The notes beneath the pieces are model-generated. The model searched no databases, was not told the DNA's origin, and was given only the letters and a program-made list of their open reading frames with translations. Shown piece after piece: positions 1 through 64,000 of a DNA stretch of 64,000 nt (position 1 is its first letter; every line of letters starts with the position of its first letter). The position numbers and the translations under genes are program-made. The stretch spans positions 62,001 to 126,000 of the forward strand of contig NZ_QOIN01000066.1 of assembly GCF_003323715.1 (NCBI RefSeq), read 5' to 3'. Source of the DNA: Streptomyces diacarni (GTDB taxonomy: Bacteria > Actinomycetota > Actinomycetes > Streptomycetales > Streptomycetaceae).

Positions 1-52
1 GGGCGTCGCGGCCCCGCCCCGGCTCACCGGCCCGGCGTTCGGTTCCCGTGGG

Positions 53-1615
53 TCAGGTCCGCCCCCGGCGGCGTCGTATCGCGTAGGCACCGAGCACCAC
101 CGCCAGGGTCAGGGTGCTGGCGACGAAGTCCATACGGGTGTCGGGAAGGAAGGCCATCGCGAGGATCACGATGGCCATCGCGGCGACCGTGAACCAGCTC
201 AGATACGGATAGCCCCACATCTTCAGCGTCAGCGCCCCCGGATCCTCGCGCTCCAGCCGGCGCCGCAGCCGGACCTGTGACAGGGCGACGAGCAGGTAGA
301 CGAAGAGCGCGACGGCACCGTAGGAGTGGACGATGAAGGAGAAGACGGTGTCGGGGGAGACGTAGGCGAAGACCACCGAGACATAGCCGAGGACGGTGGC
401 CAGCAGGATCGCACGGCGCGGTACCCCGTTGCCGCTGAGCCGGGTGAGGCCGCGCGGCGCGTCGCCGTTGCGGGTCAGCGCGAAGACGATGCGGGACGCG
501 CTGTAGAGGCCCGCGTTCAGCGCCGACAGGACGGCGACGAGGATGATCAGGCGCATCACGTCGGCGGCGGCCGGTATCCCGATCTGCTGGAGCGCGGCCA
601 CGTAAGGACCGTCGCCGATGCTCTTGGAGTTCCACGGCACGATCGCCACGATGAGGAAGATCGAGCCGACGTAGAAGAGCAGCACGCGCAGTACCACCGA
701 GTGCGTGGCCCGGGCGACCGCGCGGCGCGGCTCGGTGGACTCGGCGGCGGCCAGCGCCGCGATCTCCGCGCCGGTGAAGAAGCCGACGGCCGGGATCACG
801 GAGGTCAGCGCGGGGCCGAGGCCTTTGGGCGCGAAGCCGCCGTGCTCGGTCAGATTCCCCGCGTCGGCGTGGGCGCCGGGCCACAGGCCGACGACGAACG
901 CCAGCCCTATGACGAGGAAGACGACGATCGCGGCGATCTTCAGCGAGGCGAACCAGTACTCGAACTCGCCGAAGGACTTGACCGAGAAGAGGTTGACCAC
1001 CGTCAGCAGCACCATCAGACACAGGCTGATGACCCACAGGTCGATGCCGGGCAGCCAGGCGTGGATGATCGTGGCTCCGGTGACGGCCTCCAGGGCGACG
1101 ACGTTGACCCAGAAATACCAGTAGAGCCAGCCGATGGTGAAGCCGCCCCAGGGGCCGAGGGCCAGCCGCGCGTACGCGTAGAAGGACCCCACCGCCGGGC
1201 GGGCCACCGCCATCTCGCCGAGCATCCGCATCACGAGGATGGCGAGCCCGCCCGCCAGCAGGAACGAGACGATGGCGATGGGGCCCGTCTCGCCGATGAC
1301 GACACCGCTGCCGACGAACAGCCCGGCCCCGATCACGCCGCCCAGCGCGATCAGTGTCATGTGGCGCTGCTTGAGCCCGTTGTGCAGCCCCGCGCTCGCC
1401 TCCGCGGCCTCCGGTTCCCCGGCATCCCGCGATCCGTCGGTGGGATCCTTCGATCCGCCGGAGGCCGCGGGCCCGGCGGGAGGGTGGACGCCGCCGGGAA
1501 CCCGGGCTCCACCGAGTCCCCCGTTCCGGCCGGGGACCTCGGTGGTGCCCGCGGATGCCGGTTCCGGCACCCGCGGAGGGTCCGGTGTGGTGTCGGCCGT
1601 TCCGTCCTGTCGCAC
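53..1615 (-). CDS. APC-family amino acid permease (candidate taurine/amino acid uptake)
   Basis: A 520-residue integral membrane protein of the amino acid-polyamine-organocation family. The first transmembrane helix, about residues 86-106, carries the glycine-rich APC signature (LGGVIGAGLFVGSG), and roughly twelve hydrophobic segments follow, with APC landmarks such as RMLGEMAVARP. The first 80 residues are an unusual hydrophilic Gly/Pro-rich extension. I chose the GTG start because GAGAGGGG lies just upstream and the aminotransferase stop is only 12 bases away, so this is the last gene of the ald-aminotransferase-permease operon. GabP-like permeases carry GABA and related omega-amino acids; the operon context suggests taurine or a similar amino acid, but the substrate is inferred only from neighbours. 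Confidence 0.85.
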   Translation of the reverse strand: MRQDGTADTTPDPPRVPEPASAGTTEVPGRNGGLGGARVPGGVHPPAGPAASGGSKDPTDGSRDAGEPEAAEASAGLHNGLKQRHMTLIALGGVIGAGLFVGSGVVIGETGPIAIVSFLLAGGLAILVMRMLGEMAVARPAVGSFYAYARLALGPWGGFTIGWLYWYFWVNVVALEAVTGATIIHAWLPGIDLWVISLCLMVLLTVVNLFSVKSFGEFEYWFASLKIAAIVVFLVIGLAFVVGLWPGAHADAGNLTEHGGFAPKGLGPALTSVIPAVGFFTGAEIAALAAAESTEPRRAVARATHSVVLRVLLFYVGSIFLIVAIVPWNSKSIGDGPYVAALQQIGIPAAADVMRLIILVAVLSALNAGLYSASRIVFALTRNGDAPRGLTRLSGNGVPRRAILLATVLGYVSVVFAYVSPDTVFSFIVHSYGAVALFVYLLVALSQVRLRRRLEREDPGALTLKMWGYPYLSWFTVAAMAIVILAMAFLPDTRMDFVASTLTLAVVLGAYAIRRRRGRT

Positions 1616-1627
1616 AGGGTGCCCCTC

Positions 1628-3013
1628 TCAGCCGTGGACGCTGTGCGCCACGTCGTCCACCATCACCGCGATGCCGGCCAGCAGCTCGCCGAGCACCTCG
1701 CGGTCGGCCACCAGGGGCGGCGAGACCATCAGCATCGTGGCGCCCCGGTCGTCGGGGCGCAGCACCACACCGGTCTTGCGGAACGCGGCGGGCAGCACCT
1801 CGCGCAGCACCCGCGCCGACTGCTCGTCGCTCAACTCGGCGCCCGCGTCGCGGTCGGCGGTGAACTCGATCGCGTAGAAGAATCCCATGCCGCGCACGTC
1901 CTTGACGACGCGGTGCCGCTCCTTGATCTCCTCCAGCCCGGCGCGGAGCTCGGGGCCGAGCGTGCGGACATTGTCGAGCACGTGCTCGTCGCGCATGGCG
2001 GTGATGTTGGCGACCGCGACGGCGGTGGACACCGGGTGCCCGCCCCACGTCGCGCCGTGGGTGAACGTGCCGCCGAGCGGTGATTCGTACAGCGCACGCA
2101 CCAGCGGCTCGCGGGCGATCATCCCGCCGAGCGGCGCGTAGCCCGAGGTCGCCCCCTTGGCGAAGGTGATCATGTCGGGGACGGTGCCGAACGCTCCGCT
2201 GCCGAACCAGTGGCCGAGCCTGCCGAACGAGCAGATCACCTCGTCCGCGACGAGCAGCACTCCGTGCCGGTCGCAGATCCTGCGCAGCTCCTGCCAGTAG
2301 CCGTCGGGCGGCACGAGCGCGCCGCGTCCGTTCTGCACCGGCTCGGCGAAGACGGCGGCCACCGTCTCGGGGCCCTCCTCGACGATGGCCCGCTCGATGG
2401 CGCGGACGCACTCCAGCGCGTCGGCGGGCCCCTGGTCACCGGTGACGCCGAGGGTGTTGGGGACGTGCCGCACCCCCTCCAGCAGGGGCATGAACGGCTC
2501 ACGGATCTTCTCCAGCCCGGTGACGGACAACGCCCCCAGCGTCACCCCGTGGTAGGCCATGCTGCGGCTGATGATCTTCGTACGTCCGGGCCGGCCCTGG
2601 CTCCTGTGGTACTGCCGCGCGAACTTGATCGCCGTCTCGACGGCCTCCGAGCCCGAGTTGACGAACCACGTCACGTCCAGGTCGCCCGGCGCCAGCTCGG
2701 CGATGAGGCTCGCGGCCTCGACGGACGGCGGGTGCGCGGCGCCCCAGTTGGTGGAGTACGCCATCGTCTCCATCTGTTCGGCGGCGGCCGCGACGATGTC
2801 GGAGCGGCTGTGGCCCATGTTCACGCAGAACAGTCCGGCCAGTCCGTCGAGGAACCGGCGGCCTTGGTCGTCGTAGAGGTGGCAGCCCTCGCTGCGGACG
2901 AAGACGGGCAGTTCCTCGCCCTGCCACACGTCCCGCCGGGTGAAGTGCTGGCCCAGGTGCGCCTGCGCCTTGGCGCGCAGGCCGGTGTGGGTGCCGGTGG
3001 TGGTCACGGTCAC
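1628..3013 (-). CDS. tpa: Class III PLP aminotransferase, probable taurine:pyruvate aminotransferase
   Basis: A 461-residue fold-type I aminotransferase of class III (omega-aminotransferase). The signature region LLVADEVICSFGRLG and the PLP Schiff-base lysine K286 in FAKGATSGYAPLGG are visible, as is the cofactor-phosphate motif NSGSEAVETAIK. Class III enzymes next to xsc and ald are typically Tpa, which converts taurine and pyruvate to sulfoacetaldehyde and L-alanine. Here ald lies 33 bases upstream in the same operon and xsc about 6.6 kb away. The GTG start is preceded by AAGGAG. The family also uses beta-alanine, GABA, putrescine and hypotaurine, so the class is certain but the taurine assignment rests on context. 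Confidence 0.85.
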   Translation of the reverse strand: MTVTTTGTHTGLRAKAQAHLGQHFTRRDVWQGEELPVFVRSEGCHLYDDQGRRFLDGLAGLFCVNMGHSRSDIVAAAAEQMETMAYSTNWGAAHPPSVEAASLIAELAPGDLDVTWFVNSGSEAVETAIKFARQYHRSQGRPGRTKIISRSMAYHGVTLGALSVTGLEKIREPFMPLLEGVRHVPNTLGVTGDQGPADALECVRAIERAIVEEGPETVAAVFAEPVQNGRGALVPPDGYWQELRRICDRHGVLLVADEVICSFGRLGHWFGSGAFGTVPDMITFAKGATSGYAPLGGMIAREPLVRALYESPLGGTFTHGATWGGHPVSTAVAVANITAMRDEHVLDNVRTLGPELRAGLEEIKERHRVVKDVRGMGFFYAIEFTADRDAGAELSDEQSARVLREVLPAAFRKTGVVLRPDDRGATMLMVSPPLVADREVLGELLAGIAVMVDDVAHSVHG

Positions 3014-3046
3014 GGTGAGCTCCTTACGAGAGTGTGCGGTGCCCGG

Positions 3047-4162
3047 TCAGTGCAGGAGGGAGGCGGGGTCGGTGTAGCCCAGACCGTGTGCCTCGGCGAC
3101 GGGCCGGTAGGTCACGCGGCCGTCCAGGACGTTGACGCCCCGCAGGACGGCGGGATCGGCCTGGGCCGCGGCGGCCAGGCCGTTGCCCGCGATGGACAGG
3201 ACGTAGGGCAGCGTGACGTTGGTCAGCGCGTAGGTGGAGGTGTTCGGCACGGCACCCGGCATGTTGGCCACGCAGTAGAAGAGCGAGTCGTGCACCGGGT
3301 AGACGGGGTCGGTGTGCGTGGTGGGGTGGGAGTCCTGGAAACACCCGCCCTGGTCCACCGCGATGTCCACCAGCACCGAACCCGGGCGCATGCCCGAAAC
3401 CATCTGGTTGGTGACCAGCTTGGGCGCCCGCGCGCCCGGTACCAGCACCGCCCCGATCACCAGGTCGGCGTCGGCGACGGCGGCCTGGAGTTCGTACGCG
3501 TTGGACGCGACCGTGGTGATCCGGCCCTGGTACATCCGGTCGGCGGCGCGCAGTTTGTCGACGTTCAGGTCGAGCAGGGTCACGTCGGCCCACATGCCGG
3601 TGGCCACGGCGACCGCGTTCATGCCCGAGACGCCCGCGCCGATGACGGTGACCTTCGCGGGCCTGGTGCCGGAGACGCCGCCCATCAGCACACCGCGTCC
3701 GCCGGCGGCCCGCATCAGGTGGTAGGCGCCGACCTGGGGCGCGAGCCGCCCGGCCACCTCCGACATGGGGAAGAGCAGCGGCAGTGAGCCGTCGCCGGGC
3801 TGCACCGTCTCGTAGGCGACACCGGTGATGCCCGAGGCCAGCATCGCCTCGGTGCACTCCAGCGAGGCGGCGAGGTGGAGGTAGGTGAAGAGGGTCTGGC
3901 CCGCCCGCATCCGGGGATACTCCTCGGCCACCGGTTCCTTGACCTTGAGCACCAGCTCGCTCTCGCCCCACACCTCGTCGGCGGAGCGCAGCACGGTGGC
4001 ACCGGCGGCCTTGTAGTCGGTGTCGGCGATGGACGATCCGGCGCCCGCCTCCTCCTCCACGTACACCGTGTGGCCCGCACGGGCCAGTTCGTGGACACCC
4101 GAGGGGGTGATGGCAACGCGGTACTCGTGGTTCTTGATCTCTTTGGGGATGCCGATCCGCAT
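3047..4162 (-). CDS. ald: Alanine dehydrogenase
   Basis: A 371-residue NAD-dependent alanine dehydrogenase, normal length for the family. It opens with the conserved [18 protein letters not shown], carries the catalytic-site stretch FTYLHLAAS and the Rossmann motif [13 protein letters not shown] near the middle, and ends with the [14 protein letters not shown] region typical of Ald. It deaminates L-alanine to pyruvate, ammonium and NADH. In front of a taurine:pyruvate aminotransferase its role would be to regenerate the amino acceptor pyruvate and release taurine nitrogen. The reading frame stays open upstream, but homology starts at this ATG and GGGAG lies 6 bases before it. It is divergent from a MocR regulator, with likely operator repeats between them. 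Confidence 0.95.
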
Positions 4163-4227
4163 AACGAACTCCCATCTGCGCAGCTCTGTCCAGCGGCTGC
4201 GATGGGGTTTAGATTGCGAGCCCAACT

Positions 4228-4271
4228 GGTCCGGTGGAAAGTGCCAGGACCGGCGACTCTGATGGGACCAG
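4228..4271. promoter_or_regulatory. Three GGWCCRG direct repeats, probable MocR/TauR operator
   Basis: In the 124-bp gap between ald and the divergent MocR gene the 7-mers GGTCCGG (4228-4234), GGACCGG (4247-4253) and GGACCAG (4265-4271) recur at 19- and 18-bp spacing in the same orientation. MocR-family regulators are known to bind direct repeats near the divergent target promoter; I recall TauR of Rhodobacter binding direct repeats that begin CTGGAC upstream of tpa. The first box here is preceded by CT, giving CTGGTCC. Assignment to this MocR protein is inference. Confidence 0.55.
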
Positions 4272-4286
4272 ACGGCGGGAGGCGGC

Positions 4287-5756
4287 ATGCCACGCACGGT
4301 GATCGAGGTGGACCGGGAGTCGGACGAACCCCTCTACCGGCAGCTGCGCAAGGCGATCGAGCACGGCATAGGATCCGGCCTGGTGGACGCGGAAGGCCGG
4401 CTGCCCTCGTCCCGGGAACTCGCCCGTGAGCTGGGACTCTCCCGCAACACGGTGAACGCCGCCTACCAGGAGCTGGTCGCCGAGGGGTTCGTCGAGAGCC
4501 GCGCCCGCCAGGGCCTGTTCGTCAACCGCGAGATGCGCCCGTACTGTGCGGTGGAACCCGCCACCGCCGTCCGGCGCTACGACTGGTCGGCGCGGCTCAC
4601 CGACCTTCCCAGCCGCGCCGATCCGCTGCCGCACATCGAGAAGCAGACCGACTGGGTCGGCTACCCGTACCCTTTCCTGGCCGGGCAGGTCGACTTCCGG
4701 GCCTTCCCCGCGCGCGCCTGGGCACGGGCACTGAACGAAGCGCTGTACCACCCGCACGCCCAGTTCAGCCTCCAGGACAGCATCGCGGCCGACGATCCGC
4801 TGCTGGTGGAGACGTTGTGCACCCGGCTGCTGCCCGCCAGGGGAGTGCGCGCAGAGCCCGACGAGGTGCTGGTCACCGTCGGCTCCCAACAGGGCCTCGA
4901 CCTGCTGAGCCGAGCGCTGCTGGGCCGCGGCTCGGTGGTCGCGGTCGAGGACCCCGGCTATCTGGACGCCCGGCACATCTTCGCCCGCGCCGGCGCCGAG
5001 CTGCGCCCCCTGCCCGTCAACGCCGCAGGCCTCAAGCCCCCCGCCACGCTCGCCGGTGTCGACCTGCTGCACGTCACCCCCAGCCACCACCATCCGACCA
5101 ACGTGACACTCAGCATCGGCCGCCGCCGCGAACTGCTCGCACTGGCCCGGGAGTCGGGTACCGCGATCGTGGAGGACGACTACGACAGCGAGTTCCGCTA
5201 CCAGGGCAGGCCCACACCGGCGCTCAAGGGCCTGGACGAGACGGGGCAGGTCATCTACCTGGGCACGTTCTCGAAGTTCCTCGCCCCAGGGCTGCGGCTC
5301 GGCTACCTGGTGGCCTCGCGTGAACTCGTACGGGAGCTGCGCGACATCCGGCGCTACTCGGTGCGGCACCCTTCCGGGCACACCCAGCGCGCGCTGGCGC
5401 TGTTCATCCGCTCGGGCGAGTACCACAGGGCCGTGCGGCGCTACCGCACGCGGCTGATGCGCAAGTGGGAGGCGGCCTGCACCGCCGTCAACACGCATCT
5501 GCCGTGGCGCTCAGCGCCGCCGCCGGGCGGAGTCAGCCTCTGGATGACGGGCCCTCCCGCGCTCGACGGGCGGCGCCTGGCCGGGCTGGCCCAGCGGCGG
5601 GGCGTGCTGATCGAGCCCGGCGACCTCTACTTCCTGGGGGACGACCCGCCCCGCAACCACTTCCGCATCGGCCTGGCCGCGCCCCAGCTCGCCGCGATCG
5701 ACCCGGGAATCGCGATCCTGGGCGAGCTGGTGGAGGCCGCGAGCGCGCACGGGTGA
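4287..5756 (+). CDS. MocR-family PLP-dependent transcriptional regulator (TauR-like)
   Basis: A 489-residue two-domain regulator. Residues 1-75 are a GntR-type winged helix (PLYRQLRKAIEHGI, then LPSSRELARELGLSRNTVN and a wing ending RQGLFVN). The remainder is a class I aminotransferase-like domain with the PLP lysine K330 in YLGTFSKFLAPGLRLGYL. MocR/GabR proteins sense amino acids or amino-acid-PLP aldimines and activate a divergent catabolic operon; TauR is the member that controls taurine:pyruvate aminotransferase genes. Position and orientation match: it is transcribed away from ald-tpa-permease across a 124-bp region containing three direct repeats. GCGGGAGGCGGC precedes the ATG. Regulation of the taurine operon is inferred. 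Confidence 0.9.
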   Translation: MPRTVIEVDRESDEPLYRQLRKAIEHGIGSGLVDAEGRLPSSRELARELGLSRNTVNAAYQELVAEGFVESRARQGLFVNREMRPYCAVEPATAVRRYDWSARLTDLPSRADPLPHIEKQTDWVGYPYPFLAGQVDFRAFPARAWARALNEALYHPHAQFSLQDSIAADDPLLVETLCTRLLPARGVRAEPDEVLVTVGSQQGLDLLSRALLGRGSVVAVEDPGYLDARHIFARAGAELRPLPVNAAGLKPPATLAGVDLLHVTPSHHHPTNVTLSIGRRRELLALARESGTAIVEDDYDSEFRYQGRPTPALKGLDETGQVIYLGTFSKFLAPGLRLGYLVASRELVRELRDIRRYSVRHPSGHTQRALALFIRSGEYHRAVRRYRTRLMRKWEAACTAVNTHLPWRSAPPPGGVSLWMTGPPALDGRRLAGLAQRRGVLIEPGDLYFLGDDPPRNHFRIGLAAPQLAAIDPGIAILGELVEAASAHG

Positions 5757-5837
5757 GAACCCGGCTCGCCCGGTCGGCGCGGGCGCTCTCCGGTCTGCGC
5801 CCGGCTGGGCTTCGTCGCGCCGGTCGGGTCGGTGGCG

Positions 5838-7604
5838 TCACGGCCGGCAGGCGGCGGGCAGCAGCCGTGCGGAGCGGGCCAGCGGGGCGGCCGGATCCAG
5901 GAGCGAGGTACGGGACAGATACGGGCTCAGGTCGCCGCCCACCGTCAGCCCGTGCAGCTCCACCGCGCCCTCGGCCTCGATCCGTGCGGCCACCGACGCC
6001 AGATGGGAGTCCAGCAGGTGCGGCGGGTTCACCTGGACCGTCGCCCCGTCCGTCGGCCCGCCGTCCGAGACCAGGAACAGCAGCCGGCGCCCCGCGGGAC
6101 GCCGCGCGGCACGGCCCGCGGCCCATTCCAGCGCCTCACCGTCCACCCCCTCGCGGTACAGGTCCGGCTTGAGCAGCGCCGCGAGCGCGGTCCTGGCGCG
6201 GCGATAGGGCACCTCGGCGTCCCTGACCACGAGGTGCAGCCGCTCGTTGAGTCTGCCCGGACACGCCGGGCGGCCCGCCCGCAGCCAGTCCCGGTGGGCG
6301 CGGCCGCCGTGCCACGCGGCCGTGGTGAAACCCAGGACCTCACTCCGCACGCCGGCGAGGTCGGCAGCCCGCGTCCACACGTCGAGGAGCGCCGCGAGCT
6401 GCTCCCTGTGCTGCTTCATCGAACCCGAGCAGTCCAGCAGGAACGTCACCAGCGCCGCCGGCCGGTGCTCGGCCCGCCGGGTGCGGAAGACGCGCCGATC
6501 GCCGGGGGAGACCACCAGCCGCGCCAGCGCCCGCCCGTCGACCAGTCCTTCCTCCTGGCCGCCGGCCCAGTCACCGGGCCCTGGCCTCGCCAGCCGTTCG
6601 CGCAGCTGCCTCGCCAGCCGCGCCGTGTGCGGGCGCGCCTCCTCGATCCGCTGGTCCAGCCGGGCGCGGAAGTCGGCGAGGAGAGCGGGCCTCACAAGGG
6701 CGTGGGCGGCGCGTTCCCGGTCGTAGGCGGTGGTGAAGACCCGGTAGTCCGCGTCACCGCCCGCGCCGTCCGGCGCGGTGCCGAAGCCCCCCGCCGCCCC
6801 CTCGCCGTCCTGCGCGCTCTCCTCCAGCAGCAGCGAGAAGCGCGGCTCCTCCCTGCCGCGGGGCCCGTTGCGGCCCTTGCCGCCCGCCTCGTCCTCGCTC
6901 AGCATCGCGGCGACGGTGCGGGCCACCTCCCGTGCGTGCGGCGCGTACGCGGCCTGGTCGGCGCGGTGCCGTCGCAGCGCGGCGAGGTGAGGCCCGAGCC
7001 GGGCACCGAGCGCCGCGCGTGTCGCCTCGATCAGGTCCTCGGTCTCGGCGAGCACCGGCACCCCCAGCACCCGGGAGCGGCAGACCTCCAGCGTCGTGTG
7101 GAGCAGCAGGCCGCGCGCGGTCGCCGTCAGTCCCGAGCGGTGGAAGGCGCGGGCCCACTCGGTGTGGCGACGGCGCAGATTGTGCGCCATGCCGGGAAAC
7201 GGGTCAGGAACGAGGGATTCGGCGCGGTACTGCTCCAGCGTCTCGAACAGCAGCCGCTCCACCGGGTCCACGGGCCGCAGCCTGGTGTGCAGCGCGGCAT
7301 CGGAACGGATCAGCCGCAGGGCGAGTCCGTCCGCCACGCCCCGCAGCGCCGCGGGGCCGTCCGCGGGGGAGGGGCGCAGGTGCGGGGCGTGTGCGGGGAC
7401 CGGCGTGCGGCCGTCGTGCAGCCGGTGGCCTCGGAACGTCAACCCCGGTGTGCCGCTCAGTGCCCGTACGGCCGCCGCGCACAGCTCTTCGGCGCTGGGT
7501 TCGGCCGTTCCGGCGGCGGCGTACCGCGATGCGTCCTGGGCGGCGTGCCGCGAGGTGTGCTCTGCGGCGGATCCAGGCGTGTCCTTGCCGGCGGGTTCGC
7601 TCAC
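5838..7604 (-). CDS. CobT-like VWA-domain protein
   Basis: A 588-residue protein whose C-terminal half resembles the cobaltochelatase subunit CobT. It shows YRVFTTAYD, a linker of about 60 residues, then a von Willebrand A domain with the MIDAS motif DCSGSM starting at D391, followed by [10 protein letters not shown], a GRLNERLH segment, [10 protein letters not shown] and [12 protein letters not shown]. In cobaltochelatase CobT pairs with the AAA+ ring CobS and CobN to insert cobalt. The GTG start lies inside the stop of the CobS-like gene (GTGA, 7601-7604), so the two are translationally coupled. No cobN or other cobalamin gene is near; the genes around are for taurine/sulfoacetaldehyde breakdown. 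CobT membership is well supported by motifs; the function in this setting is unknown. Confidence 0.85.
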
Positions 7605-8572
7605 GCCGCCTCCAGCTCGCGGTCGAAGCAGCGCTGGAAGAGTTCGGCGACGAGCGGGCGTTCCTCCTCGTCGCACTTGTTCAGGAACGAGAGCCGGAAC
7701 GCGAGCGCCACGTCGCCGAAGAGTTCGGTGTTCTCGGCCCAGCTGATGACCGTGCGGGGCGACATCAGGGTCGACAGGTCGCCCGCGCGGAAGCCGGAGC
7801 GTGTCAGTCCCGCGACCGCGACCATCGCCTCCACGAGCGCCGGGTGCCCGAGCCCGGGCACCCGGGCCCGCACGATGGCGGCCTCCTCGGGCGGGGGCAG
7901 GTGGTCGAGGGCCGCGACGATGTTCCAGCGGTCCAGCTGCGCGTGGTTGAGCCGCTGCGCACCGCGGTAGAGGCCGTACGGGTCGCCGAGCCCGACCGTG
8001 TTGGCGGTGGCGAACAGACGGAAGGACGGGTGCGGCTCCAGCACCCGGTTCTGGTCGAGGAGGGTGAACTTGCCGTCGCGCTCCAGCAGCCGCTGGATCA
8101 CGAACATCACCTCGGGCCGCCCCGCGTCGTACTCGTCCAGGACCAGGGCGACGGGCCGCTGCAACGCCCAGGGGATGACCCCTTCCTGGAACGCGGTGAC
8201 CTGCTTGCCGTCCCGAAGCGTGACCGTGTCCTTGCCCACGAGGTCGAGGCGGCTGAGGTGCCCGTCCAGGTTGACACGGACGCACGGCCAGTTGAGCCGC
8301 GCCGCGACCTGCTCGACGTGGGTCGACTTCCCCGTCCCGTGCGGGCCCTGGAGCAGCACGCGGCGGTTGTGCGTGAAGCCGGCGAGGAGCGCCCGGGTGA
8401 CGTCCGGGTCGAAGCGGTAGGCGTCGTCGCGCTCTGGTACGTGAGCGGAGGGCTCGCTGAACGCGGGGATCTTCAGATCGGTGGACAGACCGAAGACCTC
8501 CCGCGCGCTCAGCCGGGTGTCGGGGCCCGTCACCTCGCGCGCGTCGGTCCCCGCAGGTGCCGTCTCGTTCAT
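7601..8572 (-). CDS. CobS-like AAA+ ATPase
   Basis: A 323-residue AAA+ ATPase very close in layout to cobaltochelatase CobS. It begins [15 protein letters not shown], has Walker [10 protein letters not shown] at residues 76-84, the CobS hallmark [19 protein letters not shown], Walker [17 protein letters not shown] at about 143-158, and [19 protein letters not shown] followed by [12 protein letters not shown]. CobS forms a hexameric ring that works with a CobT-type VWA protein as a metal-insertion motor. The ATG overlaps the stop of the upstream IclR gene by four bases (ATGA, 8569-8572) and the stop overlaps the start of the CobT-like gene, giving a tightly coupled iclR-cobS-cobT order. No chelatase large subunit is adjacent, so the target is unknown. 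Confidence 0.9.
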
Positions 8573-9342
8573 TCCTGTCCTCCTTCGTGCTCGACGCGGG
8601 CGATGGCCTCGGCCGCGCGTTGCAGCGCGGGCAGCAGGTGCAGCGCCTTGTCCGCGGTGAGCCGCATGACGGGTGCCTGGACGGCGACGCACTGGTTGGA
8701 GCGCCCGGCGGGGGAGGGGACCAGCACGGCCACGCAGACGAGACCGGGCAGGAACTCCTCGTCGTCCACCGCGAAACCGTCCCGCCGCACGCGGGTGAAC
8801 TCCTCCTCCAGCGGTCCCGGCTCGGTCACGGTGTGGGGCGTGTACTGCTTCAGCGGCGCGTGTGAGAGGAGCTTCGCGCGCTGGCCCGGGCTCATCTGGG
8901 AGAGGATCATCTTGCCGCTCGCCGAGCAGTGCGCCGGGACGCGGGAGCCGGGGCGCAGGTAGAAGCGCAGCGGCTCGGGGGTCTCGACGCGGTCGAGGTA
9001 GACGACCTCGTTGCCGGACAGGGCGGTGACGTTGCAGCTCTCCCCGATCTCCTCCACCAGGTGGCGCAGCACCGCGTGGCGTGCGCCGTGGTGGGTGGCG
9101 TTGAGCAGCAGGTTCTCCGCCAGTCTGCGCAGCCGTGCGCCTGTGCCGTAGTGCCGCCCGTCGCTCTGCCGCACGAGGAGGCCCGCGCTCTCCAGCTGTT
9201 GCAGCATGCGGTGCAGCGTCGGCTTCGGCATGCCCGTCTCGTCCACCAGGTCCTGGAGGGTGACGAGCCGGTCCTTGGCGGCTATCAGCTCCAGCAGGGC
9301 GAACAGCCGGATGGTGGGCGTCTCGCCGTTGAGTGTGTCCAT
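8569..9342 (-). CDS. IclR-family transcriptional regulator
   Basis: A 257-residue IclR regulator. The N-terminal winged helix spans about residues 10-70 ([38 protein letters not shown]), and the C-terminal effector domain carries [14 protein letters not shown] and [17 protein letters not shown] chose the internal ATG at 9342 because GGAGG lies 7 bases before it, while the farther upstream ATG in the same frame has none. It is divergent from xsc across about 300 bases and co-transcribed with the CobS/CobT-like pair by a 4-base overlap. IclR proteins usually control an adjacent catabolic operon, so xsc-pta-HAD and its own operon are the likely targets; the inducer is not known. Confidence 0.9.
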
Positions 9343-9438
9343 GTGTGTGCGCCTCCGGGCGGGTTCTGTGACGGCTCCCATGATCGACCATCGGTTCCGA
9401 AAAACAAGCTAGCAGGTACCGAATTGCGGAACACATGG

Positions 9439-9468
9439 TTGACGCCTGCGATGGCGGCTCCCTATCGT
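9439..9468 (+). promoter_or_regulatory. Candidate xsc promoter, flanked by repeated GGAACACA boxes
   Basis: TTGACG (9439-9444) and TATCGT (9463-9468) are separated by 18 bp, a reasonable housekeeping-type -35/-10 pair for xsc. The octamer GGAACACA occurs at 9428-9435, abutting the -35, and again at 9489-9496 just past the predicted start point; each copy has a nearby TACCGA (9417-9422 and 9500-9505). The repeats bracket the promoter and are candidates for binding by the divergent IclR protein. This is pattern recognition only. Confidence 0.4.
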
Positions 9469-9576
9469 CCAGTGCGATCCCGGATTCAGGAACACAACGT
9501 ACCGATTTCTCGACTGCCACGGCGAGTTGCCGTGTTCTCCCGGGGCCCGACCCTCCGGCCCCACGAGCGGACCGCC

Positions 9577-9618
9577 CGGAGCGCTGACGCGTGCCGCCGG
9601 ACCGCTGACGCGTGCCGC
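9577..9618 (+). repeat. Two tandem 21-bp repeats in the xsc leader
   Basis: Units 9577-9597 and 9598-9618 are identical at 20 of 21 positions; the shared core CGCTGACGCGTGCCGC recurs at 9582-9597 and 9603-9618. The pair sits between the candidate promoter and the xsc ribosome binding site (GAAGGAG, 14 bases after the second unit ends at its nearest). The 21-bp period equals two helical turns, as expected for a tandem protein site, but the repeats could equally act in the mRNA leader. Confidence 0.6.
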
Positions 9619-9641
9619 ACTGGAAGTGAAGGAGCTGGACC

Positions 9642-11414
9642 ATGAGCGAGCAACAGAAGATGACACCCTCCGAAGCCTTCGTCGAGACGCTGGCCGCCAA
9701 CGGCGTGACCGACATCTTCGGCATCATGGGCTCGGCGTTCATGGACGCGATGGACATCTTCGCGCCCGCGGGCATACGCCTGGTCCCCGTCGTCCACGAG
9801 CAGGGCGCCGCGCACATGGCCGACGGCTACGCCCGCGTCAGCGGCCGGCACGGCGTCGTCATCGGCCAGAACGGCCCCGGGATCAGCAACTGCGTCACCG
9901 CCGTGGCAGCCGCCTACTGGGCACACAGCCCCGTCGTGATGATCACGCCCGAAGCAGGCACCATGGGCATGGGCCTGGGCGGCTTCCAGGAGGCCCACCA
10001 GCTGCCCATGTTCCAGGAGTTCACCAAGTACCAGGCGCACGTCAACAACCCGCGCCGGATGGCCGAGTTCACCGCACGCGCCTTCGACCGTGCCATGTCC
10101 GAGATCGGCCCCACCCAGCTCAACATCCCGCGAGACCACTTCTACGGCGAGATCGAGACCGGGATCCCCGAGCCGATGCGCGTCGACCGCGGCGCGGGCG
10201 GTGAGCGCAGCCTGAACGAGGCCGCCGAACTCCTGGCCACCGCCGAGTTCCCCGTCATCATCTCCGGCGGCGGTGTCGTCATGGCCGACGGCGTCGAGCA
10301 GTGCAAGGCACTCGCCGAGCGGCTGGGCGCCCCCGTCGTCAACAGCTACCAGCACAACGACTCCTTCCCCGCCAGCCACCCCCAGTGGTGCGGCCCGCTC
10401 GGCTACCAGGGCTCCAAGGCCGCGATGAAGCTCATCTCCCGGGCCGACGTCGTGGTGGCCCTCGGCACCCGGCTCGGCCCCTTCGGCACCCTGCCGCAGC
10501 ACGGCATGGACTACTGGCCCAAGAACGCGAAGATCATTCAGATCGACGCCGACCACACGATGCTCGGCCTGGTCAAGAAGATCACCGTGGGCATCTGCGG
10601 CGACGCCGCCGACGCCGCCGAGGCCCTGACGCGGCGCCTGGCGGACAAGACCCTCGCCTGCGACGCCACACGCGAGCGCCGCGCCGCCGAGACCGCCGAG
10701 GAGAAGGCGGCCTGGGAGACCGAGCTGAGCGAGTGGACCCACGAACGCGACCCCTACAGCCTCGACATGATCGCCGAACAGGACGCTGAGGAGGGCAACT
10801 GGCTGCACCCCAGGCAGGTCCTCCGCGAACTGGAGAAGGCCATGCCCGAGCGGGTCATGGTCTCCACGGACATCGGCAACATCAACTCGGTCGCCCACAG
10901 CTACCTGCGGTTCGAGGAGCCCCGCAGCTTCTTCGCCCCGATGAGCTTCGGCAACTGCGGCTACGCGCTGCCCACCATCATCGGTGCCAAGGCCGCGGCC
11001 ATGGACCGGCCCGCGATCGCCTACGCCGGTGACGGCGCCTGGGGCATGAGCATGGGGGAGATCATGACGGCCGTCCGCCACGACATCCCCGTCACCGCCG
11101 TCGTCTTCCACAACCGCCAGTGGGGCGCGGAGAAGAAGAACCAGGTCGACTTCTACGACCGGCGCTTCGTCGCCGGCGAGTTGGAGAGCGAGAGCTTCGC
11201 CGGCATCGGCCGGGCCATGGGCGCCGACGGCATCGTCGTCGACAAGCTGGAGGACGTCGGCCCCGCGCTGCGGCGCGCCGTGGACCGGCAGATGAACGAG
11301 GGCAGGACGACGGTCCTGGAGATCATGTGCACCCGGGAGCTGGGCGACCCCTTCCGCCGCGACGCGCTGCAAAAGCCCGTCCGCTTCCTGGAGAAGTACC
11401 AGGACTACGTGTAG
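9642..11414 (+). CDS. xsc: Sulfoacetaldehyde acetyltransferase
   Basis: A 590-residue thiamine-diphosphate enzyme. It starts with [32 protein letters not shown] and has the Xsc-typical [16 protein letters not shown] (with the catalytic-type glutamate of ThDP enzymes) and [14 protein letters not shown]. The ThDP-Mg motif [13 protein letters not shown] begins at G463, followed by the near-invariant [20 protein letters not shown]. Xsc converts sulfoacetaldehyde and phosphate to acetyl phosphate and sulfite in the cytoplasm, the C-S bond cleavage step shared by taurine, isethionate and sulfoacetate pathways. pta follows downstream to use the acetyl phosphate, and an IclR gene is divergent upstream. 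GAAGGAG precedes the ATG. The general ThDP family includes acetolactate synthase, but the sequence fits Xsc best. Confidence 0.95.
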
Positions 11415-11487
11415 GAGCCGGTCCGTATCGGACCACGCGTGGAAGCCGGCACGTATCCGGCCGGCCGGGCCCCGAGGCCCCCGGCCG

Positions 11488-11517
11488 GTGCCCGCCCGTC
11501 CCGCCGGGGACGGGCGG
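11488..11517 (+). terminator. 13-bp hairpin between xsc and pta
   Basis: GCCCGCCCGTCCC (11488-11500) pairs perfectly with 11505-11517 around a 4-base loop GCCG. No clear T-run follows, so it may be an actinomycete-type terminator or an intra-operon attenuator/processing site that lowers pta relative to xsc. Confidence 0.5.
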
Positions 11518-11621
11518 GCCCGCCGGAGCGGGGAGGGCACCACCCCTCACCGGGCCCTCCCCGCCCCGGCACCTCCCCTCCCCGGAGCACCGATGCCCGT
11601 CACCACCCACCGGGAGCGCTC

Positions 11622-12671
11622 ATGCTCGTCGAACCGCACGATCCCCTCCCGTTCCCCGGCGCTGCCGGACCCGCCGTCAGGCGGCTGGCACAACGGTGGG
11701 CGACGCAGCTCGAAGGGGCCGCGCGCAGACCCCGCGTGGCCCTCGTCGAGGGGACGGATCCGCGAGTCCTGTGGGCGGCGGCCCGTCTCGCCCAGGAGCA
11801 GGCCGTCACCCCCGTCCTCGTCGCGGAAGAACCGGCCGCCGTCCGCGACCGCGCCGCCGACCTCGGCCTGAAACTTCCCGAGGACCCCGCGCTGCTGGAG
11901 ATCCTGCGGCCCTCCCGCTACACGGACACCCTCGCGGCGCTGCTCGAGGAACGGCCGCGCCTGGCCGCCCAGGTCCTCGACGACCCGCTCTTCCTCACCG
12001 CCGCCGCCCTGCGCCGCCACGACGTGGACGTGTGCGTGGCGGGCAGCAACCGCCCCACAGCCGACGTGCTGCGCGCCGGGCTGCGTGTCGTCGGCCTGGC
12101 GCCCGGCATCCGCACCCTCTCCAGCAGCTTCCTGATGCTGCGGCCCGACGGCGGTGCGCTCACCTACGCGGACTGCGCCGTCGTCGTCGATCCGGACGCC
12201 GGGCAGCTCGCCGACATCGCCCGCGCCGCGGCCGCCACGCACCACGCCCTCACCGGCGACGAGGCGAGGGTCGCGCTGCTCTCCTTCTCCACGCGTGGCA
12301 GCGCGGCACACCCGCGCGTCGACGTGGTGCGGGAAGCACTGTCGGTGCTGCGAGCGGCCGCCCCTGAGCTGCCCGTCGACGGCGACCTCCAGTACGACGC
12401 GGCCGCCGACCCCGACATCGGCGCGGCCAAGGCGCCCGGCTCGCCCGTCGCCGGGCGCGCGAACACCTTCGTCTTCCCTTCCCTCGAAGCGGGCAACATC
12501 GGCTACAAGGTCGCCCAGCGCGTCGGCGGCTGCGCCGCGATCGGCCCGTTCCTCCAAGGGCTCGCCGCACCTCTGCACGACCTCTCGCGCGGGTGCACCG
12601 GATCGGACATCGCCGCCCTCGCCCTCGCCGGCGGCGTGCAGGCTCTCACCACCGCGCAGGAGACACCATGA
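11622..12671 (+). CDS. pta: Phosphate acetyltransferase
   Basis: A 349-residue phosphotransacetylase of the short (catalytic domain only) type. Family landmarks are visible: RPRVALVEGTDPRVLWAA near the N-terminus, AGSNRPTADVLRAGL, then DGDLQYDAAADPDIG, FVFPSLEAGNIGYKVAQRVGG and a closing GPFLQGLAAPLHDLSRGC. It converts acetyl phosphate and CoA to acetyl-CoA and phosphate. Directly after xsc it would channel the Xsc product into central metabolism. The frame is open farther upstream, but homology starts at this ATG, which has GGGAG 5 bases before it. Its stop overlaps the start of the HAD gene (ATGA), indicating translational coupling. No acetate kinase gene is adjacent, which favours the acetyl-CoA direction. 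Confidence 0.9.
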   Translation: MLVEPHDPLPFPGAAGPAVRRLAQRWATQLEGAARRPRVALVEGTDPRVLWAAARLAQEQAVTPVLVAEEPAAVRDRAADLGLKLPEDPALLEILRPSRYTDTLAALLEERPRLAAQVLDDPLFLTAAALRRHDVDVCVAGSNRPTADVLRAGLRVVGLAPGIRTLSSSFLMLRPDGGALTYADCAVVVDPDAGQLADIARAAAATHHALTGDEARVALLSFSTRGSAAHPRVDVVREALSVLRAAAPELPVDGDLQYDAAADPDIGAAKAPGSPVAGRANTFVFPSLEAGNIGYKVAQRVGGCAAIGPFLQGLAAPLHDLSRGCTGSDIAALALAGGVQALTTAQETP

Positions 12672-13360
12672 CCACCCTCAGCCTCGCCGTGCTCGACCTC
12701 GCGGGTACGACAGTGGCGGACGACGGAATCGTCGAGGACGCCTTCCTCCACGCGCTCTCCCGCGAAGGCGTACGCCAGGGCAGCGCCCGCCACGACGCCA
12801 TGATGCGCCACGTCCGGGACACCATGGGAGAGTCCAAGGTCTCCGTCTTCCGGCATCTCTTCGACGGTGACGAGGACACCGCCCAGCGGGCCAACACCGC
12901 CTTCGAGGAAGCGTACGCGCAGATGGTCGCGTCGGGCCGCTGTTCCGCGCTTCCGGGTGCGCGGCAGGCCATCGAGTCGCTCAGGGCACATGGCTGTGCC
13001 GTCGTCCTCAACACCGGCTTCTCGCCCCGCACCCGTGACGACCTGCTCGCCTCGCTGGGCTGGAGCGCACTCGCCGACGCGGTGCTGTCCCCCGCCGACG
13101 CGGGTCGTGGCAGGCCCTATCCCGACTTGGTGCTGGCGGCGCTGCTGCGCACGGGAGCCCCCTCGGTCGACTCCGTCGCGGTCGTCGGAGACACCCCGCA
13201 CGACATACGGGCGGGCCGCGCCGCCGGCGCCGGGCTGGTGGCGGGTGTGCTGACCGGCGGGCACGACGCGCAGTCCCTGCGCGCCGCGGGCGCCGACCAG
13301 GTGCTCGACTCGGTGGCCGGGCTGCCCGCGCTGATCGAGGCGGCCGACCGCGCCGCCTGA
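12668..13360 (+). CDS. Phosphonatase-like HAD hydrolase
   Basis: A 230-residue HAD-superfamily protein closest to the PhnX/phosphonatase-like clade. The nucleophile motif VLDLAGTT puts the catalytic aspartate at D10. In the cap region MGESK places a lysine at K57 where PhnX enzymes have the Schiff-base lysine of MGxxK; the loop NTGFSPRTR and the acidic motif VVGDTPHDIRAGRAAGA follow. PhnX hydrolyses phosphonoacetaldehyde, the phosphorus analogue of the Xsc substrate sulfoacetaldehyde. The gene is coupled to pta by an ATGA overlap and ends the xsc operon before a strong hairpin. It may act on phosphonoacetaldehyde, acetyl phosphate or another phosphorylated side product; the true substrate cannot be read from sequence. 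Confidence 0.8.
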   Translation: MTTLSLAVLDLAGTTVADDGIVEDAFLHALSREGVRQGSARHDAMMRHVRDTMGESKVSVFRHLFDGDEDTAQRANTAFEEAYAQMVASGRCSALPGARQAIESLRAHGCAVVLNTGFSPRTRDDLLASLGWSALADAVLSPADAGRGRPYPDLVLAALLRTGAPSVDSVAVVGDTPHDIRAGRAAGAGLVAGVLTGGHDAQSLRAAGADQVLDSVAGLPALIEAADRAA

Positions 13361-13390
13361 CGCGCGCCGGCCCTGACACGCGGTCCCCGC

Positions 13391-13419
13391 CGGGCGGGCG
13401 CGGGCGCCGCGCCCGCCCG
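13391..13419. terminator. Bidirectional terminator hairpin
   Basis: CGGGCGGGCGCGG (13391-13403) pairs perfectly with 13407-13419 around a 3-base loop. It lies between the convergent HAD and deacetylase genes and would end both transcripts. Confidence 0.7.
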
Positions 13420-13441
13420 ACGGGTACGGATGTGGTGACCG

Positions 13442-14419
13442 TCAGGGCCGGTCCTTCGCGCGGTCGTCCTCCGCCAGCGGATCCGCGGACTGCGGCAGCC
13501 ACCGGGAGGCGGGGTGGACGGTGCGCCAGTGGCGGGCGATGTCCACACGGCGTGTGACCCACACGTCCGGGTGCTGAGCCACGAGATCCAGGAACCGCCG
13601 CAGGTCGGCGGCGCGGCCCGGCCGTCCGCTGACCCTCAGGTGCAGACCGACACTCATCATGCGGGGGCGCTCCGCGCCTTCTTCCAAGAGGAGTTCGAGG
13701 GCGCGTGTGAGGTACGCGGAGAAGGACTCGGACTGGAAGCCGTAGGTGTTGACGTACCGGCCGTCGTTGTTGTCGAGGGTGTAGGGGACGACGAGTTGCG
13801 CCGTGCCGTCGACGTCGACCCAGTACGGCAGGTCGTCGCTGAAGGAGTCCGAGTCGTAGAGGAAACCTCCGTGCTCGACGACCAGGCGGCGGGTGTTCTC
13901 GCTGTTGCGCCCCGTGTACCAGCCGAGGGGCGGCCGGCCGCACACCTCGGTGTGGAGGCGCACGGCCTGCTCGATGTGCTCGCGTTCGACCTCGGGGGCG
14001 AGTTGCGCGTAGTTGATCCACCGCAGCGAGTGTGAGGCGATCTCCCACTCGGAGGCCTGTGCGGCCGCCACGAGTGGCGGGTTGCGGCGCAACGACTCCG
14101 TGATGCCGAAGACCGTCACAGGCAGGCCGCGTTCTTCGAACAGCCGGTGCAGCCGCCAGAAGCCCGCGCGGGTGCCGTACTCGTACTGGGACTCGACGTT
14201 GAGGTTGCGGCGGCCCCGCAGCGCGGTGGTCGGCTCCTCGGTGAGGAACGCCTCCGAGGCCTCGTCGCCGTGCAGGACGTTGTTCTCGCCGCCCTCCTCG
14301 ACGTTGAGGACGAACTGCACGGCCACCTTCGCTCCGCCGGGCCACTGCGCGTGGGGGAGCCGCCCGCCGTAGCCGGCCATGTCACGGGGGTAGTCACTGG
14401 GTGAGGAGACGCGTGTCAT
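13442..14419 (-). CDS. Polysaccharide deacetylase-family protein (PuuE allantoinase-like)
   Basis: A 325-residue NodB-fold protein of the PuuE/CDA type. It begins with YPRDMAGYGGRLPHAQWPGGAKVAVQFVLN, close to cofactor-independent allantoinase PuuE, and carries EYGTRAGFWRLHRLFEERGLPVTVFG, SEWEIASHSLRWIN and RPPLGWYTGRNSENTRRLV. Proteins of this group hydrolyse C-N bonds; PuuE opens allantoin. No allantoate amidohydrolase, uricase or ureidoglycolate gene is in the window, so purine catabolism is not supported by neighbours. The gene is divergent from an FCD regulator with a GTCA-N4-TGAC box between them, suggesting it belongs with the sialidase-like/ECF transporter cluster and may act on an amide of that substrate. 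AAGGA precedes the ATG. Confidence 0.75.
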   Translation of the reverse strand: MTRVSSPSDYPRDMAGYGGRLPHAQWPGGAKVAVQFVLNVEEGGENNVLHGDEASEAFLTEEPTTALRGRRNLNVESQYEYGTRAGFWRLHRLFEERGLPVTVFGITESLRRNPPLVAAAQASEWEIASHSLRWINYAQLAPEVEREHIEQAVRLHTEVCGRPPLGWYTGRNSENTRRLVVEHGGFLYDSDSFSDDLPYWVDVDGTAQLVVPYTLDNNDGRYVNTYGFQSESFSAYLTRALELLLEEGAERPRMMSVGLHLRVSGRPGRAADLRRFLDLVAQHPDVWVTRRVDIARHWRTVHPASRWLPQSADPLAEDDRAKDRP

Positions 14420-14496
14420 CGCAATTCCTTGCCTCGGTCACGAATGGGCGTGCCGCCGCGCGAACAAGCGCGATATCCTCTTCCTGACAAGCCCTG

Positions 14497-14510
14497 GTCA
14501 CTTTTGACTA
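14497..14510. promoter_or_regulatory. GTCA-N4-TGAC box upstream of the FCD regulator
   Basis: GTCACTTTTGACTA contains the inverted repeat GTCA-CTTT-TGAC in the gap between the deacetylase and the divergent FCD gene. A near-identical box, GTCACTATTGACAG, lies upstream of the sialidase-like gene at 15409-15422. Short inverted repeats with a 4-base centre are usual for GntR/FCD regulators, so this is a likely autoregulatory site. Confidence 0.6.
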
Positions 14511-14630
14511 ACCATGCTCGGCGTGGGGTGCCGAGTCAAGTGCCCGCTTCTGCGGACCTGTGGCACGCGGCGGGTGAGGATGGACCGGCCGGCGAACGAG
14601 GCGTCCGGCGGCACGAGTGAGAGGACGACG

Positions 14631-15392
14631 ATGCACGACCGCGAAGGAGCCATGCTCGCGCTCCTGCAACTGATGTCGGGGTCGAGCGATCCGCTGGGCA
14701 CGCGCAACGCCCAGCGGGAGTTGGCGCGCCGCGGCAGGGAGCTCAGCGAGTCGTCCGTTTCCCGGCTGCTGCGGGAGATGGACGCCCGGGGCTGGACCGA
14801 GCCCGTGGGCACCAAGGGGCGGACGCTGGCCGTCGAGGGGAGGCGCCGTGCGGCCGAGGCGGTACTGACCCACCGCGCGAAGGACTCGTTGCACAACGCG
14901 GTGCGCGACACCAAGGACCTGCTCGACCTGCTCAGGGCGCGTCTCGCCGTGGAGAGCGCGGTCGCGGGCGACGCCGCGAGGGCGCCCCGGGAGGGGCAGT
15001 TGGAGCGGTTGCGGGGGCTGTGCGTCCAGCACGCCCGCGTCGTCGGCAGCGCCCCGATGATCGAGCAGCCGGGGCTGCAGTTCCACCGGGCCGTCGTCGA
15101 GATGTCGACGAACAAGATCCTCGGAGTCGCCGCCGAGATGATGCTCGCGCCGCAGCTGGACCGGGTTGAGGCGGTGCTGGACACGGTGTTGGCCACCCGG
15201 CGCGACGAGGAGAAGGTCGTGGCCGAGCACCAGGCGGTCGCCGACCGGATCGCCGGGCGGGACCCGGTCGGTGCCGAGGAGGCCATGCGGGCGCACTTCG
15301 AGGCGATGATCGCCGCGGTGGAGACCTCGATCGTCGGCGGGAACGAGGTGCTCGTCCAGCGACTGCTGGAGTGGGTGCCTGTGAACGACTGA
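14631..15392 (+). CDS. FCD-domain transcriptional regulator (GntR/FadR-like)
   Basis: A 253-residue regulator. The N-terminal region (about residues 5-75) is a winged helix that is not a canonical GntR head (AMLALLQLMSG, RNAQRELARRGRELSESSVSRLLREMD). The C-terminal helical part matches the FCD effector domain, with LLRARLAVESAVAG, LQFHRAVVEMSTN, EEKVVAEHQAVADRIAGRD and EEAMRAHFEAMIAAVE; the Asp/His pattern suits metal-dependent ligand binding. FCD regulators generally sense sugar acids or organic acids. I chose the ATG at 14631 because GAGAGGA lies 5 bases before it; in-frame starts at 14514 and 14580 lack good spacing. It is divergent from the deacetylase and just upstream of the sialidase-like gene. 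Confidence 0.8.
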   Translation: MHDREGAMLALLQLMSGSSDPLGTRNAQRELARRGRELSESSVSRLLREMDARGWTEPVGTKGRTLAVEGRRRAAEAVLTHRAKDSLHNAVRDTKDLLDLLRARLAVESAVAGDAARAPREGQLERLRGLCVQHARVVGSAPMIEQPGLQFHRAVVEMSTNKILGVAAEMMLAPQLDRVEAVLDTVLATRRDEEKVVAEHQAVADRIAGRDPVGAEEAMRAHFEAMIAAVETSIVGGNEVLVQRLLEWVPVND

Positions 15393-15408
15393 CATGTGAG
15401 CAGCGTTC

Positions 15409-15444
15409 GTCACTATTGACAGACGGCGATGCCTCCTCAACACT
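15409..15444 (+). promoter_or_regulatory. Promoter of the sialidase-ECF operon with FCD-type operator
   Basis: GTCACTATTGACAG (15409-15422) repeats the GTCA-N4-TGAC box found at 14497. Its second half forms a -35 element, TTGACA (15416-15421), with AACACT (15439-15444) 17 bp downstream as a weak -10. The operator overlapping the -35 suits repression by the FCD protein encoded immediately upstream. Confidence 0.5.
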
Positions 15445-15499
15445 GTCGTGCACCGTCGCACGTACCGATGGCGCAGCACCACCGATGACAGGAGCAGGC

Positions 15500-16690
15500 A
15501 TGCCGCAGGCAGGCACCATGTCCCCCGCACGAATCCACTCACGCCCCACCGGTGCCCGCTACCAGGACGCACACCGCAAGTGGCAGGGCATCCCCTCCAT
15601 CGAGCGGACCCGAGGCGGCCGGCTGTACGTCAACTGGTACTCGGGGAAGGAGACGGAGACCGGCGGGAACTTCGTCGTCGTCACGACCAGCGACGACGAC
15701 GGGACCAGCTGGGACGGCCCCCGTTTCGTCGTCGAGCACGACGACCCCGAGGTGCGGGTGTACGACCCCTGCCTCTGGCGCGACCCCCACGACCGGCTGT
15801 GGATGACGTGGAACCAGAGCCGCGACTTCTTCGACGGACGGATCGGCGTCTGGGTCGCCACCAGCGACAACCCGGACGACGAGGAGCCCGTCTGGAGCGC
15901 TCCGCGCCGGATCGCCAACGGCATCATGATGAACAAGCCCACCGTGCTCTCCGACGGCACCTGGCTGTTGCCCGCGGCCATCTGGGCCTGCCACACGCCC
16001 ACCGAAGAGCACCAGCTCCAGGCGGAGCGGTTCTCCAACGCGTACGTCTCGACCGACGAGGGGGAGACGATCTCCTACCTCGGCGGTGCGGACGTACCGA
16101 ACCGCAGCTTCGACGAGCACATGATCGTCGAGAGGCGCGACGGCAGGCTGTGGATGCTCGTCCGGTGCTTCGACGGCGTGGGGGAGAGCTTCTCCGACGA
16201 CGGCGGCAGGACATGGTCACCCGGCCGCAGGAGCCACATCGACGGCCCCTGTTCCCGCTTCCACATCCGGCGGCTGCCCTCGGGCCGCCTGCTCATGATC
16301 AACCACGCGGACTTCGGCGACCGGCGGTCCCGCGAGGAGATCGAACTGCAGGGCAACGTCAAGGAGTGGAAGGGCCGCACCAACCTCACCGCGTTCCTCA
16401 GCGACGACGACGGTGACACCTGGCCGCACAGGCTCCCCCTCGACGACCGCGAGGACATCTCCTACCCCGACGCGGCCGTCGGCCCCGACGGCCGTATCCA
16501 TGTCGTATACGACCACGACCGCTTCGGCGACCGGGGCGTCTACCTCGCCCGGTTCACCGAGGAGGACATCCTGGCCGGCCGGATGGACAGCGCGGACTCC
16601 GCTGCCCGCCTGCTCGTCAACCGCGCCCTCGCACTGCCCGAGCCCGGTGGCGACGCCCCGGCACGGGTCGGTACGGCCGCCGCCGGCTGA
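15500..16690 (+). CDS. Cytoplasmic BNR/sialidase-fold protein
   Basis: A 396-residue six-bladed sialidase-like propeller. Asp-box-like motifs (S-x-D-x-G-x-T-W pattern) recur: TSDDDGTSWDG, STDEGETISY, SDDGGRTWSPG and SDDDGDTWPHR. Other landmarks are IPSIERTRGGRLYVNWYSG, YDPCLWRDPHDRLWMTWNQS and IMMNKPTVLSDGTWLLPAA. No signal peptide or membrane segment is present, so it acts inside the cell. The ATG has AGGAG 6 bases upstream. It is first in an apparent operon with an ECF transporter and an epimerase, suggesting hydrolysis or lyase-like cleavage of an imported glycoside. Family members include sialidases and many uncharacterised BNR proteins, so the substrate is open. Confidence 0.75.
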   Translation: MPQAGTMSPARIHSRPTGARYQDAHRKWQGIPSIERTRGGRLYVNWYSGKETETGGNFVVVTTSDDDGTSWDGPRFVVEHDDPEVRVYDPCLWRDPHDRLWMTWNQSRDFFDGRIGVWVATSDNPDDEEPVWSAPRRIANGIMMNKPTVLSDGTWLLPAAIWACHTPTEEHQLQAERFSNAYVSTDEGETISYLGGADVPNRSFDEHMIVERRDGRLWMLVRCFDGVGESFSDDGGRTWSPGRRSHIDGPCSRFHIRRLPSGRLLMINHADFGDRRSREEIELQGNVKEWKGRTNLTAFLSDDDGDTWPHRLPLDDREDISYPDAAVGPDGRIHVVYDHDRFGDRGVYLARFTEEDILAGRMDSADSAARLLVNRALALPEPGGDAPARVGTAAAG

Positions 16691-16776
16691 CCGGCCTCCA
16701 CGGCGGCCGCTCCGGCCACCTCGCAGGGCGCCCGCGTCGACGCCCGCGCCCGCACCCACCAGTGAAGGAAAGACGC

Positions 16777-17409
16777 ATGGCTATGGCGACACCCGTGTCG
16801 GCGAAGCGCTGGACGACGCTTCCCAACTGGAGATTCCGGTTGCTGCCCCGGGACACCCGCACGATCATCACGTGCGTGTTCCTCGGGCTGACCATGGCGG
16901 TGGTCCTCCAGATCACCGAGCGCCTCGACCTGGCTCTCACCGGCGGCAGCGTTCCGCTCGTCTCCGCGATCGTCGTCTGCGCGATCTGGGTGCCCTCCGC
17001 GGCGTTCTACGGCCTCACCGGGGCGCTGATCACCGCGTGGATCAACCCGATCATCTCCAACCTCACCGCCTCCCAGCCGATGGCCCCCTTCCTCTTCCTC
17101 ACCAACGCCGCGCACACGATTCCCGTCGCGCTGCTGGTGTGGCTGATGAAGACCCGCGGCAAGGGCCTCAAGCTGTGGCAACTCGTCCTCATCGGGCAGA
17201 TCGCCGGCCTGGGCGACGCGCTGATGTTCGGCGTGGGCAACCGCCTCATCCTGCATCTGCCCTGGGACTTCATCGCAGGCCAGATCCTGGTCGTCCAGCC
17301 GTGCTATCTCGCAGGATCCTTCATCACCTACGGGATCATGCGCCGGCTGGTCAACACCGGGCTGGTCCAGAAGGAACGCGATGCCCAAGCGGTCGCCGAC
17401 GCGATCTGA
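16777..17409 (+). CDS. ECF transporter substrate-binding S component
   Basis: A 210-residue membrane protein with about six hydrophobic helices, the size and layout of an ECF-transporter S component. Helices include TIITCVFLGLTMAVVLQI, LVSAIVVCAIWVPSAAFYGL and LVLIGQIAGLGDALMFGVG, and small-residue faces typical of S-T packing are present. GAAGGAAAG precedes the ATG. EcfT and two EcfA genes follow directly, so this is a dedicated (group I) transporter. ECF systems import micronutrients such as vitamins and metal ions, and some family members sit with carbohydrate-related genes. The substrate here is unknown; neighbours (sialidase-like protein, epimerase) hint at a sugar-derived compound. Confidence 0.75.
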   Translation: MAMATPVSAKRWTTLPNWRFRLLPRDTRTIITCVFLGLTMAVVLQITERLDLALTGGSVPLVSAIVVCAIWVPSAAFYGLTGALITAWINPIISNLTASQPMAPFLFLTNAAHTIPVALLVWLMKTRGKGLKLWQLVLIGQIAGLGDALMFGVGNRLILHLPWDFIAGQILVVQPCYLAGSFITYGIMRRLVNTGLVQKERDAQAVADAI

Positions 17410-17439
17410 CCGGCTCGCACGAACCAGGAGAAGCCCGCA

Positions 17440-18237
17440 ATGAGCGGAACGATGCTCTACCAGCCAGGAAAGACGGTCCTGCACCGCGCCGACGCGCGCG
17501 CGAAGATCGTCGCCATCCTCGTCGTCCTCGCCCTCGCGCTGACGACGACCCGCGTTGACGTGCTCGTCGCGCTGACCGCGGTCGTGGTGCTCGGCCTCGC
17601 CGTGCTCGCACGGATCACCCCGGCCTCGTACGCCAAAGCCCTGCTCCTCATCATCCCGCTCGTGCTCCTCCTCACTCTCCTGCAGGCCCTGGTCCAGGGT
17701 GGCCCGGCGATCGCCACGCTCGCGGGGGTCCCGCTGTCCCGGTCGGGCGTCCTGCTCGGACTGGGCATCGGAATGCGGCTGTTCGCCATGGGGATCTGCT
17801 TCTACGGGTTCTCGGTGACCACCAGCCCGTCCGACATCGCGCTCGCCCTCCACAAGGTCGGCGTGCCCTACAAGTTCGCCTACCTGACCAGCTTCGCCTT
17901 CCGGTTCCTGCCCCTGCTGCAGGACGAGGCGAAGACCCTGCTGACCGCCATGGCGGTACGCGGATCTGCCGAGAGCAGTTCGCGTCACCCGCTCCGCCGC
18001 GGACGCGCCATCGTCCGCATGCTGTTCCCCATGCTGGCCGGCTCGATGAAACGCAGCAGCGAGATCGCCCTGTCCATGGAGCTGCGCGGCTACAGCCTGC
18101 CGGGGCCGCGGACGTTCTACCGGTCGGCCACCTTCAGGGGCAGCGACGCGGCGCTGGTCGCCGGCGTCCTCGTTCTGGCCGCGGCGCTGCTGGCCATGCA
18201 GTGGCAGCTGCCCGCACCGTTCACCGAAGGGGCATGA
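17440..18237 (+). CDS. ecfT: ECF transporter transmembrane T component
   Basis: A 265-residue CbiQ/EcfT-family membrane protein. It starts with YQPGKTVLHRADARAKIVA, the usual cytoplasmic lead into the first helix (LHRLDPRTK-type), and has several membrane helices. The two coupling-helix arginine motifs that contact the ATPases are visible: AMAVRGS and SMELRGYS. It couples ATP hydrolysis by the EcfA pair to movement of the S component. AGGAGAAG precedes the ATG. It lies between the S-component gene and the first ATPase gene, with short gaps on both sides, and is certainly part of the same operon. Confidence 0.9.
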   Translation: MSGTMLYQPGKTVLHRADARAKIVAILVVLALALTTTRVDVLVALTAVVVLGLAVLARITPASYAKALLLIIPLVLLLTLLQALVQGGPAIATLAGVPLSRSGVLLGLGIGMRLFAMGICFYGFSVTTSPSDIALALHKVGVPYKFAYLTSFAFRFLPLLQDEAKTLLTAMAVRGSAESSSRHPLRRGRAIVRMLFPMLAGSMKRSSEIALSMELRGYSLPGPRTFYRSATFRGSDAALVAGVLVLAAALLAMQWQLPAPFTEGA

Positions 18238-18240
18238 GCA

Positions 18241-19107
18241 ATGAGCACACCGGCCCTGGCCGTCTCCGGCCTGTCCGTCCGCTACGAGGGCGCCGAGCGG
18301 CGTGCGCTCGACGAGGTGGCCTTCGAGGTCGCACCCGGACAGATCGTGGGTATCCTCGGCCCGACCGGCGCGGGGAAGTCCACCCTTCTGCAGTGCCTCT
18401 CCGGCGTCATTCCCCGGCACGAGGACGGCGCCGCCATGCGTGGCGACATCGCACTCTTCTCACGCCCGCTGACCGACTTCGCGGGCCTGTCCGACATCAC
18501 GGAGACCATCGGCCTCGTCCTGCAGGACCCGGAGGTGCAGCTGGTCAACACCGTGGTGCGGGAAGAGCTGGTCTGGGGCATGGAGAACCGGGGTGTCCCG
18601 GTACCGGAGATCGAACGCCGCCTGAGCCGGGCCGCCGAACTCTTCGGCATCGGCGACCTCCTCGACAGGTTCACGCACGCGCTCTCCGGCGGGGAGAAGC
18701 AACGCGTCGTCGTCGCCTCGGTCTTCTGCCTCAGCCCGCGGATCATGCTGCTCGACGAACCCACCTCGGAGCTCGACCCCGCCGGCACCGAAGGTGTCAT
18801 GAACGCCATTCGCGTACTCGCCGACGAGGGTGTCACCGTCCTCGTCGTCGAGCACAAGGTCGAGGAGCTCGCCGTGTACGCCGACCGCCTCATCGCCATG
18901 CGTCAGGGCAGGATCGAGGCGACAGGCACCCCACGCGAGGTTCTCATGGGCACCGCCGCCCCCGACCGGCCCCAGGTACTGGACATCGCGCTGCGGCTGA
19001 GGGAACTGGGGCACTGGGAATCCGAGCTTCCCCTGTCCGTCCCCGCGGCCGTAACCGCCTGGGAAGCGATGACGAACACCCCGCACAGCGACAGGAACCG
19101 CACATGA
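18241..19107 (+). CDS. ecfA1: ECF transporter ATPase, first subunit
   Basis: A 288-residue ABC ATPase. Walker A is GPTGAGKST, the Q-loop region reads LVLQDPEVQLVN, the signature is LSGGEKQRVVVASV, and Walker B is IMLLDEPTSELDP followed by the H-loop VVEHKVEEL. The QDPE/Q pattern after the Q-loop is characteristic of ECF (CbiO/EcfA) ATPases. It begins 3 bases after the EcfT stop with GAAGGGGC as ribosome binding site, and its stop overlaps the start of the second ATPase (ATGA). It forms a heterodimer with that second subunit to energise the transporter. Confidence 0.92.
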   Translation: MSTPALAVSGLSVRYEGAERRALDEVAFEVAPGQIVGILGPTGAGKSTLLQCLSGVIPRHEDGAAMRGDIALFSRPLTDFAGLSDITETIGLVLQDPEVQLVNTVVREELVWGMENRGVPVPEIERRLSRAAELFGIGDLLDRFTHALSGGEKQRVVVASVFCLSPRIMLLDEPTSELDPAGTEGVMNAIRVLADEGVTVLVVEHKVEELAVYADRLIAMRQGRIEATGTPREVLMGTAAPDRPQVLDIALRLRELGHWESELPLSVPAAVTAWEAMTNTPHSDRNRT

Positions 19108-19985
19108 GCCACCCGGACCCCGTCATCGAGGTCGTCGACGTCGAGCACACCTACAAAGGCGACACCAAGGCCCTGGCGGGAGTGGACCTGACCATCGGCC
19201 GCGGCGAGTTCGTCGCCATCATCGGCAAGAACGGCTCGGGCAAGACCACTTTGGCCAAACACTTCAACGGCCTGCTCCGGCCGACCAACTCCGGCGGCGC
19301 CGTCCGCCTGCACACGGGGGAGGGCAAGACCATCGACACGCGCGGCTCGCGACTGCACCACCTCGCCGCCACCGTCGGATACGTCTTCCAGAACCCCGAC
19401 CGGCAGATCTTCCACGACACCTGCCGCGAAGAACTCGAGTACGGCCCGCGCAACCTCGGCGCCGATCCCGCCACGCTCGCACACCAGGTGTCCGAAACCC
19501 TGGAGCTGGTCGGGCTGGAGGGGCGCGCGGAAGCCAACCCGATCCACCTCTCACGGGGCGAACGCCAACGCCTGGCCATCGCTTCGACCCTGGTCATGGG
19601 GTGTGACGTCGCCGTCGTCGACGAACCCACCACGGGCCAGGACCGGGCCGAGTCACGCAAGATCCTCGACTCGCTCGCCCACCACCACGCCCAGGGCCGC
19701 ACGGTCGTCATCATCTCCCACGACATGGCGCTGGTCGCCGAGTACGCCACCCGCGTCATCGCGATGCGCCGGGGGCACGTCCTCGCCGACGGGACACCGG
19801 CTCAGGTCTTCTCCCAACGCGAGGTGCTCCAGGAGACCAACATCCGGCCACCGCAGGCCGCCGTACTCGCAGCCGAGATCGGTCTGCCCGGCGCCCTCAC
19901 CGTCGACCAGGCGGTCCGCTCCATGCGCGACGCCCTGCTGCCCACGTCCCGCACCCCTGTCTCCCCGATCGGCGAGGTCGAGTGA
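19104..19985 (+). CDS. ecfA2: ECF transporter ATPase, second subunit
   Basis: A 293-residue ABC ATPase paired with the preceding subunit. Walker A is GKNGSGKTTL, the Q-loop reads YVFQNPDRQIFHD (an ECF-type QNPD), Walker B is VAVVDEPTTGQDR and the switch is IISHDMALVAEYATR. The ABC signature is LSRGERQRLAIAS, with Arg replacing the usual second Gly of LSGGQ; the partner subunit keeps LSGGE. The frame is open far upstream, but the ATG at 19104 overlaps the previous stop by four bases and starts the homology. Its own end abuts the epimerase gene, indicating one transcript. Confidence 0.92.
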   Translation: MSHPDPVIEVVDVEHTYKGDTKALAGVDLTIGRGEFVAIIGKNGSGKTTLAKHFNGLLRPTNSGGAVRLHTGEGKTIDTRGSRLHHLAATVGYVFQNPDRQIFHDTCREELEYGPRNLGADPATLAHQVSETLELVGLEGRAEANPIHLSRGERQRLAIASTLVMGCDVAVVDEPTTGQDRAESRKILDSLAHHHAQGRTVVIISHDMALVAEYATRVIAMRRGHVLADGTPAQVFSQREVLQETNIRPPQAAVLAAEIGLPGALTVDQAVRSMRDALLPTSRTPVSPIGEVE

Positions 19986-19987
19986 AC

Positions 19988-20980
19988 ATGCGCTATCTGG
20001 TCACCGGAGCCCGGGGCTTCGTCATGAGCGTCCTGGTCAGGGAACTGCTCACCGCCGAACCCGACGCCTTCGTCACCGCACTGGACCTGCACGAGCCCGA
20101 CGAGGTCCTCACCCGGCACCTCGGCGAACACGGGGAACGCGTGCGCTACCTGCGCACCGACGTCACCGACAGCGGGGCGGTGACGGACGCGGTCGCGGCC
20201 GGCGCGCCCGACGTGATCGTCCACGGTGCCACGGTCACGCACGACGCGCTGACCGAGCGCCGCGACCCCGCGCGCTTCGTCCGCGTGAACGTCACGGGTA
20301 TGACGCACGTCCTCGACGCCGCGCGGCGCGCCGGCAGCGTGCGGCGCGTGCTCCTCGTCAGCAGTGGTGCCGTCTACGGGAGCTCCCCGCAGCGGCTGCT
20401 CACCGAGGAGACGCCGCCCGCACCCGACGAGATGTACGGCGTCACCAAGGTGACCGGCGAGCTCGTCGCGCAACGGTTCAGCGAGCTGTACGGGCTCCAG
20501 GTGCCCATCGCACGCCTGACCAAGATGTTCGGTCCCATGGAGCGGCCGAGCAGTGGCCGCGCGGTCATGTCCCTGCCGTATCACCTCGCGGCGGCAGCGG
20601 TACGCGGACGGGAGGTCGGACTGACGGAACGGACGCTCCAGGCGGGTGGCGACTGGCTCAGCGCGACCGACGCCGCCCGGGCCCTGAGCCGGCTCGCCGG
20701 GGGAGAGAGCGAAGGCAGCCGGACGTACAACATCTCCAGCGGCGTCCGCACCACCGTCACCGACCTCCTGGCGCACTTCGGCGTCGAGGCCCGCACGGTC
20801 CCCGCCGAACAGGCCGACGCCGACATGGACCCGGCCGCCGAGAACGGCAAGAACGGTGTGTACGCGGCCGACCGCGCCTGGGACGAGTTGTCGTGGAAAC
20901 CCGCCGACCTCGCGCAGCAGGCCGGCGAGTACCTCGCGTGGGCGAGGCAGCATCCCGACATCTTCGCCGACGGCCGGTGA
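19988..20980 (+). CDS. NAD-dependent epimerase/dehydratase
   Basis: A 330-residue extended SDR protein. The nucleotide-binding loop reads LVTGARGFVM: the first two glycines of TGxxGxxG are present, but the third position is Met. The catalytic elements are standard: a serine in LLVSSGAVYGSS, and Tyr/Lys in MYGVTKVTGE. An Asp at the end of the second strand (ALDLHEPD) suggests NAD rather than NADP. ATG at 19988 has GCGAGG 9 bases upstream; a GTG at 19982 overlaps the previous stop and is the alternative. As last gene of the sialidase-ECF operon it probably oxidises or epimerises the imported sugar or sugar acid. The exact reaction is not determinable. Confidence 0.8.
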   Translation: MRYLVTGARGFVMSVLVRELLTAEPDAFVTALDLHEPDEVLTRHLGEHGERVRYLRTDVTDSGAVTDAVAAGAPDVIVHGATVTHDALTERRDPARFVRVNVTGMTHVLDAARRAGSVRRVLLVSSGAVYGSSPQRLLTEETPPAPDEMYGVTKVTGELVAQRFSELYGLQVPIARLTKMFGPMERPSSGRAVMSLPYHLAAAAVRGREVGLTERTLQAGGDWLSATDAARALSRLAGGESEGSRTYNISSGVRTTVTDLLAHFGVEARTVPAEQADADMDPAAENGKNGVYAADRAWDELSWKPADLAQQAGEYLAWARQHPDIFADGR

Positions 20981-20990
20981 CGGCTGCCCC

Positions 20991-21332
20991 TCAGCCGTGC
21001 GAGGGCCTCTCGTCCGTCGCCCGATAGGTGTCCGCGGCCCGCCGGGAGTCCTCGACAACCCGCTGGAGCGCCCCGAGATGGGCCTCCAGCGCGGCGCGTC
21101 CCTCCCCGCTCAGGTTCAGCCAGGTGCGGGGGCGCTTACCGACGTAGCCCTTGTCGATGTCGACGTAGCCCTGGGTGCCGAGCGTGGTGATCTGCTTGGA
21201 GAGGGCCGAGGCGGACAGGCCAACCGATTCCCGCACCCAGGCGAACTCGGCCCACTGGACCCCGGACAGCAGTGACACGATCGACAGCCGTGTCGGGTCG
21301 AGGAGCAGAGGGTCGAAGTCAGCGGCCGCCAT
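20991..21332 (-). CDS. Winged-helix transcriptional regulator
   Basis: A 113-residue single-domain winged helix of the small ArsR/MarR-like type: PTRLSIVSLLSGVQWAEFAWVRE leads into the recognition helix LSASALSKQITTL and the wing GYVDIDKGYVGKRPRTW, then a dimerisation helix (EGRAALEAHLGAL). It starts 14 bases inside the 3' end of the upstream membrane protein gene, so the two form one operon. Such pairs, a small winged-helix regulator with a short membrane protein, are common in streptomycetes. A palindrome ACTTTCC-N5-GGAAAGT upstream of the pair is a likely autoregulatory operator. The signal is unknown. Confidence 0.8.
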   Translation of the reverse strand: MAAADFDPLLLDPTRLSIVSLLSGVQWAEFAWVRESVGLSASALSKQITTLGTQGYVDIDKGYVGKRPRTWLNLSGEGRAALEAHLGALQRVVEDSRRAADTYRATDERPSHG

Positions 21333-21843
21333 GCGCCCAGCCCAGATCCTTCCCCTCGGTCCTGTCCCGGCGGGCGACGGCGAGCAGTGCCTGCTCGGAC
21401 CGGCGTCCGAACACGATCACGAAGCCGCCGAGCAGCACGCCTGCGACCGTCCGCCAGTAGGGGAGGGGTATGCCCGGGTGCGGGATGAAGGCGGCCGCGA
21501 GGCCGGCCGCCATGACCAGCAGCAGGATCACGCGCGCGATAGTGGCGAACCTCGGTGCGATCTCCTTCCTGCGCAGCCGCGTGGGCCGGCCCAGCAGGGC
21601 CGAGCCGCGCCGCGTGTTGAGCATGACCGCGTAGGTCACGGACAGCACCGCGAGGAGGGGGGAGGTCCAGCGCGTCGCCTCGGAGCCGAAGAAGTCCGGC
21701 GCCGCGAGGCACGCGAACAGCACGGTCCCGCACACCACCGCGACCCACCGGGATTCCTGTACCGAGGCGAAAACCTGGTCCCTTCGGTGCTCGGCCTCCT
21801 GCAGCGCGCGGGCGGCCTCGGCGGGGGTAGGACGGTCTGTCAT
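21319..21843 (-). CDS. Small membrane protein co-transcribed with winged-helix regulator
   Basis: A 174-residue protein with four hydrophobic segments (around WVAVVCGTVLFACLAAP, SPLLAVLSVTYAVML, ILLLVMAAGLAAAF and VAGVLLGGFVIVFG) and a basic loop (RRGSALLGRPTRLRRKE). I do not recognise a functional family. GGGAG precedes the ATG. It overlaps the regulator gene by 14 bases, and the operon is headed by a 19-bp palindrome. The usual interpretation of such pairs is a membrane protein regulated by, or signalling to, its winged-helix partner; nothing in the sequence shows which. Confidence 0.75.
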   Translation of the reverse strand: MTDRPTPAEAARALQEAEHRRDQVFASVQESRWVAVVCGTVLFACLAAPDFFGSEATRWTSPLLAVLSVTYAVMLNTRRGSALLGRPTRLRRKEIAPRFATIARVILLLVMAAGLAAAFIPHPGIPLPYWRTVAGVLLGGFVIVFGRRSEQALLAVARRDRTEGKDLGWAHGGR

Positions 21844-21875
21844 CGGGAGCCTCCCAAACTTTCCCGGGCGGAATC

Positions 21876-21894
21876 ACTTTCCTACAAGGAAAGT
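21876..21894. promoter_or_regulatory. Palindromic operator ACTTTCC-N5-GGAAAGT
   Basis: ACTTTCCTACAAGGAAAGT is a perfect 7-5-7 inverted repeat 33 bp upstream of the membrane-protein/winged-helix operon and just before the multicopper oxidase remnant. It is a good candidate binding site for the winged-helix dimer encoded there. Confidence 0.65.
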
Positions 21895-21896
21895 AG

Positions 21897-22299
21897 TTGC
21901 CTCACGGGGAGAGGTCAACCCGAGCGGTGGCGCCCCGCGGCCTCATGAGCCGGGCCTCGCGACCGCGCGCGTGCGCCGCGTGGACGCGACGCCGCGTCCT
22001 CGGGCTGGGCGGTGCGTTTGGGCTGGCCACCGCGGTTGGACTGACGCTGTCCGGAGCGATGGCCACCGTCCGGCGCACACCGGCAACCAGCTCAGCAGCG
22101 CCGTGCCGCTGCCCGAGCCGTACTCCGTGCCGCAGCCGATTCCGCCCGTCCTCCGACTGGATGGGACCACCGGGGGCGTCGACCGCTATGAGATCACCCG
22201 TTTCGACGGCTACCGCGGGCGCGTCACTTCTTCCACTGCCACAACGCGGAACACGAGGACATGGGCATGATGGCCGATCTCGAGGCCATCTGGGGGTGA
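21897..22299 (+). pseudogene. Multicopper oxidase remnant, frameshifted and internally deleted
   Basis: Three reading-frame segments together look like the two ends of a multicopper oxidase. Segment one has a twin-arginine-type leader, TRRRVLGLGGAFGLATAVGL. Around 22080 the homology jumps frame to TGNQLSSAVPLPEPYSVPQP and IPPVLRLDGTTGGVDRYEIT, the usual opening of bacterial multicopper oxidases. At 22225-22299 another frame reads HFFHCHNAEHEDMGMM and ends at TGA; HCHxxxHExxGMM is the C-terminal copper-binding motif of the family. The central several hundred residues, with the other copper motifs, are missing. A strong hairpin follows at 22355-22395. The gene is dead, but both ends are recognisable. 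Confidence 0.75.
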
Positions 22300-22354
22300 C
22301 GTCGGCTTCGCCGCCGGCACGCTGGCGGCCAGCGCACCCCATGAGCAGGCAGGC

Positions 22355-22395
22355 GGCGAGGGCTCTCACCGCGTCACGCGACGAGAGCCCTCGCC
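22355..22395. terminator. Terminator hairpin after the oxidase remnant
   Basis: GGCGAGGGCTCTC (22355-22367) pairs perfectly with 22383-22395. The 15-base interior can form a second CGCG/CGCG stem. It lies between the oxidase remnant and the convergent coiled-coil gene and can serve both strands. Confidence 0.75.
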
Positions 22396-22406
22396 CTGCC
22401 CCTCGC

Positions 22407-23051
22407 CTACGCCTCGCCTCCTGGTGGCCGGTCATCGATCACGATGCGCGTCACCTGCCGCTCGTCCGCGCCGTCATCCACAGACTGACCCGTCTCACGC
22501 AGGGCCTCCCCGATCCGTTGGTACGCCAGAGCCGCCATCCGTTGCGTGCCCACCGACGCCCCGGGCTCGCGCCGCACCGCCCACAGCTCGTCCACCGCCG
22601 CGAGCAGCGACCGCCCCGACACGTCCACCTCCACCGTGCCGTCCGGCTGCTCGGAGATGTCCGTAGGCAGCCTGAAGTGCTCACCGCGGGACGCCCGCTC
22701 CACGACGAAGGCCCACGTGTCCCGATGGCACACCAACTCGGCGCGGGCGACACCCGCAGCCAGGCCCAGCAACTCCTCGCGGTCCTGCTCGCCTGCTTCC
22801 TCACCCGGGCCCCGGGTCACCGTGGTCCGATCCTGCCGGGACCGTTCCGCCAGTTCGGCGCGCAGTGCTGCCACCGCGTCGCGTGACTGCTCCACCTCCC
22901 GTCGCGTTGTGACCAGGTCAGCATGGGCTTGACCCAGCAAGCCACGCAGCTCCTGGTTCTGCTCCCGCAACTCCGCGAGCCCCGACCCCACCCCTTCCCC
23001 GAGCTGAGCGATTGCCTCGCGCAGCATTTTGACGTCTTCCTTCCAACCCAT
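22407..23051 (-). CDS. Coiled-coil protein of unknown function
   Basis: A 214-residue cytoplasmic protein. Residues about 5-80 form a heptad-rich coiled coil (EAIAQLGEGVGSGLAELREQ, LVTTRREVEQSRDAVAALRA), followed by a polar linker (TRGPGEEAGEQ) and a mixed globular part containing CHRDTWAFVVERASRGEHF and VDVSGRSLLAAVDELWAVRR. I do not recognise a family. The ATG at 23051 follows a G-rich stretch and starts the coiled coil; an upstream in-frame start would add an uncharacteristic Arg-rich tail. It stands alone, convergent with the oxidase remnant and divergent from the PucR gene. Chromosome-structure or phage-like roles are possible but unsupported. Confidence 0.65.
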   Translation of the reverse strand: MGWKEDVKMLREAIAQLGEGVGSGLAELREQNQELRGLLGQAHADLVTTRREVEQSRDAVAALRAELAERSRQDRTTVTRGPGEEAGEQDREELLGLAAGVARAELVCHRDTWAFVVERASRGEHFRLPTDISEQPDGTVEVDVSGRSLLAAVDELWAVRREPGASVGTQRMAALAYQRIGEALRETGQSVDDGADERQVTRIVIDDRPPGGEA

Positions 23052-23231
23052 CCGAACCCCCCAGAGGCGACGGCGTATCACCCCGGGAAGCTCCCCCGCC
23101 AAAGCAGTCACCACGCGGCGACTTTCGGCCGCGGCAGATCGCTCCCGCCCAGGTCAGCCAGGGCCTACGCCTTACCGCGCGTGTTCCCGAACGGTTCGTC
23201 CCGGCACCCGGGTCTGGTGCACAATCGCGAG

Positions 23232-24734
23232 GTGTCTGTCACCGTTTCCGATCTCCTGGACGAGTCCGCTCTGGGGCTGTGTGCCCTCACCCGTCACTGC
23301 CGGGCCGGTGACCGGTCGATCAGTTGGGTCTCGACGACGGAGCTGCCCGATCCGCTCCCGTTCCTGCGCGGCGGTGAGCTCGTCCTGTCCACGGGCATGC
23401 TGGAGCGAACGGACGCGGAATGGCGGCGGCTCGTCCATCGGCTCGCCGAACTCCCCGTGGCGGCGCTCTGCTTCGGTACCGGCCTCGTGCACCGCAGTGT
23501 GCCCGGTGCCGTGGTCGAGGCCGCGGAGGAAGCGGGGCTCGCGCTGGTCAGCTCACCGGTCGAGGTGCCGTTCGTCCAGATCAGCCACTGGGTGGCCGAG
23601 CGGATCTTCGCCGAGCAGTACGACGCGGTACGCGCCGCGGTCACGCTCCAGGACGAGCTCGTGCGCGAGCTGACCTCGGGGCACGGCTTCCGCGGCCTGC
23701 TGCGGCGGCTCCACCAGCAGCTGGGGGCGGGGGCGCTCGCCGTCGTCGACCCCGCGGGCCTCGTCCTGTCCCGGTTTCCGGCCTCGTCCGCCTGGCCGGA
23801 CGCCCCCCAAGGCCGCCAGGTGGACGAGGCGGGAACGGCGGTGCCGGTCAGTGTGGACGACGTGCCGGTGGCGTGGTTGTGCACACAACGGCCCGCCGAG
23901 CAGCGCGAGTTGCTATCGTTCGCCACCAGCATCCTCGGCCTGGAGGCCGCCCGCCACCAAGCCGTACTCACCGGCCGGCGGGAGCTGCTGGGGCAGCTGC
24001 TCGAAGACGTCGTGCACCGCACCGTGTCCGAGGGCGAGGCCCGCCGTCGCCTGTCGTCGTACGGCATCTCCGCCGAGGCGCAGCACGCGGTCGTGGTGGC
24101 GCGGATCGTCGGCGACGCCGGGCGGTTGCGCACTCTGCCGTGGACGCTGCGTCCGCTGCTGGAGCGGGAGGGGGACCGGTTGCCCACCGCCCTGATCGAC
24201 GACACCGTGACGGTGCTCGTGCCCGAGGGGGCCGACGCCGAGGCGAGCGCCCACACGGTCGCGGGGCACCTGGCGATGGTGGACCCGCACGTGCAGGTCG
24301 GCGTGAGTGAGGCGCGCCGCGGTGTGCCGGGGCTGCGGACGGGGTATTTCGAGGCGCGCCAGTGGGCGCGGTCGGGGCCCGGTGTGCACCGGGCTTCCCC
24401 GCTGAGCATCACCGGACTCCTGATGGGCAACCTGGAGCTGCCGCTGCAGGATCTCGGCCGGACCGTTCTGGCTCCTCTGCTCCGCTACGACGAGGAGCAC
24501 CACGCCGAACTGACCGCGACCCTGCGCACGTACCTCGCCCACGACTGCGCGCCCGCCGCCACCGCGAAGGCTCTCACTCTCCACCGCAACAGCCTGCGCT
24601 ACCGGCTGCGGCTGGTCGAACAGCTCACAGGGCGCGACCTCGGCCGTCTCGCGAACCGCATGGAACTGTGGCTCGCGCTGAGCGCACTGGAGGCCGGGGG
24701 AGAGGGAGGCGCGGGCGCGGTTTCCGGGCCGTGA
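23232..24734 (+). CDS. PucR-family transcriptional regulator
   Basis: A 500-residue PucR-type regulator. The N-terminal PucR domain (about residues 1-125) starts SVTVSDLLDESALG and includes LPFLRGGELVLSTGM and GLALVSSPVEVPF. A GGDEF-like middle region with LYR-type SYGISAEAQHAVVVARI follows, and the C-terminal helix-turn-helix of the CdaR/PucR type ends the protein: LRTYLAHDCAPAATAKALTLHRNSLRYRL. I place the start at GTG 23232 because it gives the canonical N-terminus; GTG 23217 is possible. PucR proteins control purine, amino acid or organic acid catabolism. The CoA-transferase and acyl-CoA dehydrogenase genes just downstream are the likely targets. Confidence 0.88.
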   Translation: MSVTVSDLLDESALGLCALTRHCRAGDRSISWVSTTELPDPLPFLRGGELVLSTGMLERTDAEWRRLVHRLAELPVAALCFGTGLVHRSVPGAVVEAAEEAGLALVSSPVEVPFVQISHWVAERIFAEQYDAVRAAVTLQDELVRELTSGHGFRGLLRRLHQQLGAGALAVVDPAGLVLSRFPASSAWPDAPQGRQVDEAGTAVPVSVDDVPVAWLCTQRPAEQRELLSFATSILGLEAARHQAVLTGRRELLGQLLEDVVHRTVSEGEARRRLSSYGISAEAQHAVVVARIVGDAGRLRTLPWTLRPLLEREGDRLPTALIDDTVTVLVPEGADAEASAHTVAGHLAMVDPHVQVGVSEARRGVPGLRTGYFEARQWARSGPGVHRASPLSITGLLMGNLELPLQDLGRTVLAPLLRYDEEHHAELTATLRTYLAHDCAPAATAKALTLHRNSLRYRLRLVEQLTGRDLGRLANRMELWLALSALEAGGEGGAGAVSGP

Positions 24735-24821
24735 GACGGAGGCCGCACACGATTCCGCCCGCACGCGCGGCAGCCCGGGACGGGTTCTCGCCCTGGACCA
24801 GACGCGCGACCGCGCGCGTGT

Positions 24822-25982
24822 TCACGAAGGCCGCTCTTCGGAGAGCCACTGGCTCATGATCTGCGCCGCGTGTTCGCCGAGACCCGGACTCGAAGGCGCC
24901 GTGTCCTCGTCGGGCGCGGTGACCTCACCGAAGCGGACCGGCTGGCGCAGGAAAGGGGTGCGGCCCAGCACGGGATGGTCGAAAGCGCCGATCAGGCCGC
25001 GGTCCCGTATCTGTTCGCTGTCCACCGCCTGGGCGAGGTCGCGGATGGCGGCGGCGGGGACGCCCGCGTCCAGCGCCTGCTTAACCGCGTCGTCCGTGGT
25101 CAGCGTGGCGGACCAGCTCTCGGTGATCTCCCGTATCTCCCCGATGTGCCGGGCCCTGGCCGTGTCGTCGCTGAACCGCGGGTCCGCGGGCAGCTCGGGT
25201 CGTCCCACCAGGTGGGCGAAGCGCGCGAAGCCCGTGTCACTGGCGACGGCGACGGCGACGAGTCCGTCGGCGGTGCGGTAGGTGTCGAAGGGCGCGGAGA
25301 CGGGGTGCCGGTTGCCGATGCGCCCTGGCAGCCGGCCGGTCGCGGTGAGCAGGCTCATCGCGGTCACCTGCAAGGACACCAGCGAGTCGAGCATGGCGAC
25401 ATCGACGTACCGGCCTCGGCCCGTGCGTTCGCGGTCGAACAGGGCCGCACCGACCGCCCAGGAGGCGAACAGTCCGGCCATGAGGTCCCCGACCGACTCA
25501 CCCACCCTGGTGGGCGGTCCGTCCGGTGTGCCGGTCGCCGCCATGAGCCCGGACATCGCCTGCACGATCAGGTCGTAGGCGGGGTACTCGCGCATCGGGC
25601 CCGTCTGGCCGAAACCGGAGATGCTCGCGTAGACCAGCCGCGGATTGGCGGCGCGCAGCGTGGCGTGGTCGATACCGAGACGCCGGGTGACACCGGGGCG
25701 GAAGTTCTCCACCAGGACGTCGGCCCGCTCGGCCAGCCGCAGCAGCGCGGCATGGTCGTCGGCCTTCTTCAGGTCGAGGACGATACTGCGCTTTCCGCGG
25801 TTGAGCTGGGCGAAGTACACGCTCTCCCCGTCCCGGAACGGGCCCAGGTGGCGGGCGTCGTCACCGGTTGGTGGCTCGACCTTCACCACGTCGGCGCCCA
25901 GGTCGGCCAGCAGCGCTGTGCAGTACGGGCCGGCCAGGACCCGGCTGAGGTCGAGGACACGCAGTCCGGTGAAGACGTTCAT
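24822..25982 (-). CDS. CaiB/BaiF-family (type III) CoA-transferase
   Basis: A 386-residue type III CoA-transferase. The N-terminus has the classic GLRVLDLSRVLAGPYCTALLADLGADVVKVEPP, followed by FAQLNRGKRSIVLDLKK, ENFRPGV, YASISGFGQTGPM and the catalytic-aspartate region PAYDLIVQAMSGLM. It moves CoA between acyl donors and carboxylic acids through an aspartyl-CoA anhydride. It is divergent from an acyl-CoA dehydrogenase across about 210 bp, and a PucR gene is convergent on the other side. Together they suggest activation of a carboxylic acid to its CoA ester and its oxidation. The acid is not identifiable from sequence. Confidence 0.9.
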   Translation of the reverse strand: MNVFTGLRVLDLSRVLAGPYCTALLADLGADVVKVEPPTGDDARHLGPFRDGESVYFAQLNRGKRSIVLDLKKADDHAALLRLAERADVLVENFRPGVTRRLGIDHATLRAANPRLVYASISGFGQTGPMREYPAYDLIVQAMSGLMAATGTPDGPPTRVGESVGDLMAGLFASWAVGAALFDRERTGRGRYVDVAMLDSLVSLQVTAMSLLTATGRLPGRIGNRHPVSAPFDTYRTADGLVAVAVASDTGFARFAHLVGRPELPADPRFSDDTARARHIGEIREITESWSATLTTDDAVKQALDAGVPAAAIRDLAQAVDSEQIRDRGLIGAFDHPVLGRTPFLRQPVRFGEVTAPDEDTAPSSPGLGEHAAQIMSQWLSEERPS

Positions 25983-26115
25983 CGCGTGGGCCTTTCGGTC
26001 CGGGGAGGGGCGGTGGAGGAGCCGCGACGCGGCGGCAGAGGGAACGTACGGACGCGCCCGGCGCTGCGTCGACGTGCGCCTGCACGAAGACGCGGCCGAT
26101 CCTCGTGCACACGCA

Positions 26116-26148
26116 CATTGGCCCCGACCCCTGTGGTGCGCCCCAATG
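26116..26148. promoter_or_regulatory. CATTGG/CCAATG inverted repeat in the divergent CoA-transferase/dehydrogenase region
   Basis: CATTGG (26116-26121) and CCAATG (26143-26148) form an inverted repeat with a 21-bp gap, 45-80 bp upstream of the acyl-CoA dehydrogenase start. It is the only clear symmetry in the 210-bp divergent region and a weak candidate for PucR binding. Confidence 0.25.
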
Positions 26149-26193
26149 AGCTGGCACACGCGTTGTCCGCAACCGGCCGCGAAGGAGCCCGCC

Positions 26194-27360
26194 ATGACAC
26201 AGGACCCTCTCCAGACGTCGACGCCGTACCTGCTGCCCGAGGTGTACGAGGAGTTCCGGGCCGCGGCCCGTACCGTCGCGGAGAAGAAGCTCGGTCCCCG
26301 GGCCGCACAGGTCGACGCCCGGGGGGAGTTTCCGCACGACAACCACGAGACACTCGTCGCCGCCGGCCTGCACGCGCCAGGGGTCCCGGAGGAGTACGGG
26401 GGTGACGGTGCCGACGCCCTCGCGGCCGCCATCGCCGTGGAGGAGGTCGCCCGGGTGTGTGCGTCCACCTCCACCATCCAGACCTCCAACAAGCTGGGGG
26501 TGACACCGTTGCTGCTGGCCGGCACGGAGCAGCAGCGGCGTCGCTACCTCCCCGAAGTGGCCGGGGGCGACGCCCTGATGGCCTACGCGCTCAGCGAGCG
26601 GGAGGCGGGCAGCGACATCGCGGCGATGCGCTGCCGCGCGACGATGACCGAGGAGGGCGAGTGGTCTGTGGAGGGCGTCAAGACCTGGATCACCTCAGCC
26701 GGGGTCGCCCGCTACCTGATCGTCTTCGCCGTCACCGATCCCGAGGCGGGATCCCGTTCCATCTCGGCGTTCGTCGTCCACGCCGACGACCCGGGCCTGG
26801 GCTACGGCGCGCCGGAACGCAAGATGGGTCTCAAGGGCTCGGTCACACGTGAGGTCTACTTCGACGACTGCCGCATCCCCGCCGACCGGCTGCTCGGGCA
26901 GCGGGGCAGGGGACTGCACCTGGCACTGGGGACGCTGGACCACACCAGGGTCTCGGTCGGCGCCCAGGCACTCGGAATCGCCCAGGGTGCCCTGGACACC
27001 GCCGTGGCCTATGTGCGGGAGCGACGCCAGTTCGGGCAGGCGCTCGCCGACTTCCAGGGCGTGCAGTTCATGCTCGCCGACATGGCGATGCGGGTGGAGT
27101 CGGCCCGCCAGATGGTCTACGCGGCCGCGGCCCGCAGCACCGCGCGTGCGCGTGACCTGACGTACTTCGGGGCGGCGGCCAAGTGCCTCGCCTCGGACGT
27201 GGCCATGGCGGTGACGACCGACGCGGTGCAACTCCTCGGCGGCTACGGGTACACCAAGGACTTCCCCGCGGAGCGGATGATGCGCGACGCGAAGATCACG
27301 CAGATCTACGAGGGCACCAACCAGATCCAGCGGCTCGTCGTCGCCAGAAACCTCGTGTGA
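26194..27360 (+). CDS. Acyl-CoA dehydrogenase
   Basis: A 388-residue flavoprotein of the acyl-CoA dehydrogenase family. Signature one reads YALSEREAGSDIAAMRCRA and signature two reads QLLGGYGYTKDFPAERMMRDAKITQIYEGTNQ, in which the YEG glutamate is the catalytic base of short/medium-chain enzymes. FAD-contact motifs WITSAGVARY and RRQFGQALADFQ are present. It introduces the alpha-beta double bond into a CoA ester. GAAGGAG precedes the ATG. The gene is divergent from a type III CoA-transferase, with which it probably forms a two-step pathway. Electron acceptor ETF genes are not in the window. Confidence 0.92.
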   Translation: MTQDPLQTSTPYLLPEVYEEFRAAARTVAEKKLGPRAAQVDARGEFPHDNHETLVAAGLHAPGVPEEYGGDGADALAAAIAVEEVARVCASTSTIQTSNKLGVTPLLLAGTEQQRRRYLPEVAGGDALMAYALSEREAGSDIAAMRCRATMTEEGEWSVEGVKTWITSAGVARYLIVFAVTDPEAGSRSISAFVVHADDPGLGYGAPERKMGLKGSVTREVYFDDCRIPADRLLGQRGRGLHLALGTLDHTRVSVGAQALGIAQGALDTAVAYVRERRQFGQALADFQGVQFMLADMAMRVESARQMVYAAAARSTARARDLTYFGAAAKCLASDVAMAVTTDAVQLLGGYGYTKDFPAERMMRDAKITQIYEGTNQIQRLVVARNLV

Positions 27361-27493
27361 CCCGCTGCCCGGCGCGGAGCGCCGGACCCGGCGGTCCTGC
27401 GTCCTCCGACGGAGGGTGTGCCCGCCGACGATGTGTCCGGAGCCCTCCGCACCGGCGGGCCCTCAGGCGGCGCCGAAGCCGGCCTGGGACCGG

Positions 27494-28087
27494 TCACGGG
27501 TGCCGTCCACAATGCTGGTCGGGGAAGGTGAGGTAGCGCGGCGGAACGGAGCCGGTGAGCCACACGCCGTTCGCGCTGCGCTGGAAGGTGTGACCCCGCT
27601 CGTGCATGAGGCCGGCGGCGACCCTCAGCACGACGGCCCTGCCGCGGCGGGCCCCCACGCGGGTCGCGGTCTCCCGGTCGGGCGACAGATGCACCGCGTG
27701 CCGGGCCATCGGGCGCAGTCCCTCGTCGCGGATGGCGGCGAGGAACCGCGGGGTGGTTCCGTGGAACAGCGCGGGAGGGGGTGCCGACTCGGGCAGGCCC
27801 AACTCCACAGCGACCGTGTGCCCCTGGTTCGCGCGGATGCGCATGCCGTCGGCGGAGAACGCGTAGCGTTGCTTGTCGTTGTCGGCGACCGTGGCTTCCA
27901 ACTCGGCCCGTGTGAGGGGGAAACCGTGCGCGGCGGCCGCGGCGAGGAGTTCGTCGGTGCGGGCCCATCCGCCCGCGTCCAGCACGAGCCCGATCCGCTG
28001 GGGGTCGTGGCGCAGGTGGCGGGCCAGATATTTCGAGACCCGTATGTGGCGCGCGTCGCGCGGTCTGTCTTGCGGATTGTTCTTCAT
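27494..28087 (-). CDS. kptA: RNA 2'-phosphotransferase (Tpt1/KptA family)
   Basis: A 197-residue KptA/Tpt1 homologue. Family landmarks are all there: VSKYLARHLRHDP near the N-terminus, GGWARTDELLAAA, DNDKQRYAFSADGMRIRANQGHT, then PPPALFHGTTPRFLAAIRDEGLRPMARHAVHLS with the NAD-binding histidine and arginines. The enzyme removes an internal RNA 2'-phosphate using NAD+, producing ADP-ribose 1''-2''-cyclic phosphate. In eukaryotes it completes tRNA splicing; bacteria lack that pathway, and the bacterial role is unclear. The gene stands alone between the convergent dehydrogenase and the ROK gene. The ATG follows no strong ribosome binding site. Confidence 0.9.
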   Translation of the reverse strand: MKNNPQDRPRDARHIRVSKYLARHLRHDPQRIGLVLDAGGWARTDELLAAAAAHGFPLTRAELEATVADNDKQRYAFSADGMRIRANQGHTVAVELGLPESAPPPALFHGTTPRFLAAIRDEGLRPMARHAVHLSPDRETATRVGARRGRAVVLRVAAGLMHERGHTFQRSANGVWLTGSVPPRYLTFPDQHCGRHP

Positions 28088-28220
28088 GGGCCTCCAGAAT
28101 GCGGGACGGACCCCGGCAGGCGCACCCGTATTGTGCCGCCTCCAGGCCGAGGCCATCCGATCCCGCACCCCTTCCCGCAGGTGGGGAGTGCGGGCAGGTG
28201 TGGAGTGCGGGCACCCCGGG

Positions 28221-29405
28221 TCAGGCAGGCGGGCGCTCAGCAGGCGTGGCGTGCCGCGGGGGAGGCGGTCCGGGGGCGTTGAAGTGGTGGGAGAGCACGA
28301 GTCCCGCCGCGCCCAGCAGCGTGGCGTGGTCTTCCAGCGCGGTGAACGCCACCTGCGGCGGCCCGCCGGGGTGGGGCGGGATGCGGGAGTGCAGGGCGCG
28401 TTCGATACGGCTCCGCAGCTCCTCGCCACCGGCGACGGTGTCTCCGTGGAGGATGAACAGCCCGGGCGCGAAGACCTGATGGAGGTTCACCAGGCCGACG
28501 GCGAGGTTGCCCGCCCACTCGTCCAGCAGTTCCGCCGCGTGCGGTACGCGCGCGGCGGCGAGGCGGGAGAGCGCACCGGCGCCCAGCGTCGTGGCCCCCG
28601 GCAGGCCCCGGCTCGCCGCCTGGGCGCGGAGCCAGGAGTGGCTGGCGAGGGTCTCCCAACAGCCCCGCTGGCCGCAGTGGCACAGTTCGCCGTCGACCTG
28701 GACGATGCTGTGCCCCACCTCACCGCCCGCGCCGGCCGGGCCCCGGTGCACGTCACCGCCGACGACGAGGCCGACACCGAGTGCCTCTCCGGTGTAGACG
28801 GAGGCGAAGTGGCTGCGTCCGCGCCCCTGGCCGAACCACCGGTCGCCCAACGCCTGGGCGCGCGGGTGCATGTCGACGCGCACGAGGCTCAGGCCGAGCC
28901 GGGCTTGGAGTGTGCGCCCGACGGGCAGGCCGTCGAGTTCGGGTGCGAGGGCGACCTTGACCACCGTTCCGGTGTCCGAGTCCACCATGCCGCCCACCGC
29001 GACACCGACGCCCAGCGGGGTGGTCGAGGCGGCGTCGGCCACTTCCGCCGTGGCGCTCACGAGCGCCTCGATGGCCGCCTGCGCGTCCGGCTCCGTGCTG
29101 AAGACGCGTTCGGCCTTGGCGAGCACCTTCCCACCGGCGCTGACCAGCGCCGCCTCCACGCGCCCCGGCAGCAGGTGGACCCCGATCAGCGGCGGTGAGT
29201 CGGGTGCGAACCACAGCGGCCTGGCAGGTTTGCCGCCGGCGGGACTACTGGGCCGCGCCGCCTCCTGCGTGAGCAGACCCTGACGGACGAGGTCCTCGAC
29301 GATGACTGTCAGGGCGCTGCGGGACAGGCCGGTGACCCGGGCCAGTTCGGCGCGGGAGAGCGGCCCGAAGTCGTAGAGCGACTGGAGTATCCGGACCCGG
29401 TTCAC
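28221..29405 (-). CDS. ROK-family transcriptional regulator
   Basis: A 394-residue ROK regulator. A winged helix occupies about residues 1-60 (RVRILQSLYDFGPLSRAELARVTGLSRSALT), followed by a sugar-kinase-like domain with ATP-site-like motifs (GVGVAVGGMVDSDTG) and the ROK zinc-binding motif CHCGQRGCWE. The GEVGH motif (AGGEVGHSIVQ) that binds the sugar is intact, so it probably senses a sugar. It is divergent from a Gfo/Idh/MocA oxidoreductase and a sugar-porter gene. The 330-bp region between them holds two tandem 19-bp boxes and an inverted partial copy, which are likely its operators. Confidence 0.9.
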   Translation of the reverse strand: MNRVRILQSLYDFGPLSRAELARVTGLSRSALTVIVEDLVRQGLLTQEAARPSSPAGGKPARPLWFAPDSPPLIGVHLLPGRVEAALVSAGGKVLAKAERVFSTEPDAQAAIEALVSATAEVADAASTTPLGVGVAVGGMVDSDTGTVVKVALAPELDGLPVGRTLQARLGLSLVRVDMHPRAQALGDRWFGQGRGRSHFASVYTGEALGVGLVVGGDVHRGPAGAGGEVGHSIVQVDGELCHCGQRGCWETLASHSWLRAQAASRGLPGATTLGAGALSRLAAARVPHAAELLDEWAGNLAVGLVNLHQVFAPGLFILHGDTVAGGEELRSRIERALHSRIPPHPGGPPQVAFTALEDHATLLGAAGLVLSHHFNAPGPPPPRHATPAERPPA

Positions 29406-29469
29406 GGCCTGCCTTTCCCGAGGACCGCAACGCCTGCGGAGCGGTGATCCTCACTGTCGGGTTTCGACG

Positions 29470-29509
29470 TTTCACGTACTAACCCCGGTTTTTCACGTAC
29501 CAATCCCGG
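29470..29509. promoter_or_regulatory. Tandem operator boxes upstream of the ROK gene
   Basis: Two 19-bp boxes, TTTCACGTACTAACCCCGG (29470-29488) and TTTCACGTACCAATCCCGG (29491-29509), match at 17 of 19 positions with a 21-bp period (two helical turns). A perfect inverted copy of the core CGTACTAACC lies at 29636-29645 in the oxidoreductase promoter. The rest of this 330-bp intergenic region (29406-29735) shows only a short GC hairpin near 29594-29617. Confidence 0.65.
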
Positions 29510-29621
29510 CGCTCGACGTCAGCTCACTCACTCTGCCACAGAAGCGATGTGTGCCGGGAGGTCCTGCGCTCATTCGCTGTGGCGACGCGGTAGGCGGGAG
29601 GAATTCGATCCTCCGCACCCC

Positions 29622-29651
29622 TTGACGCTCGGCGAGGTTAGTACGCAGTGT
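29622..29651 (+). promoter_or_regulatory. Promoter of the Gfo/Idh gene with inverted ROK box in the spacer
   Basis: TTGACG (29622-29627) is a good -35; CAGTGT (29646-29651) 18 bp on is a weak -10. The spacer contains GGTTAGTACG (29636-29645), the exact reverse complement of the CGTACTAACC core of the tandem boxes upstream of the ROK gene. Binding there would block the polymerase, consistent with repression by the ROK protein until its sugar ligand is present. Confidence 0.5.
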
Positions 29652-29735
29652 GAACTTACTTGATCGGCCGGGCCGACAGCCGCCGCCCCTCTCGCGAGCG
29701 GCAGTGCCCGGCCCCACGTTGACGGCGAGGTCCCC

Positions 29736-30755
29736 ATGCAGAAGATCGGCATCATCGGCGGCGGCATACGCGGCCACATGTACGCCAAGTCGCTCCAGCA
29801 CTTTCCCGGTGCCGACGTCCGCGCGGTGAGCGACCTGTCGCAGGCCACCGCGGAGAAGACGGCCGACGCCTTCGGCCTCGCCGCCTACACCGACCACCGG
29901 CACATGCTCCAGGAGGTCGACCTCGACGCCGTCATCGTGGCGACGCCCGACTTCGCCCACCGGGACCCGGCGGTGGACGCGGCGGAACGCGGCCTCCACC
30001 TGCTGATCGAGAAGCCTCTCGCGACGACCGCCGAGGACGCCGCCGCCATCGAAGCCGCCGTACGGAAAGCGGGGGTGGAGTGCATGGTGGGCTTCGAGAA
30101 CCGCTGGAACCCGGCCGTCCGCCGGATCCGGGAGGTCGCCGCCGCCGGAGAGCTGGGCCAGGTCCTCACCCAGAACATCCTGCTCAGCAACACCTGGTAC
30201 GTCCCCACCGAGATGCTCTCCTGGGCCGCGCGTTCCTCACCCGCGTGGTTCCTGATGAGTCACACCGTCGACGTGGCGACGTGGGTGAACGGCCGCACGG
30301 TCGCCTCGGTGGACGCACGCGGCTCCCGGGGGCAGCTCGCGGCCCGGGGCGTGGACACCTGGGACGTCGTGCACGCCCTGCTCACCTTCGACGACGGCAC
30401 CACGGCCAACCTGACGTCCACCTGGGTGCTGCCCGACAGCATGCCCTCCCTCGTCGACTTCCAGCTGCAGGCCGTCGGCGACCGCTCCGCGGTCCAGGTG
30501 GATCTGCACGAGCAGAGCGTGCGGCACGCGGCCCCCGACGGCCTCCGCTTCCCCGGCCTGCTCGGGGACGAGATCGACGGAAGGCTGCAGGGGCCGCCCA
30601 CGTGGATGGTGCAGCACTTCGTCTCCTGCCTGAACGAGGGCCGCCCCGTCGGCCCCGGCCTGCGGGCCGGCCGGGCGGTCACCGACGTGGTCCTGGCCGT
30701 GCACGAGTCGCTGGCGACAGGCGGCACCGTACGGCCGGGCACGCACGCCGCCTGA
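29736..30755 (+). CDS. Gfo/Idh/MocA-family oxidoreductase
   Basis: A 339-residue NAD(P)-dependent oxidoreductase. The N-terminal Rossmann fold begins IGIIGGGIRGHMYAKSL, continues with DAVIVATPDFAH, and contains the signature catalytic-lysine motif LIEKPLA. The C-terminal beta-sheet domain has FENRWNPAVRRIRE and a histidine-containing VDVATWV segment. Members oxidise or epimerise sugars, inositols and sugar acids. GGCGAGG precedes the ATG. A sugar-porter MFS gene follows after 38 bases, and a ROK regulator is divergent; the three form a small sugar-utilisation unit. The specific sugar is unknown. Confidence 0.88.
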   Translation: MQKIGIIGGGIRGHMYAKSLQHFPGADVRAVSDLSQATAEKTADAFGLAAYTDHRHMLQEVDLDAVIVATPDFAHRDPAVDAAERGLHLLIEKPLATTAEDAAAIEAAVRKAGVECMVGFENRWNPAVRRIREVAAAGELGQVLTQNILLSNTWYVPTEMLSWAARSSPAWFLMSHTVDVATWVNGRTVASVDARGSRGQLAARGVDTWDVVHALLTFDDGTTANLTSTWVLPDSMPSLVDFQLQAVGDRSAVQVDLHEQSVRHAAPDGLRFPGLLGDEIDGRLQGPPTWMVQHFVSCLNEGRPVGPGLRAGRAVTDVVLAVHESLATGGTVRPGTHAA

Positions 30756-30793
30756 ACAGGACGGCACCCACTCGGCACAGGGAGGAGCGGAAC

Positions 30794-32329
30794 ATGGCGG
30801 GCACCAGATCGGCGGGCGGCGCAGGGAAACACGGACCGGTCACCGGGACCGGCGGTTCCGGCGCGGGCGCCACCACCGGCGAGGAACGCGGCGACGTGGC
30901 GCGGGAAGGGGAGACGCGGCAGGCGACACACCAGCCTTCGGGCGAACAGCACACGGCCCCGACGCGGGCGCCCGAGCGGCGAAGCCTCGGCACGAAGGTC
31001 GCCGTCGTCGCCTCGGCCATCGGCCTCATCTACGGATACGACACCGGGTCGATCTCGGGCGCGCTCGTCTTCCTGGAGAGCGACTACCACCTGACGACCC
31101 TGTGGACCTCGGTGATCACCTCGATCGTCGTGGTCGGCAGCCTCGTGGGTGCCGCGGTCGGCCCCCGGGTCGCCAACGAACTGGGCAGGCGCCGCGCGAT
31201 GCTCGCCGTGGCCTTCGGCTTCATGGCCTTCGCCGGACTGAGCGCCGTCCCGCTCGGGCTGTGGTGGCTGACCGTGGTGCGACTCCTGCTCGGAGTGACC
31301 GTGGGGCTGGCGACCGTCGTCGCCCCCGTCTTCATCTCCGAGTTCGCCTCCGAGGAGAACCGCGGCCGCCTGGGCACCGCCTTCCAGTTCTTCACCTGCG
31401 CGGGCGTGATCATCTCCCTGCTCACGGCCTGGGCGCTCTCCGGCAGCGAATCCTGGGAGGCCGTACTCGGCCTGGCCGCGGCCCCTGCCGGGGTGGTCTT
31501 CCTCGCGCTGCTGCGCTTTCCCGACAGCCCCCGGTGGTACGCCATGCGGGGTATGCGGGAGCGCGCCCTGGAGACCCTGCGGCGGCTCGACCCCGACGCG
31601 GACGCCCCGGCCCGGCTGACCGCCATCGAGGCGGACCTGGCGGAGAGCGAACACGGCCGCTTCCGGGAGATCTTCGCCAAGCGGTACGCGCGCCCCACCT
31701 TCTTCGTCATCGCCTTCGGGTTCGCCGTACAGATCACCGGCAACAACACCATCCTCTACTTCAGCCCGACCATCTTCGCCAAGGCCGGCTTCGGCGACGG
31801 CGCCGACAGCATCCTGGCCTCCACGCTGGTGCAGGTCGTCGCCGCCGTGGGAGTGGTGCTGTCGATGGCGGTGGTGGACCGGTGGGGCAGGCGCCCGCCG
31901 CTGATCCTGGGTACGGCCGCCATGGTGGTGGGACACACGGTGATGGCCTTCGTCTTCGCGCAGGACCGCATCTCCACCGGCACCGGGTACGTGGCCACCG
32001 CCGCCATCGGACTGTTCTACCTGGGCTTCTACTTCGGCATCGGCTCCCTGATCTGGGTATACACGGGCGAGGCGTTCCCGGCCCGCCTGCGCAGTGTGGG
32101 AGCCGGCGCGCTGCTCCTGTCCGACTTCGCGGCCAACCTGATCGCCACCTTCGCCTTCCCCAACGTTCTCGCGGCGTTCGGCGGGTCGACCGCGTTCGGG
32201 GCGTTCGCCGTCCTCTCCGCGCTCGCCCTGGTCTTCCTCTACCGCATGGCGCCCGAGACCAAGGGCCGCTCCCTGGAGGAGATCCGCGGCTACTGGGACA
32301 ACAAGGCGACGTGGAGCCGCGCGGAATGA
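30794..32329 (+). CDS. Sugar-porter family MFS transporter
   Basis: A 511-residue twelve-helix MFS permease of the sugar porter family. Signature motifs are visible: YGYDTGSISGALVFL in helix 1, NELGRRRAM after helix 2, FISEFASEENRGRLG, RFPDSPRWYAMRG before the central loop, DRWGRRPPL after helix 8 and RMAPETKGRSLEEI at the C-terminus. The first 60 residues are a hydrophilic Gly/Thr-rich tail. GGAGG precedes the ATG by about 8 bases. It probably imports the monosaccharide or polyol oxidised by the oxidoreductase encoded just upstream, with proton symport. Confidence 0.92.
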   Translation: MAGTRSAGGAGKHGPVTGTGGSGAGATTGEERGDVAREGETRQATHQPSGEQHTAPTRAPERRSLGTKVAVVASAIGLIYGYDTGSISGALVFLESDYHLTTLWTSVITSIVVVGSLVGAAVGPRVANELGRRRAMLAVAFGFMAFAGLSAVPLGLWWLTVVRLLLGVTVGLATVVAPVFISEFASEENRGRLGTAFQFFTCAGVIISLLTAWALSGSESWEAVLGLAAAPAGVVFLALLRFPDSPRWYAMRGMRERALETLRRLDPDADAPARLTAIEADLAESEHGRFREIFAKRYARPTFFVIAFGFAVQITGNNTILYFSPTIFAKAGFGDGADSILASTLVQVVAAVGVVLSMAVVDRWGRRPPLILGTAAMVVGHTVMAFVFAQDRISTGTGYVATAAIGLFYLGFYFGIGSLIWVYTGEAFPARLRSVGAGALLLSDFAANLIATFAFPNVLAAFGGSTAFGAFAVLSALALVFLYRMAPETKGRSLEEIRGYWDNKATWSRAE

Positions 32330-32491
32330 GGCCGCCCCTGTGACGGTGCGGCGCCCACGCCACCGCACAGCAGCGGGGCACCGTCCGGCCGACCGCCAGG
32401 CGGGTCCCCGTGTGCGGGAATCCGGTGAAAACCCCAGCGCCGCACCGAGGCATCGGGAATACGCGCACCCGCCTGTGGATTGGTCTCCACC

Positions 32492-32923
32492 ATGACGACC
32501 ACCGCATTCGACCCGCGCACCCTGCTGACCGAGAGCCGACTCGGCGTCCTGGCCACCCTCAAGTCGGACGGCAGGCCCCAGCTCTCACCCGTGCAGCCGT
32601 TCTACGACCGGGAGGCCGACCGCCTGTACGTGTCGATGACCGAAGGACGCGCCAAGACGGCCAATCTTCGGCGCGACCCCCGCGCCGCCCTGGAGGTCAC
32701 CAGCGCCGACGGCTGGGGGTGGGCCACCGCCGAGGGCGCGGTGACGCTCACCGGCCCCGGAACGGATCCCCACGGCCCGGAGGTCGAGGAGCTGGTCCGC
32801 TACTACCGGCGCGCCGCGGGGGAGCACCCGGACTGGGACGAGTACCGCTCCACGATGGTCTCCGACCGGCGCGTGCTGATGACGATGGCGGTCGACCACG
32901 TGTACGGCGCCAGGCTCCGCTGA
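32492..32923 (+). CDS. Pyridoxamine 5'-phosphate oxidase-fold protein (PPOX class, F420-type)
   Basis: A 143-residue split-barrel protein: LLTESRLGVLATLKSDGRPQLSPVQPFYD, then RLYVSMTEGRAKTANLRRDPRAALEV and WGWATAEGAVTLTG. This is the layout of actinobacterial F420- or flavin-dependent PPOX-class proteins (TIGR03618-like). It is short, so it is one domain acting as a dimer. It lies alone, just upstream of the photolyase gene in the same direction with 149 bases between. An in-frame TTG at 32480 is an alternative start. Substrate is unknown. Confidence 0.85.
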   Translation: MTTTAFDPRTLLTESRLGVLATLKSDGRPQLSPVQPFYDREADRLYVSMTEGRAKTANLRRDPRAALEVTSADGWGWATAEGAVTLTGPGTDPHGPEVEELVRYYRRAAGEHPDWDEYRSTMVSDRRVLMTMAVDHVYGARLR

Positions 32924-33072
32924 GGAGCGGCTATCACAGGGCGCGCGTCGGCGTCCACGGCGGCCGGGGCTGGCCGGCCCCGAGCGTGCCGCCTCCGCCC
33001 GTGGCGCAACGTGGATCACACTGGCGGTGGCCGGGTGAGGCAGCCAGGGGCAGCCAGGGAAGGATCCACGAG

Positions 33073-34578
33073 ATGGCAGACGAGCGCTCCGAGGCGCCCT
33101 TCCACTGGCTGTTCGGCGACCAGCTGGGACCGCACTTCCTGCGTCCTGACAGCACCATCGTCATGATCGAGTCCCGGTCGGTACTCCGCCGGCGGCGCTT
33201 CCACCGCGCCAAGGCGCACCTGCTGCTGTCCGCCATGCGGCACCGTGCGGCCGAACTCGGCGACCGGGTGCGCTACGTCCAGGCGGAGACCTACCGCGAC
33301 GGCCTGGCCCGGGCTGTGGGCAACGCGTCCGTGACGGTCCACCACCCCACCTCCCACGCCGCCGCGCGCTTCGTGCGCGAGCACGCACAGGTGCGGGTGC
33401 TGCCCCCGCGCGGGTTCCTCGTCGATCCTGACGCGTTCGGCCGGTGGGCGGAGTCCGTCCGCGGCGGGCACCTGCGGATGGAGGACTTCTACCGGCACGT
33501 GCGCCAGGACCACGCGCTGCTGATGGACGGCGACCAGCCCGCCGGCGGCAAGTGGAACCTGGACACCGACAACCGCGAGCCGCCGCCCAAGGACCGGGAC
33601 ACGTTGCCGGTGCCGGCCCCCTACCGGCCGCGCGAGGACGCCATCGACGAGGAGGTCAGGGCCGATCTGGACCGCTGGGAGCGGAAGGGGGAGGTCTCCT
33701 TCGTCGGCCGGGACGGGCCGCGGCGGTTTCCGGCCGGCCGTGCGGAGGCCCGGCGTGCACTGCGCGCCTTCGTCGACAAGCGCCTGCCCACTTTCGGCCG
33801 GTGGGAGGACGCCATGCTCGCGGGGGACTGGACCATGAGCCACAGCGTGCTGTCCGCCGCGCTCAACCTGGGGCTGCTCGATCCGGCGGAGTGCGTCGAG
33901 GCCGCCGAGAAGGCCTACCGCGCGGGCGAGGCGCCGCTCAACTCCGTGGAGGGATACGTCCGGCAGGTCGCCGGGTGGCGCGAATACATGTGGAACCTGT
34001 ACTGGTACTTCGGTCCGCGCTACCGGGAGGCCAACGCGCTGGGCCACCACGCGCCACTGCCGGACTGGTTCTCCCGCCTGGACGCCGACGCCGTCGAGGC
34101 CCGCTGCCTGTCCACGACCCTGGCACAGGTGCGCGACCACGGCTGGGTCCACCACATCCCCCGGCTGATGGTTCTGGGCAACCTCGCGCTCCAGCGCGGC
34201 TGGGACCCGGCGGCGGTGACCGACTGGTTCCACCGCTGTTTCGTGGACGGGTACGACTGGGTGATGCTCACCAACGTCATCGGCATGTCCCAGTACGCCG
34301 ACGGCGGGCGCGTCACCACCAAGCCGTACGCGGCCGGAGGCTCCTACATCAACACCATGAGCGACCTGTGCGGGCCCTGCGCCTACCGGCCCACCGAACG
34401 CACCGGCGAGCGCGCCTGCCCCTACACGGCCGGCTACTGGGAGTTCATCCACCGCCACCGCGACCGGCTCTCGCACAACTACCGCACCGCCCGAGCCGTC
34501 AAGCAACTCGGCCGCCTCGGCGACCTTGACGACGTACTGCGCGACGCGCGGCGCCGCGACCCCGACGTGGCGCCGTGA
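33073..34578 (+). CDS. Fe-S bacterial cryptochrome/photolyase (PhrB-like)
   Basis: A 501-residue protein of the deoxyribodipyrimidine photolyase-related (FeS-BCP/CryPro) family. It opens with HWLFGDQLGPHF, has KWNLDTDNREPPPKD and SVEGYVRQVAGWREYMWNLYW, and ends in the helical FAD domain with NVIGMSQYADGG. The four [4Fe-4S] cysteines are visible at C345, C433, C436 and C449, the same spacing as I recall for Agrobacterium PhrB (350, 438, 441, 454). Such proteins repair (6-4) photoproducts with light, using FAD and often a lumazine antenna. No carotenoid or light-regulator genes accompany it. GAAGGATCC precedes the ATG. Confidence 0.93.
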   Translation: MADERSEAPFHWLFGDQLGPHFLRPDSTIVMIESRSVLRRRRFHRAKAHLLLSAMRHRAAELGDRVRYVQAETYRDGLARAVGNASVTVHHPTSHAAARFVREHAQVRVLPPRGFLVDPDAFGRWAESVRGGHLRMEDFYRHVRQDHALLMDGDQPAGGKWNLDTDNREPPPKDRDTLPVPAPYRPREDAIDEEVRADLDRWERKGEVSFVGRDGPRRFPAGRAEARRALRAFVDKRLPTFGRWEDAMLAGDWTMSHSVLSAALNLGLLDPAECVEAAEKAYRAGEAPLNSVEGYVRQVAGWREYMWNLYWYFGPRYREANALGHHAPLPDWFSRLDADAVEARCLSTTLAQVRDHGWVHHIPRLMVLGNLALQRGWDPAAVTDWFHRCFVDGYDWVMLTNVIGMSQYADGGRVTTKPYAAGGSYINTMSDLCGPCAYRPTERTGERACPYTAGYWEFIHRHRDRLSHNYRTARAVKQLGRLGDLDDVLRDARRRDPDVAP

Positions 34579-34652
34579 ACGGTCCGCACACCAACGCAGG
34601 CTGAAGCCTTCGGGGTGACGAGGTCTCGCCCTCGCTGCGCTGCGCCGGTCCG

Positions 34653-34706
34653 GCGCCGCGCTCGATTCAGGCGCCGCGCTCGAGTCTGGCGCCGCGCTCG
34701 ATTCAG
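34653..34706. repeat. Three tandem 18-bp repeats
   Basis: The unit GCGCCGCGCTCGATTCAG occurs at 34653-34670 and 34689-34706; the middle copy 34671-34688 differs at two positions. The array lies between the convergent photolyase and glutaredoxin genes, and its last four bases overlap the glutaredoxin stop codon. It looks like a small minisatellite. Confidence 0.8.
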
Positions 34707-35140
34707 GCGGAAGGCGAGAGGTTTTCACGCACCCAGGCGGGATCGGGATTCGTGTGGGCCTGCCCCGCCAGCAAAACGGTCGGCACGGTCTCGTTGCCGT
34801 CGTTGGCCGCTCGCACCGCCGCCGCCCCAGCCGGGTCGCGCCAGATGTCGACCCAGTGCGCTTGGCGGGCGCCGCGGCCCAGCTTGACGCGCATGCGCAG
34901 GCAGTACGCGCAGCCAGGACGCCAGAAGACGACCGGTCGACCGTCGAGCGCGCTGCGGCGCTGCGCCTCCTGCGCGCCGATCGACCTGGGGAAGACCACG
35001 GTCGAGTGCGCGACGGCGAGCAGGACGAACAGGACCAGGAGAACCGCTGCGGTGCCGGAACTGCCCTCGAAGGCCCGCCAGGCCGCGACGACTGCGCCGC
35101 AGAGCACGTACAACACCGGCACAGTCCACGTACGTTTCAT
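34703..35140 (-). CDS. Membrane-anchored glutaredoxin-like protein
   Basis: A 145-residue protein with two N-terminal transmembrane helices (about residues 7-22 and 30-46) followed by a glutaredoxin/mycoredoxin domain. The redox motif is CAYC at C77-C80 (WRPGCAYCLRMRV), and the cis-proline appears in ETVPTVLL. Mycoredoxins reduce mycothiol mixed disulfides; the membrane anchor would place the domain at the membrane surface. The gene is alone, convergent with the photolyase gene, and its 3' end is in a tandem repeat. Confidence 0.85.
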   Translation of the reverse strand: MKRTWTVPVLYVLCGAVVAAWRAFEGSSGTAAVLLVLFVLLAVAHSTVVFPRSIGAQEAQRRSALDGRPVVFWRPGCAYCLRMRVKLGRGARQAHWVDIWRDPAGAAAVRAANDGNETVPTVLLAGQAHTNPDPAWVRENLSPSA

Positions 35141-35245
35141 GGGGCACAGGTTATCGGCGGATCGAGACGCTCCGGCACCGGACGGTGAACGGCGCTGGAC
35201 GCCAAGCCGCCACGGAGAGCCGCCACCTTGGAGGGCCGGCCCCGC

Positions 35246-36604
35246 TCAGTCCTTCGCGTCCGCGTCGTAGCGGGCGAGCATGGGGCGGAGGGGCTGTTCG
35301 TTGGTGCCGGGCGGGATGTAGCGCACCGCGCCGGCGGCGAGCACCGTACGGGTGCCGGGGACCAGGCACAGGACGGCGCACTCCATCGGCTGCCCGAAGT
35401 CGTACTTCTCCGGTGGGGCTGAAGCGTATTTCGGCGGGTCGGGCAGCCTTCCCGGGCTGTGCAGGCGGCGCACCTTCCCGTCCTTCGTCAGCCGGTTCTC
35501 CGAGTCCAGCAGCAGACTCCCGGTCCCGTCGGGGACGGTGGCGGCGGTGGAGAGGGCACGGTTCATGCGCGGCAGCCGGCGTTTGGTCCAGCCGCTGCCG
35601 TCGCCCATCAGCAGGATGGTCTGCGAGTCGGGCTCCTCCTCGACCTCGCCGTGGTTGAAGTCGTTGCGCCCGAGGGACCACAGGCGGTCGCGCTCGGGGT
35701 CGTGGACGACGGTGTCGAGGGACGCGCTCGCCTCGGGCGGTACGGGGTCGGGGAAGCGGTAGGCCGGAGTGTCCAGCTTCTGCCAGCCGTCGTGGGCCCA
35801 GCGGGCGCTCGCCGGTTGCGGATAGCACTCGCCCGACCCGCAGTCGGTGTCCTCCCTTCCCACGACCCAGACCCGGGGAGCGGCCCGCGGATCCTCTGCG
35901 CGGGCCGCGGTGATCGCCGAGGCGTGGAAGGGCAGTTCGGGCGCGTGCCAGGCGTCGCCGTCCCAGTGGAGCGTCTTCCCGCCGACGCAGAGCCATAGGC
36001 GCGGGCCGACGGCGGTGCACCAGGACCCGTCCAGCTCACCGCCCCCGAACCGCTGGGCGTTGGCCGCCGGCGGTGCGGGCAGGGTCCGCCATGTGTGGCC
36101 GTCCCAGTGGTGTGCGGAGGGATCGTCGCCCGACGGGCGGCTCGCCAGCCACACATCGTCCGGGCCGCTCGCGGCGAGCGCCCAGGCGGCGGCCTTCGTG
36201 CTGAGCCCGTCCGGCAGCGGATGGCCGCGCCACCTGTCACCGTCCCAGTGGTCCAGGAACAGGGCCTCGGGCCCCTTGCCGTCCTTCACACCGCCGCGGA
36301 CGCCGAACGCCCACACGTCGTCGCGTGAGGTGACGGCGAGTGCTTTGTAGGAGCCGTCCAGGGTGTCCGCGAGATGTGTGTAGCGCCAGGCGCCGGAGCC
36401 CGATCGGGCGGAGGCTGCCGCGTCGGCGGGCGGGCCGTCGTCGAGGCGGGCCAGGTCGGTGGTGGAGGGGCTGGGCGAAGGCTTCCCCTTTCCACGGCCG
36501 TTCGACCCGTCGGAACCGTGCGTCGAGCAGCCGGTCAGCGCGGTGGCTCCGGCGAGGGCCGCCACGCTCAGCAGCCGGCGCCTGGAGGGGAGGCGTGCGT
36601 CCAT
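35246..36604 (-). CDS. Secreted lipoprotein with beta-propeller-like repeats
   Basis: A 452-residue predicted lipoprotein. The signal has twin arginines and a lipobox: SRRRLLSVAALAGATALTGC, then a low-complexity Gly/Ser/Pro tether (GKGKPSPSPSTTD). The body repeats a W-D-G/W unit of about 45-60 residues (FLDHWDGDRWRGHPLP, HHWDGHTWRTLPAP, LHWDGDAWHAPELP, RWAHDGWQKLDTP), as in propeller-type proteins. I do not recognise the function. ATG 36604 gives a standard signal peptide; GTG 36628 with GAGGGG upstream would lengthen the n-region by eight residues and is plausible. It would face outward, anchored to the membrane. Confidence 0.75.
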   Translation of the reverse strand: MDARLPSRRRLLSVAALAGATALTGCSTHGSDGSNGRGKGKPSPSPSTTDLARLDDGPPADAAASARSGSGAWRYTHLADTLDGSYKALAVTSRDDVWAFGVRGGVKDGKGPEALFLDHWDGDRWRGHPLPDGLSTKAAAWALAASGPDDVWLASRPSGDDPSAHHWDGHTWRTLPAPPAANAQRFGGGELDGSWCTAVGPRLWLCVGGKTLHWDGDAWHAPELPFHASAITAARAEDPRAAPRVWVVGREDTDCGSGECYPQPASARWAHDGWQKLDTPAYRFPDPVPPEASASLDTVVHDPERDRLWSLGRNDFNHGEVEEEPDSQTILLMGDGSGWTKRRLPRMNRALSTAATVPDGTGSLLLDSENRLTKDGKVRRLHSPGRLPDPPKYASAPPEKYDFGQPMECAVLCLVPGTRTVLAAGAVRYIPPGTNEQPLRPMLARYDADAKD

Positions 36605-36686
36605 GCGGACCGACTGTAGTATGAACACGCGTTGGCCCCTCGTGCCCGTTTCCTTCTGTGCGGTGCCGGGCCGGTCGCGCAGTGGT

Positions 36687-38069
36687 TCAGTCCAGTTCCA
36701 TCCCGCTGGTCTCCGGTGCCCAGGCCACCGACACCACCGCTCCGAGAACGAGGAAGCCCGTCAGCGCGACCATCGAGGTGGAGAACCCGAACGTCGAGAG
36801 GCTGACGGGCAGCAGGAACGTGCCCATGGCGGAGCCGATCCGGCTCAGCCCGTTCAGCAGGCCCACGCCCGAACTGCGCACCCCGGTGGGGAACAGCTCC
36901 GGGGGATAGACCTGGTCGAGGTTGGAGGAGGCCGACATGGTGAACGTGAAGACCAGGAAGAGCGGGAACAGCAGCAGCGTCGGCGCGCTCGGCCACACAC
37001 CGATCACTCCGAGCGCGAGGGACATGACGACGAACGAGGAGATGAGGAACCCGCGGCGGGTGAACCTGGCCACGAACCACAGCCCGCCGATGCCGCCCAG
37101 CAGCAGGAAGACGTTGAGCAGCCCGTTGCTGAGGAACTCCTCGTCCGCGAGCCCCAGGCGCGCCATGACCGTCGGCAGGAACGTGTAGATGGCGAAGTAC
37201 GGGATGACCTGGCAGTTGTAGTAGAGGACGCCGAAGAGGGTGTTCTTGCGGTGACGTCGGCGGAAGAGCTCGCGGTAGTCGTGTGTTTCCTCGGGCTGCG
37301 CTCGGGTGAGAAGAGGGGAGATGTCGATTCCGGAGCCGATGTGCTTGGCGACCACCGCCTTGGCCTCGTCGACACGCCCCCTGCTGACGAGCCAGCGCGG
37401 GGACTCGGGGGTGCCGATGCGCATCAGCAGGACGAAGACGGCGGGGAGGGCGCTGCTGGCCAGCAGCCACCGCCAGCTGTCTCCGCCGAAGCCGACCAGG
37501 TAGTTGCCGAGGAAGTAGGCGGCGATGTAGCCGACCGTCCACATCGCGGTGAGCGAGGCGAGGAGGCCGCCGCGGTAGCGGCGCGGGCAGAACTCGGCCA
37601 CCAGCGTCGGGCCGAGGGCGTAGTCGGCGCCGATGCCGAAGCCGATCAGGAGACGCAGCACGAACAGCTCGGTGGGCCCGGTGACGAAGAACTGGGCCAC
37701 GGAGGCGACCGTGATGAGCAGGAAGTCCAGCAGGTAGATCCGCTGTCTTCCGTAGCGGTCGGCGGCCCAGCCGAGCACGATGCTTCCCGCGAAGATGCCG
37801 ATGAGCGCCGAGGCCCCCAGCAGGCCCTGCCAGGCCGCGCCGAGGCCCATCTGCGGGGTGATCAGGGTCAGGGCGATGCCGATGATGCCCAGGTGGTAAC
37901 CGTCGGAGAAGTTCGCCCCGAACGTCAGCGCGGTGATCTTGATGTGGAAGCGGTTCAGGGGCGCGTCGTCGAGGGTCGGGAGCGACGGCGAGGAGACTGC
38001 CGCGTCGTCCGGCGGGCTGGGGGTGTTCGGCGGCTTCGGGGTGCGAGTGGCCTCGGGGACGTGTTCCAC
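36687..38069 (-). CDS. MFS transporter (metabolite:H+ symporter type)
   Basis: A 460-residue MFS permease of the aromatic acid/sialate:H+ or metabolite symporter type, with a 45-residue hydrophilic N-terminus and twelve helices. Motifs include GWAADRYGRQRIYLLDF after helix 2, GFGIGADYALGPTLVAEF, RRYRGGLLASL, SPRWLVSRGR and YPPELFPTGVRSSGVGLLN. I chose GTG 38069 because GAGGAG lies 6 bases upstream; ATG 38099 in the same frame has no ribosome binding site. The gene is divergent from an ammonia-lyase homologue with under 90 bases between, so it probably imports the amino acid or aromatic substrate of that enzyme. Confidence 0.85.
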   Translation of the reverse strand: MEHVPEATRTPKPPNTPSPPDDAAVSSPSLPTLDDAPLNRFHIKITALTFGANFSDGYHLGIIGIALTLITPQMGLGAAWQGLLGASALIGIFAGSIVLGWAADRYGRQRIYLLDFLLITVASVAQFFVTGPTELFVLRLLIGFGIGADYALGPTLVAEFCPRRYRGGLLASLTAMWTVGYIAAYFLGNYLVGFGGDSWRWLLASSALPAVFVLLMRIGTPESPRWLVSRGRVDEAKAVVAKHIGSGIDISPLLTRAQPEETHDYRELFRRRHRKNTLFGVLYYNCQVIPYFAIYTFLPTVMARLGLADEEFLSNGLLNVFLLLGGIGGLWFVARFTRRGFLISSFVVMSLALGVIGVWPSAPTLLLFPLFLVFTFTMSASSNLDQVYPPELFPTGVRSSGVGLLNGLSRIGSAMGTFLLPVSLSTFGFSTSMVALTGFLVLGAVVSVAWAPETSGMELD

Positions 38070-38131
38070 GGCTTTCTCCTCAGACTTGCCAAGCACCATG
38101 AATGGAGGATTTCATGCAGCCTCAGAGGTGA

Positions 38132-38141
38132 ATAGATCTAT
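38132..38141. promoter_or_regulatory. Palindrome in the MFS/ammonia-lyase divergent region
   Basis: ATAGATCTAT is a perfect 10-bp palindrome, AT-rich in a very GC-rich genome, centred between the two divergent starts, 16 bp before the lyase start. It may be an operator or overlap a -10 element. No regulator gene is adjacent. Confidence 0.35.
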
Positions 38142-38156
38142 GTCAAGGGGTGGGTG

Positions 38157-39608
38157 ATGACCGACAGCAGCACTGTCCGCATCGACGGTCGGCACCTGCG
38201 CTGTGCCGACGTCGTCCGGGTGGCACGCCGGAGCGCATGGGCGACGCTCGACGACGCGGCGCTCGGCAGGGCCCGCGAAGCCTACGCGGTGGCGCGGGAC
38301 ATCGGCGCCAAGAGAGCCGTCTACGGGCGGACGACCGGCGTAGGAGCCAACCGGCACGACGTCGTCGACCCCGACTCCGCCGACCAGCACGGCCTGCGCC
38401 TCCTCAGCAGCCACGCGGGCGGCACGGGCGAGCCGGCCGCCGACCCCCTCGTCCGCTCGACCCTGCTGATCCGGCTCAACCAGCTCGCCGCCGCCGGCAG
38501 CGGGGTCCACCCCCGCCTCCTGGAGGCCCTGTCCGGCGCGCTGCGCGTCGGAGCCCTCCCGCGGGTGCACTCCCTCGGCGCCATCGGCACCGGCGACCTC
38601 AGCGCGCTCGCCGAGATCGCCCTGACCCTCGCCGGGAGGCGTCCCTGGGCCGTGGGCTCCCTCCCCCCGGTGCCGATCAGCCCCGGCGACGCCCTGGCGT
38701 TCATCTCGAGCAACGCCGCCACCCTCGCGGAGTCCGTACTGGCATGGCACGACCTGCGCGAGCTGCTCCACTCCAGCCATCTCGTCGCGGGGCTGTCCTA
38801 CTGCGCGCTCGGCGGCTCACCCGAAGCGTTCAGCGCACGCGTCCACGCGCAGCGGCCGCACCTGGGGTCCGTGCGCAGCGCCGCCGAGATGCGCCGCATC
38901 CTCTGGGGCGACGAGGAGCCCCGGGCCGGCCGCAGGCTGCAGGACCCCTTCGGGCTGCGCGCGTTCCCCCAGGTGCAGGGGCCGGCGCTGGAGGCTGTCG
39001 ACTCCCTGGAGAGCGTGCTGAGCACCGACCTCAACGCGGCGGCCGAGAACCCGTTCATCGACATCGAGACGGAGAACGCCTATCACCACGGACACTTCTC
39101 CACGGCCTACCTCGCGCTGTCACTCGACCACCTGAGGGCCGCGCTCCACCACGTCGCGGAGCTGTCGGCCGCTCGCCTCGGCGACCTGGTCGAACCGGAG
39201 CTGACGGGGCTGTCCCCGTTCCTCGCCGCCGGGCCGTCCGGCAGCTCCGGCATCATGATCCTCGAATACGTCGCCCACGACGCCCTCAGCCAGTTGCGGC
39301 ACGCGGCCGCACCGGTCACCTTGGGGACGGCCGTCATCTCCCGCGGCCTGGAGGACCACGCCAGCTTCTCCACCCAGGCGGCGCGCAGCACCTCCGCCGC
39401 GATCGGCGCGTACCGCACCGTGCTCGCGTGTGAACTGCTGGCCGCCGTACGGGCGCTGCGGCTCAGGTCCGAGGAACTGCCGCACGCCCCGGTGGCGGAG
39501 GCGTTCCGCATGGCTGCGGCGTCCCTGCCGATGGTCTCCGAGGACCACCCGTTGACGGAAGAGATCGCCCGGGCCGAACAACTCGTGGCCGGGTTGGCCG
39601 CTGTGTGA
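38157..39608 (+). CDS. Aromatic amino acid ammonia-lyase-family protein with non-canonical active site
   Basis: A 483-residue member of the HAL/PAL/TAL fold family. The catalytic-tyrosine loop is present (VYGRTTGVGANR, Y56), as are LIRLNQLAAAGSGV, AAENPFID and PSGSSGIMILEY. The MIO prosthetic-group tripeptide Ala-Ser-Gly is not: the segment reads SLGAIGTGDLSALAE (residues 142-148 AIGTGDL), one residue shorter than GSVGASGDL. The usual YSLRCxPQ motif is FGLRAFPQ, so the second catalytic tyrosine is Phe. It may be an altered MIO enzyme or a non-MIO lyase/mutase-like enzyme. AAGGGG precedes the ATG; GTG 38154 is adjacent. The divergent MFS gene is probably its transporter. Confidence 0.8.
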   Translation: MTDSSTVRIDGRHLRCADVVRVARRSAWATLDDAALGRAREAYAVARDIGAKRAVYGRTTGVGANRHDVVDPDSADQHGLRLLSSHAGGTGEPAADPLVRSTLLIRLNQLAAAGSGVHPRLLEALSGALRVGALPRVHSLGAIGTGDLSALAEIALTLAGRRPWAVGSLPPVPISPGDALAFISSNAATLAESVLAWHDLRELLHSSHLVAGLSYCALGGSPEAFSARVHAQRPHLGSVRSAAEMRRILWGDEEPRAGRRLQDPFGLRAFPQVQGPALEAVDSLESVLSTDLNAAAENPFIDIETENAYHHGHFSTAYLALSLDHLRAALHHVAELSAARLGDLVEPELTGLSPFLAAGPSGSSGIMILEYVAHDALSQLRHAAAPVTLGTAVISRGLEDHASFSTQAARSTSAAIGAYRTVLACELLAAVRALRLRSEELPHAPVAEAFRMAAASLPMVSEDHPLTEEIARAEQLVAGLAAV

Positions 39609-39675
39609 GGAGCGCCGCGGGGTGTGCCGCTTGGTGAGGACCGCTCCGTTCGCCACGCAAGCGCCGGCGGCGCGA

Positions 39676-39714
39676 CGGAGGGGGCCCGGCCGCCGCGCGG
39701 CCTGACCCCCTCCG
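39676..39714. terminator. Bidirectional terminator hairpin
   Basis: CGGAGGGGG (39676-39684) pairs with CCCCCTCCG (39706-39714), with an inner GGCCGC/GCGGCC stem around a 3-base loop and a 3x3 internal loop. It lies between convergent genes. Confidence 0.65.
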
Positions 39715-39722
39715 GGCGCGGC

Positions 39723-40214
39723 TCACGGTGCCGGTTGGACCGGCACTTCCCGCACTTCCTCGCCTGCCGCGTAGACCGCCAGACGTCGCGCGACAGGCTC
39801 GGTCAGGTCGCCGTGTGCGACGGCTCGCGCCTGTGACGGGGCGAGCCGGACGTCGTCTCCCACGGTGGTCTCGGCTGCCCGTAGGGGCAGCTCTCCGGCT
39901 CTCTCGTCGAGAAGCTCGGCGGCCCGCAGGACAGCGTCGGGTGCGGGCACCAGTGCGTCGGCGACCAGGTGACGGCGACGGCCGCTCAGCTCACCGTCCG
40001 GGTCCACGGTGTCGTACCACCAGCCGTCGTCCTGGCCCCAGAACAGTGCCCACCGGCCGTCGCACTCCACCGAGATCTCCAGCAGAGCCGAGGCGTCGGG
40101 TGTGGGCGGCTCCAGGCTGGTCGCGCCGGCGCGGGCCCCGAAGGCGCGTGTGACGGCGCGCAGATAGGGGGCATGGGCGCACTCGGAGAGCACACCCGCG
40201 AGAAGGTCAGTCAT
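39723..40214 (-). CDS. DUF6292-like hypothetical protein
   Basis: A 163-residue cytoplasmic protein with no membrane segment. Recognisable stretches are CDGRWALFWGQDDGWWYDTVDPDG, which is Trp-rich and reminiscent of the streptomycete DUF6292 family, and a C-terminal helical part (ARRLAVYAAGEEVREVP). I place the start at ATG 40214, since the longer upstream frame is uncharacteristic. It lies alone downstream of the ammonia-lyase gene on the opposite strand. Function is unknown; the family name is from memory of the pattern and uncertain. Confidence 0.6.
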   Translation of the reverse strand: MTDLLAGVLSECAHAPYLRAVTRAFGARAGATSLEPPTPDASALLEISVECDGRWALFWGQDDGWWYDTVDPDGELSGRRRHLVADALVPAPDAVLRAAELLDERAGELPLRAAETTVGDDVRLAPSQARAVAHGDLTEPVARRLAVYAAGEEVREVPVQPAP

Positions 40215-40414
40215 AGCCGCAGCATCACCCCTGCCCCGGCCCCGAGCCGCGGGGCGCGCGGGAGACGCACGGATTAACACCCTCTCGCGCGCCCGCACAC
40301 CATGCCGGCCGGACGGTAGCGAAGCGACCGGTACAGGCCCGTGCCGCTGCCCGCTGCTGGTGTTCGGCGCCCGGGGTGCGCGGCGCACTCCGAGGTCACC
40401 GTCAGGCGACGTGG

Positions 40415-41116
40415 TCACGGCGTGCGGAAGCCCCGAAAGGTCACCTGTCTCCTGAGCCGGAAGCCGAGCTTCTCGTAGAGGGCGATCGCGCCGGTGTTCG
40501 TCTCGGCCGCGTGGAGAAAGGGGGTTTCGCCACGTGCCGTGACACGCGCCACGAGCGCACCCAACAGACGGGCCGCGTATCCTCGTCCGCGCGCTTCGGG
40601 CGCGGTGCACACCGCGCTGATCTCGGCCCAGCCCGGTGGCCGCAGCCGTTCGCCCGCCATCGCCACCAGGACGCCGTTCTCGCGGACGCCGAGATAAGTG
40701 CCCAGTTCGTGGGTGCGCTGCCGAAACGGACCTGGCCGCGTCCGGTCGACGAGATCGAGCATCTCGGGCACGCTGTGTGCCCCCAGCTCGACCACACCTG
40801 TCGCGGCGTCCGTACGTGGCGGGGCGCAGCGGTCGCTGCCGGACCACACCATCTGGCGGCCTTCCAGGACGAAGACCGGCTCCCAGTCGTGCGGCGGGGT
40901 CGCCGGACAGCTGAACATGTCGGCGAGCTGTCCCCGCCCCAGCAGCCGGGCCAGGTCCGCCCACTGCTCGGGTCCCGGCTCGGCTCCCACCGAGGAGAAG
41001 GTCGCGACCTCGGGCAGAAAGCCGGCAGCCCGGCCGAGGCGGCGGGCGAGGTGCGCGTGGTGACCGCGGAGCGAGGCACCCACCGGGTCGTCGAGTACGG
41101 CGGCGTCGCGCTTCAT
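40415..41116 (-). CDS. GNAT-family N-acetyltransferase
   Basis: A 233-residue protein with a C-terminal GNAT domain. The acetyl-CoA-binding motif A reads ISAVCTAPEARGRGYAARLLGAL (R/Q-x-x-G-x-G/A pattern), followed by TPFLHAAETNTGAIALYEKLGFRLRRQ, the usual motif B. The N-terminal 110 residues hold the helical part found in the FR47-like subgroup. Substrate is unknown; small molecules or protein N-termini are both possible. It stands alone between a hypothetical gene and the divergent TetR gene. Confidence 0.85.
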   Translation of the reverse strand: MKRDAAVLDDPVGASLRGHHAHLARRLGRAAGFLPEVATFSSVGAEPGPEQWADLARLLGRGQLADMFSCPATPPHDWEPVFVLEGRQMVWSGSDRCAPPRTDAATGVVELGAHSVPEMLDLVDRTRPGPFRQRTHELGTYLGVRENGVLVAMAGERLRPPGWAEISAVCTAPEARGRGYAARLLGALVARVTARGETPFLHAAETNTGAIALYEKLGFRLRRQVTFRGFRTP

Positions 41117-41359
41117 CGTGGTGCTTCGCCTTTCGTGTCGTACGGGGTGGCGGTGGTGGACCGGGCGGGCGAGGAACCCGTTGTGCTGATCATCCTACGG
41201 ATGGGCGGGCCGGCCCTCCGCCCCGAGGAGCCGCTGCGGACCACCAGCGCCGGACCGCCGCTCAGCGTCATGGCGTAGCGGACTGCCGCGACGCGGCGGA
41301 GCGGATCGATGGGTTCAGGCCACAATGAGTGGTGCTTTCCACGGTCGGGAGGGGACGAG

Positions 41360-41977
41360 GTGACTGACGGGTTCAAGCGCCGCACGCCGAGCCGGTGGGG
41401 GGAGGGCGGCGTGCTGCGTGAGGAGATCCTCGCGGCCGCCGCGCGGCTGTTGGCGGAGTCCGGCCGTGAAGGGGACCTCTCCCTCCGTGCGGTCGCCCGT
41501 GAGGTCGGGATCTCGGCTCCCAGCATCTATCTGCACTTCGAGGATCGCGCGGAGCTGGTGTCCACGCTCACGCGCCGGGCGTACGAACGGCTGGTCGGCG
41601 ACCTGCGTGCGGCCAGGGAGCGCGGGGCCGTCGACGGGCCGCGGGCGGGGCTGCGTGCCATGACCCGGCGGTACTGCGCGTTGGCTCTCGACAATCCGAG
41701 GCTCTACCGGCTGATGTTCGGCATCGAGCGGATCGAGGTTCCCCGCGAGGAGCTGGCCTCCCACCCGCTGTGGTGGGTGGCCGAGGCGTGGCACGACGCC
41801 GTCGCGGCCTGCCGGCCCGGCGCGGCTGAGGAGCCCGGCGACAGACGGGTGGCCAAGCTGTTGTGGTTCTCCCTGCACGGGGTGGTGGCGATGGCCCTGT
41901 CCACGCCCTTCCAGGTGGACCGGCAGGCGTTGGAGGAAATGGCCGATGACCTCCTCGACTTGGCGCTGACCAGATGA
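41360..41977 (+). CDS. TetR-family regulator upstream of the P450 operon
   Basis: A 205-residue TetR regulator. The N-terminal helix-turn-helix is LREEILAAAARLLAESGREGDLSLRAVAREVGISAPSIYLHFED (about residues 17-60, shown here across its whole span but not as one motif), with a C-terminal TetR_C_13/33-like ligand domain (YRLMFGIERIEVPREEL, LLWFSLHGVVAMAL). GTG 41360 is preceded by GGAGGGG. It lies in the same direction as the P450 gene 96 bases downstream, with a CTAAC-N3-GTTAG palindrome between. It probably represses the P450-ferredoxin-reductase unit. The 243 bases before it hold no recognisable gene. Confidence 0.85.
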   Translation: MTDGFKRRTPSRWGEGGVLREEILAAAARLLAESGREGDLSLRAVAREVGISAPSIYLHFEDRAELVSTLTRRAYERLVGDLRAARERGAVDGPRAGLRAMTRRYCALALDNPRLYRLMFGIERIEVPREELASHPLWWVAEAWHDAVAACRPGAAEEPGDRRVAKLLWFSLHGVVAMALSTPFQVDRQALEEMADDLLDLALTR

Positions 41978-42023
41978 CATGCATGCCGGCGATCACTTCG
42001 AGCCAAGTGGTTGCCCGAGGCAC

Positions 42024-42036
42024 CTAACGGTGTTAG
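42024..42036. promoter_or_regulatory. CTAAC-GGT-GTTAG palindrome upstream of P450
   Basis: A perfect 5-3-5 inverted repeat 38-50 bp before the P450 start. A related site, CTAACGGTTAG, lies at 48264-48274 before another TetR gene. It is a likely TetR operator. Confidence 0.55.
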
Positions 42037-42073
42037 CAAGAGAGGACGCGATCCCTCTGCCGTGGAGGCATGC

Positions 42074-43303
42074 ATGACGGAGACAGTGGCGGACACCGCA
42101 GCCGGACTGCCCGGATATCCTTCACCCAGGGCGGCCGGGTGCCCCTTCGACCCCCCGCCGGCCCTTCGCCCCCCGCACGCGGACCGACCCGTCTCCCGCG
42201 TGCGACTCTGGGACGGCACGCAGCCGTGGCTGATCACCCGTCACGCAGACCTGCGCACACTGCTGAACGATCCACGGGTCAGCGCCGACTCCACCCGCGA
42301 CGGCTATCCGCATAGGTCCGCCTCGATGCAGGGCAGCGACCCGGCCACCCAGACCTTCTTGAGCATGGACGATCCGGAGCACGCCCGGCTGCGCCGGATG
42401 GTGACGTCCCCCTTCGCCATCAGGAAGATGGAGGCCCTGCGGCCGTCCATCCAAAAGATCGTCGACGACCTGATCGACGCGATGCTCGCGGGCCCCCGGC
42501 CGGTCGACCTCGTCGAGGCGTTCGCGCTTCCCGTCCCCAGCCTCGTCATCTGCGCGCTGCTCGGCGTGCCGTACGAGAAGCACGACTTCTTCCAGCGCAA
42601 CACCAGGGTCATCGTCCGCCGCACCTCCAGCCCCGAGGAGGTGGCGGCGGCGAACACGGCGCTCGTCGACTACATGGACGACCTCCTCGGTGACAAGCTC
42701 GCCCACCCCGCCGACGACCTCCTGTCCACACTTGCCACCGAACGCGTCGCCACCGGCGAGATGACCCGGCGCGAAGCCGCCCGCATGGGCAACCTCCTGC
42801 TCGCCGCGGGCCACGAGACCACCGCGAACATGATCGCTCTGGGCACCGTCGCGCTGCTGCGGAACCCCGACCAACTCGCCCGGCTACGGGACACCGAGGA
42901 CCCCAAAGCCGTCGCGGGCGCGGTCGAGGAACTCCTCCGCTACCTGAACATCACCCACTCCGGGCGCCGCCGCGTGGCGCTGGAGGACATCGAGATCGGT
43001 GGCGAGACCATCCGCGCCGGTGAAGGCCTCATCTTCGCCAACGACATCGCCAACCGGGACCCGGACGCCTTTCCCGGGCCCGACCGGCTCGACCTCAGCC
43101 GGGACGCCCGCCGCCACGTCGCCTTCGGCTACGGCGTGCACCAGTGCCTCGGCCAGCCGCTCGCCCGCGTCGAGCTCCAGGTGGTCTACAGCACGCTGTA
43201 CCGCCGCATCCCCACCCTGGCGCTGGACACCCCGTTCGAACAGCTTGAGTTCAAACACGACGGCCTCGTCTACGGCGTCTACAAGCTCCCCGTCACCTGG
43301 TAA
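42074..43303 (+). CDS. Cytochrome P450
   Basis: A 409-residue soluble bacterial P450. The I-helix oxygen-binding motif is AAGHETTANM, the K-helix ExxR is EELLRYLN, and the heme-binding loop is FGYGVHQCLGQPLAR with the ligand cysteine at C358. SMDDPEHARLRRMVTSPF and the N-terminal proline-rich region are typical of the CYP105/107 type. The ATG has GGAGG 7 bases upstream. It is followed by a [3Fe-4S] ferredoxin and a ferredoxin reductase, so the complete electron-transfer chain is encoded together. It hydroxylates or epoxidises an unknown small molecule; no biosynthetic gene cluster surrounds it, which fits a catabolic or detoxifying role controlled by TetR. Confidence 0.95.
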   Translation: MTETVADTAAGLPGYPSPRAAGCPFDPPPALRPPHADRPVSRVRLWDGTQPWLITRHADLRTLLNDPRVSADSTRDGYPHRSASMQGSDPATQTFLSMDDPEHARLRRMVTSPFAIRKMEALRPSIQKIVDDLIDAMLAGPRPVDLVEAFALPVPSLVICALLGVPYEKHDFFQRNTRVIVRRTSSPEEVAAANTALVDYMDDLLGDKLAHPADDLLSTLATERVATGEMTRREAARMGNLLLAAGHETTANMIALGTVALLRNPDQLARLRDTEDPKAVAGAVEELLRYLNITHSGRRRVALEDIEIGGETIRAGEGLIFANDIANRDPDAFPGPDRLDLSRDARRHVAFGYGVHQCLGQPLARVELQVVYSTLYRRIPTLALDTPFEQLEFKHDGLVYGVYKLPVTW

Positions 43304-43339
43304 CCCTTCGCCGCCCTCGACGAAAGAAGCGAGAAACCC

Positions 43340-43534
43340 ATGCGCGTGGAAGTCGACCAGCCCAAGTGCGTCGCGTCCGGGCAGTGCGTCCTGGCGGCCC
43401 CCGACGTCTTCGACCAGGACGACGACGGCATCGTCGTGACCTTGAACGACCGTCCGGACACCGGCCTGCACGACGACGTGCGGGAAGCGGCGGCGCTCTG
43501 CCCGGCCGCCGTCATCAGCCTGGTGGAGAAGTGA
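43340..43534 (+). CDS. [3Fe-4S] ferredoxin
   Basis: A 64-residue ferredoxin of the SoyB type. Cluster cysteines are C10 and C16 (PKCVASGQCVLAAPDVF) and C54 before proline (ALCPAAVIS), the three-cysteine pattern of a [3Fe-4S] cluster. The acidic surface (DQDDDG) suits docking to the P450 and its reductase. It begins 36 bases after the P450 stop, and its stop overlaps the GTG start of the reductase gene by four bases, so the three are one transcript and the last two are translationally coupled. Confidence 0.93.
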   Translation: MRVEVDQPKCVASGQCVLAAPDVFDQDDDGIVVTLNDRPDTGLHDDVREAAALCPAAVISLVEK

Positions 43535-44748
43535 CACCCTCGCCGCCGCTGCGACGCGTCGTCATCGCAGGGGCCTCGGCGGCCGGATTGTCCGCCGCCG
43601 AGACCGTGCGCCGAGAGGGGTTCGCCGGCACGGTCACCCTCGTCGGCCAGGAGCGGCACCTCCCCTACGACCGGCCGCCGCTGTCCAAACAGGTGCTGAC
43701 CGGAACCTGGCCCGCCGAACGCACGGCACTGCGCACAGCGGACGACTTGAAGGCCCTCGGCATCGACCTGCGGCTCGGCACGGCCGCGGCCGCTCTGTCG
43801 CCCACTGCCCGCACGGTCACCCTGGCCGACGGCACGGACCTCGGCTACGACGCGCTGATCATCGCCACGGGGGTCAGCCCGCGGCGGTTGCCGTGGTGCG
43901 GCACTCCGGGCGTGCACGTGCTCCGCGACCTGCAGGACGCCCTCGCCCTGCGGCAACGGCTTGCCGCGGGACGGCGGTTGGTCGTGGTCGGCGCAGGGTT
44001 CCTCGGCTCAGAGGTCGCCTCGGCCGCCCGCTCACTCGATGTGGACGTGACCCTCGTCGAACCGGCCGCCGTCCCCCTCGCACACGCCGTCGGACACCAA
44101 GTCGGCGCCCACCTGGCCGAGGTGCACCGAGACCACGGGGTCGACCTGCGTCTCGGTACGCAGGTCGCGGACATCGCTGCCGGGGCCGGCCGGGTCACCG
44201 GGGTCCGGTTGACGGACGGGACACTGCTCCCGGCGGACGACGTGCTCGTCGCCGTCGGGTCCGAACCCAACACCGCGTGGCTGCGGGGGAGCGGACTGCG
44301 GCTGTCCGACGGGGTGGTGTGCGACGCGTACAGCGCCGCCGCCCCCGGGGTGTACGCGGCAGGCGACGTGGCCCGCTGGCACCACCCGCTGTTCGACACC
44401 TGTCTGCGCGTCGAGCACCGCACCAACGCCGCCGAGCAGGGCATGGCCGTGGCACGCAATCTGCTGCGCCCCGAGCAGGCGAAGCCGTTCACCCCGGTCC
44501 CGTACTTCTGGTCGGACCAGCACGGCAGGAAGATCCAGGCCTACGGCCACCTGCGCGGCCACGGCGAGGCGCGGGTGGTGGAGGGCGATCCGGCCGACGG
44601 CCGCTTCCTCGTCCTCTACCGGACCGGCCGCACCCTCACCGGCGCGCTCGCCGTGGGCATGCCCCCGAAGGCACTCCGCCGGTGGCGAGCCGCCATCGCC
44701 GCCGGAACCGACTGGCACACACTCACCACGGACTCACTCGTCGCCTGA
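43531..44748 (+). CDS. FAD-dependent ferredoxin reductase
   Basis: A 405-residue NAD(P)H:ferredoxin oxidoreductase of the putidaredoxin-reductase type. FAD-binding motif VVIAGASAAGLSAAETVR is at the N-terminus, LPYDRPPLSKQVL follows, the NAD(P) fold is RRLVVVGAGFLGSEVASAA, and the second FAD motif is GVYAAGDVARW. The C-terminal reductase domain contains PYFWSDQHGRKIQAYG. It passes electrons from NAD(P)H to the adjacent ferredoxin for the P450. GTG 43531 overlaps the ferredoxin stop. A perfect 18-bp hairpin follows. Confidence 0.93.
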   Translation: MTPSPPLRRVVIAGASAAGLSAAETVRREGFAGTVTLVGQERHLPYDRPPLSKQVLTGTWPAERTALRTADDLKALGIDLRLGTAAAALSPTARTVTLADGTDLGYDALIIATGVSPRRLPWCGTPGVHVLRDLQDALALRQRLAAGRRLVVVGAGFLGSEVASAARSLDVDVTLVEPAAVPLAHAVGHQVGAHLAEVHRDHGVDLRLGTQVADIAAGAGRVTGVRLTDGTLLPADDVLVAVGSEPNTAWLRGSGLRLSDGVVCDAYSAAAPGVYAAGDVARWHHPLFDTCLRVEHRTNAAEQGMAVARNLLRPEQAKPFTPVPYFWSDQHGRKIQAYGHLRGHGEARVVEGDPADGRFLVLYRTGRTLTGALAVGMPPKALRRWRAAIAAGTDWHTLTTDSLVA

Positions 44749-44750
44749 CC

Positions 44751-44794
44751 AAGAGCGCTGCCGTGACCGTGTGAGCGGTCACGGCAGCGCTCTT
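44751..44794. terminator. Strong bidirectional terminator with 18-bp perfect stem
   Basis: AAGAGCGCTGCCGTGACC (44751-44768) pairs perfectly with 44777-44794 around an 8-base loop. It separates the P450 operon from the convergent TOPRIM gene. AA at the left and TT at the right give it weak U-tract character on both strands. Confidence 0.85.
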
Positions 44795-44817
44795 CGAGCA
44801 GGTCACAGGACCGCGGG

Positions 44818-45435
44818 TCACAGGCTGTCGAGCAGGCCGCCAAGGGGAGCCGGAACCTGCTCGGGGCCGAGCGCCTCGACGAGGAGGCGGCCGTAGCGGA
44901 TCTTGCGGCCCTTCCTGGTGCCGAGGAACCGCCGCAACTGCTGCTCCCGGGGCCGGTCGCGGTGCGCGGGTTGGTGCAGGAAGGTCTGCCAGGCGCGGAG
45001 GTCGCCCTCGCCCCGGACGATCTCCTCGACCCGCGCCGTTCCCATCGCGCGGATCAGCTCGTCCTCCAGGTCGGCCGCGCACACGAAAACGTCCCCGTGC
45101 GGTGCCCGCGCCCGCGCGAAGGCACGGTCGAAGAAACCCCGCTCGCGCTCGTCGCACAGTCCCGCCAGGCGTAGGCCGAGACCGGGCGGCCCGAGGAGCT
45201 CGGCATAGCGGCCGACACTCATCGCCCCGCCCATCGGCACGACGCACACGCCCTCGGCGGACAGGTCCCGACCGTGCCGTACGGCCAGTGTCTCGACGGC
45301 CGCGAGATCACTCAGCCCTTCCAGCAGCACCGCCGTACGCACACCGAGCCGCAGAGCCCCGTCACTTGCCGGCCCGCCGGGTCCGCCGCTCGCCCAGTCA
45401 CCGACCGCGTCCCGGAACGCCCCCATCCGTGTCAT
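44818..45435 (-). CDS. Stand-alone TOPRIM-domain protein (OLD-nuclease-like)
   Basis: A 205-residue protein. The TOPRIM fold is indicated by RTAVLLEGLSDLAAVETLA, which holds the conserved glutamate of the E(G)xSD motif, VVPMGGAMSVGRYAELL, and an acidic LAGLCDERERGFF that stands in the DxD position. This matches the C-terminal OLD_TOPRIM part of OLD-family endonucleases, without their ATPase half. The start is uncertain: ATG 45435, ATG 45426 and GTG 45450 are in frame and none has a strong ribosome binding site. It may be a nuclease or DNA-repair accessory protein. It is separated from neighbours by the P450 terminator. Confidence 0.7.
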   Translation of the reverse strand: MTRMGAFRDAVGDWASGGPGGPASDGALRLGVRTAVLLEGLSDLAAVETLAVRHGRDLSAEGVCVVPMGGAMSVGRYAELLGPPGLGLRLAGLCDERERGFFDRAFARARAPHGDVFVCAADLEDELIRAMGTARVEEIVRGEGDLRAWQTFLHQPAHRDRPREQQLRRFLGTRKGRKIRYGRLLVEALGPEQVPAPLGGLLDSL

Positions 45436-45475
45436 GGCACGAGTCTGCACCCGCTCAGGGGCCGGCGGCAGAGGG

Positions 45476-46345
45476 TCAGGTGCGGCGCGCGGCCCAGACG
45501 GCGCGTTCGGTGCGTACTGCGAGGTCGTCGCGGTGCAGGATGCTGTGCGGGCTGTCGGTGTCGAGGAGCCGGTCGAGTGCGGCGAGGTCCTCGCCGGCGA
45601 GCGACTCGGCGGCAGTGCCGCGCACGCGTTGCAGGCTGCCGAGCGCGTACCGGCCGACCGCTTCGCTGCGGGCGCCCTCGATGTGTACGGACACGGTGCG
45701 TTCGCCCTCGACCGTGAATCCGGCGGCGACCAGCATCGGACCCCAGTCGGCGCCGCGGTGGGGCACGTGTTCGGCGTGGAAGCGGTCGCTCGCGGTGTGG
45801 CACCGCTCTTCCAGGCCTGGCCGGTCCTCGGGGGCGTCCTCGGGCAGGAAGCGGGGGAATCCGGCCAGCTCGACGACGGCGAACAGACCGCCGGGCGCGA
45901 GCATGCCGTGGACGGTGCTCAGGGCGCGGTCGGGGTGGGCCATGTGGTGCATCGAGGCGGACGCCCACACCAGGTCGGGTGAGCCGAGGTCGGGCCAGTC
46001 AAAGTCGTCGAGATCCGCTTGGACGGTGCGCACGTGCTCCTCCACGCCGCGTGCGCACGCTTTGCCGCGCAGCTGCTCGAGGTGGGCGGTGGATGTGTCG
46101 ACGGCGGTGACGTGTGCCTCTGGGAAGCGGTCGAGCAGGGCGAAGGTGCCCGCCCCCGTGCCGCAGCCCAGATCCACGATCCGGCGTGGGCTCGTCTTGA
46201 GCGGGAGCCATGTGGTGATGGAGGCGGTGTGTTCGGCGAGAACCTCGGCGTCCAGATCGAGGAGCTCGGCCTGGTCGCCGAGCTCGTGCGCCTGGTGCGG
46301 GCCGTGGGTGTCGTGGTGGGGGGTGTGCGAGTGCTGGGAAGTCAT
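45476..46345 (-). CDS. SAM-dependent class I methyltransferase
   Basis: A 289-residue class I methyltransferase. Motif I is RRIVDLGCGTGAGTFALLDRF, motif II VTAVDTSTAHLEQL, motif IV WPDLGSPDLVWASASMHHM, and a PGGLFAVVEL segment follows. The N-terminal 25 residues are His-rich. The target is unknown; small molecules are most likely. I use ATG 46345 because the frame upstream is uncharacteristic. It lies in the same direction as the XRE-cupin gene, about 150 bases downstream of it, so the two may be co-transcribed. Confidence 0.85.
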   Translation of the reverse strand: MTSQHSHTPHHDTHGPHQAHELGDQAELLDLDAEVLAEHTASITTWLPLKTSPRRIVDLGCGTGAGTFALLDRFPEAHVTAVDTSTAHLEQLRGKACARGVEEHVRTVQADLDDFDWPDLGSPDLVWASASMHHMAHPDRALSTVHGMLAPGGLFAVVELAGFPRFLPEDAPEDRPGLEERCHTASDRFHAEHVPHRGADWGPMLVAAGFTVEGERTVSVHIEGARSEAVGRYALGSLQRVRGTAAESLAGEDLAALDRLLDTDSPHSILHRDDLAVRTERAVWAARRT

Positions 46346-46502
46346 AGCGCCACAGTAGGTCGGGCATGCGTCAGGGGCACACTCTCTTGCGTATATGGCA
46401 AGGTGAGGGACGTGTGCGCTGCCTGTCGGGCAAGAGGCCACCCGTCATGCGCGCAAGAGGCCGCCCGTCAGGGACGTGGGCCGTCACTCGCGGCTCGCGC
46501 TC

Positions 46503-47099
46503 TCACGCGTGGCTGCCGGTGTCGCCGTCGCCGCCGTCCGGTTGGTGGCCGCGGCGGGCGTCGCGGTCGAAGATGCCGAGGATCTCGCACGGTCCGCTCT
46601 CGGCGGCGCCGATCGCGTGCGGCATCATCGTGGGGAACTCGGCAGCCTGGTGGGTTTCGACGCGGAAGCGGTGGTGGCCGAGCATGAGGATCGCGGTGCC
46701 TGACAGGACGACCATCCACTCGTGGCCGGGGTGGGCGCGCATGCGCGAGGGGTCGTCGGGCGGCGGCTCGGTCATGCGCTGCAGCAGGACACTCACGCCG
46801 GGGTCGCTCTTGACGGACCAGCGCATCCGGTCGTGAGCGCCGTCGATCATCGGGCTGGTCACGACGTCGTCGGCGGCGGTCTCGACGAGCTGGTCGAGTG
46901 TGGTGTCCAGCGCGCGGGCGAGGGTCACGAGCTGGTCCAGGGCGAGCCGGCGCCGGCCGTTCTCGATGCGGCTCAGCGAGGACTGGCTGAGGTTGGCGCG
47001 GCCGGCCAGCTCTTCCAGGGACCAGCCCTGCGCGACGCGCAGCGCGCGGATCCGCTTGCGGACGAGGCTCTCCAGACCGACGTCGTCGTCTTGCGTCAT
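46503..47099 (-). CDS. XRE-family regulator with cupin domain
   Basis: A 198-residue regulator: an N-terminal HTH_3 domain (RIRALRVAQGWSLEELAGRA, SQSSLSRIENGRRRLALDQL) followed by a C-terminal cupin (GHEWMVVLSGTAILMLG, RVETHQAAEFPTMMPHAIG). XRE-cupin regulators sense small molecules and control neighbouring metabolic genes. ATG 47099 is the conservative start; ATG 47111, four codons earlier, overlaps the palindrome AGCATATGCT (47107-47116), a possible autoregulatory site. Downstream in the same direction is a methyltransferase gene. Confidence 0.88.
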   Translation of the reverse strand: MTQDDDVGLESLVRKRIRALRVAQGWSLEELAGRANLSQSSLSRIENGRRRLALDQLVTLARALDTTLDQLVETAADDVVTSPMIDGAHDRMRWSVKSDPGVSVLLQRMTEPPPDDPSRMRAHPGHEWMVVLSGTAILMLGHHRFRVETHQAAEFPTMMPHAIGAAESGPCEILGIFDRDARRGHQPDGGDGDTGSHA

Positions 47100-47184
47100 G
47101 AGCAGCAGCATATGCTTTCTACGCAACCCAGGATCGGCTCGTGTATGGCTTCCCCCGCTGGGACCTCCGGTCGTCGTCCGTGGC

Positions 47185-47214
47185 CTTCCCCCGCCGCCCC
47201 GGCGGCGGGGGAAG
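47185..47214 (-). terminator. Terminator after the quinone-oxidoreductase-like gene
   Basis: CTTCCCCCGCCGCC (47185-47198) pairs perfectly with 47201-47214, a 14-bp stem with a minimal loop, 140-170 bases beyond the oxidoreductase stop on the minus strand. It would stop read-through into the XRE gene. The rest of this 254-bp gap has only degenerate CCGGA-containing repeats near 47291-47352. Confidence 0.6.
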
Positions 47215-47353
47215 TGCGAGCACGCCCAGGGCCCCGCCCACACCCGGGAGTCACCACGTCGGCGGCCGCCACACGGGCAGCCACGTCGCGCCGGAACCTG
47301 AAGGCCGTGTGTCGAACCGGACCTGAAGGCGGCGTGCCGGACCGGAAGTCGGC

Positions 47354-48247
47354 TCAGACGAGCACGACTCGGCGTCCGCGCGTGTGGCCGGCCTGGCTGT
47401 CGGTGTGCGCCGCCGCGGCCTCGGCGAGCGTGTACGACTTCTCGACCGGGATGTGGAGCTTCCCCCGTGCGATCAGGTCGGCGGCCTCGGCGAGCGCGTC
47501 CGGCACGCTTCCGGCCACGCCGGAGAAGCGGACGCCGAGCTCCGGCGCGGCCAGGTCGGCGATCGTGAGCACCTTGTGGGGGTCCCCGGTCAGGTCGACG
47601 AGTTCGCGGATCACGCCGGAGCCCGCCAGATCGAGAGCCGCGTCGACCCGGCCGAGTTCCCGCACCCGCTCGATCCAGCCCTCGCCGTACGTCGTGGCGA
47701 GGGCGCCCAGGCCGCGCAGGTAGTCCTGGTTCGCGACACCGGCCGTGCCGATCACCGTGATGCCGCGGTCGCGGGCGACCTGCAGTACCGCGGATCCGAC
47801 ACCTCCGGACGCGCCGCTGACCAGCAGCGTCTGCCCGGGCCGCACGCCGACCTCGCGGATGACGCGCAGGGCCGTCTCCATCACGGAGGGGTATCCGGCG
47901 GCCTCCTCGAACGTCAGTCCCTCGGGCATCCGGGCCCAGGCCGACAGGACGGCGAACTCGGCGTAGGTGCTCGAACCCTCGCCGAAGACGTGGTCTCCGA
48001 CCTCGATCCCCTCGACGCCCTCGCCGACCTCGTCCACCACCCCGGACGCGTCCAGCCCGACTCCGGCCGGCAGCTCGGTCGGATGAGCCTTGAGGATCTG
48101 CCCTTCGCGGACCCTCCAGTCGACGGGGTTCACGCCTGCCGCCCGCACCGCGATGCGTATCCGGCCGGGGCCCGCGTGGGGCTCTTCGCTGTCGATGAGC
48201 CGCAGTACGTCGGGGCCGCCGAATTCGGCGAAGCTCACTTTCTTCAT
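47354..48247 (-). CDS. Zinc-independent MDR oxidoreductase (quinone reductase-like)
   Basis: A 297-residue medium-chain dehydrogenase/reductase of the quinone oxidoreductase type. Landmarks are VSFAEFGGPDVLRLIDSEEP, VRAAGVNPVDWRVREG, PAGVGLDASGVVDEVGEGV, and the NADPH-binding motif LVSGASGGVGSAVLQVAR. The zinc-ligand cysteines of alcohol dehydrogenases are absent. Such enzymes reduce quinones, enones or reactive aldehydes using NADPH. It is divergent from a TetR gene across 69 bases with two palindromes, a classic repressor-enzyme arrangement in which the toxic substrate relieves repression. Confidence 0.9.
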   Translation of the reverse strand: MKKVSFAEFGGPDVLRLIDSEEPHAGPGRIRIAVRAAGVNPVDWRVREGQILKAHPTELPAGVGLDASGVVDEVGEGVEGIEVGDHVFGEGSSTYAEFAVLSAWARMPEGLTFEEAAGYPSVMETALRVIREVGVRPGQTLLVSGASGGVGSAVLQVARDRGITVIGTAGVANQDYLRGLGALATTYGEGWIERVRELGRVDAALDLAGSGVIRELVDLTGDPHKVLTIADLAAPELGVRFSGVAGSVPDALAEAADLIARGKLHIPVEKSYTLAEAAAAHTDSQAGHTRGRRVVLV

Positions 48248-48263
48248 GCCGTGACCGTAACAC

Positions 48264-48310
48264 TAACGGTTAGCTCTTTGAAACGAGTACGGGTTCGTAC
48301 CTGCTAGCGT
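48264..48310. promoter_or_regulatory. TetR operators and overlapping promoters between the oxidoreductase and TetR genes
   Basis: Two perfect inverted repeats lie here: CTAAC-G-GTTAG (48264-48274) and GTACG-GGTT-CGTAC (48288-48301). TAGCGT at 48305-48310 is a probable -10 for the TetR gene only 6 bases before its ATG, suggesting a leaderless mRNA; TTGAAA at 48279-48284 is a distant -35. The TetR protein would repress both directions. Confidence 0.55.
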
Positions 48311-48316
48311 GAGCGC

Positions 48317-48895
48317 ATGACCGTGCCGACCGGACGACGCGAGCGCAAGAAGGCCGCGACCCGTAAGAAGATCGCCGATGTCGCCCTGCGGCTCTTCCTG
48401 GACCGCGGATACGACGCGGTCGGTATCCGTGACGTCGCCGCGGAGGCCGACGTGGCCGTCACCACGCTCTTCTCCCACTTCGGCTCGAAAGAGGCCCTGG
48501 TGTTCGCGCAGGACGAGGGCTTCGAGCAGCGCCTCACGCAGGCGGTCGCCGACCGGGCGCCGCGCGAGCCGCTCATCCCGGCGCTGCGCCGCGAGGTCCG
48601 GGCCCTGGTGCGTCACTGCACGGCGGAAGGCGCCGCGCCGGTCTGGCACATGATCGAGGAGTCGCGAGCTCTGCGGGAGTACGAGGAGTCGATGCGGCTG
48701 CGCCACGCGGAGTCGCTGGCCGCCGCCATCGCCGCCGCCCCCGATCTGACACGGACCGTGACGGTCTGCCGCACCATCGCGCGGTTCGTGATCGACGCCT
48801 ACGCGCTGGCCCGGGAAGCCGCAGAGCCGGACGCCGCGGTGGACGAGATCTTCCGGATGATCGAGGCGGCCTGGGAGGCCACCCGCCCTGCGTGA
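48317..48895 (+). CDS. TetR-family regulator divergent from the oxidoreductase
   Basis: A 192-residue TetR regulator. The DNA-binding domain reads RKKIADVALRLFLDRGYDAV then IRDVAAEADVAVTTLFSHFGSKEALVF (about residues 15-60). The C-terminal domain (PVWHMIEESRALREYEESM, VCRTIARFVIDAYALAREA) is typical of one-component redox/toxin sensors. ATG 48317 lies 6 bases after a -10-like TAGCGT, so translation may start on a leaderless message. It probably represses itself and the divergent quinone-reductase-like gene. Confidence 0.9.
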   Translation: MTVPTGRRERKKAATRKKIADVALRLFLDRGYDAVGIRDVAAEADVAVTTLFSHFGSKEALVFAQDEGFEQRLTQAVADRAPREPLIPALRREVRALVRHCTAEGAAPVWHMIEESRALREYEESMRLRHAESLAAAIAAAPDLTRTVTVCRTIARFVIDAYALAREAAEPDAAVDEIFRMIEAAWEATRPA

Positions 48896-48973
48896 GGGGC
48901 TTTGTCCTCGTGGGCTCGGGAGCCGCGACGGAAGCCGCGGCGAACCCCGCTCCGTGCACCCGTCGGCCTCACC

Positions 48974-50425
48974 TCAGTGGCGCGGGTGTTGCCCCGCCCA
49001 CACGACGGGCGTACGGCCGAGCCATGGGCTCGCCTGTTCGAGTTGCCCGGCCAGGCGGAAGAGGCGGTCTTCGCGACCGTAACCGGCGGCGAACTGCATG
49101 CCGATCGGAAGCCCCGTACGTTCGTCCGAGGTCACGGGCACGGACATGGCGGGCGTGCCCGCGACGTTGAACGGCATGCTGAAGGGCGAGCGGTCGTTGA
49201 GGCGGCCGATCCAGCCGTGGCCGTCCAGCGCGTCCCCGCCCTCGGTGTAGCCGCCCAGGGGGAGGGGAAGCTCCGGCAGGGTCGGGGTGAGCAGGACGTC
49301 GTAAGCGGCGAAGTACCGAGCCAGGCTCCGCGCGACCCGGTTGCGGACCGCGAGGGCCGCGGCGAACTGGACACCGCTGACGCGCTGTCCGTAGCGGTGT
49401 CCCGCGAGGGTCGCCGGTTCGAGGGTCGAGGAGTCGACGGGCCGGTCGAAGGCGGCAGCCAGGGCGTCGACATCGGCCGCGAGGTTCGCCGCCATCAACC
49501 GGGCGTTGGCCAGGACGAACTCCTCCCAGTCCGCGCCCAGCTCGACCTCGGCCTCCGCCACCCGGTGGCCGAGGTCTTCGAGCAGAGCCACGGTGCGCGT
49601 GAGGGCGTCGGCCACGGGGGCGGTGGTGCGGCGTCCGCCCCACGCTCGGGGGAGGACGCCGATGCGCAGCGAGCCCGGAGGGCGGGTGACTTCTTCGGCG
49701 TACGGCCGTGACGGTTGCTGGGCGAAGTAGGGGTCGCCGGGTTCGGGTCCGCGGATCAGGTCGAGCAGCGCGGCGCTGTCCCGTACCGTGCGGCTGACGC
49801 TTCCGTGTGCGGCCAGGCCGTTGAAGACCTCGTCGGCGCCTGGGCCCATGGACACTCGGCCGCGGGTGGGCTTCAGCCCGAAGAGGCCGTTGTACGCGGC
49901 GGGTATGCGCAGCGACCCCGCGGCGTCGGTGGCGTGTGCCAGCGGGACCACGCCGGCAGCGACCGCCGCGCCCGCGCCTCCGCTGGATCCGCCCGCGCTC
50001 CGCCGCGGGTCCCACGGGTTGCGCGTCGGGCCGTGCAGCGCGGGTTCCGTCGTGATGCTGTAGGCCAACTCCGGCGTCGCGGTACGACCGAGCGTCACGA
50101 GGCCGGCGTGCCGGAAGCGCGCCATCAGGAAGGAGTCGGCCTCCGCGACGTTGCCCGCCGCGAGTCGGCTGCCCAACTCCGTGCGCCTCCCGGCCATGGA
50201 GACTCCGATGTCCTTGATCAGGAAGGGGACTCCGGCCAGCGGTGTGCTGCCGGGGCGAGGCGCGTCGTCGGCCTGCCACATCTCCACGACGGCGTTGATC
50301 CGCGGCTCGACCCTCCGCGCGGCCTCGCGTGCGGCTGCCTCCAGTTCGGCGGGGGCCACCTCACCGCGGGCCACCAGCTCCGCGAGCCCCACCGCGTCGA
50401 AGGTCACGTACTCGGACACTCTCAT
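48974..50425 (-). CDS. Amidase-signature family hydrolase
   Basis: A 483-residue amidase-signature enzyme. The Ser-cisSer-Lys triad is visible: lysine in [11 protein letters not shown], the serine cluster in [20 protein letters not shown], and [20 protein letters not shown], where the usual GGS is AGS. The C-terminal region has [17 protein letters not shown] and [11 protein letters not shown]. It hydrolyses an amide or similar bond; the substrate is unknown. GGGAG precedes the ATG. It is divergent from a TetR gene across 122 bases filled with ACGATACC repeats. Confidence 0.92.
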
Positions 50426-50446
50426 TCGTCTCTCCCAGCGATCGGA

Positions 50447-50507
50447 ACGATACCGATGAGCACCATACGATACCGAACGGTACCGCTCGGAACGCACTGG
50501 TATCGTA
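50447..50507. promoter_or_regulatory. ACGATACCGA repeat cluster between amidase and TetR
   Basis: ACGATACCGA occurs at 50447-50456 and 50467-50476, a variant ACGGTACCGC at 50477-50486, and the core in reverse as GGTATCGTA at 50499-50507, the exact complement of TACGATACC at 50466-50474. A further inverted repeat ATCGG-N7-CCGAT spans 50441-50457. The cluster fills the divergent promoter region and is probably bound by the TetR protein in several dimers. Confidence 0.6.
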
Positions 50508-50547
50508 GTGTCAGAAGAGGAACCCGACCGGACGTCACGGAGCAGTC

Positions 50548-51180
50548 ATGGCAACGACCGCCGGCAGGCCGAGCAGGATCGCGAAACTGCCGCCTCGTGA
50601 GCGCATCCTCGACGCGGCGGAAGAGCTCTTCCACAGCGAGGGGATCCGGCGGGTGGGCGTCCAGGCGATCGCGGAGAGAGCCGAGACCACCAAGACGGCG
50701 ATCTACCGGCACTTCGACACCAAGGACGCGCTGGTCGCCGAGTGGCTGCGCATCGTCGCCGCCGACTACCAGGCGGCCTTCGACCGGGTCGAGGCCGAAC
50801 ACCCCGACGCACCCGGAGAGCAGATCCTGGGCCTGGCCCGCTTCATCGCCGAGGGGCTTCCGCGGCTCTCGCACCGGGGCTGCCCCTTCATCAACTCCCT
50901 CGCCGAGCTGCCCGACCGCTCCCATCCCGCACGGCAGGTGATCGAGGAGCACAAGGCCCGGCAGACCCGCAGGCTGGTCGGTATGTGCACCGCGGCCGGG
51001 CTGACCGACCCCGAGCAGGCGGCAGCCGAGATCACGTTCGTACTCGAAGGCGCCCAGGTCAGCACGCAGAACGGAAGCATCGACCGGGCGGGGGACCGTC
51101 TGCTGAGGATCGTCGAAGGGGTCGTCGGTGCGCGCCGCGCCGACCCTGGTGCGTCCGGGGCGCCCGCCGGCCGTCGATGA
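50548..51180 (+). CDS. TetR-family regulator divergent from the amidase
   Basis: A 210-residue TetR regulator. The N-terminal domain reads RERILDAAEELFHSEGIRRV followed by VQAIAERAETTKTAIYRHFDTKDALVAEWL. The C-terminal ligand domain contains GLPRLSHRGCPFINSLAELPDRSHPARQVI, a pattern common in TetR_C_11-like repressors of transporters and hydrolases; its cysteine could allow redox sensing. GGAGC precedes the ATG. The repeat cluster upstream indicates control of itself and the divergent amidase. Confidence 0.92.
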   Translation: MATTAGRPSRIAKLPPRERILDAAEELFHSEGIRRVGVQAIAERAETTKTAIYRHFDTKDALVAEWLRIVAADYQAAFDRVEAEHPDAPGEQILGLARFIAEGLPRLSHRGCPFINSLAELPDRSHPARQVIEEHKARQTRRLVGMCTAAGLTDPEQAAAEITFVLEGAQVSTQNGSIDRAGDRLLRIVEGVVGARRADPGASGAPAGRR

Positions 51181-51220
51181 GCCGGAGCGGAGCCGACGCC
51201 GGGCTTTATAAGCTGGACAG

Positions 51221-51721
51221 ATGAGCGGAAGTCAGCCGTCTGTCCCGTCGCACGAGGACTCCACCGAGGCGGGCTCGGGGCCCGACCTCCAGTCGTTCGC
51301 CGTGGCCCTGCGCCGTCTGAACGGCGAGTTCACGCGGCTGGTGCACGACTTCGCTCACGCGCAGGGACTGCACGGCACCGACGCCGCCGCACTCGCCGCG
51401 ATCCTCGACGCCGAAGCGCCCATGACTCCCGGACGGCTCAAGGAGCATCTCGGGCTCACGTCGGGAGCGGTGACCGCGTGTCTTGACCGACTGGAGCGTG
51501 CCGGTCACGTACGCCGCTGCCGGGACGCGGCCGACCGGCGGGTCGTCCACCTGTATTACGAGGAGGACGCCCGAGCGGCGGCCCGCGCCCACTTCGGGCC
51601 CCTGGCCCGGGCCACGGACCGCGCCCGCGCGCAGCTGAGCGAGGACGACCAGCGCGCGGCCCTGCGCTTTTTGACCTTGCTCAGCTCCGAGCTGCAGGCT
51701 CTTCCCGTGCGGAACCCCTGA
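51221..51721 (+). CDS. MarR-family regulator
   Basis: A 166-residue MarR protein: dimerisation helices (FAVALRRLNGEFTRLVHDFAHAQG), the winged helix (MTPGRLKEHLGLTSGAVTACLDRLERAGHV) and the wing RCRDAADRRVVHLYY. TATAAG at 51207-51212 ends 8 bases before the ATG, and there is no ribosome binding site, so the mRNA is probably leaderless. It lies 242 bases before the MMPL exporter gene in the same direction, with palindromic sites before the exporter. MarR repressors commonly control drug efflux, so this pair is probably a chemical-stress response unit. Confidence 0.9.
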   Translation: MSGSQPSVPSHEDSTEAGSGPDLQSFAVALRRLNGEFTRLVHDFAHAQGLHGTDAAALAAILDAEAPMTPGRLKEHLGLTSGAVTACLDRLERAGHVRRCRDAADRRVVHLYYEEDARAAARAHFGPLARATDRARAQLSEDDQRAALRFLTLLSSELQALPVRNP

Positions 51722-51912
51722 CCCGCGGGGCCCAGCTGCACGCTCTTCTCTCCCTCCAGTACCCCTGACGGGTCAGCGCGCTCGAGCGGCCGACGAGGCG
51801 CGGCGGCACTGCCCGCGTGGTGGCCGATGGCGGACCGGTTGCCAACCGTGGACCGGTTGCCTGCGGCGGACCGGTGTCGGTGACGCGTCGCGGACCACCT
51901 AGGCTGAGCAGT

Positions 51913-51945
51913 ACTTCAAAAATTGAGATAGTCACTCAGTGAAGT
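51913..51945. promoter_or_regulatory. MarR-type operators upstream of the MMPL gene
   Basis: ACTTCA (51913-51918) and TGAAGT (51940-51945) form an outer inverted repeat. Inside are TTGAG-N7-CTCAG (51923-51939) and the perfect CACT-C-AGTG (51933-51941). This AT-rich patch 20-50 bp before the exporter start is the obvious binding region for the upstream MarR protein. Confidence 0.5.
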
Positions 51946-51963
51946 AGCTGCAGGGGAGCACGC

Positions 51964-54075
51964 ATGGTCACCTCCACCCGTTGGGTCCGCTGGCTCGTGC
52001 CGGCCGTCCTGCTGGTCGCCTGGCTGGGCGTCGGAGGCGCCCTGGGCCCGTACGCCGGCAAGCTGAGCGAGGTGGCGACCAACGACCAGGCCGCGTTCCT
52101 GCCTCGCAGCGCCGAGTCCACCAAGGTCATCGACGCGCAGCAGAAGTTCGACCAGGACGAGACCCTTCCGGCGATCGTCGTGTGGACCGCCGGGGACGAC
52201 GGCCACCGGGTGTCCCACCGGCACGAACAGGAGGCCACCCGGGCGCTCGCCCAGCTCAGCCGGGGCACCGGCGTCGTCGGCAAGCCCTCGCCCGCCCTCC
52301 CCTCCGAGGACGGTCGAGCACTCCAGGGCGTCATCCAGCTCCGACCCGACCTGGGTGACCACCTGCCCGACGTGCTCGACCGCATCGAGCGGACCGCGCA
52401 GGACGTGCCGGGGCTGACCGCGCAGATCGCGGGCCCGGCCGCCAGCCAGGCCGACCTCTCGGACGCCTTCGCCGGCATCGACGGCCTGCTGCTGGCCGTG
52501 GCACTGGCTGCCGTACTGCTCATCCTGGTGCTGGTCTACCGCAGCGTGTTGCTGCCCCTGGTCATCATCGTCGGAGCGGTGTTCGCGCTCGCTCTGGCCT
52601 GCGCGATCGTCTACGGCCTGGCCCGGCACGACGTCGTCTGGGTCGACGGCCAGGTGCAGGGCATCCTCTCGATCCTGGTGATCGGCGCCGCCACCGACTA
52701 CGCGCTACTGCTCACCGCGCGCTTCCGCGAGGAACTTGCCGTCCAGGGGGAGCGCGCGGCCGCGATGCGTGCCGCCGTGCGCCAGTCGTTCGGCCCGGTG
52801 GTGGCCAGCGCGGCCACCGTGGTCGCGGGACTGATCGCTCTGCTGCTGAGCGACCTGACGAACAACCGCGCCCTCGGGCCCGTGGGCGCCATCGGTATCG
52901 CGTGCGCGCTCGTCAGCGCGCTGACCTTCCTCCCCGCCGCGCTGCTGCTGCTGGGGCGCGCCGCCTACTGGCCGGCCAAACCGAAGTCCGCCGAACAAAG
53001 GGCACGCGGGCGTGGCGTGTGGGCGCGGGTGGCCGCGCTGATCGACCGCTCTCCTCGCACGCTGTGGGCCGTCACCGCGGCCGTGCTGCTGGTTTGCTGC
53101 GGCTTCGCGCCGACCCTGAACGCGCAGGGCGTCCCGTTGAAGGAGACCTTCGTGGGGGACGCGTCCTCCGTAGCGGCGCAGCAGACGCTGAACGAGCATT
53201 TCCCCGGCGGCTCCGGCAACCCCGCCGTCGTCATCGTCGACCGCGGCGCCCTCCCGGCGGCGCAGCGCGCGGCATCCCGCACCCCAGGCGTCGCGTCCGC
53301 AGCCCCGGTGACGCGCTCCGGCCGCCCGGGGCAGGGGCGACCTCTGGCCGTGGACGGCAGGGTCCGCCTCGACGTCACCCTCGAGGACGCCGCCGACAGC
53401 GACGAGGCCAAGCAGGCCGTCGGCCGACTGCGTGCGGCCCTGCACGACGTACCCGACGCCGACGCCCTCGTCGGTGGTTACACCGCACAGCAGGTCGACA
53501 CCCAGCAGACCGCCGAGAACGACCGCGCGCTCATCGTGCCCGTCGTACTGGCGATCATTCTCGTCATCCTGATCGGTCTGCTGCGCTCCCTGCTCATGCC
53601 GCTGCTGCTGGTAGCCACCGTGGCCCTCAGCTACGTCGCCACCCTCGGGGTCTCGGCGCTGGTCTTCCAGCACCTGCTCGGGTTCACGGGAACCGACGCG
53701 TCCGTACCGCTGTACGGCTTCGTCTTCCTCGTCGCACTCGGAGTCGACTACAACATCTTCCTCATCTCCCGCGTCAGGGAAGAGGCGCAGAGTCTCGGGA
53801 CGCGGCAGGGTGTGCTGCGCGGACTGACCGCCACCGGAGGAGTCATCACCTCGGCCGGAGTGGTCCTGGCGGCGACCTTCGCCGCGCTGGGGGTGATCCC
53901 CTTGGCCTTCATGACGCAGATCGCCTTCATCGTGGCCTTCGGCGTTCTGCTCGACACCCTCGTCGTCCGCTCCCTCCTGGTGCCCGCCCTCGTCCGGGAC
54001 ATCGGGCCGGCCGCCTGGTGGCCGAGCGTTCTGAGCCGCCGAGGCGTCCCCGATCCCGCACGTGCCGGTTCGTAG
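51964..54075 (+). CDS. MMPL-family RND exporter
   Basis: A 703-residue MMPL transporter with twelve transmembrane helices in two RND halves: helix 1 (LVPAVLLVAWLGVGGAL), an extracytoplasmic domain (residues about 30-170), helices 2-6, a cytoplasmic loop, then the same pattern again. Proton-relay Asp-Tyr pairs are visible in IGAATDYALLLTARFREE and VALGVDYNIFLISRVREE. Actinobacterial MMPL proteins export lipids, siderophores or drugs. The upstream MarR gene and palindromes suggest inducible efflux. GGGGAG precedes the ATG and a hairpin follows the stop. Confidence 0.93.
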   Translation: MVTSTRWVRWLVPAVLLVAWLGVGGALGPYAGKLSEVATNDQAAFLPRSAESTKVIDAQQKFDQDETLPAIVVWTAGDDGHRVSHRHEQEATRALAQLSRGTGVVGKPSPALPSEDGRALQGVIQLRPDLGDHLPDVLDRIERTAQDVPGLTAQIAGPAASQADLSDAFAGIDGLLLAVALAAVLLILVLVYRSVLLPLVIIVGAVFALALACAIVYGLARHDVVWVDGQVQGILSILVIGAATDYALLLTARFREELAVQGERAAAMRAAVRQSFGPVVASAATVVAGLIALLLSDLTNNRALGPVGAIGIACALVSALTFLPAALLLLGRAAYWPAKPKSAEQRARGRGVWARVAALIDRSPRTLWAVTAAVLLVCCGFAPTLNAQGVPLKETFVGDASSVAAQQTLNEHFPGGSGNPAVVIVDRGALPAAQRAASRTPGVASAAPVTRSGRPGQGRPLAVDGRVRLDVTLEDAADSDEAKQAVGRLRAALHDVPDADALVGGYTAQQVDTQQTAENDRALIVPVVLAIILVILIGLLRSLLMPLLLVATVALSYVATLGVSALVFQHLLGFTGTDASVPLYGFVFLVALGVDYNIFLISRVREEAQSLGTRQGVLRGLTATGGVITSAGVVLAATFAALGVIPLAFMTQIAFIVAFGVLLDTLVVRSLLVPALVRDIGPAAWWPSVLSRRGVPDPARAGS

Positions 54076-54080
54076 CGTGC

Positions 54081-54106
54081 CGTCGCCGTCCAGGGGGACG
54101 GCGACG
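54081..54106 (+). terminator. Terminator after the MMPL gene
   Basis: CGTCGCCGTCC (54081-54091) pairs perfectly with 54096-54106 around a 4-base loop, 5 bases after the MMPL stop codon. Confidence 0.75.
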
Positions 54107-54141
54107 CCTCATTCCCGGGCCGGTCAGTAGACTCGACGGCT

Positions 54142-54939
54142 GTGGCGGACACCCAGTACGAAGACCTGTTGCGGCGGACACTCACGAGCGGAGCGGCCAA
54201 GGCGGACCGGACGGGCACCGGGACCCGCAGCGTCTTCGGGCACCAACTGCGCTACGACCTCACGCAGGGGTTCCCGCTGGTCACCACCAAAAAAGTGCAC
54301 CTCAAGTCCCTCGTGTACGAACTGCTGTGGTTCCTGCGCGGCGACTCGAACGTCGGCTGGCTGCGCGAGAGAGGCGTCACCATCTGGGACGAGTGGGCAG
54401 ACGAGAACGGCGACCTCGGACCGGTCTACGGTGCGCAGTGGCGCTCGTGGCCCACGCCCGACGGCCGGCACGTCGACCAGATCAGCGAGGTCCTCGACAC
54501 GCTGCGCCGCGACCCGGACTCGCGCCGGATGATCGTCTCCGCGTGGAACGTCGCGGATCTGCCCGAGATGGCACTCGCACCGTGTCACGCCTTCTTCCAG
54601 TTCTACGTCGCCGACGGGAAACTCTCCTGCCAGCTGTACCAGCGCAGCGCTGACCTTTTCCTCGGCGTTCCGTTCAACATCGCGAGCTACGCCCTGCTCA
54701 CGCACATGGTGGCGCAGCAGACGGGTCTGGAGCCGGGCGACTTCATCTGGACCGGCGGTGACTGCCACATCTACGCCAACCACCTCGAGCAGGTCACCGA
54801 ACAGCTCTCGCGCACCCCGTTCGCCTTTCCCCGCTTGCGTCTGCGCGAAGCCGACTCGCTCTTCACCTACGCCTACGACGACGTCGCGGTGCTCGACTAC
54901 CGGCACCACCCGGCCATCAAGGCACCGGTGGCGGTGTGA
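54142..54939 (+). CDS. thyA: Thymidylate synthase (ThyA type)
   Basis: A 265-residue classical thymidylate synthase. It begins [35 protein letters not shown], has [28 protein letters not shown], the catalytic cysteine C148 in [32 protein letters not shown] for dUMP binding, and [13 protein letters not shown]. It methylates dUMP to dTMP with methylene-tetrahydrofolate. Many actinomycetes rely on ThyX, so a ThyA copy is notable; no dihydrofolate reductase gene is adjacent. GTG 54142 follows TAGACT (54128-54133) by 8 bases with no ribosome binding site, indicating a leaderless message. Confidence 0.97.
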
Positions 54940-54982
54940 GCGTCGCCGCCCCGCGCTCGTTCAGCGGGCTCGACACCGTGGT

Positions 54983-55013
54983 TTGACCTTGTCACCGTGA
55001 CAAGGCCTTCACT
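54983..55013 (+). promoter_or_regulatory. MerR-type promoter with 19-bp spacer and palindromic operator
   Basis: TTGACC (54983-54988) and TTCACT (55008-55013) are separated by 19 bp, the over-long spacer typical of MerR-activated promoters. The spacer region contains CCTTGTCA-CCG-TGACAAGG (54987-55005), a perfect 8-3-8 inverted repeat. The ATG of the HEAT protein lies 7 bases after the -10, so the message would be leaderless. The MerR-HEAT protein encoded just downstream is the obvious activator. Confidence 0.7.
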
Positions 55014-55020
55014 GGTCGCC

Positions 55021-55707
55021 ATGGAGGTGGTTCCGACGACGATCACGCAGCACGCCACGGAAGCGGCGCGAGTGCTCCGGGAACTGGAGGACAGCAGCTC
55101 GTCCGTGCGACTGCGGGCCGCGCTGGCGGTCGGCGCGACGCCCGACCCGTGCTTCGTCGACACGCTCGTCGAGCGATGCGCGACCGAGCCCGAGTTCTTC
55201 GTCCGCGACATGCTGACCTGGGCGCTCACCCGCCACCCGGTAGCCATGACGCTCCCCGCGCTCCTGCGCGAAGTCCGCTCGCAGCGTGCACAGGCACGGA
55301 GCCAGGCGCTGCACACGCTCTCCAAGATCGGAGACCGGCGGGCGTGGCCGGCGCTCACGCCCGCGCTGCTGTCCGACGCCGACGACGAGGTGGCGCGGAG
55401 CGCCTGGCGGGCCGCGGTCGTGCTCGTGCCGGACGGCGAGGAGTCCGCTCTTGCGGCGGCGCTGGCGGCACAACTCGGACGCGGGGAGCGGCAGACGCAG
55501 CTGAGCCTCAGCCGGGCACTGGTCGCGCTGGGGGAGGGGGTGGAACCGGCCCTGGACGTTGCCGCGGCGGGTTCCGACCCGCGTGTACGCGCGCACGCGA
55601 TGGCCACCCGGAGGCTGCTGCGCGACCCGGACGCGGGGTTCGGGTGCGCGATCGAGGAGGCGAAGCGCGTCGTGGCCCTTGGCGGGTCGGATCAGGAGGG
55701 ACGGTAG
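55021..55707 (+). CDS. HEAT-repeat protein
   Basis: A 228-residue all-helical protein built of HEAT/PBS-lyase-like repeats of about 30 residues: EDSSSSVRLRAALAVGATPD, EFFVRDMLTWALTRHP, QRAQARSQALHTLSKIGDRR, ADDEVARSAWRAAVVLVPDG and GSDPRVRAHAMATRRLLRDP. No catalytic motif is visible; HEAT repeats bind other proteins. An in-frame GTG at 54997 would lie inside the MerR operator, upstream of the predicted start point, so ATG 55021 is the better start. It is followed after 3 bases by a MerR regulator whose C-terminal part is also HEAT repeats, suggesting the two interact. Confidence 0.8.
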   Translation: MEVVPTTITQHATEAARVLRELEDSSSSVRLRAALAVGATPDPCFVDTLVERCATEPEFFVRDMLTWALTRHPVAMTLPALLREVRSQRAQARSQALHTLSKIGDRRAWPALTPALLSDADDEVARSAWRAAVVLVPDGEESALAAALAAQLGRGERQTQLSLSRALVALGEGVEPALDVAAAGSDPRVRAHAMATRRLLRDPDAGFGCAIEEAKRVVALGGSDQEGR

Positions 55708-55710
55708 GAC

Positions 55711-56715
55711 GTGTTGATCGGCGAGGTGGCGCGAAGATCCGGGGTCAGCGCCCGCATGCTCCGGCACTACGAGTCGCTCGGTCTGGTACGGCCTTCCGCC
55801 CGCACGGGCTCCGGATACCGGGAGTACTCGGTCGAGGACATCCGGCGGATCTTCCACGTCGAGAGCCTGCGGTCGCTGGGGCTGTCGCTGCGTGAGATCG
55901 GGCGTGCACTCGACGATCCCGATTTCACGCCCTCCGCGCTCGTCGGCGACCTCGTCCGCCGGACGCGGGCACGCATCGCGGCCGAGACGGAGCTGCTCAC
56001 GCGGCTGCGCCGGATCGACGCCGCGGACCCCACAGGGTGGGAGGACGTGCTCCAAGCCGTCGCACTCCTCCAGGCGCTGGGGTCGCAGAGCGCGGACGCG
56101 CGGCAGCGTGCGGCTCTCTCCTCGGTCGCTGAGGCACCTGTACCGGTGGAGGCCCTGGCCGAGGCGGTGCTGAGCGAGACGGACCCGAACGTCGCCGGAG
56201 CCCTTCGCTGGGCGCTGGCGCGCGCGGGCGAAGGCGCCTCGGCGCTGCTGGCGGAGGGGCTCGGTTCACCGGAGGCCGCGGTGCGCGAGCGCGCCGTTCA
56301 GTCCCTCGTCGAGCTGCCCGACGCCGAGGCCGCCGCACAGCTGCGGCGCGCTCTCGCGGACCCCGACGCCGTGGTCCGCGGCCGTGCGGCTGTCGCGCTC
56401 GGGACACGTGGCGAGGCGGAAGCGATCCCGACGCTCCTCGACATGATCGTGGCAGGCAGGAACGACACCGACGCGGCCGATGCGCTGCACGTGCTGGCGA
56501 GCGACACCGCGACGGCGGAACGGATCGCCACCGGCCTCGTCGACCGTCTCGCCCACCCCGCCACCGAAGCCCCCGCGCGCGGACGGCTGACCCAGGCGCT
56601 GGCCGCCGTCCCGGGGACGACGGCGGCCGGCGCCCTCGTGGACCTGTCGCAGGACGAGGACCGCGCCGTCGCGCTGACCGCCGCGTACCTCCTCCGGCTG
56701 CGCGACGCTCCGTGA
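55711..56715 (+). CDS. MerR-family regulator with HEAT-repeat effector domain
   Basis: A 334-residue fusion. Residues 1-75 are a typical MerR head: LIGEVARRSGVSARMLRHYESLGLVRP, GYREYSVEDIRRIFHVESLRSLGLSLREIGRAL, then a coiled-coil dimer helix to about residue 105. The rest is six or so HEAT/PBS-lyase repeats (DPNVAGALRWALARAGEG, SPEAAVRERAVQSLVELPDA, DPDAVVRGRAAVALGTRGEA, EDRAVALTAAYLLRLRD) instead of a small-molecule or metal site; no metal-binding cysteines are seen. The GTG start follows GGAGGGACGGTAGGAC. A protein-sensing MerR switch acting on the upstream 19-bp-spacer promoter is the simplest reading. Confidence 0.85.
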   Translation: MLIGEVARRSGVSARMLRHYESLGLVRPSARTGSGYREYSVEDIRRIFHVESLRSLGLSLREIGRALDDPDFTPSALVGDLVRRTRARIAAETELLTRLRRIDAADPTGWEDVLQAVALLQALGSQSADARQRAALSSVAEAPVPVEALAEAVLSETDPNVAGALRWALARAGEGASALLAEGLGSPEAAVRERAVQSLVELPDAEAAAQLRRALADPDAVVRGRAAVALGTRGEAEAIPTLLDMIVAGRNDTDAADALHVLASDTATAERIATGLVDRLAHPATEAPARGRLTQALAAVPGTTAAGALVDLSQDEDRAVALTAAYLLRLRDAP

Positions 56716-56722
56716 CGGAGCA

Positions 56723-57376
56723 TCAGTTCGCGGCGCCGTCGAGCAGCCAGTTGTAGCGCAGCCGGAGCGCACGCTCCATGCTGCCCAGCGCCGCCCCCGC
56801 CCCGAGGGTGATGTTGAGCCACAGCGGCAGACGAACAGGCGACTCGAAGTTCCCGAGGCGTGAGGCGATCGGAGGTATCCGAGAGAGCGGTTCGGCGATC
56901 TGCAGGACGAGAAGACCCGCGCCGATCAGCAGCAGGATCAGCGAGCAGAGGCCGATCCAGTGGCTCAGCGCCGGATGGTCGCGGTCGAGACGGGCGCGGC
57001 GGCCCTCTGCGGAGGCAGGGTGCGGGGCGAGTTGCTGCTCCACGCCCTGCGCGGTCACGTAGTGGCAGCGCTTGATCCCGAACCCGCTCATCGCCACCTC
57101 GATCGTGCCGCCCGGCACGGGGAAGCCGGCGGGGATCCTGGACTCGGCATGGAGCCTGCCGTCGAGGTAGAGATGCGCCTTGACGTTGCCCGAGCTCTGG
57201 TTCTGCCAGTGCCGGACGTCGATCGCGTACATCGTCCGGCGACCGTCGTCCTGCGTCAGCGGAAGGTGGAACAGCGCGCGGCCCGGCAGGTGCCACCACC
57301 GGAAGCGCTGAAGTGGCCGCCCGTCTCCCGGTTGTACGCGCCGCGCCGCCCGACGCCGCCGCCCTTTCTCGAACAC
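56723..57376 (-). CDS. Hypothetical membrane protein
   Basis: A 217-residue protein with an Arg-rich start (EKGRRRRAARRVQPGDGRPL), a hydrophilic domain of about 120 residues that looks like a beta-sandwich (MYAIDVRHWQNQSSGNVKAHLYLDGRLHAE), and one or two C-terminal membrane helices (LSHWIGLCSLILLLIGAGLLVLQ, LWLNITLGAGAALG). I do not recognise a family. The GTG start lies 36-82 bases from two perfect TAGCACA-N-TGTGCTA palindromes, so it is probably strongly regulated, but no regulator gene is adjacent. It is convergent with the MerR-HEAT gene with 7 bases between stops. Confidence 0.65.
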   Translation of the reverse strand: MFEKGRRRRAARRVQPGDGRPLQRFRWWHLPGRALFHLPLTQDDGRRTMYAIDVRHWQNQSSGNVKAHLYLDGRLHAESRIPAGFPVPGGTIEVAMSGFGIKRCHYVTAQGVEQQLAPHPASAEGRRARLDRDHPALSHWIGLCSLILLLIGAGLLVLQIAEPLSRIPPIASRLGNFESPVRLPLWLNITLGAGAALGSMERALRLRYNWLLDGAAN

Positions 57377-57411
57377 GTCGCAGCCTTCCCGCTCTCGACC
57401 GAACCCAGCGT

Positions 57412-57426
57412 TAGCACACTGTGCTA
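57412..57426. promoter_or_regulatory. Perfect 15-bp palindrome, first copy
   Basis: TAGCACA-C-TGTGCTA is a perfect 7-1-7 palindrome 36 bp upstream of the membrane-protein gene. A second copy lies 32 bp away, three helical turns. Confidence 0.75.
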
Positions 57427-57443
57427 GTGCCCTGCGGCCACAT

Positions 57444-57458
57444 TAGCACAGTGTGCTA
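57444..57458. promoter_or_regulatory. Perfect 15-bp palindrome, second copy
   Basis: TAGCACA-G-TGTGCTA repeats the 57412-57426 site with only the central base changed. The following bases to 57604 hold no recognisable gene; the SUKH gene ends at 57605 on the minus strand. Confidence 0.75.
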
Positions 57459-57604
57459 GTACGCTGTGTTGGGAGGAGGGAGACCTTTCGGGGTGGGCGT
57501 TCGGCCCCGGTCACCGGACCTCGACGCCCTCGGCTCGTCCCGGAGCGGAGAGGTGGGCGATGACCAGCACCTCCCCGCCGTGCGGACTCCGTGCCGGCCG
57601 GTGC

Positions 57605-59587
57605 CTACCCGCCATCCCGCCCGTTGTCTGCGTCCCACTCGCCGACCGCGAGGGGTGCGGTGCCCAGGCCCGCGCGGATCACCGTGTACGTCTCTCCCTC
57701 TCCGGGCGGTCGTGTCCAGGAACGAGTGGTGCATGTGTGCAGTCGCCCGTTGGTGAGCGCGTGACGTGGCAGAGAGACGGTGAACTCCTCGGCCACCGCC
57801 TCCAGCAGCGATCGCTCCGCCTCGGCGCCGTCCTCCGCGTCACCGAAGAACCGCACCGGGTCCAACGCGGGTGGTATCCGCCCGCTTCGCCGGACCTCTC
57901 CGCCCTCGCAGGTGAACGCGTACTGCTCGGCACCGTCTTGCGCCACCGAAAGGTGGAAAAGCGCTTCCTCGTGGTCCGCCCGCAGGCCGCTCCACACCAC
58001 CACCGCGCGGGTGCCCGTGCTCGCGGTCGCGGCGGGGGAGGAGAACCGCCGCCGGTCGAACGGGGCGGGGTCAGCGTCGAAGGCGAAGCTCCAGCCGTTG
58101 CCGGCCCGGCCGACCGCCATCACAGGCCGGTCGTCGTAGGAAGAGAACTCCCTCTTGCCGCGCAGGGACCTGTTGCGCGCCTCCCACCACGTCATGGGTT
58201 CGCTCAGCACGGCGCCGTCCCCGCCCCCGCCTTCGTTCCCCTCACCGTCTCCGTGCGCGAGACGTCCGGGCAACTCCTCGGGCTCCACCCCCTCGACCAG
58301 GACGAACCGGTAGGACGCACGGTCGTTGCCCGGGCCCGGCTCCGCGAGCCACGCCAGGTTGCCGGGGTCGAGACCCGCCGTCGGCCTCGGTCGCACTCCT
58401 GTCTGCCCACCCCGTGGAGTGGACAGCAGCTCCCGGCCCCGCTCGGGTGTCAGCAGCGGCGCGAGCAGGGGTTCTGCCACCCATGCGAGCGGCGCCAGAT
58501 GGTCAGGACCGAGCGGCTCCCATAGGGGCAGAGCGTTCCTCAGCGTCTGCCAGGCTCCGTCCGTGTCTCCCCAGCGCGCCAGCTCCCGCGCCCGCGCGAC
58601 CGCCTCGCCGAACGCTCCGCCCGGCGCGTACCGGTACGTGCCGTCCCTCACCTGCGCCAGCGTCGTGTAAGCCAGTGACATCACGTCCTCATCCGCGCCA
58701 CGCAAGGAGAACTTCAGCAAGGAATCGTCGCGGTAGGAATGCGCCGCGTGCTCCGCGAGCAGCGGTGGCAGCAGTTCGGGCGCGTACCGCGGATCCGTCA
58801 CCAGGTGCTCGAAAGACACCAGGTACGTCTCGCCGAGCAGCCGGCGTATCTGGTCGCGCAGCCCGGCGGCTCGCGGTCTGCCGTACGCCTTCGCCTCGTC
58901 CAGCGCCTCACCGGCCCGCTCCCAGCCACCGCGCAGCGCCTCCAGCCGGGCCGCCTCCAGCTGCGCGTCCAGCTTCCGCGTCGTGTCGTTGACGAACGGG
59001 GGCTCCCCGTCGCGGGCTTCCGCGTGCAGGCTGTGGAACTCCCGGTGCATGTCCCGCATGAAAGCGAAGAAGCTCGGGTACCGCTCCGGTGCCTCGGCCC
59101 GCCAGCTCGCCCACGTGTAGACGGCCCACTCACCGTTCTCATCGACGTCCTCGGGGTCCAGGAAGACGTAGGTGATGTCGGATTCGACGTCGAGTTGCAG
59201 CCCGCGCCGCCAGATTCCCGCCGCCCAGCGCTCCTGGGGGTCCGCGTCCTCGTCGAGAAACCCCTCGAAATCGTCGGCGAGCTCCGACTCGTTGTTGTGC
59301 CAACGCGCGTCGGCGGTCCCCGCAAGCAGCGACACGAACCCGCCCGCGTGCCGCCACCCGTCACTGATCTTGAGGAACTCCCGGTACGACGGTGGCATCC
59401 GTTTCCCGAGCCGTTCCTCCATGGCGGCGATCCGATGCTCTGGCGCGGGCGGGAAGCCCAACCAGCGTGCACGCCGGGCGGCTTCCTCCTCCTCGCTCCT
59501 CGTCTCGTCAGCCGGCTGGCAGTCCGCCCACTCGCCGCTCCACCGCAGGAGGAAAGGCCGCCAGGCGCACGTCGTGGTGTCCGTCAT
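57605..59587 (-). CDS. Large SMI1/KNR4 (SUKH) domain protein
   Basis: A 660-residue cytoplasmic protein. Residues about 50-185 form a SUKH/SMI1-KNR4 domain with its hallmark HRIAAMEERLGKRMPPSYREFLKISDGW and DEDADPQERW, DITYVFLDPEDVDENGEWAVYTW. The middle (about 210-400) is helical and TPR-like (EALRGGWERAGEALDEAKAYG, FGEAVARARELARWGDTDGAWQTLRNAL), and the C-terminal 250 residues include AGNGWSFAFDADPAPFDRRRFSSP, which resembles nothing I know. SUKH proteins include immunity proteins against polymorphic toxins, but such proteins are usually about 150-200 residues; this one is far longer. No toxin gene is adjacent. ATG 59587 begins the homology. Confidence 0.8.
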   Translation of the reverse strand: MTDTTTCAWRPFLLRWSGEWADCQPADETRSEEEEAARRARWLGFPPAPEHRIAAMEERLGKRMPPSYREFLKISDGWRHAGGFVSLLAGTADARWHNNESELADDFEGFLDEDADPQERWAAGIWRRGLQLDVESDITYVFLDPEDVDENGEWAVYTWASWRAEAPERYPSFFAFMRDMHREFHSLHAEARDGEPPFVNDTTRKLDAQLEAARLEALRGGWERAGEALDEAKAYGRPRAAGLRDQIRRLLGETYLVSFEHLVTDPRYAPELLPPLLAEHAAHSYRDDSLLKFSLRGADEDVMSLAYTTLAQVRDGTYRYAPGGAFGEAVARARELARWGDTDGAWQTLRNALPLWEPLGPDHLAPLAWVAEPLLAPLLTPERGRELLSTPRGGQTGVRPRPTAGLDPGNLAWLAEPGPGNDRASYRFVLVEGVEPEELPGRLAHGDGEGNEGGGGDGAVLSEPMTWWEARNRSLRGKREFSSYDDRPVMAVGRAGNGWSFAFDADPAPFDRRRFSSPAATASTGTRAVVVWSGLRADHEEALFHLSVAQDGAEQYAFTCEGGEVRRSGRIPPALDPVRFFGDAEDGAEAERSLLEAVAEEFTVSLPRHALTNGRLHTCTTRSWTRPPGEGETYTVIRAGLGTAPLAVGEWDADNGRDGG

Positions 59588-59644
59588 GAGCCCGATGCTG
59601 CCACCCACCACCGACAGTCCCCCTGGTGTGCGGCCTGCCCGGCC

Positions 59645-60355
59645 TCACACGGGCTGCCCAACCGGCCGCACGGTCAGGGTGTTCACGTCGACACCCGCAG
59701 GCTGCCGCAGTGCCCAGACGATGGCGTCCGCGATGGCGTCCGCGCTCAGCAGCGGACTGTCGGGGGCGCCGCCCGCCGCTGCCCAGAACGGCGTCTCGAC
59801 ACGCCCGGGGCCCACCAGGGTGACCCCCACCCCGTCGGCGGTGACCAGCCGGCGTGTGTTCTCCGCCAGCCCTGTGACGGCCCATTTGGTGGCGCCGTAG
59901 AGGTTGCCGGGTGTGTGGACATGTCCGGCCACGCTGCCCACCAGAACGATGCGCCCACGGCTCTCCTTGAGCGCGGGCAGCGCCGCGCGGATGAGCAGTG
60001 CAGGACCCAGTACGTTGGTCAGCACCATCTCGCGCCAGACGGCCGGGTCGCCGTCTGCGACGGTGCCGGGACTGGCGAATCCTGCGTTGGCCACGACCGC
60101 GTCGAGACGGCCGAACCTGTCCACCGTCTCCTCGACGGTCGACCGCGTCTGCTCCCAGTCGCCCGCGTCGGCGACGCGGGCCAACAGGTCCTCGGAGGCG
60201 TCGAGCTCGGTGACGCGCTGCTCCAGGCGTCCCTCGTCGCGGCCGGTGAGGGCGACGCGGTGCCCGGCGTCCAGGAGCCGTCGGGCCGTCGCGGCACCGA
60301 TACCCGTACTTCCCCCGGTGATCAGGGTGACCGGCTTCTCGGTTGTCGTGCTCAC
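59645..60355 (-). CDS. SDR-family oxidoreductase
   Basis: A 236-residue classical short-chain dehydrogenase. NAD(P) motif TLITGGSTGIGAATARRLL is at the N-terminus, with ALTGRDEGRLE suggesting NADP preference, NNAG-equivalent VVANAGFASPG, and the Ser/Tyr/Lys triad in GRIVLVGSVAGH and NLYGATKWAVTGL. GTG 60355 has GGAGG 5 bases upstream. The promoter region has a MerR-type architecture (19-bp spacer, ACTTGGAG/CTCCAAGT palindrome). Substrate unknown; reduction of an aldehyde or ketone in a stress response is likely. Confidence 0.92.
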   Translation of the reverse strand: MSTTTEKPVTLITGGSTGIGAATARRLLDAGHRVALTGRDEGRLEQRVTELDASEDLLARVADAGDWEQTRSTVEETVDRFGRLDAVVANAGFASPGTVADGDPAVWREMVLTNVLGPALLIRAALPALKESRGRIVLVGSVAGHVHTPGNLYGATKWAVTGLAENTRRLVTADGVGVTLVGPGRVETPFWAAAGGAPDSPLLSADAIADAIVWALRQPAGVDVNTLTVRPVGQPV

Positions 60356-60386
60356 GAGTTCCTCCAAGTGGCGTGGTGAGGGCATG

Positions 60387-60417
60387 ACTTCACCACTTGG
60401 AGAGCGCTCCAAGTCAA
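60387..60417 (-). promoter_or_regulatory. MerR-type promoter of the SDR gene
   Basis: On the minus strand TTGACT (60417-60412) and TGAAGT (60392-60387) are 19 bp apart, and the perfect inverted repeat ACTTGGAG-AGCG-CTCCAAGT (60395-60414) fills the spacer. This is the MerR activation architecture, but the palindrome differs from that at 54987 and no merR gene is adjacent, so a regulator elsewhere is implied. Confidence 0.65.
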
Positions 60418-60592
60418 GGCCCGCATGCGGGCTCGCCACTGCGGCTGAGGCGGTGGCGCGTGTGGGCGGGGCCCCGCGCCGGGTGTACTCCGGTCGCCCG
60501 GAGAATGGGCGGTGACGCCCGCCCGCGCCTGTGTTCCCCGGATGTGACGCGCGGCACAGGAACCGTGGGGGTCTCGCGGTGAGGGATGAAGT

Positions 60593-61267
60593 GTGAGGCG
60601 TACCGAAGACGACGACGTGGGCTCCGAGCGGGCCCTGATAAGAGCAGGCGACCGGGGAGCGTTCTCCGCGCTCTACGAGCAGCACGCGCGCGGGGTCTAC
60701 CAGCACGCGCTGCGGTTGACGGGCGACTGGGCGGCGGCTGAGGAAGTGCTGTCGGAGACGTTCCTCGCCGCGTGGCGAGCCCGCGGAAAAGTCGAGCCCG
60801 AGGGCGGTTCGTTGCGCCCCTGGCTGCTCACCATCGCGACACACAAGGCGCTCGGGGTACGGCGCGGACGCAGACGGCTGAGCACGTTCCTCGCCCAGCG
60901 GTCGGCGCCTGAGGCCGTCGCCGACTTCGCGGAGGAGACGGCGGGGCGGATCGACGACGCCCGGCGGCTCGCGGCCGTCAATGTGGCGCTCGACCGGTTG
61001 CGGCGGCCCGAGCGGGAGGTTCTGCTGCTCTGCGTCTGGGCCGGGCTCGACTACGCGGAGGCCGCCGAGGCGCTCGGCGTGCCCGTCGGGACCGTACGGT
61101 CCCGGCTCTCGCGCGCCCGCGCGCGCCTCGCGCGGCTCAGCGAGCAGGTCGCCGCTGCGGAGCGGCGCAACGGCACAGAAAAGCGACGGGAACCGCGCCC
61201 GCGTCGCGGTGAGGGAGAGGGTGGGGCCGTGTTCGCGTCCCTGCCTCTGCGGGAGGACACCCTGTGA
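60593..61267 (+). CDS. ECF-type RNA polymerase sigma factor
   Basis: A 224-residue group 4 sigma factor. Region 2 is FSALYEQHARGVYQHALRLTGD to EEVLSETFLAAWRAR, then RPWLLTIATHKALGVRRGRRR; region 4 is LDRLRRPEREVLLLCVWAGLDYAEAAEALGVPVGTVRSRLSRARARL shown over its span. A basic tail of about 35 residues follows. The GTG start is weakly supported. Its stop overlaps the start of the downstream membrane protein gene by four bases (GTGA), indicating coupled expression with a likely anti-sigma-type partner. Confidence 0.9.
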   Translation: MRRTEDDDVGSERALIRAGDRGAFSALYEQHARGVYQHALRLTGDWAAAEEVLSETFLAAWRARGKVEPEGGSLRPWLLTIATHKALGVRRGRRRLSTFLAQRSAPEAVADFAEETAGRIDDARRLAAVNVALDRLRRPEREVLLLCVWAGLDYAEAAEALGVPVGTVRSRLSRARARLARLSEQVAAAERRNGTEKRREPRPRRGEGEGGAVFASLPLREDTL

Positions 61268-62373
61268 ACAGCCATGACAAGGACCGTGCCGACGACGACC
61301 TGACCGTCCTCGCCCGGCTGCTTCCTCCGCCACCCGAGGCGGAACTCCCGCCGGGGCGTCACCATCACATCAAGGACATACTGATGCGCCAGATCGACCA
61401 GGACCTCGCCGAGCCCGCCGCCGCGGAGCGGCAGCCGGAACCCGGGGCCGAGGCGGCCGGAACGCGTACCCGCGGCCTTCTGCTGCGGCCCAGGGTCGTG
61501 CTGCCCGTCGCCGCCACACTCGCCCTCGCCACCGGCCTCACCGTCACCGTGTGGGAGGGCGGGGGCGGCTCTGCCCCGACCGCCGCGCCTTCCGACAAGG
61601 CTGCCGTCCTGCTCGATCACATCGCGACGGCAGCGCGGGCGAACTCGACGGGAACGCAGGCGCCGGCCGGGGACCAGTACGTCTACACCCGTGTGCTGGA
61701 GCGGGAGAACAAAGGCGAACTGGGCGGGCCCGTGAAGCTCGGCGCCGCGCACACCGACGAGCGGTGGATGTCGCAGGACCCCGGCCCCGTCACGACCTAC
61801 GGAGCCGCTCGGGAGACCGGCAAGGACGCCGTGATGCCGGGCCAGATGCTGCCCATCGAAACGTCGGTCCCGGACGGCGAGAAGGGCGACGGCGCCCGCG
61901 GACCAGGTTTCCACCGGCCCACATACGCGTGGCTCGCCTCGCTGCCGACCGATCCGGACGCGCTGCTGAAGCGGCTGTACGCCGAGGTGGAGGACGACGG
62001 ACGGCAGACGCGGGACCAAGCCGTCTTCGAGGCGATCGGCGACCTGGTGGTGAACAACCTGATGCCCCCCGAGAACGCCGCCGCCTTCTACCGTGCCCTC
62101 GCGCGCGTGCCGGGCGTGCGGAAGGTGCCGGACGCCGTGGACGCCGCAGGGCGGCACGGGGTCGGCATCACGCTGAAGCGCAGCGCGTACGCCAGCCGCG
62201 TCGTGTGGATCTTCGACCGCGACACGCTCGCCTACCTCGGTTCGCGCTCTTACATGGCCGAGGACGGCAAGCCGGGGCACGACGAGGCGCTGGCCGGAAT
62301 CGACGCGGTCATGAAGCTCGGCGTGGTGGACCGGGTGGGTGCGAAGCCGGAGAAGCCCCAGGCGGCCGGCTGA
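61264..62373 (+). CDS. CU044_5270-family membrane protein, probable sigma partner
   Basis: A 369-residue single-pass membrane protein. Residues 1-75 are cytoplasmic (DDDLTVLARLLPPPPEAELPPGRHHHIKDILMRQ), one helix follows (VVLPVAATLALATGLTVTVW), and the remaining 270 residues are outside (DKAAVLLDHIATAARANSTG, DQYVYTRVLERE, AFYRALARVPGVRKVPDAVDAAGRHGVGITL, FDRDTLAYLGSRSYM). This is the layout of CU044_5270-type proteins that accompany actinobacterial ECF sigma factors. It is translationally coupled to the sigma gene, so it probably controls sigma activity in response to the cell envelope. Direct binding is inferred. Confidence 0.8.
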   Translation: MNSHDKDRADDDLTVLARLLPPPPEAELPPGRHHHIKDILMRQIDQDLAEPAAAERQPEPGAEAAGTRTRGLLLRPRVVLPVAATLALATGLTVTVWEGGGGSAPTAAPSDKAAVLLDHIATAARANSTGTQAPAGDQYVYTRVLERENKGELGGPVKLGAAHTDERWMSQDPGPVTTYGAARETGKDAVMPGQMLPIETSVPDGEKGDGARGPGFHRPTYAWLASLPTDPDALLKRLYAEVEDDGRQTRDQAVFEAIGDLVVNNLMPPENAAAFYRALARVPGVRKVPDAVDAAGRHGVGITLKRSAYASRVVWIFDRDTLAYLGSRSYMAEDGKPGHDEALAGIDAVMKLGVVDRVGAKPEKPQAAG

Positions 62374-62384
62374 CGGCCACCCGC

Positions 62385-62418
62385 CCCGTGCGGCCCCTCC
62401 GCGGAGGGGCCGCACGGG
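62385..62418 (+). terminator. Terminator of the sigma-factor operon
   Basis: CCCGTGCGGCCCCTCC (62385-62400) and its exact complement 62403-62418 form a 16-bp stem with a minimal loop, 12 bases after the stop codon. Confidence 0.85.
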
Positions 62419-62635
62419 CCTGCACGGTGGGGCCGTCGGGGCCACCGGCAAGGCAATGACCAGGCCGTCGTGGCGGCGAGAGCCGGGATCTCCATACGTA
62501 CTGCGGATCCGGAAAGGGCGGGGCCGAGGGCTGAGGCACTCGCACGTACGCGCTGGCGTGGCGCGTGGCGCACCGGTGCGGTGGGCTGGAGGCGTGGCGC
62601 GCGTGCAGGTGTGGTCGGAAGGCGGGTGAGTACGG

Positions 62636-63862
62636 GTGGCGGCCGACGCGGACAGCGGCGAAGCGATCCTGGGCCGGATGCTGCAGGAGATGCACCGGAT
62701 GGCGCCGGACGACCTGCCGGCGATGCTGCGGCGTCACGCCGCCGGGCTGGGCTTCCGCGAGATCACCGTGTACCTGGCCGATGTGCAGCAGCGTGTGCTG
62801 GTGGAGTTGGCGGATCTGGAGCCGGGAGAACGGCCGCGGCGCCTGCCGATCGACGACTCGCTGGCCGGCTGGACCTACCGCACCGTCTCCCCACGCCTGC
62901 TGCGCAACGACGGCGGCCAGCTGTCGCTCTGGCTGCCGCTGCTGGACGGTGTCGAACGCATGGGCGTCATCGCCTTCGAGGCCGCCTCGCTCGATGCCCC
63001 GCGGCTGGATCGCTGCTACTCCGTGGCCTCACTGGTGACGCTGATCGTGCTGGACAAGTCCGCCTACAGCGACACCTTCGGCCGTCTCCAGCGTGTCACC
63101 CCGATGCGGCTGCCCGCCGAGATGGTGTGGGCGCTTCTCCCGCCGAGGACGATGGGCTCCGACCTGGTCACCTCCAGCGCGGTTCTCGAACCCGCCTACA
63201 ACCTGGGCGGTGACTCCTTCGACCACTCCCTTATGGGCGGCTTCCTGCACGCCGCCATCCTGGATGCCATGGGGCACGATCTGGCCGCGGGCCTCACCGC
63301 GGCGGTGGCCATGGCCGGCCTGCGCCATGCCCGGCACAGCGACGCCGATCTGCCCGAGCTGGTCTCCGGCCTCGACACCGCTCTCGCCGACGCCTTCGCC
63401 GACCGGCACGTCACAGGCGTCTTCACCCAACTCGACCTGACCACCGGCCGCCTTGCGTGGATGAACGCCGGGCACCCGCCGCCGTTGCTGCTGCGCCGCC
63501 GGGATTCCGTCCCCCGCGCCCTGGAACGTGAGGCCGAGCCGCCACTGGGGCTGGGGGAGGGTGTGCCGGACACCCGTCGCCGGGTGCACGAAGCGCAGCT
63601 GGAGCCCGGAGACCGGGTCCTGCTCTACACCGACGGAATCCCCGACGCCCGCAACGCGGCGGGGGAGTCCTTCGGTGAGGAACGCTTCACCGACTTCGTC
63701 GTCCGCGCCATCGCCGCCGGGGAACCGGCGCCCGAGGCGTTGCGCCGCCTGATCAACGCCATCCTCGACTTCCAGCAGGCGCCGCTGAACGACGACGCGA
63801 CGATTCTGCTGTTCGAGTGGCATCCCTTCCGTGGCACCGCCACGCGCCATGTCTTCGCGTGA
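62636..63862 (+). CDS. SpoIIE-type PP2C serine phosphatase
   Basis: A 408-residue regulatory phosphatase. The N-terminal half is a GAF-like domain (GEAILGRMLQEMHRMAPDDLPAMLRRHA, VERMGVIAFEAASL). From about residue 150 the PP2C/SpoIIE domain follows with its metal-binding motifs: YNLGGDSFDHSL (usual GGDWYD), AILDAMGHDLAAG, WMNAGHPPPLLL, LLYTDGIPDAR and NDDATILLF. Such proteins dephosphorylate anti-sigma-factor antagonists in partner-switching networks. Hydrophilic throughout, so cytoplasmic. The GTG start follows GAAGGCGGG. No anti-sigma or antagonist gene is adjacent. Confidence 0.9.
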   Translation: MAADADSGEAILGRMLQEMHRMAPDDLPAMLRRHAAGLGFREITVYLADVQQRVLVELADLEPGERPRRLPIDDSLAGWTYRTVSPRLLRNDGGQLSLWLPLLDGVERMGVIAFEAASLDAPRLDRCYSVASLVTLIVLDKSAYSDTFGRLQRVTPMRLPAEMVWALLPPRTMGSDLVTSSAVLEPAYNLGGDSFDHSLMGGFLHAAILDAMGHDLAAGLTAAVAMAGLRHARHSDADLPELVSGLDTALADAFADRHVTGVFTQLDLTTGRLAWMNAGHPPPLLLRRRDSVPRALEREAEPPLGLGEGVPDTRRRVHEAQLEPGDRVLLYTDGIPDARNAAGESFGEERFTDFVVRAIAAGEPAPEALRRLINAILDFQQAPLNDDATILLFEWHPFRGTATRHVFA

Positions 63863-63935
63863 CGCCCCGCGGCGCGCACCATGCCGCCCGAGGACCCGAG
63901 CGGCCCGCAGCGTGCTTCCCGCACCATCCCGCGAC

Positions 63936-63990
63936 TTGACTGATCGGTATACCGCAGTCAGGGTAGACAGGTCGGTTTACTCGCGAGGAG
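63936..63990 (+). promoter_or_regulatory. Promoter/operator and ribosome binding site for a gene beyond the window
   Basis: TTGACT (63936-63941) is a good -35. The perfect palindrome CGGTATACCG (63945-63954) and a related TCGGTTTAC at 63972-63980 (compare TCGGTATAC at 63944-63952) look like TetR-type operator repeats. GAGGAGG at 63984-63990 is a strong ribosome binding site with no start before the window ends, so a plus-strand gene begins just outside. Confidence 0.55.
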
Positions 63991-64000
63991 GTTCAAGCGA

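Follow-up and report, generated by a model that had tools for sequence, protein, structure and literature searches.

A family of actinobacterial PF00221 lyases lacking the MIO tripeptide, with a possible role in hercynine breakdown

The stretch of Streptomyces diacarni DNA analysed here (the window, 64,000 nucleotides) carries, at positions 38154..39608 of the forward strand, a gene for a PF00221 lyase whose family, judged by alignment, is MIO-less: the cofactor tripeptide is absent, but the active site of histidine ammonia-lyase (HAL) is otherwise retained in its Tyr, His, Gln, Arg, Phe and Glu residues. Residue patterns and gene neighbourhoods give fairly good support to the view that these proteins are MIO-less lyases with a histidine-derived substrate. 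On balance, the protein would be an MIO-free trimethylamine-lyase for a histidine betaine that yields urocanate for the Hut pathway; from the gene context, the betaine is most likely hercynine.

The gene encodes 484 amino acids from a GTG start, or 483 from the ATG at 38157, in a frame with no internal stops, and its product matches PF00221 over residues 15-453 (4e-112; 375.7 bits against a cut-off of 27.3). The eight NCBIfam models met by the protein all score under their cut-offs; hutH (TIGR01225) reaches 273.6 bits against 539.15, and the PAL, TAL and aminomutase models score lower. In HAL, PAL, TAL and aminomutases, an X-Ser-Gly tripeptide (Ala-Ser-Gly) cyclises to form MIO. In alignments with HutH and ergothionase, the MIO loop GSxG[AC]SGD is replaced by GAIGTGD (residues 142-148; 38577..38597, + strand); where the HutH of the same genome reads GSLGCSGD the window protein reads GAIG-TGD, with one residue missing and no Ala/Cys-Ser-Gly. 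The sequence QDAYSVRCAPQ of HutH is likewise replaced by QDPFGLRAFPQ (38940..38972, + strand). An earlier note on this DNA had pointed to the shortened GAIGTGDL loop, to the FGLRAFPQ change and to retention of the Tyr loop and of AAENPF, all of which hold in the sequence and alignments, the loop also across 118 homologue rows. Two changes go beyond that note. The Asn-Gly-Thr segment of HAL, which presumably holds the MIO-contacting Asn, is replaced by Ser185-Ser186-Asn187 (38706..38714, + strand), and GFGALA of HutH is GVGANR in the Tyr loop VYGRTTGVGANR (38319..38354, + strand), whose GVGxN[RK] pattern is common to ergothionase but not to HutH. Other elements of the active site are retained, including His87 of the Ser-His pair (38412..38414, + strand), a position that we take to be that of ring selectivity in HAL-type enzymes, and Glu400 of EDHAS (39351..39353, + strand), which is conserved in both HutH and ergothionase.

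The 118 homologue rows, which combine the best 80 of 146 relatives with 38 sampled loci, are 40-97% identical to the window protein (117 rows are distinct, L022 and L220 being one record counted as two). Two sampled sequences (L222 and L224) are identical over a segment of 140 residues and possibly come from near-identical strains. All 114 rows in which the loop is readable in the alignment have the same shortened length and zero [ACGST]SG, the loops being GTGD in 109, GTSD in 2, GTAD in 2 and GIGD in 1; the remaining four, read apart, are GSVGTGDL, GSVGTGDI, GGIGTGDL and GGVGTGDL. Thus X-Ser-Gly was sought in the loop of all 118 homologue rows and found in none. A sequencing or frame error was ruled out by the closest copy among the matches listed, that of S. 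reniochalinae (97% identical), and by the wider family. Conservation elsewhere is high: Gln263, Arg269, Glu400 and Ser-Ser at 185-186 occur in 118 of 118 rows, Asn187 in 111, Phe315 in 116 of 118, and Tyr57 and His87 in all 114 readable rows. This bears on the proposal, which the loss of the cofactor motif might suggest, of a PF00221 relative that is decaying or has no catalytic activity; such a proposal is very improbable, however, with five catalytic-site positions invariant (Gln263, Arg269, Glu400, Tyr57 and His87, as just counted) across 40-97% identity, recurrent partner genes, and frames that are open in nearly all members (L201, with an internal TGA, being an exception).

The earlier note had also raised the formation of MIO, or of a methylated MIO, from Gly-Thr-Gly, in which case the protein would be an ammonia-lyase or aminomutase. 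Dehydration of Thr is possible in principle, but this explanation was rejected and is scarcely credible, because homologues that keep the other residues vary at the Thr and at the second Gly (GTSD, GTAD, GIGD), so that Ile can stand in place of the Thr, and Ala or Ser in place of the Gly. The loop is moreover shorter by one residue, the Asn-Gly-Thr segment has been lost, and a high-scoring HutH-type gene is also present in all 21 carrier genomes searched. The other branch of that note, a different activity of the fold, is supported.

Ergothionase, the trimethylamine-lyase of ergothioneine, is an already known MIO-less enzyme of the PF00221 fold, and its lack of MIO is reported (PMC13405746). 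Among solved structures, the best relative of the window lyase is a histidine ammonia-lyase (7tqr, 3.2e-47), followed by the ergothionase of Treponema denticola (6s7j, 2e-43). The loop of the latter, SSIG-EGD, has the same shortened length as the GAIG-TGD of the window protein, and the two groups (T. denticola ergothionase 6s7j/6s7q) further share S-[SC]-N (Ser-Cys-Asn in ergothionase, Ser-Ser-Asn at 185-187 in the window protein), QDP, GVGxN[RK] and the Ser-His pair, with Tyr, Arg and Glu kept. In the ergothionase of Burkholderia sp. HME13, as in the T. denticola enzyme, the MIO loop lacks X-Ser-Gly and is shortened by one residue. The earlier note had held that a characterised enzyme with the same motif would tell against its case; the short MIO-less loop does occur in ergothionase, but the exact GTGD does not. 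A further difference lies at Glu371-Tyr372 (39264..39269, + strand), where four of five ergothionase rows (L135 being the exception) have Gln/Glu followed by the Lys of the IQK segment, a residue that we take to be catalytic; in the window family Glu371 is found in 117 of 118 homologue rows and Tyr372 in all 118. HutH for its part shares with the window family the PF00221 fold, the Ser-His pair, the Tyr, Gln, Arg, Phe and Glu residues and, in many relatives, Hut neighbours, but it has the MIO tripeptide that the family lacks.

Pairwise similarity leaves the kinship unsettled, because identity favours HutH (31-32% to two actinobacterial HutH proteins, against 26-28% to five ergothionases) while the BLAST score favours ergothionase (181 bits for the T. 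denticola enzyme, the highest of nine comparisons, against 166 and 172 for HutH). The shared residues and the phylogeny point to ergothionase. In a 61-row tree, for which the program warned of long branches, the 28 rows of the GTGD family, an Arthrobacter outlier included, form a clade of their own (support 100/100), which groups with the ergothionases and two other MIO-less rows (support 96/82) and stands apart from the HutH and TAL-like rows; the family tree of GTG homologues called for by the earlier note thus places the window family beside the ergothionases and not inside them. A 45-row tree with most long branches taken out retains both the GTGD and the ergothionase groups and keeps them apart, and, having three main groups and no outer root, it does not bear on sisterhood. 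Insofar as alignments and trees can tell, the window family is a relative of ergothionase, with a clade of its own, that is likely to work in the same way.

MIO-less loops of other kinds are found elsewhere in PF00221. Plasmid-borne ergothionase-like proteins, assigned by similarity only, have GAAD (Polaromonas), GEAD (Paracoccus and Burkholderia) and GQAD (Sinorhizobium), and further MIO-less groups have GASD, GAGD, GIGD/GTGD-LQPM or SAGE, none with X-Ser-Gly; members of these other groups (L118/L119, L124-L127 and L140) lie on separate branches of the 61-row tree. A Rhizobium relative with the loop GAGD is annotated as hutH, histidine ammonia-lyase, an example of how easily MIO-less lyase genes are mislabelled.

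The gene neighbourhoods of the family supply the evidence on substrate. The best 80 of 146 loci are nearest relatives by construction, and because such a set is biased, genomes were sampled more widely: by class (29 of 394 genomes, 12 of 137 genera, at E <= 1e-60), by phylum with an Arthrobacter homologue as query (9 of 396, E <= 1e-60) and by genus (7 of 295, E <= 1e-130), the window genome being included in each count. All 38 sampled places other than the window were taken, with flanks of about 8-10 kb where contigs allowed. In 14 of the 38, spread over six families, HutU is encoded no more than 10 kb from the lyase, at 70-87% identity to the HutU of Nocardioides luteus; the same linkage is seen in 6 of the best 80 of 146. 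If each 8 Mb genome held a single urocanase, chance alone would give about 0.1 HutU-linked loci; the corresponding binomial figure of 1e-27 takes no account of common ancestry and should not be read as a fair estimate of probability. An OpuC-type ABC importer accompanies the lyase in 25 of the 38 sampled loci, an MFS gene of the window type in 6, and a CDO_I-type cupin in 9 (and in 10 of the best 80 of 146), the CDO_I label resting on one representative that matched PF05995. Genes for ergothioneine biosynthesis (egt) occur near nine loci, two of the 38 and seven of the best 80 of 146. At 52 of the best 80 of 146 loci, mostly from Amycolatopsis and its kin, none of the tested partners was found. 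The repeated Hut linkage holds for the lyase family and not for the window genome itself.

Several loci are particularly informative. In N. luteus (L024), the lyase stands in a run of genes comprising an IclR-like gene (named by eye), hutU, hutF, a HutD/Ves-like gene (its sole NCBIfam match being Ves, under the cut-off), the lyase, an OpuC-type ABC importer whose ATPase scores just under the proV cut-off, an M20 amidohydrolase gene and hutI; hutH is absent from this run, and a canonical hutH-hutU pair is found on another contig. In Pseudonocardia parietis (L026), a member of the window's own clade in the 61-row tree, the genome's only urocanase lies with M20, hutF and hutI within 6 kb upstream of the lyase, and a HutH-type gene lies about 1 Mb away. 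The Arthrobacter locus (L131) has the order importer, hutU, lyase, with hutU directly upstream of the lyase. In four loci of an actinomadura type (L073, L076, L188 and L189, which include Actinoallomurus and Actinomadura), the lyase is placed between hutU-hutH and egt genes and is divergent from the importer; representatives of EgtA, EgtC and EgtD (L073) and of EgtB (L076) score above the NCBIfam cut-offs. Other loci of this type have only the hut or only the egt side within the flank.

The type of the linked urocanase bears on the product. Four lyase-linked urocanases were scored, and they reach 875-930 bits with the urocanate hydratase model against 626-670 with that of thiourocanate hydratase (cut-off 930); the other linked urocanases were recognised by identity to the N. 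luteus protein (70-87% among the 38 sampled loci, or 74-79%). The two scores were compared because a score above the hutU cut-off is not enough to tell the two enzymes apart, as can be seen in Pseudonocardia spinosispora (L119), where a hydratase gene scores 704 with the thiourocanate model (cut-off 930) and 582 with the hutU model (cut-off 375). That gene and ErtE, which is above its cut-off, stand beside a different MIO-less lyase, and the same genome also carries a GTGD lyase (L013). With linked urocanases of urocanate type and a Hut neighbourhood, the product is most likely urocanate. Replacement of HutH by the family was considered and rejected, since all 21 carrier genomes keep a HutH-type gene of their own.

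These data also weigh upon a rather unlikely alternative, that the family is an actinobacterial ergothionase releasing trimethylamine and thiourocanate (or a derivative) from ergothioneine or its sulfinate or sulfonate, with a thiol dioxygenase or another enzyme removing the sulfur before HutU acts. The short loop, the residues common to T. denticola ergothionase and its top BLAST score among the nine would agree with this, as would the egt genes near nine loci and the CDO_I-type gene at the loci counted above. Yet the identity to the five ergothionases is low, the clade is separate, and Tyr stands in all 118 homologue rows where four of five ergothionases have Lys. The companion of ergothionase is thiourocanate hydratase, whereas the four scored lyase-linked urocanases are of the urocanate type; such a companion was looked for, and a single urocanase was found in 18 of 21 carrier genomes and in the window genome. 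The presence in P. spinosispora of a separate MIO-less lyase with its own thiourocanate-hydratase-like gene and ErtE, in addition to the GTGD lyase, argues in the same direction.

The importer found beside many relatives of the lyase belongs to the same family as EgtU/EgtUV and the ProU/OpuC quaternary-amine importers, and the pocket of its binding protein differs from that of EgtU/EgtUV. Plain histidine is likewise a substrate of ProU-type importers (HutXWV), so the linked importer may serve HutH. In EgtUC, Tyr341, Tyr419, Tyr443 and Phe293 hold the trimethylammonium of ergothioneine over Asn339, while its carboxylate is contacted by Lys242 (PMC9732360). In 31 of the 32 readable lyase-linked binding proteins, position 341 is Asp, and position 443 is Gln, Glu or Ala, so that with aromatics kept at 293 and 419, two of the four cage aromatics are missing; the same 31 have Ala or Asn at 242 and Arg at 275. 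Four further rows are readable in part, and 13 loci were also included in a separate pocket comparison. Most linked binding proteins combine Asp341, Asp339 and Arg275, the EgtUC residues at these positions being Tyr, Asn and Thr. All four cage aromatics are kept only in one hut-linked protein (L219). A binding protein of the changed class also occurs in N. luteus with no linked lyase (L236), and binding proteins with the classical pocket are encoded in these genomes as well (L235, L237 and L239). The changed pocket fits a different or differently held ligand, so far as residue identities go, and the use of the importer as proof of a betaine is weakened accordingly. Confidence in hercynine is held down because the linked importer is unlike the textbook betaine importer.

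It is in this light that a substrate other than a betaine has to be weighed, namely a histidine-derived acid from which another leaving group (a secondary or tertiary amine, or oxygen) is removed, again to give urocanate. The Hut context and the Ser-His position point to an imidazole substrate, and the Asp341, Asp339 and Arg275 of most linked binding proteins would suit such a compound. To our knowledge, however, no enzyme with such an activity is known; ergothionase, the only MIO-less relative to have been characterised, acts on a betaine; and the hut-linked L219 binding protein retains its aromatic cage. This substrate class is accordingly judged unlikely, and a histidine betaine is preferred.

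In the window, the lyase is accompanied by a divergent MFS transporter gene (36687..38099, - strand; PF00083), the proposed importer, whose best NCBIfam model, aromatic acid/H+ symport, is under its cut-off. The 54-bp gap between the two genes (38100..38153) is possibly a shared control region; a strong inverted repeat was sought around it and none was found. Of the 20 nearest loci (L004-L023, from the best 80 of 146), 12 have a homologous MFS gene next to the lyase, as do all five sampled loci at 70-75% identity (including L220, the same record as L022). This makes 16 of 24 distinct loci of the window clade, in which the MFS gene is a frequent partner. The suggestion in the earlier note that this transporter carries the substrate is thus reasonable within the window clade, but elsewhere the lyase usually has an OpuC-type importer or no tested partner. 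The window genome has two other PF00221 genes on other contigs, with the normal loops GCSGD (HutH type) and GASGD, and it also encodes EgtD, the HutH-type gene and a single urocanase. Its hut and egt genes sit on contigs other than that of the lyase, near which no hut or egt gene was found, and because of this the function of the window lyase rests on homology.

The proposed chemistry would account for the lost cofactor. On general chemical grounds, MIO serves where the amine to be expelled leaves poorly, and trimethylammonium would need no such activation. Since the quaternary trimethylammonium is already a leaving group, acid and base residues would suffice without the cofactor, as in ergothionase. 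The substrate would be imported by the divergent MFS protein in the window and by an OpuC-type ABC importer in many relatives; hercynine (histidine betaine, the product of EgtD) would be cleaved to urocanate and trimethylamine, and urocanate would pass through urocanase (HutU) into the Hut pathway. A side route that amounts to a guess would have the CDO_I-type enzyme convert a thione to a sulfinate, with loss of SO2 giving hercynine or urocanate. The CDO_I gene beside some members, taken for itself, hints at a sulfur-containing substrate and counts against hercynine; it is above all at such loci that ergothioneine may be the substrate.

MIO-free lyases of the PF00221 fold are already known in kind; neither a hercynine lyase nor this family with its Hut/egt company and predicted hercynine reaction was found described in the open-access papers searched, subscription journals lying mostly outside the search. 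Tentatively, a dedicated hercynine lyase may provide actinobacteria with a second entry to histidine breakdown and, together with a thiol dioxygenase-like neighbour, may form the end of a reverse path from ergothioneine (2-sulfinate, loss of SO2, lyase, Hut), while in Streptomyces carriers it may be a candidate source of trimethylamine. The genetic origin of trimethylamine, a volatile signal of S. venezuelae, was left open in PMC5207766. If the proposed function is correct, the family would supply a breakdown step for hercynine that was not found described, and it would connect, at a single locus, the formation of ergothioneine (egt) and the catabolism of histidine (hut). It would also give a fold that is employed in biocatalysis another MIO-free catalyst, distinct from ergothionase, and provide a named candidate gene for the release of trimethylamine by soil actinobacteria.

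Several branches of PF00221 proteins whose loop lacks the X-Ser-Gly tripeptide from which MIO forms (MIO-less proteins) were encountered besides the GTGD lyase, the family of the window protein with loop GAIGTGD. One, with the loop GIGDLQPM or GTGDLQPM, is represented at L118 5808-7391 and, in Pseudonocardia spinosispora, at L119 6644-8248, where the gene is clustered with thiourocanate-hydratase-like and ErtE genes, and this cluster is perhaps an actinobacterial ergothioneine-type pathway. An additional branch (L124-L127), long in the tree, carries GxGSAGE or GLGAAGE where the MIO loop would otherwise lie. In an Actinophytocola MAG, a second MIO-less protein with the loop GSIGASDL (L083 3017-4537; L111 is the same gene) is encoded next to both the ABC importer and the GTGD lyase, and in the tree it clusters with a Rhizobium GAGD protein, close to ergothionase. 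The GTGD lyase is accompanied in several families by a CDO_I cupin (PF05995; L082 11532-12044) and by a protein with no Pfam or NCBIfam match (L074 10734-11663); sulfur removal from ergothioneine is a possible role.

In the window itself, the region 1628-11414 encodes alanine dehydrogenase (TIGR00518), the sulfoacetaldehyde acetyltransferase Xsc (TIGR03457, 1053.6 bits) and an aminotransferase that scores above the threshold of a family model for aspartate aminotransferase, a combination that suggests a taurine/sulfonate breakdown cluster. A phosphonatase-like hydrolase (TIGR03351) and the allantoinase PuuE (TIGR03212), both above cut-off, lie within 12593-14419. At 41309-44748 a TetR-like gene, named by eye, is followed by consecutive cytochrome P450 and ferredoxin reductase genes, whose matches to known models all fall below cut-off.

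On a Paracoccus saliphilus plasmid (L134 1-7596), the histidine-utilisation (hut) genes are ordered hutF (divergent), hutI, hutH, hutG and hutU, with an ergothionase-like MIO-less gene (GEAD) directly after hutU; the Hut link of MIO-less lyases therefore extends beyond the actinobacteria.
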